DNA from: an uncultured Trueperaceae bacterium
Lineage (GTDB): Bacteria > Deinococcota > Deinococci > Deinococcales > Trueperaceae
NCBI GenBank assembly: GCA_913057165.1
Contig: CAJXNS010000010.1
Span: 1-38,039, forward strand
DNA length: 38,039 bases
Reading direction: 5' to 3'
In this document: in pieces, positions 1 to 38,039 of the stretch
How positions within the stretch are numbered: the stretch's first letter is position 1
Layout of the letters: every line of letters begins with the position of its first letter
Position numbers and translations under genes: made by a program
Notes under the pieces: generated by a model
What the model was told of the DNA's origin: nothing
Seen by the model: the letters and a program-made list of their open reading frames with translations, nothing else
Databases searched by the model: none

Positions 1-120
1 GGCGGGGGCACCACGCTTGGAACGTGGAGACCCCCGGCGTGAACCGTTTTGTAGGAACCCGCGAACAAAGTTCACGACCACGAAAACGGCGATCAGGAAC
101 GGCAGAAGATCGTCAAGCAT
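1..120 (-). CDS. Small membrane protein, N-terminal part only (runs off the window)
   Basis: Reading the minus strand from an ATG at 120-118 gives 40 open codons to the window edge. The peptide begins [20 protein letters not shown], one strongly hydrophobic membrane segment at residues 5-20, followed by a basic, Gly/Ser/Arg-rich stretch. The ATG shares one base with the floA stop codon (TAATG arrangement), which is typical of translational coupling, so this should be the third gene of the nfeD-floA operon. No family is recognised from this fragment. The function could relate to the flotillin membrane domain, but that is only inferred from position. Confidence 0.6.
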   Translation of the reverse strand, partial: MLDDLLPFLIAVFVVVNFVRGFLQNGSRRGSPRSKRGAPA

Positions 121-1115
121 TAGACGCTACGCTCGTCGCTGTCCCCTTCTTGGTCTTGGGTGGAGGAGGCGATTCCGCGACGCATATCGGTGTCGGATTC
201 AACGTTACGCAGCGTGTAGTAATCCATCACCCCAAGGTTGCCGTTGCGGAACGCTTCTGCCATGGCCAGCGGCACTTCGGCTTCGGCTTCGACCACCTTG
301 GCGCGCATTTCTTCCACACGGGCGCTGTTCTCTTGTTCCGCAGCGACCGCCATGGCGCGGCGTTCTTCGGCCTTGGCTTGCGCGACGTTCTTGTCGGCTT
401 CCGCTTGGTCGGTTTGGAGTTGCGCACCGATGTTGCGCCCCACGTTGACGTCGGCAATATCGATCGAAAGGATTTCGAACGCCGTGCCCGAGTCAAGGCC
501 CTTTTCAAGCACGGTCTTTGAGATCGTGTCCGGGTTTTCGAGGACCTTCTTGTGCGAATCGGTCGAGCCAATGGAGGAGACGATGCCTTCACCCACGCGG
601 GCGATGATGGTTTCTTCACCGGCACCACCCACAAGACGTTCGAGGTTGGCACGAACGGTGACCCGCGCGGTGCTGATGAGCTCAATGCCGTCACGGGCGA
701 CAGCGCTCACGTTCGGGGTTTGGATGACACGAGGGTTGACCGACACCTTGACCGCATCGAGGACGTCGCGACCGGCAAGATCAATGGCGGCCGCACGATC
801 AAACGGCAGGGCGATGCGGGCTTTGTCGGCCGCGATGAGTGCATCCACGACCCGGTCAACGTTGCCTCCAGCCAGGAAGTGGGCTTCAAGCTGATTCTGG
901 AGCACGTCAAGGCCGGCTTTCTCTGCCTTGATGAGCGGGTTGATGATCTTGGCAGGCGGGACGCGCCGCAAGCGCATGGCCACCAAGCTGACGAGGCTGA
1001 CACGCACCCCAGCTGAGATAGCCGCAATCCACAAGCCAACAGGAATGAAGTTGAACAGGATGATGAAGAACAGCAGGATGACGCCGGCAAGAATGAGGGT
1101 GGGGATTTGGAACAC
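120..1115 (-). CDS. floA: Flotillin-like protein FloA
   Basis: FloA-family bacterial flotillins are membrane-anchored scaffold proteins that organise fluid membrane domains. The 331-residue product has an N-terminal hydrophobic hairpin (about residues 5-45, [20 protein letters not shown]), the conserved region with KAGLDV and [18 protein letters not shown], a PHB/SPFH-like core with ARVTVRAN and the Gly-rich loop [10 protein letters not shown], and an Ala/Glu-rich C-terminal helix ([16 protein letters not shown]). The length matches the YqfA/FloA family. The start is GTG at 1115, chosen because an AAAGGAG Shine-Dalgarno sequence lies at 1123-1129, seven bases upstream. It follows nfeD by 36 bases on the same strand, the usual NfeD-flotillin pairing. 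Confidence 0.95.
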
Positions 1116-1151
1116 AGTGAAACTCCTTTGGTTGAACTCGCTGGATTGGGT

Positions 1152-2603
1152 TTAAGCCGTGGCGTTTGGATCGAAAGACGGCGGGCTGCCGTCGCTTGGG
1201 GTGCTTGGTGCTGAAGGGCTTGCGGTCGCCGGTTCGGTCGGCCTTACGGTCACCACGACCCCGCTGACGCTGACAACCTCAACGGTTGCGCCTTGTTCAA
1301 CGTAACGGCCGTCGCTGACGACGTCAACGCGTTCGCCTTCAAACGTGGCGATGCCTGAAGGGCGAAGGTCGCTGTTGGCCGTCCCACGTTTGCCGACCAG
1401 GTAGGACCGATCGGCGGTCAGTTTGGCGCGTTCCGGGTCAGCCATGGTCGCAGGGTCCGTTCGTCGGTCGGCCGGCATCCCGCCCCCGATGCGCGTGCTG
1501 AGCGTCAAACGCTTGCCAAGACCGGTATTGGGGAGCATCCACAGCAGCAAACCGAGCAACACGCCGGCCGCGACGGCTGATGTGGACAGCACGGTCAAGG
1601 CGTCCGCTTGGAAAATTCGCACCATGGCCGCAACAATGGCGGCCAGCCCCAAGGCGCCAGCGACCCCAAAGCCAGGCAGGATGACCGCTTCCACCGCAAG
1701 TAACAAAATCCCGATGAGCAGTAGGGCAATATCCACGGGACCGGCGGGGGTGGCCACAAACACCGTCATGGCGAACGTGGCCAGTGCGGCGATACCGATC
1801 GCGCCGGGGATGCCAAAGCCTGGGTTGAAGAACTCTAAGGCCAGCCCGCCCACACCAAGGATGAACAACACCCCTAACACGATGGGGTTGGCGAACCACG
1901 AGGCGATGCGTTCCGTCAGGGTCCTTTCAAGCTCAACGGTCGGAATGCCGCCGTACCCCAATTGGGTGAGGGCGTCTTGGAAGTCGCTGGCTTCAAGGTC
2001 AGCAATGCCGAACTCGACCGCTTCGCTGGCACTAAGGGTCACAAGCTGTTCGCTATCAACCAGTCCTGGAATGACTTTTGACGGATCGACCATGGCTTCG
2101 GCGACCTCGCCGTTTCGCCCACGCGACTCAGCAACACTGCGGAATTGCCCGCGTAACGCCGAGTTGAACTTCTCGCCGACCGCCTCGCTGCCTCCAGGGG
2201 CCACAGAGATCGGCAACGCCGCGCCAATCGACGCGCCTGGAAGCATCACCAGTTCGTCAGCCGCCATGGCGATCAGTGCTCCCGCACTGAAGGCGTTCTC
2301 GACCACCGCGACGACCGGTACTTGCGCGGCGTTCATGATCACGTCCACCACGGCCTGCATGGAGTCGACACGGCCACCGGGGGTATTGACGCGCAGCACG
2401 ACCGCGGGTGGTCTCACATCGTTGGCCTGCGCGATGCGCCGCTCGACGAAACTGACAGTAGCGGGGGAGATCGTGTCATCGATCGGCAGGACCCACAACT
2501 CGTCTTGCGTTTGGGCGTGCGCGGCTGGCGCTAACAGCAACAACGCCGCGGCCGCAGCAACGATCCAGAGAAGGCGTTTCACGCGGCGAAGATAGCACGT
2601 CAT
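1152..2603 (-). CDS. NfeD family membrane-bound ClpP-class serine protease
   Basis: The 483-residue product has a signal peptide or anchor (about 9-30, LLWIVAAAAALLLLAPAAHA), a ClpP-class protease domain (about 34-215), four or more membrane segments (about 240-355) and a C-terminal OB-like NfeD domain (about 385-465). The protease domain carries NTPGGRVDS, the catalytic serine in ENAFSAGALIAMAAD (Ser106) and a lysine in GEKF (Lys145) that fits the Ser-Lys dyad spacing of the family. Long NfeD proteins work with flotillin-like partners, and floA follows directly. The ATG at 2603 adds MTCYLRR before a GTG at 2582 (VKRLLWIV), which makes a more typical signal peptide start; neither has a strong ribosome site, so the start is uncertain by 21 bases. 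Confidence 0.92.
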   Translation of the reverse strand: MTCYLRRVKRLLWIVAAAAALLLLAPAAHAQTQDELWVLPIDDTISPATVSFVERRIAQANDVRPPAVVLRVNTPGGRVDSMQAVVDVIMNAAQVPVVAVVENAFSAGALIAMAADELVMLPGASIGAALPISVAPGGSEAVGEKFNSALRGQFRSVAESRGRNGEVAEAMVDPSKVIPGLVDSEQLVTLSASEAVEFGIADLEASDFQDALTQLGYGGIPTVELERTLTERIASWFANPIVLGVLFILGVGGLALEFFNPGFGIPGAIGIAALATFAMTVFVATPAGPVDIALLLIGILLLAVEAVILPGFGVAGALGLAAIVAAMVRIFQADALTVLSTSAVAAGVLLGLLLWMLPNTGLGKRLTLSTRIGGGMPADRRTDPATMADPERAKLTADRSYLVGKRGTANSDLRPSGIATFEGERVDVVSDGRYVEQGATVEVVSVSGVVVTVRPTEPATASPSAPSTPSDGSPPSFDPNATA

Positions 2604-2635
2604 GTGTCAGGTTTACGGTCTGGTTGATACGTCAC

Positions 2636-2662
2636 AAAAACGCCCCCACACGGGGTGGGGGC
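2636..2662 (-). terminator. Rho-independent terminator after tRNA-Trp
   Basis: On the minus strand there is a perfect 8-bp stem (GCCCCCAC at 2662-2655 with GTGGGGGC at 2649-2642), a 5-base loop and then a run of five T (2640-2636). It lies six bases past the encoded CCA of tRNA-Trp and insulates it from nfeD. Confidence 0.88.
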
Positions 2663-2667
2663 ACGTT

Positions 2668-2743
<76 letters not shown>

Positions 2744-2757
2744 TCAAAGCGCTGTGC

Positions 2758-2763
2758 AGTGTA
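2758..2763 (-). promoter_or_regulatory. Candidate -10 box for tRNA-Trp
   Basis: Minus-strand TACACT lies 14 bases before the mature tRNA 5' end, the same hexamer as in the tRNA-Met promoter at 4257-4262. No convincing -35 box is seen at 17 bases spacing. Confidence 0.5.
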
Positions 2764-2809
2764 GCAGACCTGGTGACGTGGGTTTCATGCCCGGCTCTAA
2801 CCGTTGCGT

Positions 2810-2815
2810 TAAAAT
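2810..2815 (+). promoter_or_regulatory. Leaderless-type -10 box for the A-type Fe-S carrier gene
   Basis: TAAAAT ends six bases before the ATG at 2822, so transcription would begin at or next to the start codon. No Shine-Dalgarno sequence is present. One of about ten similar sites in the window. Confidence 0.55.
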
Positions 2816-2821
2816 CTCCAT

Positions 2822-3211
2822 ATGAGCGAGACGCAAACCGCCCTGACTTTTACAGATGCGGCCGCTCGTCGAGCGACCGAACTGATTTCCGCTCAACCGT
2901 CTGAGCAAGCCGCTGTCCGTGTGTATGTGAAATCCGGAGGATGCAGTGGCTACATGTACGGGATGGCCATTGATGACCGCCGCCTCGAAGGTGATCAGGT
3001 CTTCGAAGACAAAGGGGTCACCATGGTGGTTGACAAGATGAGCTGGCCGTTGCTGGCCGGTAGTGAAGTTGACTACGTTGAGAACATGATGGGTGGCGGC
3101 TTTTCCGTGAACAACCCCAACGCCAGCAGTAGTTGCGGCTGTGGCAGCAGCTTCCGTACCGACGGTAGTGAAGCGCCAGATGGCGAAGGTAGCGTCGGCT
3201 GCAGTACCTAA
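2822..3211 (+). CDS. A-type iron-sulfur carrier (HesB/IscA/ErpA family)
   Basis: A-type carriers bind and deliver Fe-S clusters to apo-proteins in the cytoplasm. The 129-residue product carries the three family cysteines: one in [10 protein letters not shown] (about residue 40) and two in the CGCG motif SSCGCGSSF near residue 104-106. The fold begins [15 protein letters not shown], as in the family. A 20-residue tail, rich in Gly/Ser/Glu and ending in another Cys (GCST), extends past the usual end of about 107-110 residues. The ATG at 2822 is preceded by a leaderless-type TAAAAT box instead of a ribosome site. It converges on the YgfZ/GcvT-like gene with an 8-base gap. Whether it is SufA-, ErpA- or IscA-like cannot be settled from sequence alone. 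Confidence 0.93.
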
Positions 3212-3219
3212 ATCGGACG

Positions 3220-4200
3220 CTAGGGCCCGCTTGAGATCGTGAACGGGCATTGACGTAAGTGCACACGATCAATTTGGCCCCTGACCTCGACAAAGGCAGG
3301 GGCCTCTTCGTGGATTGCGGTGCCCTGCACCCAGCCGATGGCGTGCGTCTGCCGTCCAACGGGGGAGTCGGAGCCGCTGGTGACCTCGCCGATCGGTTCG
3401 CCCAAGGCGTTCGTGATGCGGTATCCCTGTCGCAAAAGACGTCGCTCTTGCGACCTTAAAGCGACCCACGCGATCTGTGGCGCAATCGCGCCGTGCGCGG
3501 GTGCAACTTCCGTGTACGGCATCGGTACGCCCGCTTCAATCCGTAGGCTTTCAAAGGTGTCGTAACCTGTCGGCTGAAATAACTGGCTTGTCAGGGTGGA
3601 CCAAACCTGGGGCGCGTACCTTGCTTGGGCGAGAACGAAGAAGCCATCGTCGCCAAGACCTCGGTGCCTAACCACACGTACGGGCGCGCCACCCATTTGG
3701 GTAGCGACGCTTCCACCTTCTGGAAGGTCAACGAGATCGCCTGCCATGGCCATTTCAAGGCCCACGGCAGCGGCCGGCCCCAGTGCGTCAAGAACGGCCC
3801 ACTCGCCACCCAAGGAGCGCAACATTAACCCTTCGCTGCTGGTCACATGGGGCGAGCCTTCATGCGTCAGAAGCAACCATTCCGCATCCTGTTTCAGGGT
3901 GACCAGCAGCGCATGCTCGTACGCCAGGGTGGGTCTTCCCGGCAGGGCAATACGGCCAAACCGACCCTGGGATGTTGCCGCCACAGCGCCAGCCCAGCCG
4001 AACTGACGCAGGGCCTCAGGCCTGCCGGATAGACGGTAAGCCTGAAGTTCGCTTCGGTGCAGCAACGCTGCTCCACGGCGGGCGTTGAGATGTTCCTCAT
4101 CGACACCCAAGTCGTAGTGCCGTACCACCGTGCCTCCTGCGGGTCCGCGCCCGGTGACAGCGGTCGGGCCGCCGAGAGGCATAGGCGTGGATGATGGCAT
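3220..4200 (-). CDS. YgfZ/GcvT-like folate-binding fold protein
   Basis: The product (326 residues from ATG 4200) belongs to the aminomethyltransferase/YgfZ superfamily, whose members bind tetrahydrofolate; YgfZ supports Fe-S cluster enzymes. Seen are an N-terminal region with RGAALLHRSELQAYRLSG, the motif GYDTFESLRIEAGVPMPYTE that matches GcvT/YgfZ, and a C-terminal GEVTSGSDSPVGRQTHAIGWV segment like the GcvT barrel. The YgfZ signature K-G-C-Y-x-G-Q-E is absent: the corresponding stretch reads APQIAWVALRSQERRLL with no cysteine. No other glycine cleavage genes are nearby, so a GcvT role is doubtful. A GTG at 4224 extends the frame by eight residues, but TAGCGT five bases before ATG 4200 supports the shorter form. 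Confidence 0.75.
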   Translation of the reverse strand: MPSSTPMPLGGPTAVTGRGPAGGTVVRHYDLGVDEEHLNARRGAALLHRSELQAYRLSGRPEALRQFGWAGAVAATSQGRFGRIALPGRPTLAYEHALLVTLKQDAEWLLLTHEGSPHVTSSEGLMLRSLGGEWAVLDALGPAAAVGLEMAMAGDLVDLPEGGSVATQMGGAPVRVVRHRGLGDDGFFVLAQARYAPQVWSTLTSQLFQPTGYDTFESLRIEAGVPMPYTEVAPAHGAIAPQIAWVALRSQERRLLRQGYRITNALGEPIGEVTSGSDSPVGRQTHAIGWVQGTAIHEEAPAFVEVRGQIDRVHLRQCPFTISSGP

Positions 4201-4233
4201 GCAGAACGCTACCAAGCCGCACACGTGGGCGGT

Positions 4234-4262
4234 TTGGCTGGGCGGGCGTAATGCGTTACACT
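4234..4262 (+). promoter_or_regulatory. Promoter of tRNA-Met
   Basis: TTGGCT (4234-4239), a 17-base spacer and TACACT (4257-4262) form a standard housekeeping promoter. The mature tRNA begins 14 bases after the -10 box. Confidence 0.8.
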
Positions 4263-4275
4263 ACGCGCCGCTTGC

Positions 4276-4352
4276 GGCGATGTAGCTCAGCTGGTTAGAG
4301 CGCACGACTCATAATCGTGAGGTCCGCGGTTCAAGTCCGCGCATCGCTACCA
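4276..4352 (+). tRNA. tRNA-Met (anticodon CAT, elongator type)
   Basis: The 77-base gene has acceptor GGCGATG paired with CATCGCT (G-T first pair), D-arm GCTCAGCTGGTTAGAGC, anticodon stem CACGA/TCGTG with loop CTCATAA, and T-arm CGCGGTTCAAGTCCGCG, with CCA encoded at 4350-4352. The sequence looks like elongator tRNA-Met; a tRNA-Ile with a modified C34 (tilS substrate) is the alternative for a CAT anticodon and is less likely here. It has a clear promoter and terminator. Confidence 0.95.
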
Positions 4353-4355
4353 ATA

Positions 4356-4386
4356 ACGCCCCCTCCAGAAGAGGGGGCGTTCGTTT
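4356..4386 (+). terminator. Hairpin terminator between convergent tRNA-Met and tRNA-Leu
   Basis: A perfect 10-bp stem (ACGCCCCCTC 4356-4365, GAGGGGGCGT 4371-4380) with loop CAGAA is followed by TCGTTTT on the plus strand. It begins three bases after the tRNA-Met CCA and the tail abuts the tRNA-Leu CCA on the other strand. In the minus direction the stem is followed only by TATTGG, so it is strongest for tRNA-Met. Confidence 0.85.
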
Positions 4387-4473
4387 TGGTGCCGGGAGCG
4401 GGGCTCGAACCCGCACGCCTTTTCAGGCAGCGGATTTTAAGTCCGCAGCGTCTACCGATTCCGCCATCCCGGC
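4387..4473 (-). tRNA. tRNA-Leu (anticodon TAA)
   Basis: The 87-base minus-strand gene has acceptor GCCGGGA paired with TCCCGGC, anticodon stem GCGGA/TCCGC with loop CTTAAAA (anticodon TAA), a long class II variable arm (TGCCTGAAAAGGCGT) and T-arm GCGGGTTCGAGCCCCGC. CCA is encoded. A candidate -10 box, TATGGT, is at 4489-4484. Confidence 0.97.
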
Positions 4474-4483
4474 CGCCGCGCGT

Positions 4484-4489
4484 ACCATA
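4484..4489 (-). promoter_or_regulatory. Candidate -10 box for tRNA-Leu
   Basis: Minus-strand TATGGT lies ten bases before the mature tRNA-Leu 5' end, in the 38-base gap after glpD. Just upstream, 4495-4509 holds a 6-bp stem (CCGAAC/GTTCGG) that could end glpD transcription but has no T-run. Confidence 0.45.
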
Positions 4490-4511
4490 CCGCTCCGAAC
4501 CTCGTTCGGCG

Positions 4512-6128
4512 CTAACCCAAGTACGCTCGCGCTTCTTGGATGTCACGCGCGGCGCGTTCGTCATCCCAACCAAGCTCCAAGCGCACAAGGTTGTGCACCG
4601 TTTCGAGCGCTTGTAACGCTGCGTCTCGGTCGAGAAAGGCCACGCGGGTTCGCCGGGCGAGCACATCGGTGGTGCTGCAGGCGTACTCGGAGCGCACCGC
4701 ATGAACGACCTCGGCAAGAAGGTTTGGAAGGTCCGGTGCGATGCGGTCGGACAGGTTTTCGTCACGCGCCAGGTCAGCAACATGCTTTGCTTGGTCGCCA
4801 TAGGCGGTGTTGAGGTGGTGGGCGGTATCGCTGTCAAAGCCGTAGGCTTCCTGGAGTCTGCCAGCATTGAACGCTTCATACTCGGCTCCACCGGTGAGCG
4901 CCAGGTGTTCGGTTTGACTGTCGCTGGCCGACAGGCCGGCTTGTTGGATGGCCTGGTCGACGGTATCGAGCGCCATCTTGCGGTAGGTGGTCCACTTGCC
5001 GCCCGCGATGGTGATGAGTCCTTGATCTGAAATGTGAATCACGTGGTCACGTGACAAACCGGCCGTATCGCTCGCGTTTGGATCGGAGACGAGGGGCCGA
5101 AGTCCAGACCAGGCGGACTTCACGTCCGATCGCTCTACTGGCAGCGAGAAGTACTGCCGGATATGCCGCAGGACGTACTCGATATCGTCCTCCGTCGGTT
5201 GCGGGTGTGGTTCGATGCGCGCTTCGTTATCGGTGGTGCCCACGAGCGTCTGGCCAAGCCAAGGGAGCAGGAACAGTACCCGGCCGTCTTCGGTTTCGGG
5301 AATGAGCAAGCCCGTATCGGGTGGTGAGAAGCGTTGATCGAGCACGATATGGATGCCGCTTGATGCGGTCAGCATCGGTTCAATGTCTGGGTCATCCATG
5401 CGCCGTATGGCATCCGCAAACGGTCCGGTGGCGTTGATGACCGCGCGGGCCTTGACGTGCGCCCGCTGGCCCGTCTCATGGTCAAGAATGGTGGCCCCTG
5501 CAACCTTGCCATTTTCGTGCATCAGGGCTTCCACCGATGCGTGGTTGAGGATGTCGGCGCCTTGATCTGCGGCTGTGGTCGCCAAGGCCACGTTCATGCG
5601 GGCGTCATCAAACTGGCCGTCGTAGTAAATGACGCCGGCGCGAAGCCCGTCAGGCTTGAGCATTGGGAAGCGATCAAGCGCGGTTTTGGCGTCGACGTAA
5701 CGGCTGGGAGCCAGGTTGCTGGATCCCGCCAACCATTCGTAAATCTTGAGGCCGGTCATGAAGTACGGCACCTGAATCCACTCGTAAAGCGGCGTCACGA
5801 GTGGCAGGGGTCGTGCAAGGTGCGGGGCGATCTTTAGGAGGACCGAGCGTTCCTTGAGGGCGTCGCGGACGAGGTTGAATTGGGTGCGGTCGAACTGCTT
5901 GATGGCCTTTTCTAGGTAGCGCACGCCGCCGTGGATGAGTTTTGTGCTCCGGCTGCTCGTGCCTGCCGCAAAGTCATCGCGTTCCACCATCGCGGTTTTC
6001 AGACCGCGGCTGGCTGCATCGAGGGCCACGCCGGCACCCGTGGCACCGCCACCAATGACCAGCAAATCGTAGGTGTTGCGACCCATCTCACTAATGTCAG
6101 GACGGGCGCGTTGAACGGCGTTACTCAT
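4512..6128 (-). CDS. glpD: Aerobic glycerol-3-phosphate dehydrogenase
   Basis: The enzyme oxidises glycerol 3-phosphate to dihydroxyacetone phosphate with FAD and passes electrons to quinone at the membrane. The 538-residue product has the N-terminal FAD-binding motif [21 protein letters not shown] (residues about 21-42), the family signature [20 protein letters not shown], the substrate-domain stretch [21 protein letters not shown], a second signature [15 protein letters not shown] and a C-terminal helical domain with [14 protein letters not shown]. The length matches the family. The ATG overlaps the glpK stop by four bases (ATGA) with GAGGTG upstream, so translation is coupled to glpK and both enzymes act in sequence on glycerol. 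Confidence 0.97.
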
Positions 6129-7630
6129 GCTTGCACCTCATCGGCAGCCCAGCCTGCGCTGCGTGTCACGGCCTTGTTCCATTGGGCCAGCCGGGCGGTA
6201 CGCTCGGTCTCATCCATGCCTGGCTCAAAGGTGACGTCTACCTGCCACTGTTGCTTCAGGGTTTCACGGTCAGGCCAGACACCCACGGCTAAGCCTGCAA
6301 GATAGGCCGCACCCAAGGCGGTCGTTTCGGTGATCTTCGGGCGGACGACCGGCACACCCAGTAGATCCGCTTGGAACTGCATGAGCAGGTTGTTGGTGCT
6401 GGCGCCCCCGTCGACACGAAGTTCTGTGAGGGGGCTGCCGGCATCAGCTTCCATGGCGCGGACCACATCGTGCACCTGAAAGGCGATGGACTCAAGGGTG
6501 GCGCGGGCCACGTGTGCAGCGGTACTACCGCGGGTCAGGCCGAACAATGCGCCACGCGCGTGTGGATCCCAATGTGGGGCGCCAAGCCCTGTGAAGGCAG
6601 GGACCATGACCACGCCTCCGGCGTCCGGTACTTGCTGCGCGAGTGCTTCGACGTCGCTGCTGGCCTTGAGGATGCCAAGGCCGTCGCGTAACCACTGAAC
6701 CGACGCACCCGCCATGAAAATGCTGCCTTCAAGGGCGTAATCAACCCCGTCTTGGTCCCAGGCAACGGTCGTAAGTAGGCGGTTGTTGGACGGCACCGGT
6801 TCTGCGCCGGTGTTGAGCACCAGGAAGCCTCCTGTGCCGTACGTGCTTTTGGCCATGCCAGGTTCGAAGCACACCTGTCCGAACGTGGCGGCTTGCTGGT
6901 CGCCGGCGATGCCTGCGATGGGGATGTCGGCACCGAATTTTGTGGCTGGCACGTGACCGACCACTTCTGAGCTTGCCGTGACGCGTGGCATGAGGGCCGC
7001 TGGAATGTTGAAGGCCTTCAGGAGTGGTTCGCTCCAGGTGCGTGAGCGGATGTCAAAGAGCATCGTCCGACTGGCGTTGCTCACGTCGGTGACATGCTGT
7101 TGGCCATCTGTGAGGCGTGCAATCAGCCAACTGTCGACGGTGCCGAAGGCCAGCTCTCCGCGCTCGGCGCGTTCACGGACGCCGGGGACGTTTTCTAGGA
7201 TCCACACAATCTTACTGGCCGAAAAGTAGGCGTCAGGGACAAGACCGGTGGTTTGGGTAATCAGGTCGCCTAGCCCGTCTGCGACCCAACGCTCCACAAT
7301 GCCGGCGGTCCGACGGTCTTGCCAGACGATGGCGTGATGCACGGGTTCAAGGGTCTTACGGTCCCAGAGAATGGTGGTTTCGCGTTGGTTGGTAATTCCG
7401 ACCGCCTTGACTTGGGAGGCGGCCACGTTCGCTTTGGCCAACGCTTCTGCGAGGACGCTGGATTGGCTACTCCAGATCTCTTGGGCGTCATGTTCCACCC
7501 AGCCCGGCTGTGGGTAGTGTTGACCGAACTCCTTTTGGGCGACCGCCACAGGGGCAGCGCTGGCATCAAACAAGATCGCTCGCGAGCTGGTCGTGCCTTG
7601 ATCCAGCGTCAGTACGTACGGTGCATCCAT
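6125..7630 (-). CDS. glpK: Glycerol kinase
   Basis: Glycerol kinase phosphorylates glycerol with ATP to glycerol 3-phosphate, the substrate of the next gene. The 501-residue product has the FGGY kinase N-terminal phosphate loop [28 protein letters not shown], the [13 protein letters not shown] motif and the C-terminal [22 protein letters not shown], all diagnostic of GlpK. The ATG at 7630 has a GAGGAGG ribosome site just upstream. It lies 17 bases after cysS and overlaps glpD by four bases. No glycerol facilitator gene is present in the window. Confidence 0.98.
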
Positions 7631-7647
7631 GAATCCTCCTCGGTGCG

Positions 7648-9099
7648 TCAGTCGGTGCCGGTTGTGGCGCCCAGTTGACGTCGAATACGCGGTCCTTCAG
7701 GGGTGTCCTCAATCACGAGGCCCAGCTCGGTAAGGCGATCGCGAATCGCATCGGCCGACGCAAAATCGCGTCTTGCACGGGCCGCCTCGCGTTGCGCAAG
7801 CACCATGTCTGCCAAGGCGTCAAAGCGTTCCTGGGACGCCTGATCTTGCGCGTCGTGACCCAAGGCTTCCACGCCCAGCACACCACCCAGTCGGCTACCG
7901 TAGAACGCTGCGAACGCAGCCGCCTGAGCGGGTGTCAGGCTCGCTCCCAGGCGGTGAAGGTCACGCGTGGCGTCAAACAGCGCCGCAATCGCTTGGGGGG
8001 TATTGAGGTCGTCGTTCATGGCGGCGTCAAACGCCGCCACGTGCGCCGCAGTGACCTCTGTGTCAGGCTCGGCGTCGTTCGCTTTCGCTTGGGCGTCGGC
8101 CCAACCGTCCAGCAGGCGCGTGAGGCCCTGTTTGGAGCTTTCGATGGCGGCTTCACCAAAGTCGGACACGCTGCGGTAGTGGCTCCTCAGCAGGTGGAAG
8201 CGAACCACAGCCGGGCCGTAACGCTCAAAAAGGTCGGTCAGCGTGACGAAGTGTCCCTTGCTTTTGGACATTTTTTCGCCGTCGAGGGTCATCATGTTCC
8301 AGTGCAACCAGGTGTTGGCGAACGGTTTACCGACGGCATGGGCTTGGGCCAGCTCGCATTCATGGTGGGGGAAGACGAGATCGAGACCGCCGCCGTGAAT
8401 ATCAAAGCGGTCCCCAAGGTATTTGGTGCTCATGACGGAGCATTCAAGATGCCAACCTGGAAACCCTTCACCCCACGGTGAACGCCAGCGCATGATGTGT
8501 TCCGGCTCGGCTCGTTTCCATAGCGCAAAGTCGCGTGGGTCATCCTTCTCACCGCGCACCTCGACCCGCGTGCCTTCAAGCAATTGGTCCGGGTCGCGTC
8601 CCGACAACGCGCCGTAGTCTTCAAACTCAGACACGTCGAAGTACACGCTGCCGCTGCGTTCGTACGCCATACCGGCATCGATGAGGGCTTGAACCCACTC
8701 GATCTGCTCCGGAATGTGGCCCGTTGCTCGCGGCACGATGCTGGGGCGCCTAACGTTGAGGCGCGCCATGGCATCAAAGTACGACCAGAAGTACTTTTCA
8801 GCGATTTCCATGGGCTCAAGGCGTTCCAAGGCTGCGCGTTTAGCGAGCTTGTCTTCGCCGTCTTCGGCGTCATCGGTGAGGTGCCCGACATCGGTGATGT
8901 TGCTGACCAGACGGACGGTGTACCCAAGGTGTTCAAGCCAGTTGCGAAGAACGTCAAAGACGATGGGACCGCGGGCGTGGCCGAGATGCGGTTCGCTATA
9001 GACGGTCGGGCCGCAAAAGTACAACCCGGCGTGACCTGGCGTCACCGGTTCAAACGGTTTGGTTTCGTGGGTTTGGGTGTCGTGAAGTTGAAGCGTCAT
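7648..9099 (-). CDS. cysS: Cysteinyl-tRNA synthetase
   Basis: Class I synthetase that charges tRNA-Cys. The 483-residue product has [18 protein letters not shown], containing the zinc cysteine and the HIGH-like motif HLGH, further zinc ligands in WHLECSVM and [10 protein letters not shown], and the KMSKS loop in [14 protein letters not shown]. The C-terminal anticodon-binding part (from about 330) is complete ([21 protein letters not shown]). The start ATG at 9099 is preceded by GAAAGGT. It appears to be the first gene of an operon with glpK and glpD, an unusual grouping; the cognate tRNA-Cys lies 13 kb away. Confidence 0.98.
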
Positions 9100-9186
9100 G
9101 GTGACCTTTCTGTTCGATGTGTGGGGCGGAGGGCGTGCAGTCGTGGCGCCCTAGCGACATCGATGGAAGGTCGGGTGCATAAGGCA

Positions 9187-9239
9187 AGGCTAGCACGATG
9201 GCGCCGATTCGGCGGCCGGCGGTGAGCGCGTGCTAGCTT
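9187..9239. promoter_or_regulatory. Divergent promoter region between cysS and the YigZ-family gene
   Basis: A 9-bp inverted repeat (GCTAGCACG 9189-9197, CGTGCTAGC 9229-9237) contains both candidate -10 boxes. On the plus strand TAGCTT (9234-9239) ends six bases before the GTG at 9246. On the minus strand TAGCCT (9192-9187) would give cysS a leader of about 80 bases. The symmetry may reflect two similar promoters or a shared operator. Confidence 0.45.
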
Positions 9240-9245
9240 GCGGGT

Positions 9246-9839
9246 GTGTGGCTCACGGTCGACCGAGAAGCGTCCGTTAGGGACAACATTCAGCGGTCTA
9301 TTTTTGTGGCGTATGTGCAGCCGCTTGCGGCCCCTCATGAGGTGAGTGACCTGCAGTCTGCCGTACGTGAGCGCCATCCGGATGCCAATCATGTTGCTGT
9401 GGCATGGCGCCATTCCGGTAAGGCAGGGTTTGATGACGACGGGGAACCCACAGGGACGGCAGGGCGACCGATGCTGACCGTCCTCGAGCGGCGCGACCTT
9501 GACCGGGTGGTGTGCGCTTGCGTGCGTTGGTTCGGTGGCGTGAAGCTTGGGGCGGGCGGTTTGATTCGGGCCTACGGTGGGACCACCGCGAAGGCGTTGG
9601 ATGCAGCGGGTGTGCGTGAGGTGCATGCCACTGCTTGGGTGGAGGTTGATGTGCCGTTTGCGATGGTTGATGCCGTGCTACGCAGGCTCAAGGCCCGTGA
9701 GCATACGGTGGTGGGTGATGTGTCGTACACCGCGCACGGCGCCACGGTCGGTATTGAAGTGCGTGAAACGGACGTTGACACCGCCGCTCGCGACGTGCAG
9801 GCTTGGTCGAACGGTCGTGCGGAATTGCGTCTCGCGTAA
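9246..9839 (+). CDS. YigZ/IMPACT family protein (UPF0029)
   Basis: The 197-residue product matches the YigZ/IMPACT family: IQRSIFVAYVQPL near the N-terminus, ANHVAVAWRH, the core DDGEPTGTAGRPML, then RRDLDRVVCACVRWFGGVKLGAGGLIRAYGG, the most conserved block. The family's C-terminal ferredoxin-like domain (about 130-195) is present. Eukaryotic IMPACT regulates translation through GCN1 binding; the bacterial protein's role is not settled. The start is GTG at 9246, supported by TAGCTT six bases upstream rather than by a ribosome site. It is followed after 27 bases by a lipoprotein gene on the same strand. Confidence 0.93.
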   Translation: MWLTVDREASVRDNIQRSIFVAYVQPLAAPHEVSDLQSAVRERHPDANHVAVAWRHSGKAGFDDDGEPTGTAGRPMLTVLERRDLDRVVCACVRWFGGVKLGAGGLIRAYGGTTAKALDAAGVREVHATAWVEVDVPFAMVDAVLRRLKAREHTVVGDVSYTAHGATVGIEVRETDVDTAARDVQAWSNGRAELRLA

Positions 9840-9866
9840 CGCTCGGCCTTGAAAGGTGGGTCACAG

Positions 9867-10445
9867 ATGCGTGCTTGGATGTTGTCGCTCTTGGTTTTGA
9901 GCTTTTTCAGCGGCTGTCTGCCTGCAAGCCTGAACGACGGGCAACCCGATGCAGCCGTCGTGTACGCCGCGGGGCATGCGCGTCCAGCGGGCGCTGCTGA
10001 CGCCCTGGACCAAACCTTGCGGTCGAGCGATCTTGATTTTGACTTTGTGCGGTCGCAAACCCTTCGCTTCTTAGAGGTTCGGCGGGGATCGCGCGCGAGC
10101 TTATGGGCGCAGTCGGCTGCGTCGGTGGGGCGTGCTGCATCTGCGGATGTCGTGATTGTGATTCGGCCGGTGGTGTTGGAGCGGACGCCTCGTGATCGGC
10201 GGCAACCTCCGACGTCATACTGGGTTGAGTTGCAACTTGAGGTGGCCGTCGTGGACGCTGAGGCGGGGCAGGTTCGTTCGTCCGTATTGGGTCCGCACCT
10301 GACAGGCGTCCTTTACGTTGACGATCCCGCTGCAGGGTTACCGGACGTCCGTGATGATGCGGTGGTTGCGGAGCTTGCCGAGCGGTCGATCGACGCGCTT
10401 GCGCCTTACGTCATTGAGGACCTCAAGGCGTGGCGTCGTTGGTGA
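9867..10445 (+). CDS. Predicted lipoprotein of unknown function
   Basis: The 192-residue product starts at ATG 9867, which has AAAGGTGG upstream; a TTG at 9849 would add six residues that do not fit a signal peptide. The N-terminus MRAWMLSLLVLSFFSGCLPA is a signal peptide with lipobox FSGC, so Cys16 would be lipidated. The mature part begins with a flexible stretch and continues as alternating strands and helices (ADVVIVIRPVVLERTP, SYWVELQLEVAVVDAEAGQVRSSVLG), reminiscent of small outer-membrane-associated alpha/beta domains such as those in LPS- or LptE-like lipoproteins, but no family is firmly recognised. Its 3' end overlaps the convergent membrane-protein gene by 23 bases. Confidence 0.72.
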   Translation: MRAWMLSLLVLSFFSGCLPASLNDGQPDAAVVYAAGHARPAGAADALDQTLRSSDLDFDFVRSQTLRFLEVRRGSRASLWAQSAASVGRAASADVVIVIRPVVLERTPRDRRQPPTSYWVELQLEVAVVDAEAGQVRSSVLGPHLTGVLYVDDPAAGLPDVRDDAVVAELAERSIDALAPYVIEDLKAWRRW

Positions 10446-12189
10446 AGTAGCGCTCAACCGCGTCGCGGTCTTGTGGCAAGACCGGCGGGTCGTTCGCGGG
10501 CGGGGTTGGCACGGTTGTTGGGCCTGAATCGGCTTGGGCATTGCCGTCACTTGTGCCCGGCACCACAGGGTCCGTGGTTGTCTGATCCACTGTGTTGTTC
10601 GGTGGTGGGCGGTTCTGCACGCTGGCTGGCAGGTCGTCCGTGGTGCGTGCGGGTGGTTGTGCCTCGTTTCCAGGTGGGCGTTCTGCTGGCTCGCGTACGC
10701 GGGTGGTTGCCCCATCTGCTTCCTTGGCCGGCGTCTGGTCGTTCGGTGGGTCTAAGTCCGGGTCCTGCTGGGCGACCGTGCCACGTCTGTTGGTTTCCGT
10801 GTTTTCAGCGTTACCGCCGGCGCTTGTTTGCGGCCCATCTGTCGCTTGCGTTGCTTCGCGACTAGCGTCTTCAGGCCCAACCGCGTCGGACGCCCGACGT
10901 GCGCCTTCGCCTGGTTGCGCTGAATCGTTTGATGCATCTGCCGTACCACTGGCGTCGGGTACGGGCCGTTCACCTTCGCCCGCTTGCACTTCACCGTTCA
11001 ACCCGTCCTGCGTGACGCCCTCACCGGTCGGTGGACGCCCACTGTCTTCTACTTGACCTTGACCGGTCGCATCCCCTGGCGTGGCGGCCGTATCGGGGGT
11101 TGGGCCCTCGCGGTCATCAGGTGGCGTCCCACCGTTTGAATCATCGGAGGCGACGGCCGTTTCAGAGGTCGAATCCCCGTCGCCTTGGACGTCTGGTGCC
11201 CCGCTCGGTTCTCCTGCGTCTGTCGTGGGCGATGCTGGCGTCCGTGCGTCCGTCTCTGTGGTTGCGGGGTCAGGATTTGGCGATTGGGTGGTGTCGGCCG
11301 GCTCGCGAGATGGTTCGGGCGACACCGCTGATTCGCGGTCCTCTTCCACAGCAGCGTCAGGCGGTGCGTCCGCTGAGAGGCCTGGCTGGCCCGTCTGTGG
11401 GTCGTCCGGGCGGTCGGTCGCGGCCGGTGGGGCGTCGGGGTCGCTGCTGGCTGAATCGTCTCCGAGCGGCCGTTCACCGGTCATCCTGTCGGGGTCGTTT
11501 GGCGCGTTGTCGGCCACTTGGTCGGCCGCTTGGTCGGCCGCTTGGTCGGCCTCGGTCATGGGGGCGTCGTCTTGCGAAATATCGTCGGTTCCGGGTGTGG
11601 ATGCTTCGCCGGATTCAGCGTCCAGGCGGTCTTCGGTCGATGGCGGTCCAGGTTGCCCTGAACCATCGTCTGGTGATGCTGTGGTTGACGTGGGAGCGTC
11701 CGGACCCGCATCGCCACTTCGTGGGCCATTTTCGATGGTGGGGCTAAACGGAAGTACCCATAATGCGGTGGCGGTCAGCCACGGTGCCAGCGTGGCGCCT
11801 GCGATCGCGGCAGGATGGGGGAGATAACGCTGGGGTCGTACCGGGTGCGTACGCGCAACCGCGACGAGCTTGTCGCGCATCGGTCCGTCCAGTGCGGCCT
11901 CATTGGCCGGCTGCAGCAACGTCTCGTCGAGTAGGCCATGGCGTTCAATCAGCCAGCGCCGCACGCGCGTTTCGCTGTGGCGCACCGGAATGACCGCAGC
12001 CAGCACGGTCACAACGGCCGTGACCACAGCACCGATCCAAGCTTCACCCCCAAGCAGACCTTGCCAGAGGGCACCGAGAAGCAAAAGGGTTGGTGCGAGC
12101 ACCATCCAGCGCAGGAGGGTGATCTTCACTCGGTCGTAGCGAAACAGGATCGGCCAAGTGGAGCGGACGTGTGCTGGCGGCCGGCGCAT
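10423..12189 (-). CDS. Membrane protein with very long disordered acidic C-terminal tail
   Basis: The 588-residue product has three predicted membrane segments (about 24-44, 49-69, 127-148), with an intervening basic loop (RHSETRVRRWLIERHGLL). Residues 150-575 are low complexity, rich in Asp, Pro, Thr, Ser, Gly, Ala and Glu, with no Cys, Trp, Phe or Tyr and only one Lys. The very end, RDAVERYFTNDATP, regains order and may be a short functional motif. The reading frame stays open over 1.3 kb of the tail and ends with a stop 23 bases into the convergent lipoprotein gene. It is the last gene of an apparent operon (9-base gap from the glycosidase gene). TAGCCT at 12201-12196, six bases before the ATG, could also be an internal promoter. 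Family not recognised; a linker or surface-repulsive role is only a guess. Confidence 0.8.
   Translation of the reverse strand: MRRPPAHVRSTWPILFRYDRVKITLLRWMVLAPTLLLLGALWQGLLGGEAWIGAVVTAVVTVLAAVIPVRHSETRVRRWLIERHGLLDETLLQPANEAALDGPMRDKLVAVARTHPVRPQRYLPHPAAIAGATLAPWLTATALWVLPFSPTIENGPRSGDAGPDAPTSTTASPDDGSGQPGPPSTEDRLDAESGEASTPGTDDISQDDAPMTEADQAADQAADQVADNAPNDPDRMTGERPLGDDSASSDPDAPPAATDRPDDPQTGQPGLSADAPPDAAVEEDRESAVSPEPSREPADTTQSPNPDPATTETDARTPASPTTDAGEPSGAPDVQGDGDSTSETAVASDDSNGGTPPDDREGPTPDTAATPGDATGQGQVEDSGRPPTGEGVTQDGLNGEVQAGEGERPVPDASGTADASNDSAQPGEGARRASDAVGPEDASREATQATDGPQTSAGGNAENTETNRRGTVAQQDPDLDPPNDQTPAKEADGATTRVREPAERPPGNEAQPPARTTDDLPASVQNRPPPNNTVDQTTTDPVVPGTSDGNAQADSGPTTVPTPPANDPPVLPQDRDAVERYFTNDATP
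11517..11551 (-). repeat. 12-bp tandem repeat, three copies, inside the acidic-tail gene
   Basis: CTTGGTCGGCCG is repeated almost exactly three times (11517-11528, 11529-11540, 11541-11551 plus one changed base). On the coding strand it encodes repeats of the four residues Ala-Asp-Gln-Ala (EADQAADQAADQVADN). In-frame copy changes would alter tail length without breaking the frame. Confidence 0.85.
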
Positions 12190-12198
12190 GGGTGCAGG

Positions 12199-13797
12199 CT
12201 AGCGCGCGGCATCCCCTAACGAAGGGTCGAGGACAACGAGGACGCTTTCAACATCCCGGCGCGACGACCGGTTCAGGGGGCGACCGCCTGCTACCAGGGT
12301 CGTAGAGCCACCACTGTCCAGGCGGATGGCGTCCTCCACACCCAGCTCAAGCAGGTAAGGAACCAGGTCGGCGGCGGTCATGCGTTCGGCCGCAATGAGC
12401 CGTACACGGCCATCGGCGTGCAATGCAATTGCGGCTTGCTGGGTCACGTCGGAGACGATGCGCGTACCATCTTGGAAGCGTTCAGATGCTGGTTCGTACG
12501 CGTCACGGCCGTCGCGAATCAGGCTAGGTCCCGCCTCGACCGCCCAGCGGGCCTTGTTGAGGGGGGCGTCCAGCACGATTTCGGTACGCAGGCGGTCGCC
12601 AGGCTGCAACCGCGCCAGGGATGCCATGAACGGGTTGTAGCGCACGGCCATGCCGCCTGCTGGGACGGTGTCGTAGCCGGTTTGGTTCGAAAGCACCACG
12701 CCGGACGCATCCACGCGGATGATGCCACCTGCCGCTGTCCCGAAGGTCACCCCTTCGGCCCAAGCCACGTCAAAACTTCGGGTTTGACCGATCCTCGCTT
12801 GTTCAAGCAGTTCAGTGCCCGACCACAATTCGATCAGGCCGGACGGGGTGGTGATCCCAAGGCCTGCCGCGTCGCTGTAAAGCACCGGCCGCCCGCGGGA
12901 GGGAAGCGCGCGCACCTCACCATCCACAATGCGTAGGCCAATCGGCGCCAACGTGGACGGGTCGTAGTAGCCGGTATTGATCGCCGCAACCGCGTTGGCT
13001 ACGGCACCATCGACCGGCAATGCCACACCTTCTGCGGCACGAAGGTCGGTCATCAGGCGCGCGCCCGGTGCGAGCAAGACCTCATGAACCCGGCTGTGCG
13101 CCGCTGCGGTTGATACGGCACGCTCAACCGCCGTGACGCCAGGCCAGATCGCGCGCTGCACGGTGTCCTGCGTCTGCTCAGGAATGCGTGCGTCACGCGG
13201 CAGTTCGCTCACATCGATTACCAAACGTCCGGGTTCCGTCAACGTAAATGCATGAATTTTGACGGCCTCCGCTGCGGTGTAGTGGACGCTCAAGCCACCC
13301 GCAAGCGGATCGCTCGCGATCGTCAACGCATCGGCACGCTCCCCGTTGGGTGAGAGGGGGGCGGCCACCCCAGGAAGCTGCCAGCGCCACGGGTCGCCAG
13401 GCACGACCGTTGCGATCGCGCGCGCCTGCTGAAAGTTGGGTGGCAGTCGCCCTGCAACTTCAAGCACGTAGCGTCTGCCGTTGGATCTCGTCGTGGTACG
13501 CAGACCGTTTGTGCGCGCAATATCCAGTCCGATGAGGGTGGCTCGCTCCACGGTCACACCGCCGGCTTCTGTCCGTTCAGGGGCAGGGCCGGCGAAGTTG
13601 AACCAGCCTCGGGCTGGATCAAAACCGATGCTTGGGTCGACGCCGTCAAAGACGATGACGTCATCGACGACCGTCAACCATGGGCTGCCCACGCCGTAGC
13701 GAACCGGCTCCCCGAATCCGAAGCCGGTACCGCCAAGCGCAAGCATCGCCAACGCGGCGCGGATGACGCGATGCGTGGTTGGGTTAGCGGTGGGCAT
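12199..13797 (-). CDS. Secreted phosphodiester glycosidase-like (NAGPA/DUF2233 domain) protein
   Basis: From ATG 13797 the product is 532 residues: a signal peptide (MPTANPTTHRVIRAALAMLALG), an N-terminal beta-rich region that ends in an AMIN-like stretch (HAFTLTEPGRLVIDVSELP), and a C-terminal NAGPA domain with VNAVAAINTGYYDP-like core (AVANAVAAINTGYYDPSTLAPIG split at about 255), ALHADGRVRLIAAE, and the diagnostic AIRLDSGGSTTLVAGG followed by LNRSSRRDVESVLVV. The family cleaves phosphodiester-linked sugars; bacterial members often act on envelope glycans. The start at 13797 overlaps the upstream gene by 14 bases; the frame is open 120 bases further upstream, but that extension lacks a signal peptide and lies inside the upstream gene. 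Substrate unknown. Confidence 0.85.
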   Translation of the reverse strand: MPTANPTTHRVIRAALAMLALGGTGFGFGEPVRYGVGSPWLTVVDDVIVFDGVDPSIGFDPARGWFNFAGPAPERTEAGGVTVERATLIGLDIARTNGLRTTTRSNGRRYVLEVAGRLPPNFQQARAIATVVPGDPWRWQLPGVAAPLSPNGERADALTIASDPLAGGLSVHYTAAEAVKIHAFTLTEPGRLVIDVSELPRDARIPEQTQDTVQRAIWPGVTAVERAVSTAAAHSRVHEVLLAPGARLMTDLRAAEGVALPVDGAVANAVAAINTGYYDPSTLAPIGLRIVDGEVRALPSRGRPVLYSDAAGLGITTPSGLIELWSGTELLEQARIGQTRSFDVAWAEGVTFGTAAGGIIRVDASGVVLSNQTGYDTVPAGGMAVRYNPFMASLARLQPGDRLRTEIVLDAPLNKARWAVEAGPSLIRDGRDAYEPASERFQDGTRIVSDVTQQAAIALHADGRVRLIAAERMTAADLVPYLLELGVEDAIRLDSGGSTTLVAGGRPLNRSSRRDVESVLVVLDPSLGDAAR

Positions 13798-14563
13798 GCA
13801 GGGCCTGCAGTAACGGTTTGGCGTCAACGTCCAGTTCAAGGATTCGGCCCAGGGCCCAAGCGGTTTGATGCGCGGCCAGGTCGTGCCACGGCACAACCGC
13901 CCCGCCGAGGGTGTCAAGTCGCTGTCGTACGGTGGTGGGCAAGTCCGGCATCAACTCGACCAGCGTGAGGTGCGGGCCGAGAACCAGATCGTTGACGGCC
14001 GCGAGTGGCTTGCTGAGTAGCACGGCATCGGCCGCTGAAAGCACACGATCGATCGCCGGATTGCGTTCATGCAGTGCCCGTAACGTCACGCCGTTTCGCC
14101 GGTCCGGAAGAGCCTGTTCGGCTTCAGCAGCGGACGCCTCAACCACCGTAAGTTCACGCACACCCGAGGAAGCAAGACGCCCGAGGAGTGCCGTGGCGTC
14201 AGCGTTGGCACCGATCGCCACCACCGAAGCGCCACGTGGGTCCCAGCCGGCGGCGTGAAGGCCGTCAACGACAGCCTCTGGGCCGGTTAGCTCGCCAACC
14301 GTCAGTCCCCGTGTTTGCACCAGCGTGTCGACCGACTGGTACCGCGATGCGTCAACCGATGCGCGTTGCGCGTGCGTGAACGCTTCTGCGCGCGCCCCGT
14401 TGCCGGACACAATCACACCCGCCACACCCAAAGGAGTGAGTGCCGCGAACGTTTCAGCAGCACCCGCGGTGCTTCGTTTCATGCTGAAACGGCCGTCAGG
14501 GTCGACGTACCCGTCCAAAGCCATTCCAAGCGGCGTGTCGGCGAGAAGCGTCACCCATTGCAT
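13784..14563 (-). CDS. Shikimate dehydrogenase-fold protein lacking the catalytic residues
   Basis: From ATG 14563 the product is 259 residues and aligns by eye with AroE: N-terminal LLADTPLGMALDG, the stretch SVDTLVQTRGLTVGELTG where AroE has GAVNTLV...GYNTDG, a dinucleotide-binding fold (GASVVAIGANADATALLGRLA, residues 111-131), and an AroE-like C-terminus (VVPWHDLAAHQTAWALGRILELDVDAKPLLQAL). The AroE catalytic lysine (VPHK motif) and aspartate (NTDG) are both absent: the latter position is Gly94. TATCGT seven bases before the ATG supports this start; the open frame extends 411 bases further upstream through the thrS region and is not coding. First gene of the operon 14563-10423. Dehydrogenase activity is unlikely; a ligand-binding or scaffold role is inferred. 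Confidence 0.75.
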   Translation of the reverse strand: MQWVTLLADTPLGMALDGYVDPDGRFSMKRSTAGAAETFAALTPLGVAGVIVSGNGARAEAFTHAQRASVDASRYQSVDTLVQTRGLTVGELTGPEAVVDGLHAAGWDPRGASVVAIGANADATALLGRLASSGVRELTVVEASAAEAEQALPDRRNGVTLRALHERNPAIDRVLSAADAVLLSKPLAAVNDLVLGPHLTLVELMPDLPTTVRQRLDTLGGAVVPWHDLAAHQTAWALGRILELDVDAKPLLQALHAHR

Positions 14564-14570
14564 GGTGAAA

Positions 14571-14576
14571 ACGATA
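14571..14576 (-). promoter_or_regulatory. Leaderless-type -10 box for the AroE-fold gene
   Basis: Minus-strand TATCGT ends seven bases before the ATG at 14563. The divergent thrS has a possible -10, TAGCCT, at 14594-14599 giving it a leader of about 50 bases. Confidence 0.5.
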
Positions 14577-14656
14577 CCGCGCCGGCTGCGTGATAGCCTT
14601 ACGGCCGTTTCGCCGCGATGGACGTTGTCGCGCAGAATCTCGCTTGAGGTGGCAGC

Positions 14657-16645
14657 ATGCAGGTAACCCTTCCCGACGGCAAGACCCTTGAACTGCCCGA
14701 CGGCGCGACTGGCGCCGATGTCGCCAAGGCCATCGGCCCGGGGCTTGCCAAGGCCGCTTTGGGCACGCGCATCAACGGCGAACTGGCAGATGGCATGACC
14801 CCCGTTCCTGACGGTGCACACATCGAGATTGTCACCAGCAAAGATGACGCTTGGATGCAGCTGGCACGGCACACGCTGGCGCACGTCATGGCGCAAGCGG
14901 TGCGCGAAATGATGGTGGACGAAGGCTTCGACGCGAACGCCGTCAAGCTGGCGATCGGTCCGGTCATCGAGCACGGTTTCTATTACGACATGGACCTACC
15001 TCGGGCGCTTGGGCCAGACGACCTGCCGGCCCTTGAGAAGCGCATGCGCAAGATCGTGAAAGCCAACTTGCCGCTCAGGCGCTTCGCGTTGAGCCGCAGC
15101 GAAGCGCTGGCGCACTACGAAACGTTGGGTGACCCGTACAAGGTGGAGTTGATTGAAGACCTTCCAGAAGGTGAGACGATCACCTTCTACGAACAGGGAG
15201 GAGACGACGGCTTCACCGACTTGTGCCGCGGTCCGCACCTGCCCGCCACCGGCAAAATCCCGAAACACTTCAAGCTCATGAGTGTGGCGGGAGCCTACTG
15301 GCGCGGCGATGAACGCCGTCCGATGCTGCAGCGCGTTTACGGGGTTGCGTTTGCCACCGAGGAGGAACTCAAAGACCACCTCTGGCGCATCGAGGAGGCC
15401 AAGCGTCGCGACCACCGTCGGATCGGCCAAGACCTGGAAATCTTCACGATCGACGATGACATCGGACCGGGACTGCCGCTGTGGCTGCCGCGGGGTGCGG
15501 TGATGGTAGACGAAATTGAGACGCTCGCGAAGGAGATGGAGGCGGATGCCGGTTACCAGCGTGTGCGGTCGCCCCACTTAAGCAAAGAGTCGCTGTTCCT
15601 CAAGAGTGGGCACCTGCCGTACTACGAAGAGGACATGTTCCCAGCGATGGAACTGGATCACGTTCGCTACTTCGTCAAGCCCATGAACTGCCCGTTCCAC
15701 CACAAAATTTATGACGCCCGTCCGCGGTCGTACCGGGAGTTGCCGCTCCGTTTGGCAGAGTACGGCACCTGCTACCGGTATGAGGACTCAGGTGCACTGA
15801 TGGGCCTCATGCGTGTGCGCAGCATGCAAATGAACGATGCCCACATTTACTGCACCGAAGAGCAGTTTGCCGATGAGTTCGTCGGTGTGATCCGGTTGTA
15901 CCTGAAGTACTTTGAGCTTTTTGGCATCGAGTCTTACGAGATGCGCCTGTCGAAGCACGCCAAGGAGGGCTTGGGTAAGAAATACGTTGACGAGCCTGAG
16001 CTCTGGCTGAAAACCGAGGCGATGGTTCGCGACGTGCTCATTGAGCATGACATCCCGTTTGTGGAAGCGGAGGATGAGGCGGCGTTCTACGGACCGAAGA
16101 TCGACGTGCAGATTAAGAGCGCCATCGGTCGGGAGTTCACGCTTGCGACCAACCAGGTGGATTTCGCCCAACCGCGTCGTTTTGACTTAACGTACGTTGC
16201 GGAGGATGGGCAGAAGCACACGCCGTTGTGCCTTCACCGCGCACCGCTTTCCACACACGAACGCTTGGTGGGTTTCCTGCTTGAGCATTTTGCGGGCGAC
16301 CTGCCCCTCTGGCTGGCACCGGAGCAGGTGAGGATCGTACCGATTGCTGACCGGCATGTGGCGTACGCCGAGCGTGTTCAGCAAGACCTTCAGGCGGCTG
16401 GGTTGCGGGCGGAAGTGGACGCACGTAGCGAACGCATGAACGCCAAGATTCGTGACGCCGAGCTGCTTAAGGTGCCGTACACCGTGGTCGTGGGCGATCA
16501 GGAGTCTGATGCTGAGGTCGTGTCATTCCGCAGTCGCCAAGAGGCCGACTCTAGCGACGTACCCTTGGCCACATTTGTGGCGCACCTTCAGGCCGCACGT
16601 GACGCGCGGGCCTTGAAGGTCACGCCACTCTCACAAGGGTCGTAG
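14657..16645 (+). CDS. thrS: Threonyl-tRNA synthetase
   Basis: Class II synthetase for tRNA-Thr. The 662-residue product begins with a TGS domain (residues 1-60, MQVTLPDGKTLELPDGATG), followed by the editing domain with HTLAHVMAQAV and the zinc-like C...H arrangement LCRGPHLPAT, then the catalytic core: PHLSKESLFLKSGHLPYYEEDMF, the zinc ligand region VKPMNCPFHHKIY, motif 2 RLAEYGTCYRYEDSG and motif 3-like LCLHRAPLSTHERLVG. The C-terminal anticodon-binding domain (about 545-645) is complete. ATG 14657 has GAGGTGG at 14646-14652. In motif 2's neighbour the common RGFTQDDAH is RSMQMNDAH, a conservative variant. Length is normal. Confidence 0.98.
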   Translation: MQVTLPDGKTLELPDGATGADVAKAIGPGLAKAALGTRINGELADGMTPVPDGAHIEIVTSKDDAWMQLARHTLAHVMAQAVREMMVDEGFDANAVKLAIGPVIEHGFYYDMDLPRALGPDDLPALEKRMRKIVKANLPLRRFALSRSEALAHYETLGDPYKVELIEDLPEGETITFYEQGGDDGFTDLCRGPHLPATGKIPKHFKLMSVAGAYWRGDERRPMLQRVYGVAFATEEELKDHLWRIEEAKRRDHRRIGQDLEIFTIDDDIGPGLPLWLPRGAVMVDEIETLAKEMEADAGYQRVRSPHLSKESLFLKSGHLPYYEEDMFPAMELDHVRYFVKPMNCPFHHKIYDARPRSYRELPLRLAEYGTCYRYEDSGALMGLMRVRSMQMNDAHIYCTEEQFADEFVGVIRLYLKYFELFGIESYEMRLSKHAKEGLGKKYVDEPELWLKTEAMVRDVLIEHDIPFVEAEDEAAFYGPKIDVQIKSAIGREFTLATNQVDFAQPRRFDLTYVAEDGQKHTPLCLHRAPLSTHERLVGFLLEHFAGDLPLWLAPEQVRIVPIADRHVAYAERVQQDLQAAGLRAEVDARSERMNAKIRDAELLKVPYTVVVGDQESDAEVVSFRSRQEADSSDVPLATFVAHLQAARDARALKVTPLSQGS

Positions 16646-16651
16646 GGCCGC

Positions 16652-17206
16652 TTAGCCCGCTAGGGGCTCTTGGCTGATGCTGACGCGTACGATCGTGTCG
16701 GGCTCAGCGCCAGACGGCCGCGTTGGATCGATGCGCGTGAGGCGATCTAAGACGTCAAGACCATCGGTGACCCGACCAAACACGGCATGCCGTCCATCAA
16801 GCCACGGTGTGGCATCGAAGGTAATGAAAAACTGGCTTCCGTTGGTGTTCGGCCCGGCGTTCGCCATACTCAACACACCCGGCTGATCATGCTTTAAGTC
16901 CGGGTGGAACTCATCGGCAAACTGGTAGCCAGGTCCGCCGGTGCCGGTTCCCGTCGGGTCGCCCGTTTGCGCCATGAAGCCGTCAAGCACGCGGTGAAAC
17001 ACGATGCCATCGAAGTAACGGTGCAGTGCGAGGAACACAAAGTTGTTCACCGTGGTTGGCGCACGCTCAGCTTCTAGCGCGATCTCGAGTGTGCCTTGGG
17101 TGGTTTCGATGGTGGCGTGGTACGCCACGCCGTTTTCTAAGACCGGCTCAGCGCTAGGGAAGCTCGTCGTTCGGGTCGGTTGCGGTTCGATCGTTTGGCG
17201 TGGCAT
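16652..17206 (-). CDS. Cyclophilin-type peptidyl-prolyl isomerase (cytoplasmic)
   Basis: Cyclophilins speed cis-trans isomerisation of prolyl bonds. From ATG 17206 the product is 184 residues: a short N-terminal extension and a complete cyclophilin domain with [20 protein letters not shown], the motif [22 protein letters not shown] and [14 protein letters not shown]. The catalytic Arg (FHRV), Gln (SQFF) and Trp (PWLDG) are present. There is no signal peptide. The start has GGAGG 12 bases upstream and overlaps the end of the preceding cyclophilin gene by 53 bases in another frame. Open frame continues to 17440, but inside the neighbour's coding sequence. It converges on thrS with a 6-base gap. 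Confidence 0.9.
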
Positions 17207-18131
17207 TGGCGGTGGTGTCCTCCAGAGGCAGTTCGAAAATTTGGACGGTCTGCACGCGGTCCGGGTTCGGAAAGAACCCCGCGGCATCGCCCGCTTCGAC
17301 CTTACCAACGACCCCTCGCTGGTTCTGCACCTCAAACTCGCTACCGGACACCAAGTCGCCTTGCACTTGCGTTTCGAGCCAATCGCGTACCGTGCCTTGC
17401 GTCGGCAGGTCCACAAACCGTTCCTGACGCCGCAGCACATCGATCGGATCGTCCAGCAGGACCACGCCGTCTGGTTGGGTTGGGTTGATTCGGGTCAGCC
17501 GCTGAAGGACATCGTCGCCGTCGATCACCCGACCGAAGACGGTGTGCTTGCCGTCCAACCATGGGGTGTCCCTGAGCGTCATGAAGAACTGGCTACCGTT
17601 GGTGTTCGGTCCGCTGTTGGCCATGCTCACCACGCCCGCACGGTCGTGCACGAGTCCGTTGGCTACCTCGTCATCGAAACGGTAACCAGGACCACCGCGG
17701 CCGGTACCGGTCGGATCGCCCGTTTGGGCCATAAAGTCATCGATGACACGGTGGAAGGCAACGCCGTCGTAGAACTTGTGCCGCGCCAGAAAAACGAAAT
17801 TGTTGACGGTCTCAGGGGCATCCTCCTCGAACAGGTCGATGACAATGACCCCTTGGCTGGTGTGCACGGCGGCGCGGTAATCGGTGTTGGCTTCTAGGAC
17901 TCTTTCGGCAGCATCGAAGCGCCGGACGGGCTGGTCGACCAGATAGGGAAGACGGGCGGCCTGCCTGAGTGATTGTGGGATCGGGTAGTCCTTCGCTTGC
18001 GGGCTTGAGGCGGGCTCTGCGGCAGCCTCAACCACCGGCGTGGGGGTGCCGTTGTCGCCAAAGAAGGTGAGCCACACACCCAGGAGCACGAGGGTGAAGA
18101 CAGTGACGGCCAAGGCAACGATTCGCAACAT
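17154..18131 (-). CDS. Membrane-anchored cyclophilin-type peptidyl-prolyl isomerase
   Basis: From ATG 18131 (AAAGGA eight bases upstream) the product is 325 residues: an uncleaved signal anchor ([20 protein letters not shown]), a linker, a cyclophilin domain (about 90-225) with [38 protein letters not shown] and [14 protein letters not shown], then an unusual 90-residue C-terminal extension (from about 235) with [20 protein letters not shown] and [15 protein letters not shown], ending in an acidic Asp/Thr/Pro tail. Catalytic Arg, Gln and Trp are present. It would act outside the membrane on secreted proteins. It lies 66 bases after dnaE and overlaps the next cyclophilin gene by 53 bases; the two are clearly paralogues. 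Confidence 0.9.
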
Positions 18132-18196
18132 GATCGAAATCCTTTCAGGCGGCCCTTGGTGGCCGAACATCGGTTCTTAAAGTACCCGTTCGCCGG

Positions 18197-21100
18197 TTAC
18201 GCCTGAGGTGCAGATGCCTCACCGCGTGCCCCGCCACGCCAGGCGCTACGACGTTCCTGGTCGGCCGCTTCTGCTTGGGCCACCAATCGCTGACTATCGA
18301 TCGTCATCGACGTGGTTAACCACGGACATTCCGCCTCGAGGATGGCCAGGCTGGACGTGTCGACCCGCAACCCGTCGGCCTGCACCTTGGCGCGGCCGTC
18401 TTGGAGGCCGACATCGAGCCGAACCGGCGTGGGGCCGGCATGCTCATCCATGCGTGACCTGAGGTCAAGCAGTTGCTCATCGGTCACGTCTGCTGCATCA
18501 AACGTCAGCACGGCGACGTGTGGCAGGTTCTCGCGCTGATCCCAAGGGTAAAGCCGTTCACAAACAAGCCTGAGCGAACCGTCCATGAAGGACGCTTCAG
18601 CCACGACCACGGCGGGGCGATCGTCGACAAGATCATCGGCAATCTGTTCGAAGGTACGGCTGAACGCCACAAGTTCTACGGTGCCGGTCTCATCAGCCAA
18701 ATCAAACCGGGCCATCATGGTGCCTTTACGCGTCGGCCGTTTGGTGACGTTCTCAAGGAGGCCCGCAAGAACGATGCGGGTTCGTCCTCCAGGCGCCGCT
18801 TGGAGGGTGCGTTCGACGGTCCGTTCAACCGACCTGAGGTCGCAGGTGGCGGCGTCAGCAAGACCGGGGTAGGACGCCATCGGGTGGGCGCTAATGTAAA
18901 GGCCTAGGGCGTCCTTCTCGAGCTTAAGGCGTGCCAAGTCATCCAACGGTTCAGCCGGCTCAAGGGTGGGTGGGCGCACTTCCTCAGCGCCAAAGAGGGC
19001 CATTTGGCCGGCAGCTTCTTGGTTGCGTTGCGCCGAACCCCACTGCAGGGCACTCGCAACGTTCGCGAGCAAGGTTGCGCGGTCACCGAAACGGTCGAAG
19101 GCGCCAGCTTGGATGAGGTGTTCAAACGCCCGCCGGTTGATCCACTGGGAGTCGATGCGGCGAGCGAAGTCGTGCAGGTCCTTAAACGGCCCTGACGCTT
19201 CGCGTTCGTGAATGATCGCTTCCACAGCGCCGTCACCGACGTTCTTCACGCCGTGTAGACCGAAGCGAACCACATCACCTACGGGGGTGAAGTCACCACG
19301 GCTTTCGTTGATGTCAGGCGGGAGTACCTCAATGCCCATCCGGCGTGCGTCGGTGACGTACTCGGCCACTTTGTCTGAATCGCCTCGTTCAACGGTGAGT
19401 AGGGCAGCGGCGAACTCCACCGGGTAGTGCGCTTTGAGGTACGCCGTTTGGAACGACAACTCGCCGTAGGCGGCAGAATGGCTTTTGTTGAAGCCGTAAT
19501 TGGCGAACTTTTCAAGCAGATCGAAAATCCCACTCGCTTCCGCGCTGGGGATGCCGAGTTCCGAGGCGCCACGTTCAAAAATGGCGCGCTGCTTTTCCAT
19601 TTCTTCGACTTTTTTCTTGCCCATCGCGCGTCGCAGGAGGTCTGCTTCACCGAGGCTGTAGCCGGCCACCGCCTGGGCGATCTGCATGATTTGTTCTTGG
19701 TAGACCGGAATGCCGTACGTTTCCTCGAGAATGGGGGCAAGGCGGTCTTTCGCGACAGGAAAATCGTCGTAGCGAACCTCTTCTTCGCCGTGATGCCGGC
19801 GGATGTACGCCGGAATGTTCTCCATCGGCCCCGGACGGTAGAGCGCCGAAACGGCGATCAGGTCCTGAATCCGGCGTGGCTTCAGCCGCTTGAGGGTATC
19901 GACCATGCCGCCAGACTCGAACTGGAACACGCCTGCTGAATCACCGCGGGACAATAGTTCAAATGTGGCAGGGTCGTCGTGCGGGAACTCGGTTGGGTCT
20001 AACCGCACGCCCCGGGCGTCCTCAATAATGCGGATGGCGGCCTCAATGAACGACAGGGTTCGCAGGCCAAGAAAATCCATCTTGAGAAACCCAAGGTCTT
20101 CAACGCTGCCCATGTCGTACTGGCACACAATCGGTCCGTCACCCGAACGGAAGACGGGGGCCAGGTCGGTCACAGGGTCGCGCGAGATGATGACGCCGGC
20201 GGCATGGACCGACGCGTGACGGGTCAGCCCCTCTAGCGACATCGCGACGTCGACGTACTCCTTGGCGGACCCTTGGTACACCTCACGAAACTCGGGCGAT
20301 TCTTCGATCGCTTGCTTGATGGGAACCGAACGACCGAATACGACGGGCACGAGCTTGCTGGCTTTGTCGGCCTCAGCGAACGGTGCTTCCATCACACGGG
20401 CGGCATCTTTGATGGCGGCCTTGGAGGCCATGGTGCCGAACGTGGCGATGTGCGCCACGCGGTCATCGCCGTACTTTTCGCGGACGTAATCGATGACTTC
20501 GCCACGTCGCGTGTCGGAAAAGTCGATATCGAAATCGGGCATGCTGACACGTTCAGGGTTAAGGAACCGCTCAAAGAGCAGGTTGAACTCAAGCGGTTCA
20601 ATATCGGTGATGCGCAAGGCGTACGCCACAATCGAGCCGGCCCCTGAGCCACGTCCCGGACCGACCGCAATCTTTTGGTCTTTGGCCCAGTTAATGAAGT
20701 CGGCGACGATGAGGAAGTAGTCAGGAAAGCCCATGGCCGTGATGACGCCAAGCTCGTACTCGGCGCGCTTGAGGATTGCGAGCGTGCTTGCGTCCACTTC
20801 ACCGTCGAGCGCGTCGATGTGCGGGTAGACGTACGTGTCGTACGTTTGGCCTTCCGCTTTCGGCGTGCGGCCAAGCTCACCCGCGCGGGCGATCGTCAGC
20901 AGCGGATCGCCAGGTTCCGGTGTGAGACCGTGATGCGTGCGCTGGGCGGCTTCGGCGTACGTGGTGAATAGCGCCTCACTGAAGTGTTGGGGGTAGCGCT
21001 GCATTAAGCCTTCGTACGTCTGTACACGCAACTGTTCAGCCAACGTGCGCCCCGCCGGAATCGGCAGTTCGGGCATTTGGTAGACGCGAGCGTCACCGAT

Positions 21101-21961
21101 GGGGAGCTGAACGTCGCATTCATCGGCAATGCGCATGGAGTTCTCAAGCGCCCCTGGGTACTCGCTGTCGGGCAGCACCTCTGCCATCTCGTCGGGCGTC
21201 TTGACGTAGAACTCATCGCACGGGAACTTAAAGCGACTTTCGTCGCTGAGGGTGGTTTTCGTTTGGATCGCCAGGAGGGCTTCGTGTGCTTTGGCGTCCT
21301 CCTTGCGGACGTAATGCCCGTCGTTCGTGGCCACCATGCCCAGGCCGTACTTGTTGGCAAGGTCTTTAAGGATGGGGTTGAGGACGCGTTGCTCCTCAAG
21401 GCCGTGATCCTGGAGTTCAACATAAAAATTGTCCCCGAAGATATCCATGTGTTGCTTGAGGACCTCTTCACCGGCATCAAGGCCGACGTCTAACAGGGTG
21501 CGGGGGATTTGCGCACCAAGGCAGCCGCTCAGGGCGATCACACCTTCGGCGTGTTCCGCCAGCAGCTCGTGGTCAACGCGGGGCTTCATGTAGAAGCCTT
21601 CGAGCCATGCCCGACTGTTGAGTTTGACGAGGTTCTGGTAGCCGGTCATGTTTTTGGCGAGCAGGGTGAGGTGGAAGTACCCGCCGTCGAGCGTGCCGCT
21701 TGGGCGTTTGCGTTCGTAGCGGCTGCCGGCGGTGACGTACGCCTCAAAACCAAGGATCGGTTTGACGCCGTGCTTATGGGCGGCCTTGTAGAACTCCACG
21801 GCGCCGTGCATGTTGCCGTGGTCAGTCATGGCGAGGGTGGGCCGTTCGGGGGAGACTTCGGTGACCCACTGCATCAGGTCGTTAATGCGGGCCGCGCCGT
21901 CCAGCAGGCTGTAGGCGGTGTGTTGATGGAGATGCGCGAAGGCTTGCTTACGGTCGGCCAT
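18197..21961 (-). CDS. dnaE: DNA polymerase III alpha subunit
   Basis: The replicative polymerase subunit. The 1254-residue product starts MADRKQAFAHLHQHTAYSLL: the PHP domain with HLHQH (10-14) and MTDHGNMHGAVEFYKAA, then the polymerase core with GPGRGSGAGSIVAYALRI, the catalytic Asp pair in PDFDIDFSD (about 470-480), thumb/fingers GVFQFESGGM, RPGPMENIPAYIRR and NYGFNKSHSAAYGELSFQTAYLKAHYP, a helix-hairpin-helix region and an OB fold (about 1030-1110, TRKGTMMARFDLADETGTVELVAF). No intein is seen. The open frame continues upstream to 22084, through tRNA-Cys, so ATG 21961 with TATCGT six bases before it is the right start. Confidence 0.97.
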   Translation of the reverse strand: MADRKQAFAHLHQHTAYSLLDGAARINDLMQWVTEVSPERPTLAMTDHGNMHGAVEFYKAAHKHGVKPILGFEAYVTAGSRYERKRPSGTLDGGYFHLTLLAKNMTGYQNLVKLNSRAWLEGFYMKPRVDHELLAEHAEGVIALSGCLGAQIPRTLLDVGLDAGEEVLKQHMDIFGDNFYVELQDHGLEEQRVLNPILKDLANKYGLGMVATNDGHYVRKEDAKAHEALLAIQTKTTLSDESRFKFPCDEFYVKTPDEMAEVLPDSEYPGALENSMRIADECDVQLPIGDARVYQMPELPIPAGRTLAEQLRVQTYEGLMQRYPQHFSEALFTTYAEAAQRTHHGLTPEPGDPLLTIARAGELGRTPKAEGQTYDTYVYPHIDALDGEVDASTLAILKRAEYELGVITAMGFPDYFLIVADFINWAKDQKIAVGPGRGSGAGSIVAYALRITDIEPLEFNLLFERFLNPERVSMPDFDIDFSDTRRGEVIDYVREKYGDDRVAHIATFGTMASKAAIKDAARVMEAPFAEADKASKLVPVVFGRSVPIKQAIEESPEFREVYQGSAKEYVDVAMSLEGLTRHASVHAAGVIISRDPVTDLAPVFRSGDGPIVCQYDMGSVEDLGFLKMDFLGLRTLSFIEAAIRIIEDARGVRLDPTEFPHDDPATFELLSRGDSAGVFQFESGGMVDTLKRLKPRRIQDLIAVSALYRPGPMENIPAYIRRHHGEEEVRYDDFPVAKDRLAPILEETYGIPVYQEQIMQIAQAVAGYSLGEADLLRRAMGKKKVEEMEKQRAIFERGASELGIPSAEASGIFDLLEKFANYGFNKSHSAAYGELSFQTAYLKAHYPVEFAAALLTVERGDSDKVAEYVTDARRMGIEVLPPDINESRGDFTPVGDVVRFGLHGVKNVGDGAVEAIIHEREASGPFKDLHDFARRIDSQWINRRAFEHLIQAGAFDRFGDRATLLANVASALQWGSAQRNQEAAGQMALFGAEEVRPPTLEPAEPLDDLARLKLEKDALGLYISAHPMASYPGLADAATCDLRSVERTVERTLQAAPGGRTRIVLAGLLENVTKRPTRKGTMMARFDLADETGTVELVAFSRTFEQIADDLVDDRPAVVVAEASFMDGSLRLVCERLYPWDQRENLPHVAVLTFDAADVTDEQLLDLRSRMDEHAGPTPVRLDVGLQDGRAKVQADGLRVDTSSLAILEAECPWLTTSMTIDSQRLVAQAEAADQERRSAWRGGARGEASAPQA

Positions 21962-21967
21962 GGCCGT

Positions 21968-21973
21968 ACGATA
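21968..21973 (-). promoter_or_regulatory. Leaderless-type -10 box for dnaE
   Basis: Minus-strand TATCGT ends six bases before the dnaE ATG at 21961 and no ribosome site is present. It sits back-to-back with the tRNA-Cys promoter. Confidence 0.55.
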
Positions 21974-22000
21974 CCGACGTTCGTGGCTGCCGGTTGCACG

Positions 22001-22029
22001 TTGACTCGCGCGTGGCGAAGTGATAATTT
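22001..22029 (+). promoter_or_regulatory. Promoter of tRNA-Cys/tRNA-Val
   Basis: TTGACT (22001-22006) is followed by overlapping -10 candidates GATAAT (22022-22027, 15-base spacer) and TAATTT (22024-22029, 17-base spacer). The tRNA begins at 22040. Confidence 0.7.
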
Positions 22030-22039
22030 CAGCAGGCTT

Positions 22040-22114
<75 letters not shown>

Positions 22115-22144
22115 CCCTTCACGCTACGGTTTCCGTGGCAGCGA

Positions 22145-22219
22145 AGGCGCGTAGCTCAGTGGGAGAGCGCTACCTTGACACGGTAGAGGTCGGCGGTTCA
22201 ATCCCGCCCGCGCCTACCA
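22145..22219 (+). tRNA. tRNA-Val (anticodon GAC)
   Basis: The 75-base gene has acceptor AGGCGCG paired with CGCGCCT, D-arm GCTCAGTGGGAGAGC, anticodon stem CTACC/GGTAG with loop TTGACAC (anticodon GAC), T-arm GGCGGTTCAATCCCGCC and encoded CCA (22217-22219). A terminator hairpin follows after 12 bases. Confidence 0.97.
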
Positions 22220-22231
22220 CGACATGAAGAA

Positions 22232-22254
22232 GCCCCGCTCAAGCGGGGCCTTTT
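22232..22254 (+). terminator. Terminator after the tRNA-Cys/tRNA-Val pair
   Basis: A 7-bp stem GCCCCGC (22232-22238) and GCGGGGC (22243-22249) with loop TCAA is followed by CTTTT. In reverse it also lies 22 bases past the stop of the minus-strand YjeF-domain gene, followed by TTCTTC, so it may serve both directions. Confidence 0.8.
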
Positions 22255-22275
22255 CGTGTTTGGACGTCGTCGCGT

Positions 22276-22986
22276 TTAGCCTTCGAGTTCGGTCACAAAA
22301 TCGGGCAGCGTGAGTGGGCTGAGACCGAGTTCTTCGTACACGCCCGGCGGGAAGCCCAGGTCACCCACGAAAATCCGTCCGACATGCCCACCCGGTTCAA
22401 GGCCGACCTTGGGTAGCGCCACAGCCAGCGTCATGGTGGCGTTCACGGCTTCACCTGGCACGTCGCCGGTGTCGGACTCCACACCAGTCGGGACATCCAC
22501 GCTAATGACGGTGGTGCTTTCGTCCATGGCGTTAATGACGGTGATGACGTCAAGGTTGCGTCCCCGTGGCGGGCCTTCCAGGCTGGTGCCGATCGCCGAG
22601 TCGATGACCAAACTGAACTTCATTTTGGGCAGGCTGGTCTTCACCCGCACGTTGGGTAGGTGCTTGAGGGTTTCAAGCTGCTCACGTGGAATGCCGCTGT
22701 AGTTGCCTTCCTCGTGGGTAGGAACGACCCAGACCTTACGGCCGCGGACGCCAAGCAGACGGGCGGCGGCAAGACCGCCGCTACCGTTATCCCCGCGGCC
22801 AGCCACAACAAGCACGGGGCCGGTCGGCGCGTACGCCTGCGCCATTTCGTAGAGGTTCCGGCCGGTGTGCTCAACGAGTACGCGGCTATCGAGTCCAAAC
22901 TTGCCGGTGGCAAGCATGACCGCTTGCTGCATTTGGGAGGCGGTGATTTGCGGAACGTCGTTCCGCGGAAGGGTTGCAATGGCCAT
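22276..22986 (-). CDS. YjeF N-terminal domain protein (NAD(P)HX epimerase-like), stand-alone
   Basis: YjeF_N proteins such as NnrE epimerise damaged NAD(P)HX. The 236-residue product has the N-terminal helix ITASQMQQAVMLATGKFGLDS, a Rossmann core with VLVVAGRGDNGSGGLAAARLL (about 58-78), an acidic site in SLVIDSAIGTSLEGPPRG (Asp129) and VDVPTGVESDTGDVPGEA (about 163-180), where family members read DIPSG-DTG. The usual NNGGDGL loop is changed to DNGSGGL, and the dehydratase domain found in fused NnrDE is missing. It may be a diverged epimerase or a ligand-binding relative. It follows YebC by three bases, so it is co-transcribed. Confidence 0.8.
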   Translation of the reverse strand: MAIATLPRNDVPQITASQMQQAVMLATGKFGLDSRVLVEHTGRNLYEMAQAYAPTGPVLVVAGRGDNGSGGLAAARLLGVRGRKVWVVPTHEEGNYSGIPREQLETLKHLPNVRVKTSLPKMKFSLVIDSAIGTSLEGPPRGRNLDVITVINAMDESTTVISVDVPTGVESDTGDVPGEAVNATMTLAVALPKVGLEPGGHVGRIFVGDLGFPPGVYEELGLSPLTLPDFVTELEG

Positions 22987-22989
22987 CGC

Positions 22990-23730
22990 TTAACTTCCCC
23001 CTTGCTCCACCGCCAGCAGGGAAGCCGGTTCGGCGGTCGTGTACACATCTTGCACGTCATCAAGCTCTTCAAGCGCATCGATCATGCGGGCGATCTTGGA
23101 GGCGTCGCCTGCCTCAGGCGCAGCGGGTGTCTGCGGCACCTTGGTGAGCTGCGCAACCGCGGGAGCGCCAAAGGTGGGCTCAAGGGCGTCCACCACGGCG
23201 TACAACTCGGTTGGCTCGGTGTAGATCGTGACAGCATCGTCGTCGGCGTCGATATCGCGAACGCCTAAGTCCATGGCGGCCTCAAGCAGGGCATCGTCGG
23301 TGGATTCAAAAACCAGAACGCCGACACTGTCAAACTGCCAGGCGGTTGAACCGGACATGTTGCCGCCGTGTTTACTGAACACGTGCCGCACCTCCGCGAC
23401 CGTACGGTTGCGGTTATCGGTTAGCGCTTCGACCAGGAAAGCAACGCCTGCTGGGCCGTAGCCTTCGTAGGCCACCGCGTCAAAACTTTGCCCTTCACCG
23501 CCACCGAGCGCACGCTCAATGGCGCGTTCAATGTTGTCGGCGGGCACATCATCGGTTTTGGCGGCTGACACCGCATTCTTAAGAAGCGGGTTGCTGGCAG
23601 GATCGCCGCCACCGCCTTCACGCACCGCGCTTTGGATGGCGCGAATGTGCTTACTGATGATTTTGCCTCGTTGCTTGTCGTTGGCCGCTTTTTTGCGCTT
23701 GATCTGCGACCACTTGTTGTGACCTGCCAA
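22990..23730 (-). CDS. YebC/TACO1 family protein
   Basis: The 246-residue product is a full-length YebC/PmpR/TACO1 protein: MAGHNKWSQIKRKKAANDKQ, IRAIQSAVREGGGGDPASNP, DNIERAIERALGGGEG, YEGYGPAGVAFLVEALTDNRNRTVAEVRHVFSKHGG with the acidic third domain complete. Family members have been described as DNA-binding regulators and more recently as factors that help ribosomes through difficult proline-rich stretches; this is family knowledge. The start is TTG at 23730 with GAGGAGGT upstream. It leads a two-gene operon with the YjeF_N protein. Confidence 0.96.
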   Translation of the reverse strand: MAGHNKWSQIKRKKAANDKQRGKIISKHIRAIQSAVREGGGGDPASNPLLKNAVSAAKTDDVPADNIERAIERALGGGEGQSFDAVAYEGYGPAGVAFLVEALTDNRNRTVAEVRHVFSKHGGNMSGSTAWQFDSVGVLVFESTDDALLEAAMDLGVRDIDADDDAVTIYTEPTELYAVVDALEPTFGAPAVAQLTKVPQTPAAPEAGDASKIARMIDALEELDDVQDVYTTAEPASLLAVEQGGS

Positions 23731-23804
23731 ACCAAGACCTCCTCGAGCAGTACAGGATACCGCATCCTGAACCGCCTAGACGTTGGATGGCCAGGGACGG
23801 TCGG

Positions 23805-24302
23805 TCAACGAACGTACAGCACGGTGGTGGCTCGGTCGGTCCGGCCGGGCGAACGGTATTCAGACCGCACCGCCGTCCGCCAGCGTTCTTCGCTGTAGAC
23901 GCCCTGCAGCGACAGACGCGATGACGGCGCAGGTTCCTCGCCGAAGGTTGCCAATATTTCGTGACGCCCGGTCGGGCGATCCGCCACAAACCGGCGGTCC
24001 ACCGATCGTCCGTCAAGCACCACCGTGCGTCCTGCCGGCACGAATAAGTTCCTAGCAAAGGTTTCGACGCGGCCGTCCGGATTACGTGACGCCAGCGTGA
24101 CGTACCCCGACAGACGGGAGCGGAAGATGAAGCTCACCTCTTCACCGACGTAGTAAGACGCCCCTTCACCTTTCCGGGGCTCGAATTCTTCGATGATGCC
24201 AGGGCCGATACGAATCGACAGTGACCCTTCGGTCACGGAAAACGCACAGCCGGATAGGGCCACCATTAGCAGGAGCGCAAAGAGGGAAGGAGAGCGTTTC
24301 AT
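23805..24302 (-). CDS. DUF4384-like lipoprotein
   Basis: The 165-residue product starts with a lipoprotein signal peptide ([20 protein letters not shown], lipobox LSGC, Cys19). The mature part contains [33 protein letters not shown], a pattern of DUF4384-type domains (GE-V-F-RS-GYV-L-DP-G-V), followed by [13 protein letters not shown] and a strand-rich end ([15 protein letters not shown]). It would sit at the outer face of a membrane; the biochemical role of DUF4384 is unknown. The ATG is preceded by TATGGT six bases upstream with no ribosome site. It is divergent from the J-protein gene. Confidence 0.8.
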
Positions 24303-24308
24303 GCCACC

Positions 24309-24382
24309 ACCATACGCTCAGCGGCCCCGGTGTGAGGGTGCAACGCCAACACCACCGCCGGGTGGGGTGGTACCGGTATCAT
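24309..24382. promoter_or_regulatory. Back-to-back leaderless promoters (DUF4384 lipoprotein and dnaJ-like gene)
   Basis: Minus-strand TATGGT (24314-24309) lies six bases before ATG 24302; plus-strand TATCAT (24377-24382) lies six bases before GTG 24389. The plus-strand box overlaps the perfect palindrome TACCGGTA (24371-24378), preceded by CCACC-GCCG-GGTGG, so a repressor could bind there. No HAIR-type CTTGAGT repeat is seen. Confidence 0.55.
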
Positions 24383-24388
24383 GCCGCC

Positions 24389-25327
24389 GTGCCCGCCGTC
24401 CGCGATCCCTACCAGGTGCTGGGCGTTCCCAGAGACGCCTCGGACGACGACCTTAAGAAGGCGTACCGCAAGCTGGCCCTGAAATACCATCCCGACCGCA
24501 ATCCGGGTGACAAGGCCGCTGAAGAACGCTTTAAAGAGATCAGCGAAGCGTACGCGACCCTGAAGGACCCCCAGAAGCGTGCCTGGGTCGACCGGGGTGG
24601 AGGCCGCTCCCCACAAGCAGGACCGCAGCCCGACTTCAGCACCGTCGACTGGCAGACGGTCTTCAACGACGCCGACGTCAACGTCAACCTAGGGCCCGAC
24701 ATGCCCAAAACCGGTTCGGCCGTGTTCGACGCGCTATTTGGCGTCATGACAAACGTCTTAAGGGCCCAAGGCGCCCTTCCTGGTGAAACCCGTCGCTCGC
24801 AAGCGAGCGTGAACCTCAAGACCGCCCGTGAGGGTGGCACCACCACCGCGCAGGTGCCAGGCCCAAGCGTTTGCCCAAACTGCCGCGGACGGCGCCTTGA
24901 GGACGACGGACAACCGTGCCGAACGTGCGGCGGACGTGGACTCAAGCGTCGCGGGAGTCGGGTTGAGGTCCGCATTCCAGCCGGGGTACGTAACGGTACG
25001 CAATTGAGACTGAAAGGCCTCGGGGGTCCAGGAAACCCTCCCGGCGACGCGTACGTCGAGGTGCAGATTGAACTTCCAGATAGCGTCGAACGTGTCGGCA
25101 ATGAGTTGCGTACCACGGTCCATCTCCTGCCGAGCGAAGCGCGTCAAGGCGCCGATCTTCACGTCCATGGGGTGCCCGTCACCGTCCCGACCGGCACCCA
25201 AGACGGTGACGTGATCGTGGTGCCGCAAGGCGGGATTGCCCATGCCGATATGCGGGTCACGGTCCAGGTCGGGGTCTGGTCGGGCCTTTTTCGCTGGGCT
25301 CGTGACAAAATAAGCACAACGCGTTAA
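24389..25327 (+). CDS. DnaJ-family co-chaperone with a single zinc-binding site
   Basis: From GTG 24389 the product is 312 residues: a J-domain (6-70) with the HPD motif (34-36, YHPDRNPGD), a middle linker without an obvious G/F run, a reduced zinc region with only two CxxC pairs (Cys162/165 in CPNCRGRR and Cys177/180 in CRTCGGRG), then the DnaJ C-terminal beta domain ([34 protein letters not shown]). Canonical DnaJ has four CxxCxGxG repeats, CbpA none. It should stimulate DnaK. The start rests on TATCAT six bases before GTG; the frame is open 168 bases further upstream but that stretch overlaps the divergent gene. hspR follows after 18 bases. Confidence 0.92.
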
Positions 25328-25345
25328 GGAGGCGTCGCATTCACC

Positions 25346-25756
25346 ATGGCCGATGACGCAAGCAACGTGGATAAGGACAAGCCGCTGTACGTCATTAGTG
25401 TGGCGGCTGAGCTGGTGGATATGCACCCGCAGACCTTGCGGCTTTATGAACGCAAGGGCCTGATCGAACCGAGCCGTAGCGCCGGCAAGACACGCCTGTA
25501 CTCGCAACGCAACATCGATGAGCTACGCGAGATTCGGCGGCTCACGCAAGAGCTGGGGGTCAACCTGGCAGGCGTGGAAGAGATCATCAAGCTCCGCCAG
25601 AAGCTCGACCGGCTGCAGGAGAGCATGGAAGACCGAATCGGTTCGCTTCAAGGGGAGCTTGAATCCCGCATGGGGGGCGCGAAAGGAGCGCTGCCGGCCG
25701 AAATCACACAACTTGCACGCGAGTTGGCCGACGGCTCTGAAGGTTCTGACGACTAA
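25346..25756 (+). CDS. hspR: HspR-like MerR-family heat-shock repressor
   Basis: The 136-residue product has a MerR-type winged helix (about 14-85): [39 protein letters not shown] followed by [34 protein letters not shown], which is characteristic of HspR, the repressor of dnaK/clpB operons. The C-terminus is a short coiled coil and acidic tail. ATG 25346 has AAGGAGG upstream. It is the second gene of an operon with the J-protein, as in many actinobacteria and Deinococcota, which suggests autoregulation. dnaK and grpE are not in the window. Confidence 0.92.
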
Positions 25757-25766
25757 CGCTGCGTGA

Positions 25767-25772
25767 TACGCT
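25767..25772 (+). promoter_or_regulatory. Candidate leaderless-type -10 box for the M20 peptidase
   Basis: TACGCT ends seven bases before ATG 25780. No ribosome site is visible between the hspR stop and this ATG. Confidence 0.4.
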
Positions 25773-25779
25773 TCGCGGC

Positions 25780-27156
25780 ATGCCTGACGCCAATGCGCTG
25801 CACGACCGCATCGCTAGCAACGCCGATCGTGACTTAAACGATCTGCTTAACCTGCTAAGAATCCCGTCTGTTTCGACCGATCCTAGCCGCACGAGCGCCA
25901 TGCGTGAGACGGTGGATTACCTGTCTCGTGACCTGCAAGCGGCAGGCTTTCAGACGAGCGTCTGGGAGACCGGCGGTCACCCGGCCTTGTTCGCGGAACG
26001 CACGATTGACGCATCGAAACCGACCGTACTCGTGTACGGCCATTACGACGTGCAGCCTGCCGATCCGCTCGAATTGTGGGACAGCGATCCGTTCGACCCC
26101 CAGATCGTGGACGGGCGGATTGTGGCGCGTGGCGCCAGCGACGATAAAGGGCAGGTGTACGCGCACGTCAAAGCGGTGCTCGCACTGCATGAAGCCACGG
26201 GGACGCTGCCGTGCAACGTGAAGTTCTTGATCGAAGGGGAAGAGGAGATCGGCAGCCCGAACCTTGGCGCCACCGTTGAAGCGCACGGGAAGGATCTTCA
26301 AAGCGACGTGGTGCTCATCAGCGACGGTGCGATGCTGCCCGGTCCGACGCCCACCTTGACGTACGGCCTGCGCGGCCTTGCTTACCTTGAAGTACGGGTC
26401 ACCACGGCGGATCGCGATCTTCACTCGGGTGCGTACGGCGGGGCTGCACCAAACCCCATTCAAGCGCTCGCTGAAATGATTGCTGGCCTGAAAGATGACC
26501 AAGGCCGCATCACCGTGCCTGCCTTTTACGATCACGTGCGCGAACTCGGAGATGACGAGCGCACGCAGCTTGAACGTGTCCCATTTGATGCCGATGCCTT
26601 TCAAAACGATGCGGGCCTGACCGCCACGCCAGGCGAACCGGGCTATAGCGTCCTCGAGCGCTTGTGGGCGCGCCCTACGCTTGACGTCAACGGGATTGGT
26701 GGCGGCTTTCAAGGTGAAGGCTCCAAGACCGTCATTCCGAACACCGCGTTCGCCAAAATCTCCTGCCGGCTCGTCCCCGACCAGGATCCAGCCGCCATCG
26801 CGAACGCGCTTGAAGCGCACCTCAAACGCGTGGCCCCGCACAACGCCAACGTCGAAGTCCTCCAGCACGCCCACGGCCGCTGGGCGTTATCACCCCTTGA
26901 CGGGGACGGCATGACCGCCGCAACCCAAGCCATCAGGGCGGTGGACGGCGTCGATCCCGTGTACGTCCGTACCGGCGGTTCGATTCCGGTGGTCGCCGAC
27001 TTCCAAAGGCTCCTTGGCAGCGATGTGGTGTTGCTGGATATGGGTCTTGAGAGCGACCGGATTCATTCACCCAACGAGACGTTCGATGTGGCCCTCTACC
27101 ACCGTGGGATTCGCGTGAGCGCCGAGTTCTTCCGTGCCATCGGTCAAGGCGGGTAA
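25780..27156 (+). CDS. M20 family metallopeptidase (dipeptidase-like)
   Basis: The 458-residue product is a zinc-dependent M20 peptidase, closest in motif style to the CNDP-type dipeptidase group. Seen are VLVYGHYDVQPADPLELWDSDPF (first metal-binding His-x-Asp), IVARGASDDKGQVYAHV with the bridging Asp, EGEEEIGSPNL with the catalytic Glu pair, and a C-terminal VYVRTGGSIPVVADF and SDRIHSPNETFDV (metal His). The dimerisation lid domain (about 195-345) contains DLHSGAYGGAAPNPIQALAEM. Likely cytoplasmic peptide or amino-acid-conjugate hydrolysis; the substrate cannot be named. Its stop abuts the smc start with no gap. Confidence 0.94.
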   Translation: MPDANALHDRIASNADRDLNDLLNLLRIPSVSTDPSRTSAMRETVDYLSRDLQAAGFQTSVWETGGHPALFAERTIDASKPTVLVYGHYDVQPADPLELWDSDPFDPQIVDGRIVARGASDDKGQVYAHVKAVLALHEATGTLPCNVKFLIEGEEEIGSPNLGATVEAHGKDLQSDVVLISDGAMLPGPTPTLTYGLRGLAYLEVRVTTADRDLHSGAYGGAAPNPIQALAEMIAGLKDDQGRITVPAFYDHVRELGDDERTQLERVPFDADAFQNDAGLTATPGEPGYSVLERLWARPTLDVNGIGGGFQGEGSKTVIPNTAFAKISCRLVPDQDPAAIANALEAHLKRVAPHNANVEVLQHAHGRWALSPLDGDGMTAATQAIRAVDGVDPVYVRTGGSIPVVADFQRLLGSDVVLLDMGLESDRIHSPNETFDVALYHRGIRVSAEFFRAIGQGG

Positions 27157-30100
27157 GTGCAACTAAACCGCGTCACCGTCTCCGGCTTCAAAAGTTTTGG
27201 CGACCGCGTGACCGTCGAGTTTTCGCCTGGTGTGACGGCCATTGTCGGTCCGAACGGAAGCGGGAAAAGCAACCTGCTTGACGCCTTGCGTTGGGCGACG
27301 GGTGGTGGGCGTGCCCGTGAGTTTCGGGCGGAAGACAAGACCGAACTGATTTTCCACGGTGCCAGTGGCAAGAAACGCCTGAGCCGCGCCGATGTTGAAG
27401 TCGAGATGCAGCTGCCCGATCGGCGCATCAAAATCACCCGCAGTTTGGACCGCGATGGCGTCACCAAGCTCACCCTCAACGGCCGGAACGCCCGCTTTGT
27501 GGATGTCGATGAAGCGCTAGCCGGGAGCGGTCTTGGGCGGGGGAGTTTGGCGATCATCGGTCAAGGTGAGGTCAGTGGTGTCCTCATGGCCGACCCACCG
27601 AGGCTTCTCTCGTACGTCGCGGAAGCCGCCGGTGTGGCCCAACTCTCGAACCGTCGCGAGCAAACCGTCCGGCGGCTCGATACCGCGCGTGAACACTTGG
27701 CGCGACTCGAAGAAAAACTTGCCGAGGACCAAGCCCGGCTTGACGCCCTCGCAAGTGAGGCGGAAGACGCCCGCCGACACCGCGAACTCACCGCTCGTAA
27801 CCAGCAGTTACGCTTCACCCTGATTGACGCGCGGGTCGCCAGCCTCGAACGGGACGTCAAAACACTCAAAGCGTCCGTCACGGAAGGTGAATCAAAGCTT
27901 GCCGCTGCGCGCGAAGCCGCTGACGAAGCCCGCGAACACGTCAAAGAAGCCCGTGAACGCGACCAGAAAGCAGAAGCGGCCCACCGCGAAGCGACCGCGC
28001 TGCACGCCAAAGCCCTCGGTGACGTTCGCGTCGCCGAGCACGCGCTGGAGGCCGCCACCACCCGAGCGGGTGACCTAGAACGCCAGCGGGAGCGCTTGCA
28101 AGAAGAACGCGCCGAGCTTGAACAGCGCCAACCTCCAGAGGCACCCACCGACGACCTCGCCGCCTTAGCAGACGCCATGCGGGTCGCAGACGAGGCGCTC
28201 GATGCTGCCCGCGCCGCCCTGCAGGAAGCCCAGCAGGAAGCCAATGGAGCGTGGGAGGCCCGCCAAGCCGCCGAACAACAAGCAGCCGCCAGCGCCCGAG
28301 CAGTCGCCCAACAACAGGAACGCATCGAAGCGCATGCACGGCGGCGTCGTGAACTCGAGGCACGCCTTGAAACGCTAAAACAAGAACGCGTCAAACTCGA
28401 GGGCAACGACCCGACACAGGACGAAGGCAACGCCGCGGCAACCGTCACCGCGGCCGAAGAGCGGCTTGAGGCCGCCCGAACGCGCCTCGAGGAGGCCCAC
28501 CAAGCGCACGCCACGGCCGATGCAGACGTGCGCTCCCAACGGACGCACGTCGAACGACTCAAAGCAGCGCTTGAAAACCGTCAAGGCTACGCCGAAGGAC
28601 CCAAACAGGCGTTGGCAAGCGGCATCAGCGGCATCCTTGGGTCGCTCGCTGACCTCCTGACGGTCCCTGACGCGTACGTTGAAGCGGTCGGCCTTGCACT
28701 CGGCCGGCGGGCTGAGTACATCGTGACGCAAGACGAAACCACCGCTCGCAAGACCCTTAAGCACGTGCGCGACGCGGGTGGATGGGTGACGCTCCTACCG
28801 ATCGACCTAGCGAAAGCGGCGCCCGCCCGCGACCGAGCCGAAGCCCTGCTTGGTGAAGACGGCGTCGTCGGGCGTGCCATCGACCTCATTGACTTTGAGG
28901 ATCGCTACGACCCTGTGGTCCGCAACGTCCTGGCTGACACGCTCATTGTTGAAACCACCGAACAGGCTTACGCGCTGGCCAAGAAGCACACCACCCGACC
29001 ACGCATGGTCACCCAAGACGGGTCGGTGTTTGACGTCGGGGGCGCCCTTTCGGGTGGGCGGCGCCGGGCGGTCAATGCCCTCCTGGGAGCCGCCAAAGAT
29101 CTGGAAGACAACGAAGCACGCCTTGTGGAGCTTGAAACCGCTGTCGAGGTAAGCCAAACCGAGCTGACCGACGCACAAGGTGCGTTCCTGGCCGCACGCA
29201 GCGAACGTGATACCGCTCGCGAACGGTACGAATCGTTGCGTACCCGTGCCACGGAGTGGCGTGAAGCGGCCGCCATCAACGCCCGCATGATGAGCGACGT
29301 TGAGGCGGAACTCAGCGGCCTTGAAAGCGGTCCAGAGCCTGCCGTTCCGGACGTCCAGGCGAACGAGACACCTGACGTGAGCGCCGCACGGGAGCGGCAT
29401 GAAGCCGCCACGAAGGCGCTTGAGGCGCAACGGGTCACAGAAGCCCAAGCGCGCGAGGCCGCCGGCTCGGCACGCCACGCCCACGCCATCGCCACCGAAC
29501 GACGCCACGCCTACGAGCAAGCCCAAGCCCGGTTTGACGGTGACCTCAAACGTTTGGCCCAGATCAACAGCGAACTCGGCCAGTGGGCGGACACCATCGA
29601 GCACGCATGGAACGCCGTCAAGGACTTAGATGAGCGTGTGGCGCGCACCAAAGCCGCTCTGCCGGACGACCTGGCCGCGACCGGCGAAGCCCGCGAGGCC
29701 GCACGGCAAGCACTCACCGAAGCGGAATCGGCCGTGGACGCAGGAAACGAACGCGTGACGCAGCTAAGCACCGAACTTGAGCAGCACCGCGTCAACCTGG
29801 CGCGCCGCGAAACATCGCTTGATGCGGCTCGCGAAGAACGCACACAGTTTCCTGATGGCATGGTGGCGCTCGATATCGATGAGCGTGCTGCCCGGCAAGA
29901 GCTGCGATCGGGTGAGGCGGAACTGGAACGCATCGGAGACGTCAACCACCGCGCCTTAGATGAACTTAAGGGCCTGAAAGACGAGCACGAAACGCGTTTG
30001 GCCGATACCACGGACGCCCGGAAGGCCGTGGATGAACTCGACCGGACGCTGGGCCGCCTTGACCGCGAAACCACGCAAAAGCTGCGTGAAGCGGTGGAGG

Positions 30101-30606
30101 GGGTCCGCGAGCGGTTCTTGGCCCACATCGGGGAGTTGTTCGGTGCCGATGGGGAAGGGGACATCACCGCTGAGTTTGAAGAGGGCCGACCGACGGGACT
30201 CAAGATTCGCCTGCAGCCTCCCGGTAAGCAAACCCAAGCGCTTGGCCTGCTGTCGGTGGGGGAGAGAACCATGGGGGCACTGGCGTTCCTGTTCGCCCTC
30301 ATGGGCGAAGAGCAAGGCCGCCAAGGGCTACCGGTCGCGGTGTTGGATGAGGTGGACGCGCCTCTGGATGAAGCGAACATCCGCCGCTACCGTCACTTCC
30401 TCGAACGGTTGGCTGAGTCGGGCACGCAGTTCGTCCTCATCACCCACCAAAAAGCCACCTTCGAGGTTGCGGACGTGATTTGGGGCGTCACCACCGAGCG
30501 TGGTGTGAGCCGCTTGTTCTCGATTCAAAAAGAAGCCGACGAGCCACGGGTCCCTGAGGACGGTGTGCGGCAGGAAGGCTTAAACCTGTCGGGCGTTGAG
30601 GCCTAA
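27157..30606 (+). CDS. smc: Chromosome segregation ATPase SMC
   Basis: The 1149-residue product has the SMC layout: N-terminal head with Walker A GPNGSGKSN (31-39) and FRAEDKTELIFHGA, long coiled coil (about 165-480), hinge (about 485-640, GILGSLADLLTVPDAYVEAVGLALGRR cut here as two stretches), returning coiled coil (about 665-980), and C-terminal head with the signature LLSVGERTMG (1031-1040), Walker B VAVLDEVDAP (Asp1064, Glu1065) and the switch His1097 (ITHQKA). SMC loads and compacts chromosomes with ScpA/ScpB. The signature reads LSVGE where LSGGE is usual. The GTG start follows the M20 stop directly, so translation is coupled. Length is normal for bacterial SMC. Confidence 0.97.
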   Translation: MQLNRVTVSGFKSFGDRVTVEFSPGVTAIVGPNGSGKSNLLDALRWATGGGRAREFRAEDKTELIFHGASGKKRLSRADVEVEMQLPDRRIKITRSLDRDGVTKLTLNGRNARFVDVDEALAGSGLGRGSLAIIGQGEVSGVLMADPPRLLSYVAEAAGVAQLSNRREQTVRRLDTAREHLARLEEKLAEDQARLDALASEAEDARRHRELTARNQQLRFTLIDARVASLERDVKTLKASVTEGESKLAAAREAADEAREHVKEARERDQKAEAAHREATALHAKALGDVRVAEHALEAATTRAGDLERQRERLQEERAELEQRQPPEAPTDDLAALADAMRVADEALDAARAALQEAQQEANGAWEARQAAEQQAAASARAVAQQQERIEAHARRRRELEARLETLKQERVKLEGNDPTQDEGNAAATVTAAEERLEAARTRLEEAHQAHATADADVRSQRTHVERLKAALENRQGYAEGPKQALASGISGILGSLADLLTVPDAYVEAVGLALGRRAEYIVTQDETTARKTLKHVRDAGGWVTLLPIDLAKAAPARDRAEALLGEDGVVGRAIDLIDFEDRYDPVVRNVLADTLIVETTEQAYALAKKHTTRPRMVTQDGSVFDVGGALSGGRRRAVNALLGAAKDLEDNEARLVELETAVEVSQTELTDAQGAFLAARSERDTARERYESLRTRATEWREAAAINARMMSDVEAELSGLESGPEPAVPDVQANETPDVSAARERHEAATKALEAQRVTEAQAREAAGSARHAHAIATERRHAYEQAQARFDGDLKRLAQINSELGQWADTIEHAWNAVKDLDERVARTKAALPDDLAATGEAREAARQALTEAESAVDAGNERVTQLSTELEQHRVNLARRETSLDAAREERTQFPDGMVALDIDERAARQELRSGEAELERIGDVNHRALDELKGLKDEHETRLADTTDARKAVDELDRTLGRLDRETTQKLREAVEGVRERFLAHIGELFGADGEGDITAEFEEGRPTGLKIRLQPPGKQTQALGLLSVGERTMGALAFLFALMGEEQGRQGLPVAVLDEVDAPLDEANIRRYRHFLERLAESGTQFVLITHQKATFEVADVIWGVTTERGVSRLFSIQKEADEPRVPEDGVRQEGLNLSGVEA

Positions 30607-30609
30607 AGC

Positions 30610-31296
30610 GTGACAAAGCAGAACGCCTGGCAGGTGATGCACCATCCGTCGCTAGCCAGCACCCAAGCGCACGCCCGCAGCATGATTGACACCTCAACCG
30701 GGCCCCTTCATCGCGTCTCGGTGACCACGGATCAGCAGACCGCTGGCGTGGGCCGCCGCGGTTCAACCTTTGAGAGCCCTCCAGGGGGTGCGTACCAAAC
30801 CTTGGTGCTGCATGAGCCGTCCTTGGATTGGGTGGTTTCACCGTCACTTGCGGTTGGCCTGGCGTTTGAACTTGCATTCCGACTCAGGCAGGAAGGGTTC
30901 GACAGCCAAATCAAATGGCCTAACGACGTGTACTTAGGCGACCTTAAGGCCGGTGGCATTTTGATGGAACGCCATGCGGGCCACCTGCTGATCGGCGTGG
31001 GTTTGAACGCCCTCAACGCGCCACCCGCAGGAGCCGCACAACTTGGCCGTTCACCAGAAATCGTGCGCGCGTGGGTACGTGAGTCGTGGGACGCCTTAGA
31101 CAGGGCCGGCGGCAACTGGCTGGCGCGTAGGGAAGAGGTCCCTCACGTCCTAGCTGGCCGACGTGTGCGGGTGGGTGGGTCTATCGGTCAGGTGCTTGGC
31201 ATCGCGTCGGACGGTCGCCTGGTGCTCAATGTAGACGGCGAACCGACGCATGTGACCGCCGGTCATGTCGAGCTGCTGCCGCCGTCTGGGTCGTAA
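30610..31296 (+). CDS. birA: Biotin-protein ligase (BirA family, without DNA-binding domain)
   Basis: The 228-residue product attaches biotin to carboxyl carrier proteins such as acetyl-CoA carboxylase. The catalytic loop TTDQQTAGVGRRGSTFESPPGGAY stands where E. coli has GRGRRGR, followed by QIKWPNDVYLGDLKAGGILMER and HLLIGVGLNAL, all diagnostic. A C-terminal SH3-like domain (about 175-225) is present. There is no N-terminal helix-turn-helix, so this is a monofunctional (class I) ligase. The start is GTG at 30610, three bases after the smc stop. The 3' end overlaps the convergent recombinase gene by 34 bases. Confidence 0.93.
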   Translation: MTKQNAWQVMHHPSLASTQAHARSMIDTSTGPLHRVSVTTDQQTAGVGRRGSTFESPPGGAYQTLVLHEPSLDWVVSPSLAVGLAFELAFRLRQEGFDSQIKWPNDVYLGDLKAGGILMERHAGHLLIGVGLNALNAPPAGAAQLGRSPEIVRAWVRESWDALDRAGGNWLARREEVPHVLAGRRVRVGGSIGQVLGIASDGRLVLNVDGEPTHVTAGHVELLPPSGS

Positions 31297-32591
31297 CCGC
31301 GCGAGAGGTCGTTGGCCACACCGCGACGTTCCTGACGGCTTCGTTTGCTGTACCGCCGCGTGGTCTGCAGGTTGGCGTGACGCAAGAGGTCGGCAGCGGC
31401 ATCAATACCGTGCAGCCGCGTGACTTCGGTGCCGGCGGTATGGCGAAGGCCGTGGACACCGCGACCCTCGTAGCGCACGCCGCTTCGCTCGCAAAGGCGT
31501 TTCAGGCGCTGGCGGGCCTGGGCAGGACCAAAACCGAGCACCGTTTGTTCGGGTTGCACGACGTTTGGCCTGGTGGCTTCCAGCGCGTCAAGGAGGTCGT
31601 TGGAGGCTGGCACGTCGCGTACCCGGCCGCCTTTGCCGACCACCTTGCGAAGCAGTCCATCCCGCCGGTCGACCTGAGACCACGTGAGCGCGCACGCTTC
31701 AGCGTTCCTAAGGCCGGCACCAGCGCACAGCAACACCAGCGCGCGGTCACGCACGTCGCCGTGGGCAAGTAGGCGTCCGACTTCAGCGGTGGAGTAGGCC
31801 TCACGCTTGTCTTCTGGGGCTTGCAGGTCTGCAGGGGCCGTCAGGTCACGGAACGGGTCGGCATCGGTGGCCCCCACGTGACGTAGGGCGCGGTAGAGCG
31901 CCTTAGCGGCCGCCAGTTTGACGGCCACCGTGGATGCGGCCCTCCGCATGCCGGTGTGGCCGTTGCGGCCGGTCATCGGTTCGGTCTCAAGCCGAATGAG
32001 CCACATGGCGCCGGCGTCGCTGCTGGGTTTCAGCAGGCTTTCGTGCGCCCAGGCTTCCACGAGGTCGGCAATGCCGCGCTTGTACGCCGCGCGTGTGCGC
32101 GGACTCATGCCTGCGCGTTTCCGGCCACGCGTCGCGAGCACGTACTGCGTGACGTCCCACAACCGCTCTGGATCGCGCTCATGGGCCGCCTTTACAGCCT
32201 CGATCCGCCTCGATTCTGGCGTCAGTCGCGCCCACCGGTCGACGGCATCGACCAGGGACGGCTCGGCACGGGCGATTTCGGTGCTGTCGCTTATGTCTAG
32301 GCTGCGACCCTCCGCTGAACGCAGCAACGCCGCGATCGCTTGCTTGAACATGGCGTGCGTCCGTACGCGGCTTACGCCAAACTCGCGGGCCATGTCGGCC
32401 AGCGAGCGGGCGTCATCGCCTGCCGCGACAGTGGCCTCAAGAAGCACACGCTGGCGTGGATCCAGTTCGCGGGCGAAGGTGTGAAGCATCGAAAGGACCG
32501 CGGCTGTTGCGCCGGGATCACGCTGGACGTCACGCAAAGACTTCACGGTGCCGTCAGCCTTGAAGAGCGCGGATGAAACGTCTTGGCTCAT
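31263..32591 (-). CDS. Tyrosine recombinase with N-terminal sigma-region-4-like helix-turn-helix
   Basis: The 442-residue product ends in a complete tyrosine recombinase catalytic domain (about 265-425): Arg295 (AGAGLRNAEACALTW), Lys320 (VVGKGGRVRDVP), His380 and Arg383 (VHGLRHTAGTEV), His405 (LLRHANLQTTRRYS) and Tyr414. A SAM-like core-binding domain (about 162-240, SPRTRAAYKRGIADLVEAWA) precedes it. The first 160 residues are extra; residues 44-91 (LDPRQRVLLEAT, SLADMAREFGVSRVRTHAMFKQAIAALL) resemble sigma-70 region 4.2. Ordinary XerC/D proteins are about 300 residues. It is a solitary gene with no mobile element hallmarks beside it. It could be this genome's Xer recombinase or a domesticated integrase. 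TATACT in the AT-rich upstream region is a candidate promoter. Confidence 0.9.
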   Translation of the reverse strand: MSQDVSSALFKADGTVKSLRDVQRDPGATAAVLSMLHTFARELDPRQRVLLEATVAAGDDARSLADMAREFGVSRVRTHAMFKQAIAALLRSAEGRSLDISDSTEIARAEPSLVDAVDRWARLTPESRRIEAVKAAHERDPERLWDVTQYVLATRGRKRAGMSPRTRAAYKRGIADLVEAWAHESLLKPSSDAGAMWLIRLETEPMTGRNGHTGMRRAASTVAVKLAAAKALYRALRHVGATDADPFRDLTAPADLQAPEDKREAYSTAEVGRLLAHGDVRDRALVLLCAGAGLRNAEACALTWSQVDRRDGLLRKVVGKGGRVRDVPASNDLLDALEATRPNVVQPEQTVLGFGPAQARQRLKRLCERSGVRYEGRGVHGLRHTAGTEVTRLHGIDAAADLLRHANLQTTRRYSKRSRQERRGVANDLSRGYDPDGGSSST

Positions 32592-32630
32592 GGGTTGTGA
32601 CGCCCGATCGGTTGGTTGGAATGCCGCATC

Positions 32631-32690
32631 ATTGTTAATAGTATAACGACAAGAGACATTATCGTAATGTTAATACTTCACATTGGCTAC
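32631..32690. promoter_or_regulatory. AT-rich regulatory or recombination region between recombinase and divergent secreted-protein gene
   Basis: This 60-base stretch is far richer in A+T than the rest of the window. It contains direct repeats TGTTAATA (32633-32640 and 32668-32675, 35 bases apart) and an imperfect inverted repeat ATAACGA (32643-32649) / TCGTAAT (32662-32668). On the minus strand TTACGA, 16 bases and TATACT form a candidate promoter for the recombinase. TAATGTTAATA (32665-32675) resembles the XerD half of dif sites (TTATGTTAAAT). Confidence 0.55.
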
Positions 32691-32712
32691 AAGCACCAAG
32701 GCCAACTGCGAA

Positions 32713-32718
32713 TATTCT
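32713..32718 (+). promoter_or_regulatory. Leaderless-type -10 box for the small secreted protein
   Basis: TATTCT ends seven bases before the ATG at 32726 and there is no ribosome site between them. Confidence 0.5.
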
Positions 32719-32725
32719 TCAACGC

Positions 32726-33208
32726 ATGAAGCCACGACCTTCATCGTCACAGGCCGTCGGCATCCATCCTCAAAACCTCAGCCCAGCGCATGGGCTTCGT
32801 GTTGCATTCGCGGCCGCAAGCCTGGCCGCTGCCCCATGGGCAGCCGCTCAGGCCAATGACGTCACCATCTTAGAAGCGTTAAGCGCAATGGGCGCCGAAA
32901 TTCTCTACGTGGACCGAGAACCGTTCGGTCACGAAGTGCTCGTTGCATTACCGGATGGCGCCGTCATCGATCTTGACCTCGGCCGTGACGGCACCTGGCT
33001 TGAGGCCACCGCCAGCGACGGCTCGACGTTCGCCCGAGCGGTCTTAGACGGCTTGCTTCCTGCCGCTGTCCTGCAAAACCCCGCCTTTGACAGGCTGAAC
33101 CGGGTCACCGAAGTCGAACGGTACCCATGGGGCTTTGAAGTTTACGGATTCGATGCGTCTGGCTTTGAGATGGAACTCGCATTCACACCAGACGGCGAAA
33201 GGCGTTAA
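32726..33208 (+). CDS. Small secreted protein, possibly PepSY-like
   Basis: The 160-residue product has a long N-terminal region followed by a hydrophobic signal segment with cleavage site (LRVAFAAASLAAAPWAAAQA, ending near residue 42). The mature part contains two similar alternating segments, GAEILYVDREPFGHEVLVAL and VTEVERYPWGFEVYGFDAS, which look like repeats of a PepSY-like fold (helix then two strands), but the match is weak. A twin-arginine motif is not seen. The gene stands alone, divergent from the recombinase and convergent with the antiporter gene. Function unknown. Confidence 0.7.
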   Translation: MKPRPSSSQAVGIHPQNLSPAHGLRVAFAAASLAAAPWAAAQANDVTILEALSAMGAEILYVDREPFGHEVLVALPDGAVIDLDLGRDGTWLEATASDGSTFARAVLDGLLPAAVLQNPAFDRLNRVTEVERYPWGFEVYGFDASGFEMELAFTPDGERR

Positions 33209-33244
33209 CGAGCACGCGCGAGCCACCCGAAGGCCAACAAACCT

Positions 33245-33276
33245 AAAAAGGCGGCGCCCCAGATTAATCCTGGGGC
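33245..33276 (-). terminator. Terminator of the CPA2 antiporter gene, containing its stop codon
   Basis: On the minus strand, GCCCCAG (33276-33270), a 7-base loop and CTGGGGC (33262-33256) are followed by GCCGCC and five T (33249-33245). The TAA stop of the antiporter gene (33266-33264) lies in the loop. On the plus strand it sits 48 bases after the small secreted protein gene and may serve it too. Confidence 0.75.
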
Positions 33277-35108
33277 GGCTTTCCTTGGCTAAGCCAACCG
33301 GCTGGGGCTTGAGCTTGAGCTCCCGTCATTTCGAGCGTCACCACCACATCGCCAGGCTCAAGCTGTCCGCCAAACGGCCGGACCGACTCACCACGGCGAA
33401 TCACGACCGGTAGCGACTCACCTTCCTGCACCCGCCTCGTGATCTCTTCAGCATCGGCCTCGTCGTCACCCACCACAACCTCAGCCTCCTGCACCTGGCC
33501 AGCCATCACAGCCTCATCCCACTCGGTGAGGTCGATCGGGCGACCGAACGCCGTCTCCCCTTGCAGCCCGTCCAGCACAGTCGCCAGGCCACTGTCGTCC
33601 TCGCGCGGCAACAGCGCCACCAAATCAGGCACCAACCAACGCTCACGGGCGCGCTGCACCGCGAGCACGTTCACCTCGGCGTTCGGGGTGAGCGCAACCA
33701 CACGCCCCGCGTCCTCGATACCTGCCTCCTGCAGGACGGTGCCGTCAAGCGCATCGCCAGTCACGACCTTAATGCCTGCAACCTCGCAGGCGGCATCGGT
33801 CGCGTCCGCATTGCGGTCAACCACCGTGACAGGACCACCCTCATGCAGCATGCGGGCGACGTAACGCGCCAGCGGTCCTGCCCCCACCATGAGCGTGCCA
33901 CTACGCCCTTCGCTCCTGACCAGCTCACCGCGTCCCTGGAGCCACTTCACGCCCCACGTCAAAAACAGCGGCACCGTCGCGGTTGTAGCAATCGCCATGA
34001 ACACCAGGATCGAGAAGATGTTCTGGTCGATAATGCCTGCCTGCAGGCCGATCCCGGCAATGATGATCTCAACCGCACCACGCCCGTTCATGCCAGCCCC
34101 CAGCACCACGCCTTCGCGCCAACCGTGACCGGTAGGCAGGTAGGCAACCGCCGTACCCACGATCTTGCCGAGCGTGGCCAGCACGATGACGGTCAGGAGC
34201 AAACCAGGGGCTTCGGTGAACACCCCGAAGGTGACCTCAAAGCCGGCTGTCACAAAAAACACCGGCGCAAGAAAACCGAGCGACACATCGCGAACCAGCT
34301 CGGTCAGGTCGTGCGACAGGCGCCGCTCACCGATGGCCTCACGCAGCGCCAGGCCCGCCACGAACGTCCCCAGAATCCCGTGCAAACCAGCGAGGTGGGC
34401 CGCTTCAGCAAACGCAAAAGCGACCAGCAACACGAGCGGGACTGCGCCCGCACGGTTCATACCGCGGCGATTCAACCAGCGCCAACCCATCGGCAGGAGA
34501 CGCACCCCTGCCAGCCACGCAACCGCAAAGAAGACCGTCACTTTGACGGCAATCCAGGCGACGCTCGCGAAATCCAGCGTGCCTGCCGCGACCACACTCG
34601 TGATGCCTGCAAACACCAACAGCGACAGCGTGTCGGCAATCAACGCACCGGCCATCATCACGTGCGCAATGCGTGTATCCAGAATCCTCAAGTCCACCAG
34701 AATGCGCGACTTGGTGGCGAGCGACGTCACCCCCATCGCCATCCCGACAAACACCCCCGCAATCGGCGTCCCACCAGACGCGGTCACCACCCAGTAACCG
34801 AGGGCGAACGGCACAATGAAGCCACCCAAGGCCGCCAAAATGCCGCCACGGCTGGCCTTGCCAAGCTCGCGCGGGTCGATCTCCATCCCGATGTACAGCA
34901 TCATCAGCAGCACACCGATCTCAGCCAAGACGGCGATCGCTTCGCCACCCTGCAGCAACCCAAGGAGGGGTGGGCCAAGGATGATGCCAGCAGCGAGTTC
35001 ACCCAAGACGGACGGGTAACCCAAGCGTTGTGCGAGGCGGCCGCCTGCAAAGGCCGCAATCAAAATCAGAAGAATGTCGAGGAGCGGGAATCCCACGATG
35101 ACCTCCAT
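33264..35108 (-). CDS. CPA2 monovalent cation:proton antiporter with TrkA-N/TrkA-C domains (KefB-like)
   Basis: The product (614 residues from ATG 35108) has about 12 membrane segments in residues 1-385 with family features GYPSVLGELAAGIILGPPLLG and the transport-core stretch LHGILGTFVAGLALRE, then a TrkA-N (RCK) Rossmann domain (about 405-520, TLMVGAGPLARYVARMLHEGG) and a TrkA-C domain (about 530-605). It would exchange K+ or Na+ for protons in the inner membrane with nucleotide gating. Start is uncertain: TTG 35132, ATG 35108 or GTG 35096; only the last has a ribosome site (GGAGGT, four bases away). A terminator overlaps the 3' end. No KefF/G partner is nearby. Confidence 0.92.
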   Translation of the reverse strand: MEVIVGFPLLDILLILIAAFAGGRLAQRLGYPSVLGELAAGIILGPPLLGLLQGGEAIAVLAEIGVLLMMLYIGMEIDPRELGKASRGGILAALGGFIVPFALGYWVVTASGGTPIAGVFVGMAMGVTSLATKSRILVDLRILDTRIAHVMMAGALIADTLSLLVFAGITSVVAAGTLDFASVAWIAVKVTVFFAVAWLAGVRLLPMGWRWLNRRGMNRAGAVPLVLLVAFAFAEAAHLAGLHGILGTFVAGLALREAIGERRLSHDLTELVRDVSLGFLAPVFFVTAGFEVTFGVFTEAPGLLLTVIVLATLGKIVGTAVAYLPTGHGWREGVVLGAGMNGRGAVEIIIAGIGLQAGIIDQNIFSILVFMAIATTATVPLFLTWGVKWLQGRGELVRSEGRSGTLMVGAGPLARYVARMLHEGGPVTVVDRNADATDAACEVAGIKVVTGDALDGTVLQEAGIEDAGRVVALTPNAEVNVLAVQRARERWLVPDLVALLPREDDSGLATVLDGLQGETAFGRPIDLTEWDEAVMAGQVQEAEVVVGDDEADAEEITRRVQEGESLPVVIRRGESVRPFGGQLEPGDVVVTLEMTGAQAQAPAGWLSQGKPPQD

Positions 35109-35132
35109 GTGTTGTTGACGGGGTTGGGCCAA

Positions 35133-35376
35133 CGGCCCTGAAAATTGAATGAGGGGTGGTGGACTCGGCGTGACTTACAAGCGACCAAATTCGCGGTGGC
35201 GTGCGTGGGGTGTCCAACAACGGGCCCCAGGCAGATGCGAACGCAATAGCGAGCCAAAGCGGTCCATGCAGGGAGTATACGTGGTGGGCGTTGCCCCACG
35301 CGTTCGTTGGAAACATCCTCAGCCGATGCCAGCCCAGGGCGACACCGGCACGCTGACGGGTGTATGCTTGCGCCCT
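35133..35376. other. Intergenic region between antiporter gene and hisS
   Basis: A 244-base gap without a supported gene. It must hold the antiporter promoter, but no convincing -35/-10 pair was found on the minus strand. On the plus strand TATGCT (35363-35368) lies eight bases before the hisS ATG and is the likely hisS -10 box. The frame of hisS stays open through this region to 35149, but the stretch has no HisRS similarity. Confidence 0.5.
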
Positions 35377-36636
35377 ATGCGTAGTCGCGCCGTCAAAGGC
35401 ACCTACGACGTTCTCCCCGACGCCCAACCCGCCTGGACCCAACTTGAACGCGCCGCCACGCGCGTCTTGGGCCACGCCGGGATGCAGCGGCTCACCACAC
35501 CCGTGTTCGAGCACAGCGAGGTGTTTGACCGTTCTGTCGGCGAAAGCGCTGACCTGGTGGTGCAAAAAGAGATGTACCGCTTTGAAGACCGCGGTGGCCG
35601 CAGCCTGACGCTACGCCCGGAGTTCACGGCCGGTGTGCTTCGCGCCTTCGTCACGCACGGGATGCACACGTGGCCGACGCCTGTGAAGCTGTGGAGTTTA
35701 GGGCCTGCCTTTAGGGCTGAAAACGTCCAGCGGGGACGCTTCAGGCAATTCCATCAACTCAACGCCGAATTTTTGGGTCTACCCTCCCCCCTGCTGGACG
35801 CCGAAGCGATCGCGCTGCTACACGACCTACTGAGCGCCCTGGGCTTGAGCGACTTACGCGTCAAACTCGGCAGTGTCGGCGATCCTGAAGACCGCGCGGC
35901 CTACAACGCCTACTTAAGAGACGCGCTTGCTCCGCACGCCGGTGAACTGAGCGCGAATTCCCGTGCGCGACTTGACGTCAACCCTATGCGCATCCTTGAC
36001 TCCAAGGACGAAAGCGACCAGGCCTTGCTTGCCGGCCTCGACAAGCCACTCGACCGTCTCGGGCCTGACGCGAGAGAACATCTCGATCAGGTGGCGCAAG
36101 CGTTGAGCGACTGGGGCATCGCGTTTGACATGGCGCCCAGCATTGTGCGCGGCCTGGACTACTACCGGCGCACCGCCTTTGAAATCCACGCCGAAGGGAT
36201 TGGCGCCCAATCCGCCCTGGCGGGCGGCGGGCGTTACGACGGCTTGGTCGAAACCCTCGGCGGGCCACCGACGCCCGGGATCGGCTGGGCCTTAGGGGTC
36301 GAACGCGTGTTTGACGCCATGCGTGAAGCGGGGACCTTACACACCGGTGCTGCGAAGCCCGACCTGTACCTCGTCCCGATGGACGACCTGGCCGTGACGG
36401 AAGCCGCGGAATTGGCACGCAGCCTGCGGCAACGCCTCACGGTGACGCACGCCTACACCGCCCGTAAACCCGCGAAAGGCCTCAAGGACGCCGACCGGAG
36501 CGGCGCTCGTTTTGCTGCGCTGCGGGGCGAACGTGAGCGCGCCACGGGTGTTTGGACAGTCAAAAATCTCGCCACAGGCGACCAGTTCGAAAGCACCACC
36601 GAGCGGCTCGCCGACACCATCGATGGGACCTCATAA
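35377..36636 (+). CDS. hisS: Histidyl-tRNA synthetase
   Basis: Class II synthetase for tRNA-His. The 419-residue product starts MRSRAVKGTYDVLPDAQPAW, where the family has (K/R)GT-D-LP, and shows motif 1/2 regions TTPVFEHSEVFDRSVGESAD, LTLRPEFTAGVLRAFVTHGM and FRAENVQRGRFRQFHQLNAE, then the HisA motif SIVRGLDYYRRTAFEI and GGGRYDGLVETLGG, and a C-terminal anticodon-binding domain (about 325-415, PDLYLVPMDD). ATG 35377 has no ribosome site but TATGCT eight bases upstream. Its stop TAA is followed immediately by the aspS ATG, so the two genes are coupled. Confidence 0.97.
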   Translation: MRSRAVKGTYDVLPDAQPAWTQLERAATRVLGHAGMQRLTTPVFEHSEVFDRSVGESADLVVQKEMYRFEDRGGRSLTLRPEFTAGVLRAFVTHGMHTWPTPVKLWSLGPAFRAENVQRGRFRQFHQLNAEFLGLPSPLLDAEAIALLHDLLSALGLSDLRVKLGSVGDPEDRAAYNAYLRDALAPHAGELSANSRARLDVNPMRILDSKDESDQALLAGLDKPLDRLGPDAREHLDQVAQALSDWGIAFDMAPSIVRGLDYYRRTAFEIHAEGIGAQSALAGGGRYDGLVETLGGPPTPGIGWALGVERVFDAMREAGTLHTGAAKPDLYLVPMDDLAVTEAAELARSLRQRLTVTHAYTARKPAKGLKDADRSGARFAALRGERERATGVWTVKNLATGDQFESTTERLADTIDGTS

Positions 36637-38039
36637 ATGAAACGAACGCACGGAAGCGGGACGCTTAGGCCCGAACATCAAGATGAATCGGTTGTGCTGC
36701 AAGGGTGGGTTCACCGCCGCCGAGACTTAGGGGGCCTCATCTTCCTCGAACTGCGGGACCGCACCGGACGCTGTCAAGCGGTCGTCGAACCTGAAGCCAA
36801 AGACGCCTTCAGTGCAGCCGAGGACGTTCGTGCGGAGTGGATTGTGGAGTTGCACGGCACCGTCCGCGTGCGACCGGAAGGTCAGCGTTCAAGCGAACCT
36901 ACCGGAGGTATTGAGGTGCGTGTGAACCGGCTTGAGGTGTTGTCTCGGGCGGAGCCGCCCGCGATCCCGGTCGCCGCGGCTGATGAACAAGAGGTCAGTG
37001 AAGACCTGCGCATGCGTTACCGCTACCTCGATTTGCGTAACCCGGACCGACTGCAAGCGCTGGACGTCCGGCACCGCGTCATCAAGACCATCTACGACGT
37101 GCTCGACGAGGAAGGCTTCATCCACGTGGAGACGCCTTTACTTACCCTCAGCACGCCCGAAGGGGCACGCGATTACGTGGTCCCCTCCCGCAACACCCCC
37201 GGCCACTTTTACGCCCTGCCGCAGTCACCCCAGTTGTTCAAGCAGCTGCTCATGATGGCGGGCACAGAGCGGTACTTTCAGATCGCCCGCTGCTTTCGCG
37301 ATGAGGACCTGCGTGCTGACCGGCAGCCGGACTTCACGCAGCTCGACCTTGAAATGAGCTTCGTTGACGAAAACGATGTCTTGACCCTCAACGAGCGGTT
37401 GATGGCTCGTGTGGTGCATGCCGCCGTCGGGTTGGACATCGCCACGCCGTTTCCGCGAATTGGCTACCGCGATGCGATGGACCGGTACGGCAGCGATAAG
37501 CCCGACATCCGCTTCGCACTGGAGCTTGAAACCTGGAACGACGTCTTTGCAGGGACCGAATTCCGCGGGTTTTCAGCCGCTCTTAACGACGGCGGTAGCG
37601 TCAAAGCGTTGGTCGTGCCGGCCTCGCACGCAGAAGGTTTGAGTCGCAAAGCCCTCGATGAACTCGAAGCGCACGCCAAGGTGCACGGCGCGAAGGCCAT
37701 GGCGTGGCTTCGGCGGGAAGGCGACGCGCTTAAGGGACCCATTGCGAAATTCCTGGAGCGTGAAACGGCGGACATTACGGCCCGCGTCGAGGACGGTGGA
37801 CTGGTGTTGCTGATTGCCGACCGCTGGAACACCGCCTGCGAAGCCCTTGGGGCTGTGCGCCTCGCGTTGCGTGACCGGCTCGACCTCATCGCGGACAAGC
37901 AAGAGCTTGCCTTTGCGTGGGTGACAGACTTCCCGCTGCTTGAATGGGATGACGACAACGGCGACTGGACGTACATGCATCACCCATTCACGCAACCTCG
38001 TCCGGATGAACTGGACCGCCTAGAAACCGACCCAGGTTC
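36637..38039 (+). CDS. aspS: Aspartyl-tRNA synthetase, bacterial type (3' end beyond the window)
   Basis: The first 467 codons are present. The N-terminal OB fold (anticodon binding) has VVLQGWVHRRRDLGGLIFLE and the linker MRYRYLDLRNPDRLQ, then class II motifs: VETPLLTLSTPEGARDYVVPSR split at about residue 165, YALPQSPQLFKQLLMMAG, motif 2 RYFQIARCFRDEDLRADRQP and DFTQLDLEMSFV. The GAD insertion of bacterial AspRS is visible (about 305-400, FRGFSAALNDGGSVKALVVP), followed by LAFAWVTDFPLLEWDDD and MHHPFTQP. The start codon abuts the hisS stop. Whether it is discriminating or also charges tRNA-Asn cannot be told here. Confidence 0.97.
   Translation, partial: MKRTHGSGTLRPEHQDESVVLQGWVHRRRDLGGLIFLELRDRTGRCQAVVEPEAKDAFSAAEDVRAEWIVELHGTVRVRPEGQRSSEPTGGIEVRVNRLEVLSRAEPPAIPVAAADEQEVSEDLRMRYRYLDLRNPDRLQALDVRHRVIKTIYDVLDEEGFIHVETPLLTLSTPEGARDYVVPSRNTPGHFYALPQSPQLFKQLLMMAGTERYFQIARCFRDEDLRADRQPDFTQLDLEMSFVDENDVLTLNERLMARVVHAAVGLDIATPFPRIGYRDAMDRYGSDKPDIRFALELETWNDVFAGTEFRGFSAALNDGGSVKALVVPASHAEGLSRKALDELEAHAKVHGAKAMAWLRREGDALKGPIAKFLERETADITARVEDGGLVLLIADRWNTACEALGAVRLALRDRLDLIADKQELAFAWVTDFPLLEWDDDNGDWTYMHHPFTQPRPDELDRLETDPG

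Follow-up and report, generated by a model that had tools for sequence, protein, structure and literature searches.

An AroE-like paralogue without the AroE catalytic residues in a putative five-gene operon of Trueperaceae, present in reduced form in an uncultured member of the family

The window, which is the whole stretch of 38,039 nucleotides analysed here (contig CAJXNS010000010.1 of an uncultured Trueperaceae bacterium, genome G000 in our numbering), contains three neighbouring genes that we call A, B and C (Table 1). An earlier note, made from the letters of this DNA alone, had described them as three tightly packed genes on one strand, and its coordinates were right: 14 bases are common to A and B, and 9 bases lie between B and C. 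The lipoprotein-like ORF on the opposite strand runs 23 bases into the end of C. No sigma-70-like promoter was found between positions 9700 and 14900 (0 found, 0.6 expected), a search that is little informative for this bacterial group, and no Rfam element was detected in 9000-17000. A defence system was unsupported, as PADLOC gave no match for A, B or C. In open-licence PubMed Central titles and abstracts we found no description of the operon or of the AroE-like paralogue presented below.

Table 1. Coordinates of genes A, B and C and of the flanking features in the window.
Feature	Position	Strand	Description
Gene A	13784..14563	-	259-aa protein of the AroE fold, lacking the catalytic Lys and Asp of shikimate dehydrogenase
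Gene B	12199..13797	-	NAGPA (phosphodiester glycosidase) domain protein, 532 aa, hydrophobic N-terminus
Gene C	10423..12189	-	588-aa diverged c7 protein (an operon family) with membrane segments at the N-terminus and an acidic low-complexity tail
Divergent intergenic region A/thrS	14564..14656		93 bases, presumed promoter region
thrS	14657..16645	+	conserved divergent flank, outside the operon
Lipoprotein-like ORF	9849..10445	+	198 aa, conserved convergent flank, outside the operon

The best NCBIfam model for the product of gene A was shikimate dehydrogenase (E 8.7e-10), but the score of 38.2 bits lies far below the cut-off of 235. In the AlphaFold model (mean pLDDT 92) the AroE fold spans the whole chain (Foldseek E 7.7e-18), and the best structural alignment was to the Vibrio AroE 3o8q (VIA-align Z 26.3, 250 residues, rmsd 2.6). 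A Lys and an Asp are the catalytic residues of AroE. With the genome's own AroE defining the catalytic columns, both residues were absent in 49 of the 49 copies of A and its paralogues that were checked, and the window's copy has Arg and Gly at these places. For reference we used 26 of 30 true AroE rows, the other four being dropped as misread (wrong strand); all 26 contain both residues by construction, because the rows were chosen that way. Other positions are retained instead in A and its paralogues. Arg67 is near-invariant (45/49), and Asp79 was found in 48/49 copies, at a place where true AroE has Asn (26/26). Pro197 is present in 49/49, with a His directly next to it or one aromatic residue later, also in 49/49. 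In the cofactor loop, 21/36 rows from the family and the f5 genomes still have the second Gly, and 8/9 rows from f3 and f4 have lost it.

We asked whether A could be the genome's only AroE gone bad. This was ruled out by a separate AroE, which scored 230 bits, above cut-off, at G000:C25:6314-7117. About 108 of the 111 Deinococcota genomes searched contain the AroE-like paralogue, and the dN/dS of A was 0.02-0.23 in six close pairs. With a separate AroE in the genome, and with A belonging to a phylum-wide paralogue that has its own near-invariant residues and low dN/dS, we concluded that A is a member of a Deinococcota-wide AroE-like paralogue and not a decayed AroE. The neighbours of the paralogue vary by family and include uvrD, trpC, femAB and NAGPA genes; in another family of the same order, a FemAB gene followed by the AroE-fold paralogue was seen in 4/4 loci. 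The link between A and B is therefore specific to Trueperaceae. The earlier description of A as a probable pseudoenzyme within an accessory operon agrees with the missing Lys and Asp, but A is not peculiar to this system: it is a paralogue of the whole phylum that elsewhere lies beside uvrD, trpC or femAB.

Gene B encodes a protein with a clear NAGPA domain (PF09992, E 4.1e-18, 66.6 bits against a gathering cut-off of 25). It had been proposed to be a secreted phosphodiester-glycosidase-like protein with an AMIN-like region; the NAGPA domain and a hydrophobic N-terminus were confirmed, but the AMIN domain (PF11741) reached only 12.3 bits and stayed below its gathering cut-off of 20.5. The NAGPA core was tested as Asn-x-Gly-Tyr, Gly-Pro and Leu-Asp-x-Gly-x-Ser. 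N274, Y277, G423, P424, D494, G496 and S498 were each present in 32/32 rows, and G276 in 30/32. The residue just before the Ala-Ile motif is Gln in 30/32 rows, including the window, and Arg in the other two. From its sequence, and with Gln in place of Arg, B can be called a putative phosphodiester glycosidase. Homologues of B occur in 56 of 61 genomes, including families where A is no neighbour.

Gene C was expected to be a three-pass membrane protein with a disordered tail of about 440 residues. The membrane protein and the acidic tail were confirmed. The tail has about 437 residues, among them 92 D/E and 24 K/R, and consists to 87% of P, D, A, T, G, S, E, Q or N. By hydropathy, membrane segments are clear at two places, around residues 21-47 and 51-69. 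A third segment (about 127-150) was under the cut-off in the window's copy and present in 4/6 relatives compared, which makes three passes likely. A single-sequence search with C found no relative in 60 genomes. A profile of family c7 built without the window did find C, with E 7.4e-4 among 4015 frames, the next non-family match being at 0.094, and this excludes that C is unique to the window's genome. The end of C, LPQDRDAVERYFTNDATP, matches the c7 C-terminal motif (V/I/L)PxxYQEIIRxYFR in part, so that the YQEIIRxYFR copy in C is degenerate. Profile match and syntenic position together identify C as a diverged c7.

Family c7, with membrane segments and an acidic tail, is one of three membrane protein families at the corresponding loci of relatives, the others being c3 and c10. 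The representatives tested gave no Pfam match above cut-off and no NCBIfam match. The c10 protein has about 205 aa and is polytopic by hydropathy. For c3 (model with mean pLDDT 92) the predicted layout is an N-terminal hydrophobic segment, a beta domain, an alpha/beta domain, a long hydrophobic helical stretch and a further beta domain. There was no PDB sequence match for c3. Its fold matches were middling, all with Z under 8: residues 28-123 resembled a beta-sandwich, and residues 125-242 receiver-like and other alpha/beta domains. This lack of a clear match should not be read as pointing to a new fold. The c3 protein brings to mind MoxR-DUF58 gene clusters, but the idea that the operon is linked to them was dropped as unsupported. 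DUF58 is present in 108/111 genomes, and among the DUF58 matches listed for G001-G022 none shared a contig with the operon or, in one-contig genomes, came closer to it than 600 kb.

The conserved co-occurrence in relatives that the earlier note had named as a check was observed, in a larger unit than the three genes it had described. The order A-B-c3-c10-c7, on one strand, is complete in 24 of the 34 mapped family genomes, and A adjoins B in 30 of the 34, which is more than chance. In the complete operons the c3-c10 junction is an exactly 4-base overlap in 19/24 cases and the c10-c7 junction in 18/24. Exceptions were G007, which has A, c3, c10 and c7 without B; G005, with A and B on different contigs and 3.9 kb after A without B; and G013, with 853 bases between A and B. 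In G029 no A (at the level of a family match), B or c3 was found. For all five genes dN/dS was well below 1 in close pairs, and A had the lowest value. We infer that A-B-c3-c10-c7 form one operon.

The window's A-B-C is a reduced form of this order. The c3 gene is present in 35/39 family genomes and was not found in G000, G003, G004 and G029; c10 was not found in G000, G003 and G004 out of the five members of the genus. These three genomes have the common order A-B-c7 and the same 9-base gap between B and c7. As both genes occur in most of the family and in two other members of the genus, loss of c3 and c10 in the window's genome is the simplest reading, and the lineages that lack both show that c3 and c10 are dispensable in them. 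As to one loss or two, the thrS tree placed the window outside G002+G003+G004 (93/92 support), but a grouping of G000, G003 and G004, which lack c3 and c10, in one clade was not rejected by thrS (p-AU 0.118), and the B tree did not resolve their branching. The window's A and B have the longest branches in their trees (1.79 and 2.3-2.7); its thrS does not (0.22). Identity to G002 was 38% for the window's A and 32% for its B, compared with 53% and 49% for the same genes of G003, and for thrS it was 80% (window) and 79% (G003).

We give a probability of about 0.4 to the following explanation as a whole: the window holds the reduced form of a five-gene operon in which B acts on the envelope, c3, c10 and c7 form a membrane complex, and A is a cytoplasmic partner. 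B would act outside the cytoplasmic membrane, where it might hydrolyse a sugar-1-phosphate diester linkage in an envelope glycopolymer or a nucleotide sugar. The membrane complex of c3, c10 and c7 may hold or regulate this step, and the tail of c7 would extend into the periplasm. A would remain in the cytoplasm as a non-catalytic protein that binds a ligand or a partner and is expressed together with the other operon genes. What persists in the window's genome would be a minimal, faster-evolving A-B-C version. A role in envelope glycans is plausible because of B, c3, c10 and c7 and because of the femAB neighbour in one family. For A itself we tentatively suggest, at less than even odds, that the paralogue, carried by Deinococcota in addition to true AroE, was neofunctionalised for a core but so far undescribed task with a site of its own (Arg67, Asp79, Pro-His) and was recruited in Trueperaceae as the cytoplasmic subunit of a five-gene envelope machine, in which the NAGPA phosphodiester glycosidase is joined by three membrane proteins without a known family. 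Neither A nor B needs the other as a partner, as A lies beside uvrD, trpC or femAB elsewhere and is found in f5 genomes on other contigs than B and c3.

The order could also be frozen at the family level, with A as an independent Deinococcota protein that happens to stand first in the unit, c3-c10-c7 as the core and B as a second passenger. We regard this as a serious alternative, somewhat less probable than the explanation above. The wide occurrence of A with different neighbours in the families examined would agree with it, as would the B homologues in families without A alongside, and in f5 genomes the relatives of c3 and c7 are on other contigs than A and B. However, the A-B adjacency has been kept while identity to the window copies fell to 25-41% (A) and 21-36% (B), and genomes without c3 and c10 still hold A, B and c7 together.

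That A is instead a live enzyme or nucleotide-binding protein with new chemistry appears unlikely to us. Its new site would consist of Arg67, Asp79 and Pro-His and might serve, for instance, an envelope sugar or sugar nucleotide. The conservation of these residues and the lowest dN/dS of the five operon genes would fit such a protein, the best PDB sequence and Foldseek match of A is an AroE-fold sugar reductase (see below), and A of locus L098 still reaches 24.5 bits with NAD_binding_7, for which Pfam sets the cut-off at 22.1. Against it stand the complete absence of the catalytic Lys and Asp and the uneven retention of the cofactor-loop Gly.

It is least probable that the locus is decaying in the window's lineage after the loss of c3 and c10, with little function left in A, B and C there, for although the long branches, the low identities and the degenerate C-terminal motif of C point that way, A, B and C are intact, closely spaced reading frames, and between G003 and G004, which have the same reduced order, dN/dS values of 0.23 (A), 0.32 (B) and 0.30 (c7, 177 codons) mean that A, B and c7 are still under selection in these two genomes.

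A paralogue that is present in about 97% of the Deinococcota genomes searched and under purifying selection in the tested close pairs, yet without the catalytic residues of the enzyme it resembles, offers an entry to an uncharted process. The operon gives A partners that can be tested, namely the NAGPA protein and three membrane proteins whose tested representatives had no family match. Additionally, the genomes of one genus with only three of the five operon genes provide a natural experiment, and Truepera radiovictrix is a cultured relative within Trueperaceae.

Among known systems, A resembles shikimate dehydrogenase AroE (TIGR00507, PRK00258) over its whole fold, and differs from it in the missing Lys and Asp, in scores far below the curated cut-offs and in the genuine AroE elsewhere in the genome. 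The 5-ketofructose reductase (7cok, 7col) was the best PDB match of the A profile (E 3.4e-15) and the source of the best Foldseek match given above; the likeness is at the level of whole sequence and fold, and A is without the AroE dyad. B has the NAGPA core in common with the mammalian uncovering enzyme (6pkg, 6pki, 6pku, 6pky; E 7.6e-7 to 1.6e-6), and the DUF2233 protein 3ohg matched the B profile with an E of only 0.53. With both of these, short stretches alone align, and architecture and host differ. A closer match was Slr0280 of Synechocystis (5h3k), termed periplasmic in the title of a paper. The B profile aligns with it from column 90 to column 508 of 516 (E 2.9e-35), so that B and Slr0280 share the N-terminal region as well as the NAGPA domain. 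Slr0280 and the uncovering enzyme have Arg before the Ala-Ile motif, where B typically has Gln, and B has LDSG where Slr0280 has LDGG.

Genes A, B and C were all found on the minus strand at the positions proposed in the earlier note, with a 14-base overlap between A and B and a 9-base gap between B and C. The earlier note had read them as a three-gene unit. The neighbourhood was indeed conserved in relatives, but the number of genes was five: A, B and members of three further protein families, c3, c10 and c7. Among the 61 genomes searched (the window's own and 60 relatives), B was matched in 56 and A in 44. Of these 61, 37 belong to the family, and the locus was mapped in 34 of them, the window included (G012, G023 and G029 were left out). 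The complete same-strand order A-B-c3-c10-c7 was present in 24 of the 34, with c7 truncated by the contig end in a few. Exact 4-base overlaps were detected in these 24 at the c3-c10 junction in 19 and at the c10-c7 junction in 18. A was followed by B on the same strand in 30/34 mapped genomes, at a spacing of at most 296 bases except in genome G013 (853 bases), where c3 and c10 lie on a different contig from A and B. The remaining four were arranged otherwise: G005 has A and B on separate contigs and 3.9 kb past A without B, G007 reads A-c3-c10-c7 with B missing, G025 has A at a contig end and B-c3-c10-c7 on a second contig, and in G026 only 395 bases of contig are left beyond A.

The predicted operon is flanked upstream by thrS, present in 28/41 loci and divergent wherever the locus extends to it. 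Many loci have a lipoprotein-like ORF downstream, together with cysS and with yigZ, which in the window's copy matches PF01205. The window's lipoprotein-like ORF (198 aa) is conserved, runs convergent with C and overlaps its end by 23 bases; no match was found in Pfam or NCBIfam, and its cluster had members in 15/41 loci. Just downstream of cysS the window carries two genes with a 4-base overlap, one for an FGGY kinase and one for a glycerol-3-phosphate oxidase-like protein (DAO, DAO_C); several mapped relatives have a gene of cluster c12 after cysS instead. A tyrosine recombinase of the phage integrase family was also noted, near an SMC gene.

Coordinates of the features (window positions unless a locus is named)
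Feature	Position	Strand
A, AroE fold	13784-14563	-
B, NAGPA domain	12199-13797	-
C, membrane protein with acidic tail	10423-12189	-
Lipoprotein-like ORF	9849-10445	
FGGY kinase and DAO gene pair	4512-7630	
SMC gene	27157-30606	
Tyrosine recombinase	31263-32591	
AroE-like paralogue and DUF58 ORF, genome G056	L140:8426-9178 and 9562-10281	

C belongs to c7. It matched no family in Pfam or NCBIfam, and its first 150 residues as query found no relative among the 60 genomes. A profile of 29 c7 proteins, the window excluded, was run against 4015 frames and matched C at E 7.4e-4, the next non-family match being at 0.094. C also resembles c7 in position, membrane segments and acidic tail. The tail described earlier was confirmed as a low-complexity stretch of ~437 residues (92 acidic vs 24 basic); in the 23 relatives with a complete end it measured 279-369 residues, with D+E exceeding K+R in all 23. 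Of the three membrane passes proposed for C, two were clear and the third was seen in 4/6 relatives inspected. The end motif of C is degenerate (LPQDRDAVERYF vs LPxxYQEIIRxYFR). Searches of 39 family genomes detected c3 in 35 and not in the window's genome (G000), G003, G004 or G029; c10 was not found in G000, G003 and G004 among the five genus members. These three congeners share the reduced order A-B-c7 and an identical 9-base B-c7 gap, the contigs of G003 and G004 stopping inside c7.

By sequence comparison, the operon genes have changed fast in the window's lineage, whereas two control genes, thrS and dnaE, did not. Identity to the congener G002 was 38% for the window's A and 53% for that of G003, and 32% and 49% for B; for thrS it was 80% and 79%. 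Identity of dnaE to G020 was 67% for both. In their own trees the window's A and B formed the longest branches; its thrS branch was not the longest. However, the contrast weakens with distance: to G018, A showed 35% in the window and 37% in G003, and B 37% and 43%.

The window's A gave zero Pfam matches at E up to 1. NCBIfam shikimate dehydrogenase (AroE) models matched it at E 8.7e-10, but its 38.2 bits fall far short of their cut-off (235). The true AroE of the same genome lies on a separate contig and scored 230 bits, above cut-off. The AlphaFold model of A (mean pLDDT 92) could be superposed on AroE along its full length (Z 26.3, 250 residues, rmsd 2.6), and its best Foldseek match was 5-ketofructose reductase (E 7.7e-18). 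We aligned 36 A proteins (33 from the family, 3 from the Deinococcota family f5) and 13 paralogues (from f2, f3 and f4) with true AroE rows. The Lys and Asp that are catalytic in AroE were present in 0/49 of the A group; the window's A has Arg and Gly there. Of 30 true rows, the 26 with both residues were kept and 4 wrong-strand rows dropped, so that their presence in 26/26 true AroE holds by construction. The A group has near-invariant positions of its own: Arg67 in 45/49, Asp at position 79 in 48/49 (Asn in 26/26 true AroE) and Pro197 in 49/49, followed by His directly or one aromatic residue later.

Between close relatives the dN/dS of A was 0.02-0.10 in five pairs (dS 0.16-0.38), of which three involve a single trio of genomes; the pair G003/G004 gave 0.23. 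The low ratios show that A is under selection; that it is a decaying AroE is contradicted by 0.02-0.23 across the six close pairs. On the same five pairs B gave 0.11-0.22 and c3 0.11-0.29; three pairs each gave 0.17-0.28 for c10 and 0.21-0.25 for c7. Ratios rose in wider pairs, with maxima of 0.21 (A), 0.42 (B) and 0.53 (c10).

As judged by similarity, A is phylum-wide in Deinococcota. It or its paralogue was present in 37/39 genomes of the window's family, 4/4 of f2, 13/14 of f3, 50/50 of f4 and 4/4 of f5; the total of 108/111 joins two similarity searches (the A profile for the window's family, f2 and f5, one f4 paralogue for f3 and f4), with residues checked in 49 copies and the remainder counted by similarity. 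Its neighbours vary by family. In five f4 genomes uvrD lies upstream on the same strand, either adjacent (2 genomes) or separated by one small ORF (3 genomes). In four f3 genomes (loci L142, L147, L148, L151) the paralogue stands 4-7 bases upstream of trpC in 4/4, and uvrD lies farther upstream, sharing its strand in 3 genomes and opposite to it in 1. A FemAB gene precedes it in 4/4 f2 genomes (three by Pfam, the fourth by BLAST), and in f5 A lies on different contigs from B and c3. The tie between A and NAGPA was thus seen only in the window's family. In the main rival reading of the operon, A would be an independent protein with nothing but the locus in common with the other genes; the A-B order of the mapped genomes is the observation on the other side. 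We also observed that trpC of f3, an aromatic amino acid gene (indole-3-glycerol phosphate synthase), adjoins a paralogue without AroE catalytic residues. In g25 genomes (G056, likewise G071, G073, G076, G077, G080, G081, G083 and G084) the paralogue lies ~0.5-1.4 kb from an opposite-strand ORF whose N-terminal part matches a short stretch of DUF58 (roughly 50-100 of 216 positions).

The triad c3-c10-c7 looks like a separate module. Relatives of c3 and c7 occur in 4/4 f5 genomes, with an ORF of 180-186 aa between them in the two loci listed, which suggests that the family order combines the triad with two other modules, A and B. None of the c3, c10 and c7 representatives tested reached the cut-off of a Pfam family or matched one in NCBIfam. 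The c3 model from locus L097 (mean pLDDT 92) comprises a beta domain, an alpha/beta domain, a long helix (264-308) and a beta domain. Sequence searches of the PDB gave no relative for c3, and structure comparison gave no clear match.

Gene order, homologies, the missing catalytic residues of A and selection are observed; beside them we set the mechanism that we consider most likely. B, a putative enzyme, would cleave sugar-1-phosphate diesters outside the membrane, c3-c10-c7 would form the membrane part and A would serve as a cytoplasmic binding partner or sensor. Searches of open-licence PubMed Central papers yielded no description of the operon or of the AroE-like paralogue.

B matched the phosphodiester glycosidase domain NAGPA (PF09992) with 66.6 bits (Pfam cut-off 25); for the AMIN-like region claimed for it, the AMIN score stayed below threshold (12.3 bits, cut-off 20.5). 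A passage of PMC12419801 ascribes to NAGPA phosphoric diester hydrolysis with release of phosphodiester-linked sugars; passages of PMC11488536 and PMC12024695 contain nothing on bacterial NAGPA catalysis. The NAGPA core residues were conserved in 32/32 aligned rows of B, except G276 (30/32). Just before the Ala-Ile motif, Slr0280 and the mammalian uncovering enzyme have Arg, whereas B has Gln in 30/32 rows and Arg in two (L098 and L105), and for this reason the activity of B is called putative. The B profile matched the uncovering enzyme weakly; its match to Slr0280 (5h3k) spanned columns 90-508 of 516 (E 2.9e-35). Slr0280 is periplasmic and tunes photomixotrophic growth according to the title of a paper cited in PMC12341915.

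Follow-up and report, generated by a model that had tools for sequence, protein, structure and literature searches.

A Trueperaceae Xer recombinase with a sigma-70 region-4-like domain and a neighbouring dif-like site flanked by -35-like boxes

We report that the Xer-type tyrosine recombinase of an uncultured Trueperaceae bacterium carries an N-terminal domain homologous to sigma-70 region 4, and that its gene lies beside a dif-like site whose core is flanked by two boxes resembling -35 elements. Both were found in a stretch of 38,039 nucleotides that was analysed as a whole and is called the window below (Table 1). We favour, though with reserve, the reading that this single Xer resolves chromosome dimers by acting with FtsK on the adjacent site, located at the replication terminus, and that the sigma-like domain binds the boxes as arms; recombination, dimer resolution and arm binding are inferred. 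The support available from sequence comparison lies in the fusion and its homology, the status of the gene as sole recombinase, the FtsK gamma domain, the conserved armed site, its terminus position in relatives, and arms that track the domain. An earlier note on this DNA had described the fused gene; the dif-like site, the sole-recombinase status and the non-fused gene that other genera of the family carry at this smc-birA locus go beyond it.

Table 1. Features of the window discussed in the text (positions are those of the window; arm boxes are given in gene orientation).
Feature	Position	Strand	Remarks
smc and birA-like genes	27157..31296	+	order beside oppositely oriented xer kept in several other family genera (tblastn synteny)
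Xer-type tyrosine recombinase gene with N-terminal extension	31266..32591, stop codon 31263-31265	-	442 aa; sole PF00589 match of own genome
Catalytic domain, residues 278-418	31338..31760	-	Pfam PF00589 Phage_integrase 1.4e-20
Core-binding (SAM-like) domain, residues 160-238	31878..32114	-	Pfam PF02899 6.8e-5
N-terminal extension, residues 1-100	32292..32591	-	Pfam and PDB profile searches, AlphaFold model, alignment
Sigma-70 region-4-like helix-turn-helix, residues 42-91	32319-32468	-	within N-terminal extension
Intergenic region holding the site	32592..32725	.	between xer and divergent 160-aa ORF
Right arm box TTAACA	32633..32638	-	90% mean pairwise identity within genus
dif-like core, 11-6-11 imperfect palindrome CATTACGATAA-TGTCTC-TTGTCGTTATA	32642..32669	-	8/11 arm complementarity
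Left arm box TTAACA	32668..32673	-	96% mean pairwise identity within genus

Results

The recombinase and its N-terminal domain

The minus-strand reading frame encodes an intact catalytic domain, as the earlier note had stated, and we confirmed the six residues that it named (R295, K320, H380, R383, H405 and Y414), so that the R-K-H-R-H/W-Y pattern is complete. The fused Xer proteins of two genomes of other genera, G108 and G084 (the copy designated G084b), have Q as the fifth catalytic residue (LRQA versus LRHA) and are otherwise intact for R-K-H-R-Y. In the bacterium's own genome (1.78 Mb, 95% complete) the xer gene was the only match to Phage_integrase (PF00589), and the second XerC/D whose existence had been raised as a question was not found there. 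The same genome encodes an FtsK gamma domain (83 bits), a domain that is not required by all single-recombinase Xer/dif systems. A second tyrosine recombinase was present in G107, a genome of the same genus. We concluded that the window gene is most likely this bacterium's only chromosome-untangling recombinase.

The search with the Sigma70_r4 model that had been suggested as a check gave a divided answer, failing for the single sequence and succeeding for the family. In a Pfam scan of the full protein, Sigma70_r4 matched residues 42-89 at 0.019 (14.9 bits, below the cut-off of 24.1), and residues 1-100 scanned alone gave 0.0023, still under the Pfam cut-off. Because this single-sequence match was weak, we assembled the family of N-terminal domains. 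Six of the seven family domains matched Sigma70_r4 (best 1.6e-5), and a profile of all seven matched 84 sequences of the PDB, the best being RpoS region 4 at 4.7e-7; the 60 matches listed out of these 84 were all sigma factors or sigma chimaeras. The claim that the sigma-region-4-like fusion is real was thus upheld by the family profile. Searched against the own genome, the profile recovered, next best after xer, a 505-aa frame on contig C20 (6.5e-6) and a 487-aa frame on contig C6 (2.1e-5), whose identity as sigma factors is unconfirmed.

The motif GVSR.R was invariant in the alignment of the seven domains. An AlphaFold model of residues 1-100 was all-helical (pLDDT 87.3), and most structures returned by a Foldseek search with it were of sigma domain 4 (TM on the target up to 0.71); the E-values, above 0.1, are not significant, the domain being very small. 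The Pfam scan of the window recombinase gave no match to sigma region 2 or 3, and neither the protein nor residues 1-100 gave a Pfam match to an arm-binding (AB) domain of the CL0081 fold, which consists of three beta strands and a helix. Within the genus the N-terminal domain is conserved throughout and is under purifying selection (e.g. dN 0.18, dS 1.4). We regard the homology of residues 42-91 to sigma-70 region 4 as established.

Distribution and genomic surroundings

Among 111 genomes from the phylum, 7 had the extension, and they belong to three genera (five genomes of the window's genus, G084 and G108), which answers in the affirmative the earlier question of whether the fusion is conserved. 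Trees neither rejected one origin of the fused genes (p-AU 0.17) nor supported it; on the sequences at hand, a shared origin is therefore neither shown nor rejected. Contig C1 of G084 offers a natural comparison within one genome: of its two Xer genes, at 2.56 Mb and 3.58 Mb, one is non-fused and has an arm-less dif-like site at the GC-skew switch, and the other is fused and has an armed site of its own elsewhere.

On one side the window gene is neighboured by the smc and birA-like genes, and on the other by the divergent 160-aa ORF, a Kef-type antiporter and hisS, in agreement with the earlier description of a solitary gene without phage or transposon neighbours. In several other genera of the family, the place beside smc and birA is taken by a non-fused xer (334-354 aa), and the fused gene thus occupies the family's standing xer locus.

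These surroundings bear on the possibility that the protein is a mobile-element or phage integrase, with the N-terminal domain serving for arm binding and the upstream site for attachment. Arm-binding domains are indeed strong predictors of mobile-element function (PMC8138268). However, the smc/birA synteny is conserved over several genera, the gene is the sole tyrosine recombinase and stands alongside an FtsK gamma domain, and in three closed genomes the xer-linked site is at the terminus or close to it. Moreover, no phage or plasmid relative spans the N-terminal region: searches of phage, plasmid and viral collections gave relatives of the core domains only, none covering it. The genus site was likewise absent from the viral contigs searched. 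We consider an integrase of this kind very improbable, and the idea already largely refuted.

A dif-like site beside xer

The dif-like core lies 50 bp upstream of the window xer gene. A core pattern for the genus, searched with three mismatches allowed, was found with no mismatch in all five genus genomes and once in each except G104; the core of G107 matched although that genome had been left out when the pattern was made. The second core copy of G104 stands at a contig end, before another xer start, and is probably a strain variant. More broadly, an 11-6-11 palindrome whose inner halves are dif-like was present upstream of most of the family's 'clade A' xer genes, for example AAGTCTGATAA-CTAGCC-TTATCAGACTT in G093 (11/11 complementarity) and CCCCCACCTAA-GGCTGA-TTAGGTGGGTA in G108. 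The core of the non-fused type, CTGATAA-N6-TTATCAG, was unique in six genomes. The canonical dif pattern, with two mismatches allowed, did not occur in the own genome, and in other genomes it was uninformative because AT-rich genomes matched a reversed control equally.

Several further sites were noted. G082 has a second perfect CTGATAA-N6-TTATCAG away from xer (contig C45:1638-1657), which may represent a dif duplication or an integrated element. Clade B xer genes, the second Xer paralogue group of the family, have a conserved TTTGATAA half-site just upstream, with no clear second half (L052, L053, L055, L030). At locus L051 of G001, which belongs to another family of the order, a perfect 11-6-11 palindrome, AGTTCTGGAAA-GAATCA-TTTCCAGAACT, lies directly upstream of xer, and this sequence suggests that the xer-site module is older than the family. 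In G107 the site and both arms are kept about 1 kb from xer, and a toxin-antitoxin-like gene pair lies between. This pair (L035, contig C103, 5151-5781; Gp49/HigB-like, PF05973 1.7e-21, and HTH antitoxin-like, HTH_31 8.8e-12) separates a site and a gene that are adjacent in the other genus genomes, and it may be a dif-module-like insertion.

Boxes flanking the core

Cores of the genus have a GTTAAC/TTAACA box on either side, with repeats of 6-8 bp. Mean pairwise identity within the genus was high in the boxes (Table 1) and in the core (88%), and lower in the spacer between core and right box (44%) and in the outside flanks (34%). The Truepera-like genome G108 has an 11-bp inverted pair, TTGTCAACACC / GGTGTTGACAA, that holds the consensus -35 box TTGACA (as a TTGACAA inverted pair). 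The site of G084b has a 10-bp direct repeat, CCTATTCCCT, and its arms, CCTATTCCC, are not -35-like. Measured from the dyad, arm centres lay at -16/+19, -18/+20 and -15.5/+17.5 bp.

A shuffle test was used to judge these repeats, on cores that had been chosen after sequence inspection. None of 5000 shuffles reached the G108 repeat and none of 5000 the G084b repeat; for the genus arms p was only about 0.02-0.09 per single genome. At eight sites of non-fused genes the same test detected no flanking repeats beyond chance. Since the armed sites accompany fused genes and none was seen at the eight non-fused sites, the arms go with the domain, albeit in few independent lineages. The fused lineages possibly reflect one event, so that domain and arms perhaps arose once, and the three-versus-eight contrast then amounts to few independent observations.

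We compared the arms with the residues of the recognition helix. Work on sigma70 has shown that E585 makes contact with the C in the G:C pair at -33, that R584 acts at -31, and that the substitutions E585Q and R588H relax specificity at -33 (PMC2613000). The residues aligned to sigma70 584-589 are RERVRK in G108, RVR[TAV]H[AT] in the genus and RERAGA in G084b. Thus G108 retains the sigma70-type E585 and R588, and its arms read TTGACA; the genus has V and H at the 585 and 588 positions and keeps R584, and its arms read TTAACA, altered at -33 and the same at -31. This correspondence rests on one comparison and was noticed only once the arms were known, and G084b, with RERAGA and arms that are not -35-like, does not fit it simply.

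The boxes could also be explained if the sigma-like domain were only a passive extension, binding DNA non-specifically or serving dimerisation, and if the repeats were bound by another host protein or formed part of a longer core recognised by the core-binding domain. It would suit such an extension that the arm boxes nearly abut the core and that the G084b arms are unlike -35 boxes despite a homologous domain. Nevertheless, the cores of non-fused relatives have no such adjoining repeats, and in the two readable cases the arm sequence follows the recognition-helix residues, in line with the sigma70 data (PMC2613000). We judged this explanation unlikely.

The main rival to arm binding is autoregulation through the same boxes. 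Here the protein would still be a dimer-resolving Xer, and the helix-turn-helix and the TTAACA boxes would let it bind its own 5' region and repress or tune xer, possibly while contacting RNA polymerase. Sigma region 4 binds -35 boxes and the beta flap of RNA polymerase, and in most genomes the site is 40-125 bp upstream of the xer start codon, an operator-like position. Yet the arms are near-symmetric about the core dyad, and inspection of the genus sequences revealed no consistent -10 element at a distance of 17 bp from the boxes. Furthermore, the armed site of G107 is removed from xer by about 1 kb; the arms stay with the core and not with the promoter, which argues against autoregulation as the sole function. 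We hold autoregulation to be doubtful. The earlier note had suggested that a second DNA-recognition module might target the recombinase to specific sites or let it control its own transcription. The first suggestion gains support from the -35-like repeats flanking the dif-like core, whereas the second is merely not ruled out, given that the 5' region of xer contains the site.

Position relative to the replication terminus

Cumulative GC skew in the window reached its maximum at 32623, compared with 32642-32669 for the core. Because skew in the own genome was read over the 38-kb window only, the terminus position there is indirect. In three closed relatives, GC skew and the position of dnaA placed the xer-linked site at the terminus or not far from it. 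In G093 the cumulative skew maximum of a 200-kb stretch was 1 kb from the site. In G108 the skew maximum was 32 kb away, but the site (1,630,758) and the point opposite dnaA (1,630,692) were about 70 bp apart. In G084 the skew switched 2 kb away from the non-fused copy's site, and the fused-copy site was not at a switch. For that genome dnaA was ruled out as a marker of the terminus by the GC skew, which switches at the non-fused copy.

Because the sites of relatives are at or near the replication terminus, the window can be read as a single-recombinase xer-dif module like XerS/difSL. Together with the FtsK gamma domain, the terminus data support chromosome dimer resolution by such a module; recombination and dimer resolution themselves are inferred.

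Discussion

In the mechanism that we propose, a single Xer recombinase would act with FtsK on the adjacent dif-like site at the replication terminus and so resolve chromosome dimers. The core-binding and catalytic domains of each protomer would bind one half of the 11-6-11 core, and the N-terminal helix-turn-helix of the same protomer would read the -35-like box just outside it, with its centre 16-20 bp from the dyad (TTAACA here, TTGACA in G108). Reading the arms would lengthen the recognised site and may raise specificity or the order of assembly, and FtsK would activate the reaction at the terminus. Some observations count against the arm-binding model. The arms of G084b are not -35-like, its site is off the skew switch, and its genome also keeps a non-fused Xer with a terminus site; Q replaces the fifth catalytic H in both G084b and G108; the skew maximum of G108 is 32 kb off; and the arms also lie where promoter or operator elements of xer would be.

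That the recombinase gene lies close to its site is characteristic of XerS and XerH systems (PMC5357621). The module described here resembles XerS/difSL of streptococci and lactococci and XerH/difH of Helicobacter and Campylobacter in having one recombinase per chromosome, a nearby site near the terminus, and FtsK. Whereas XerS and XerH have about 356 aa, the window Xer adds a sigma-region-4-like domain of about 100 aa and its site adds the flanking boxes; the core spacer is 6 bp, compared with 11 bp in difSL. With XerC/XerD-dif the module shares the catalytic fold and residues, the 11-6-11 site and the FtsK gamma domain, but it has one recombinase instead of two and an extra domain, and the canonical dif pattern was not found in its own genome. 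The NCBIfam XerC model matched the window protein at 9.1e-21 (74.5 bits), far under the equivalog cut-off of 335.

The order of accessory DNA-binding, core-binding and catalytic domains, and the accessory repeats beside the core, recall lambda Int, Tn916 Int and IntSXT. Known AB domains form one beta-sheet clan, CL0081, tied to mobile elements, and the Xer subgroup has been defined as 'simple' recombinases with core-binding and catalytic domains only (PMC8138268). Unlike the domains of those integrases, that of the window protein is an all-helical, sigma-region-4-like helix-turn-helix on a chromosomal Xer, and its arms are near the core rather than far off. It shares with sigma-70 region 4 the helix-turn-helix motif with GVSRxR, and the arms resemble the -35 element; in contrast to sigma-70 factors, the protein has no region 2 or 3, is fused to a recombinase, and in the genus has altered recognition-helix residues. 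We infer, without binding data, that the domain acts like an arm-binding domain although it lies outside the CL0081 clan, and that the system is akin to single-recombinase Xer/dif. Equally without binding data, we infer convergence with the AB domains of phage integrases, here on a housekeeping Xer.

Whether a housekeeping dimer recombinase independently gained an arm-binding domain by capturing sigma region 4, and dif gained -35-like arms that change with the residues at the E585 and R588 positions against base -33, is in our estimate evenly balanced. A literature search, made mostly without subscription papers, found no account of the fusion, nor of dif in Deinococcus or Truepera; a published study of FtsK in D. 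radiodurans used E. coli dif.

If the proposal is correct, exchanging the sigma-type recognition residues should switch the preferred arm between TTGACA and TTAACA. The rule that an arm-binding domain marks mobile elements would be broken by a chromosomal Xer whose helix-turn-helix arm reader was acquired separately, and such a protein would show how arm-binding architecture can start. For the Trueperaceae, in which we found no description of one, it would provide a system of chromosome dimer resolution.
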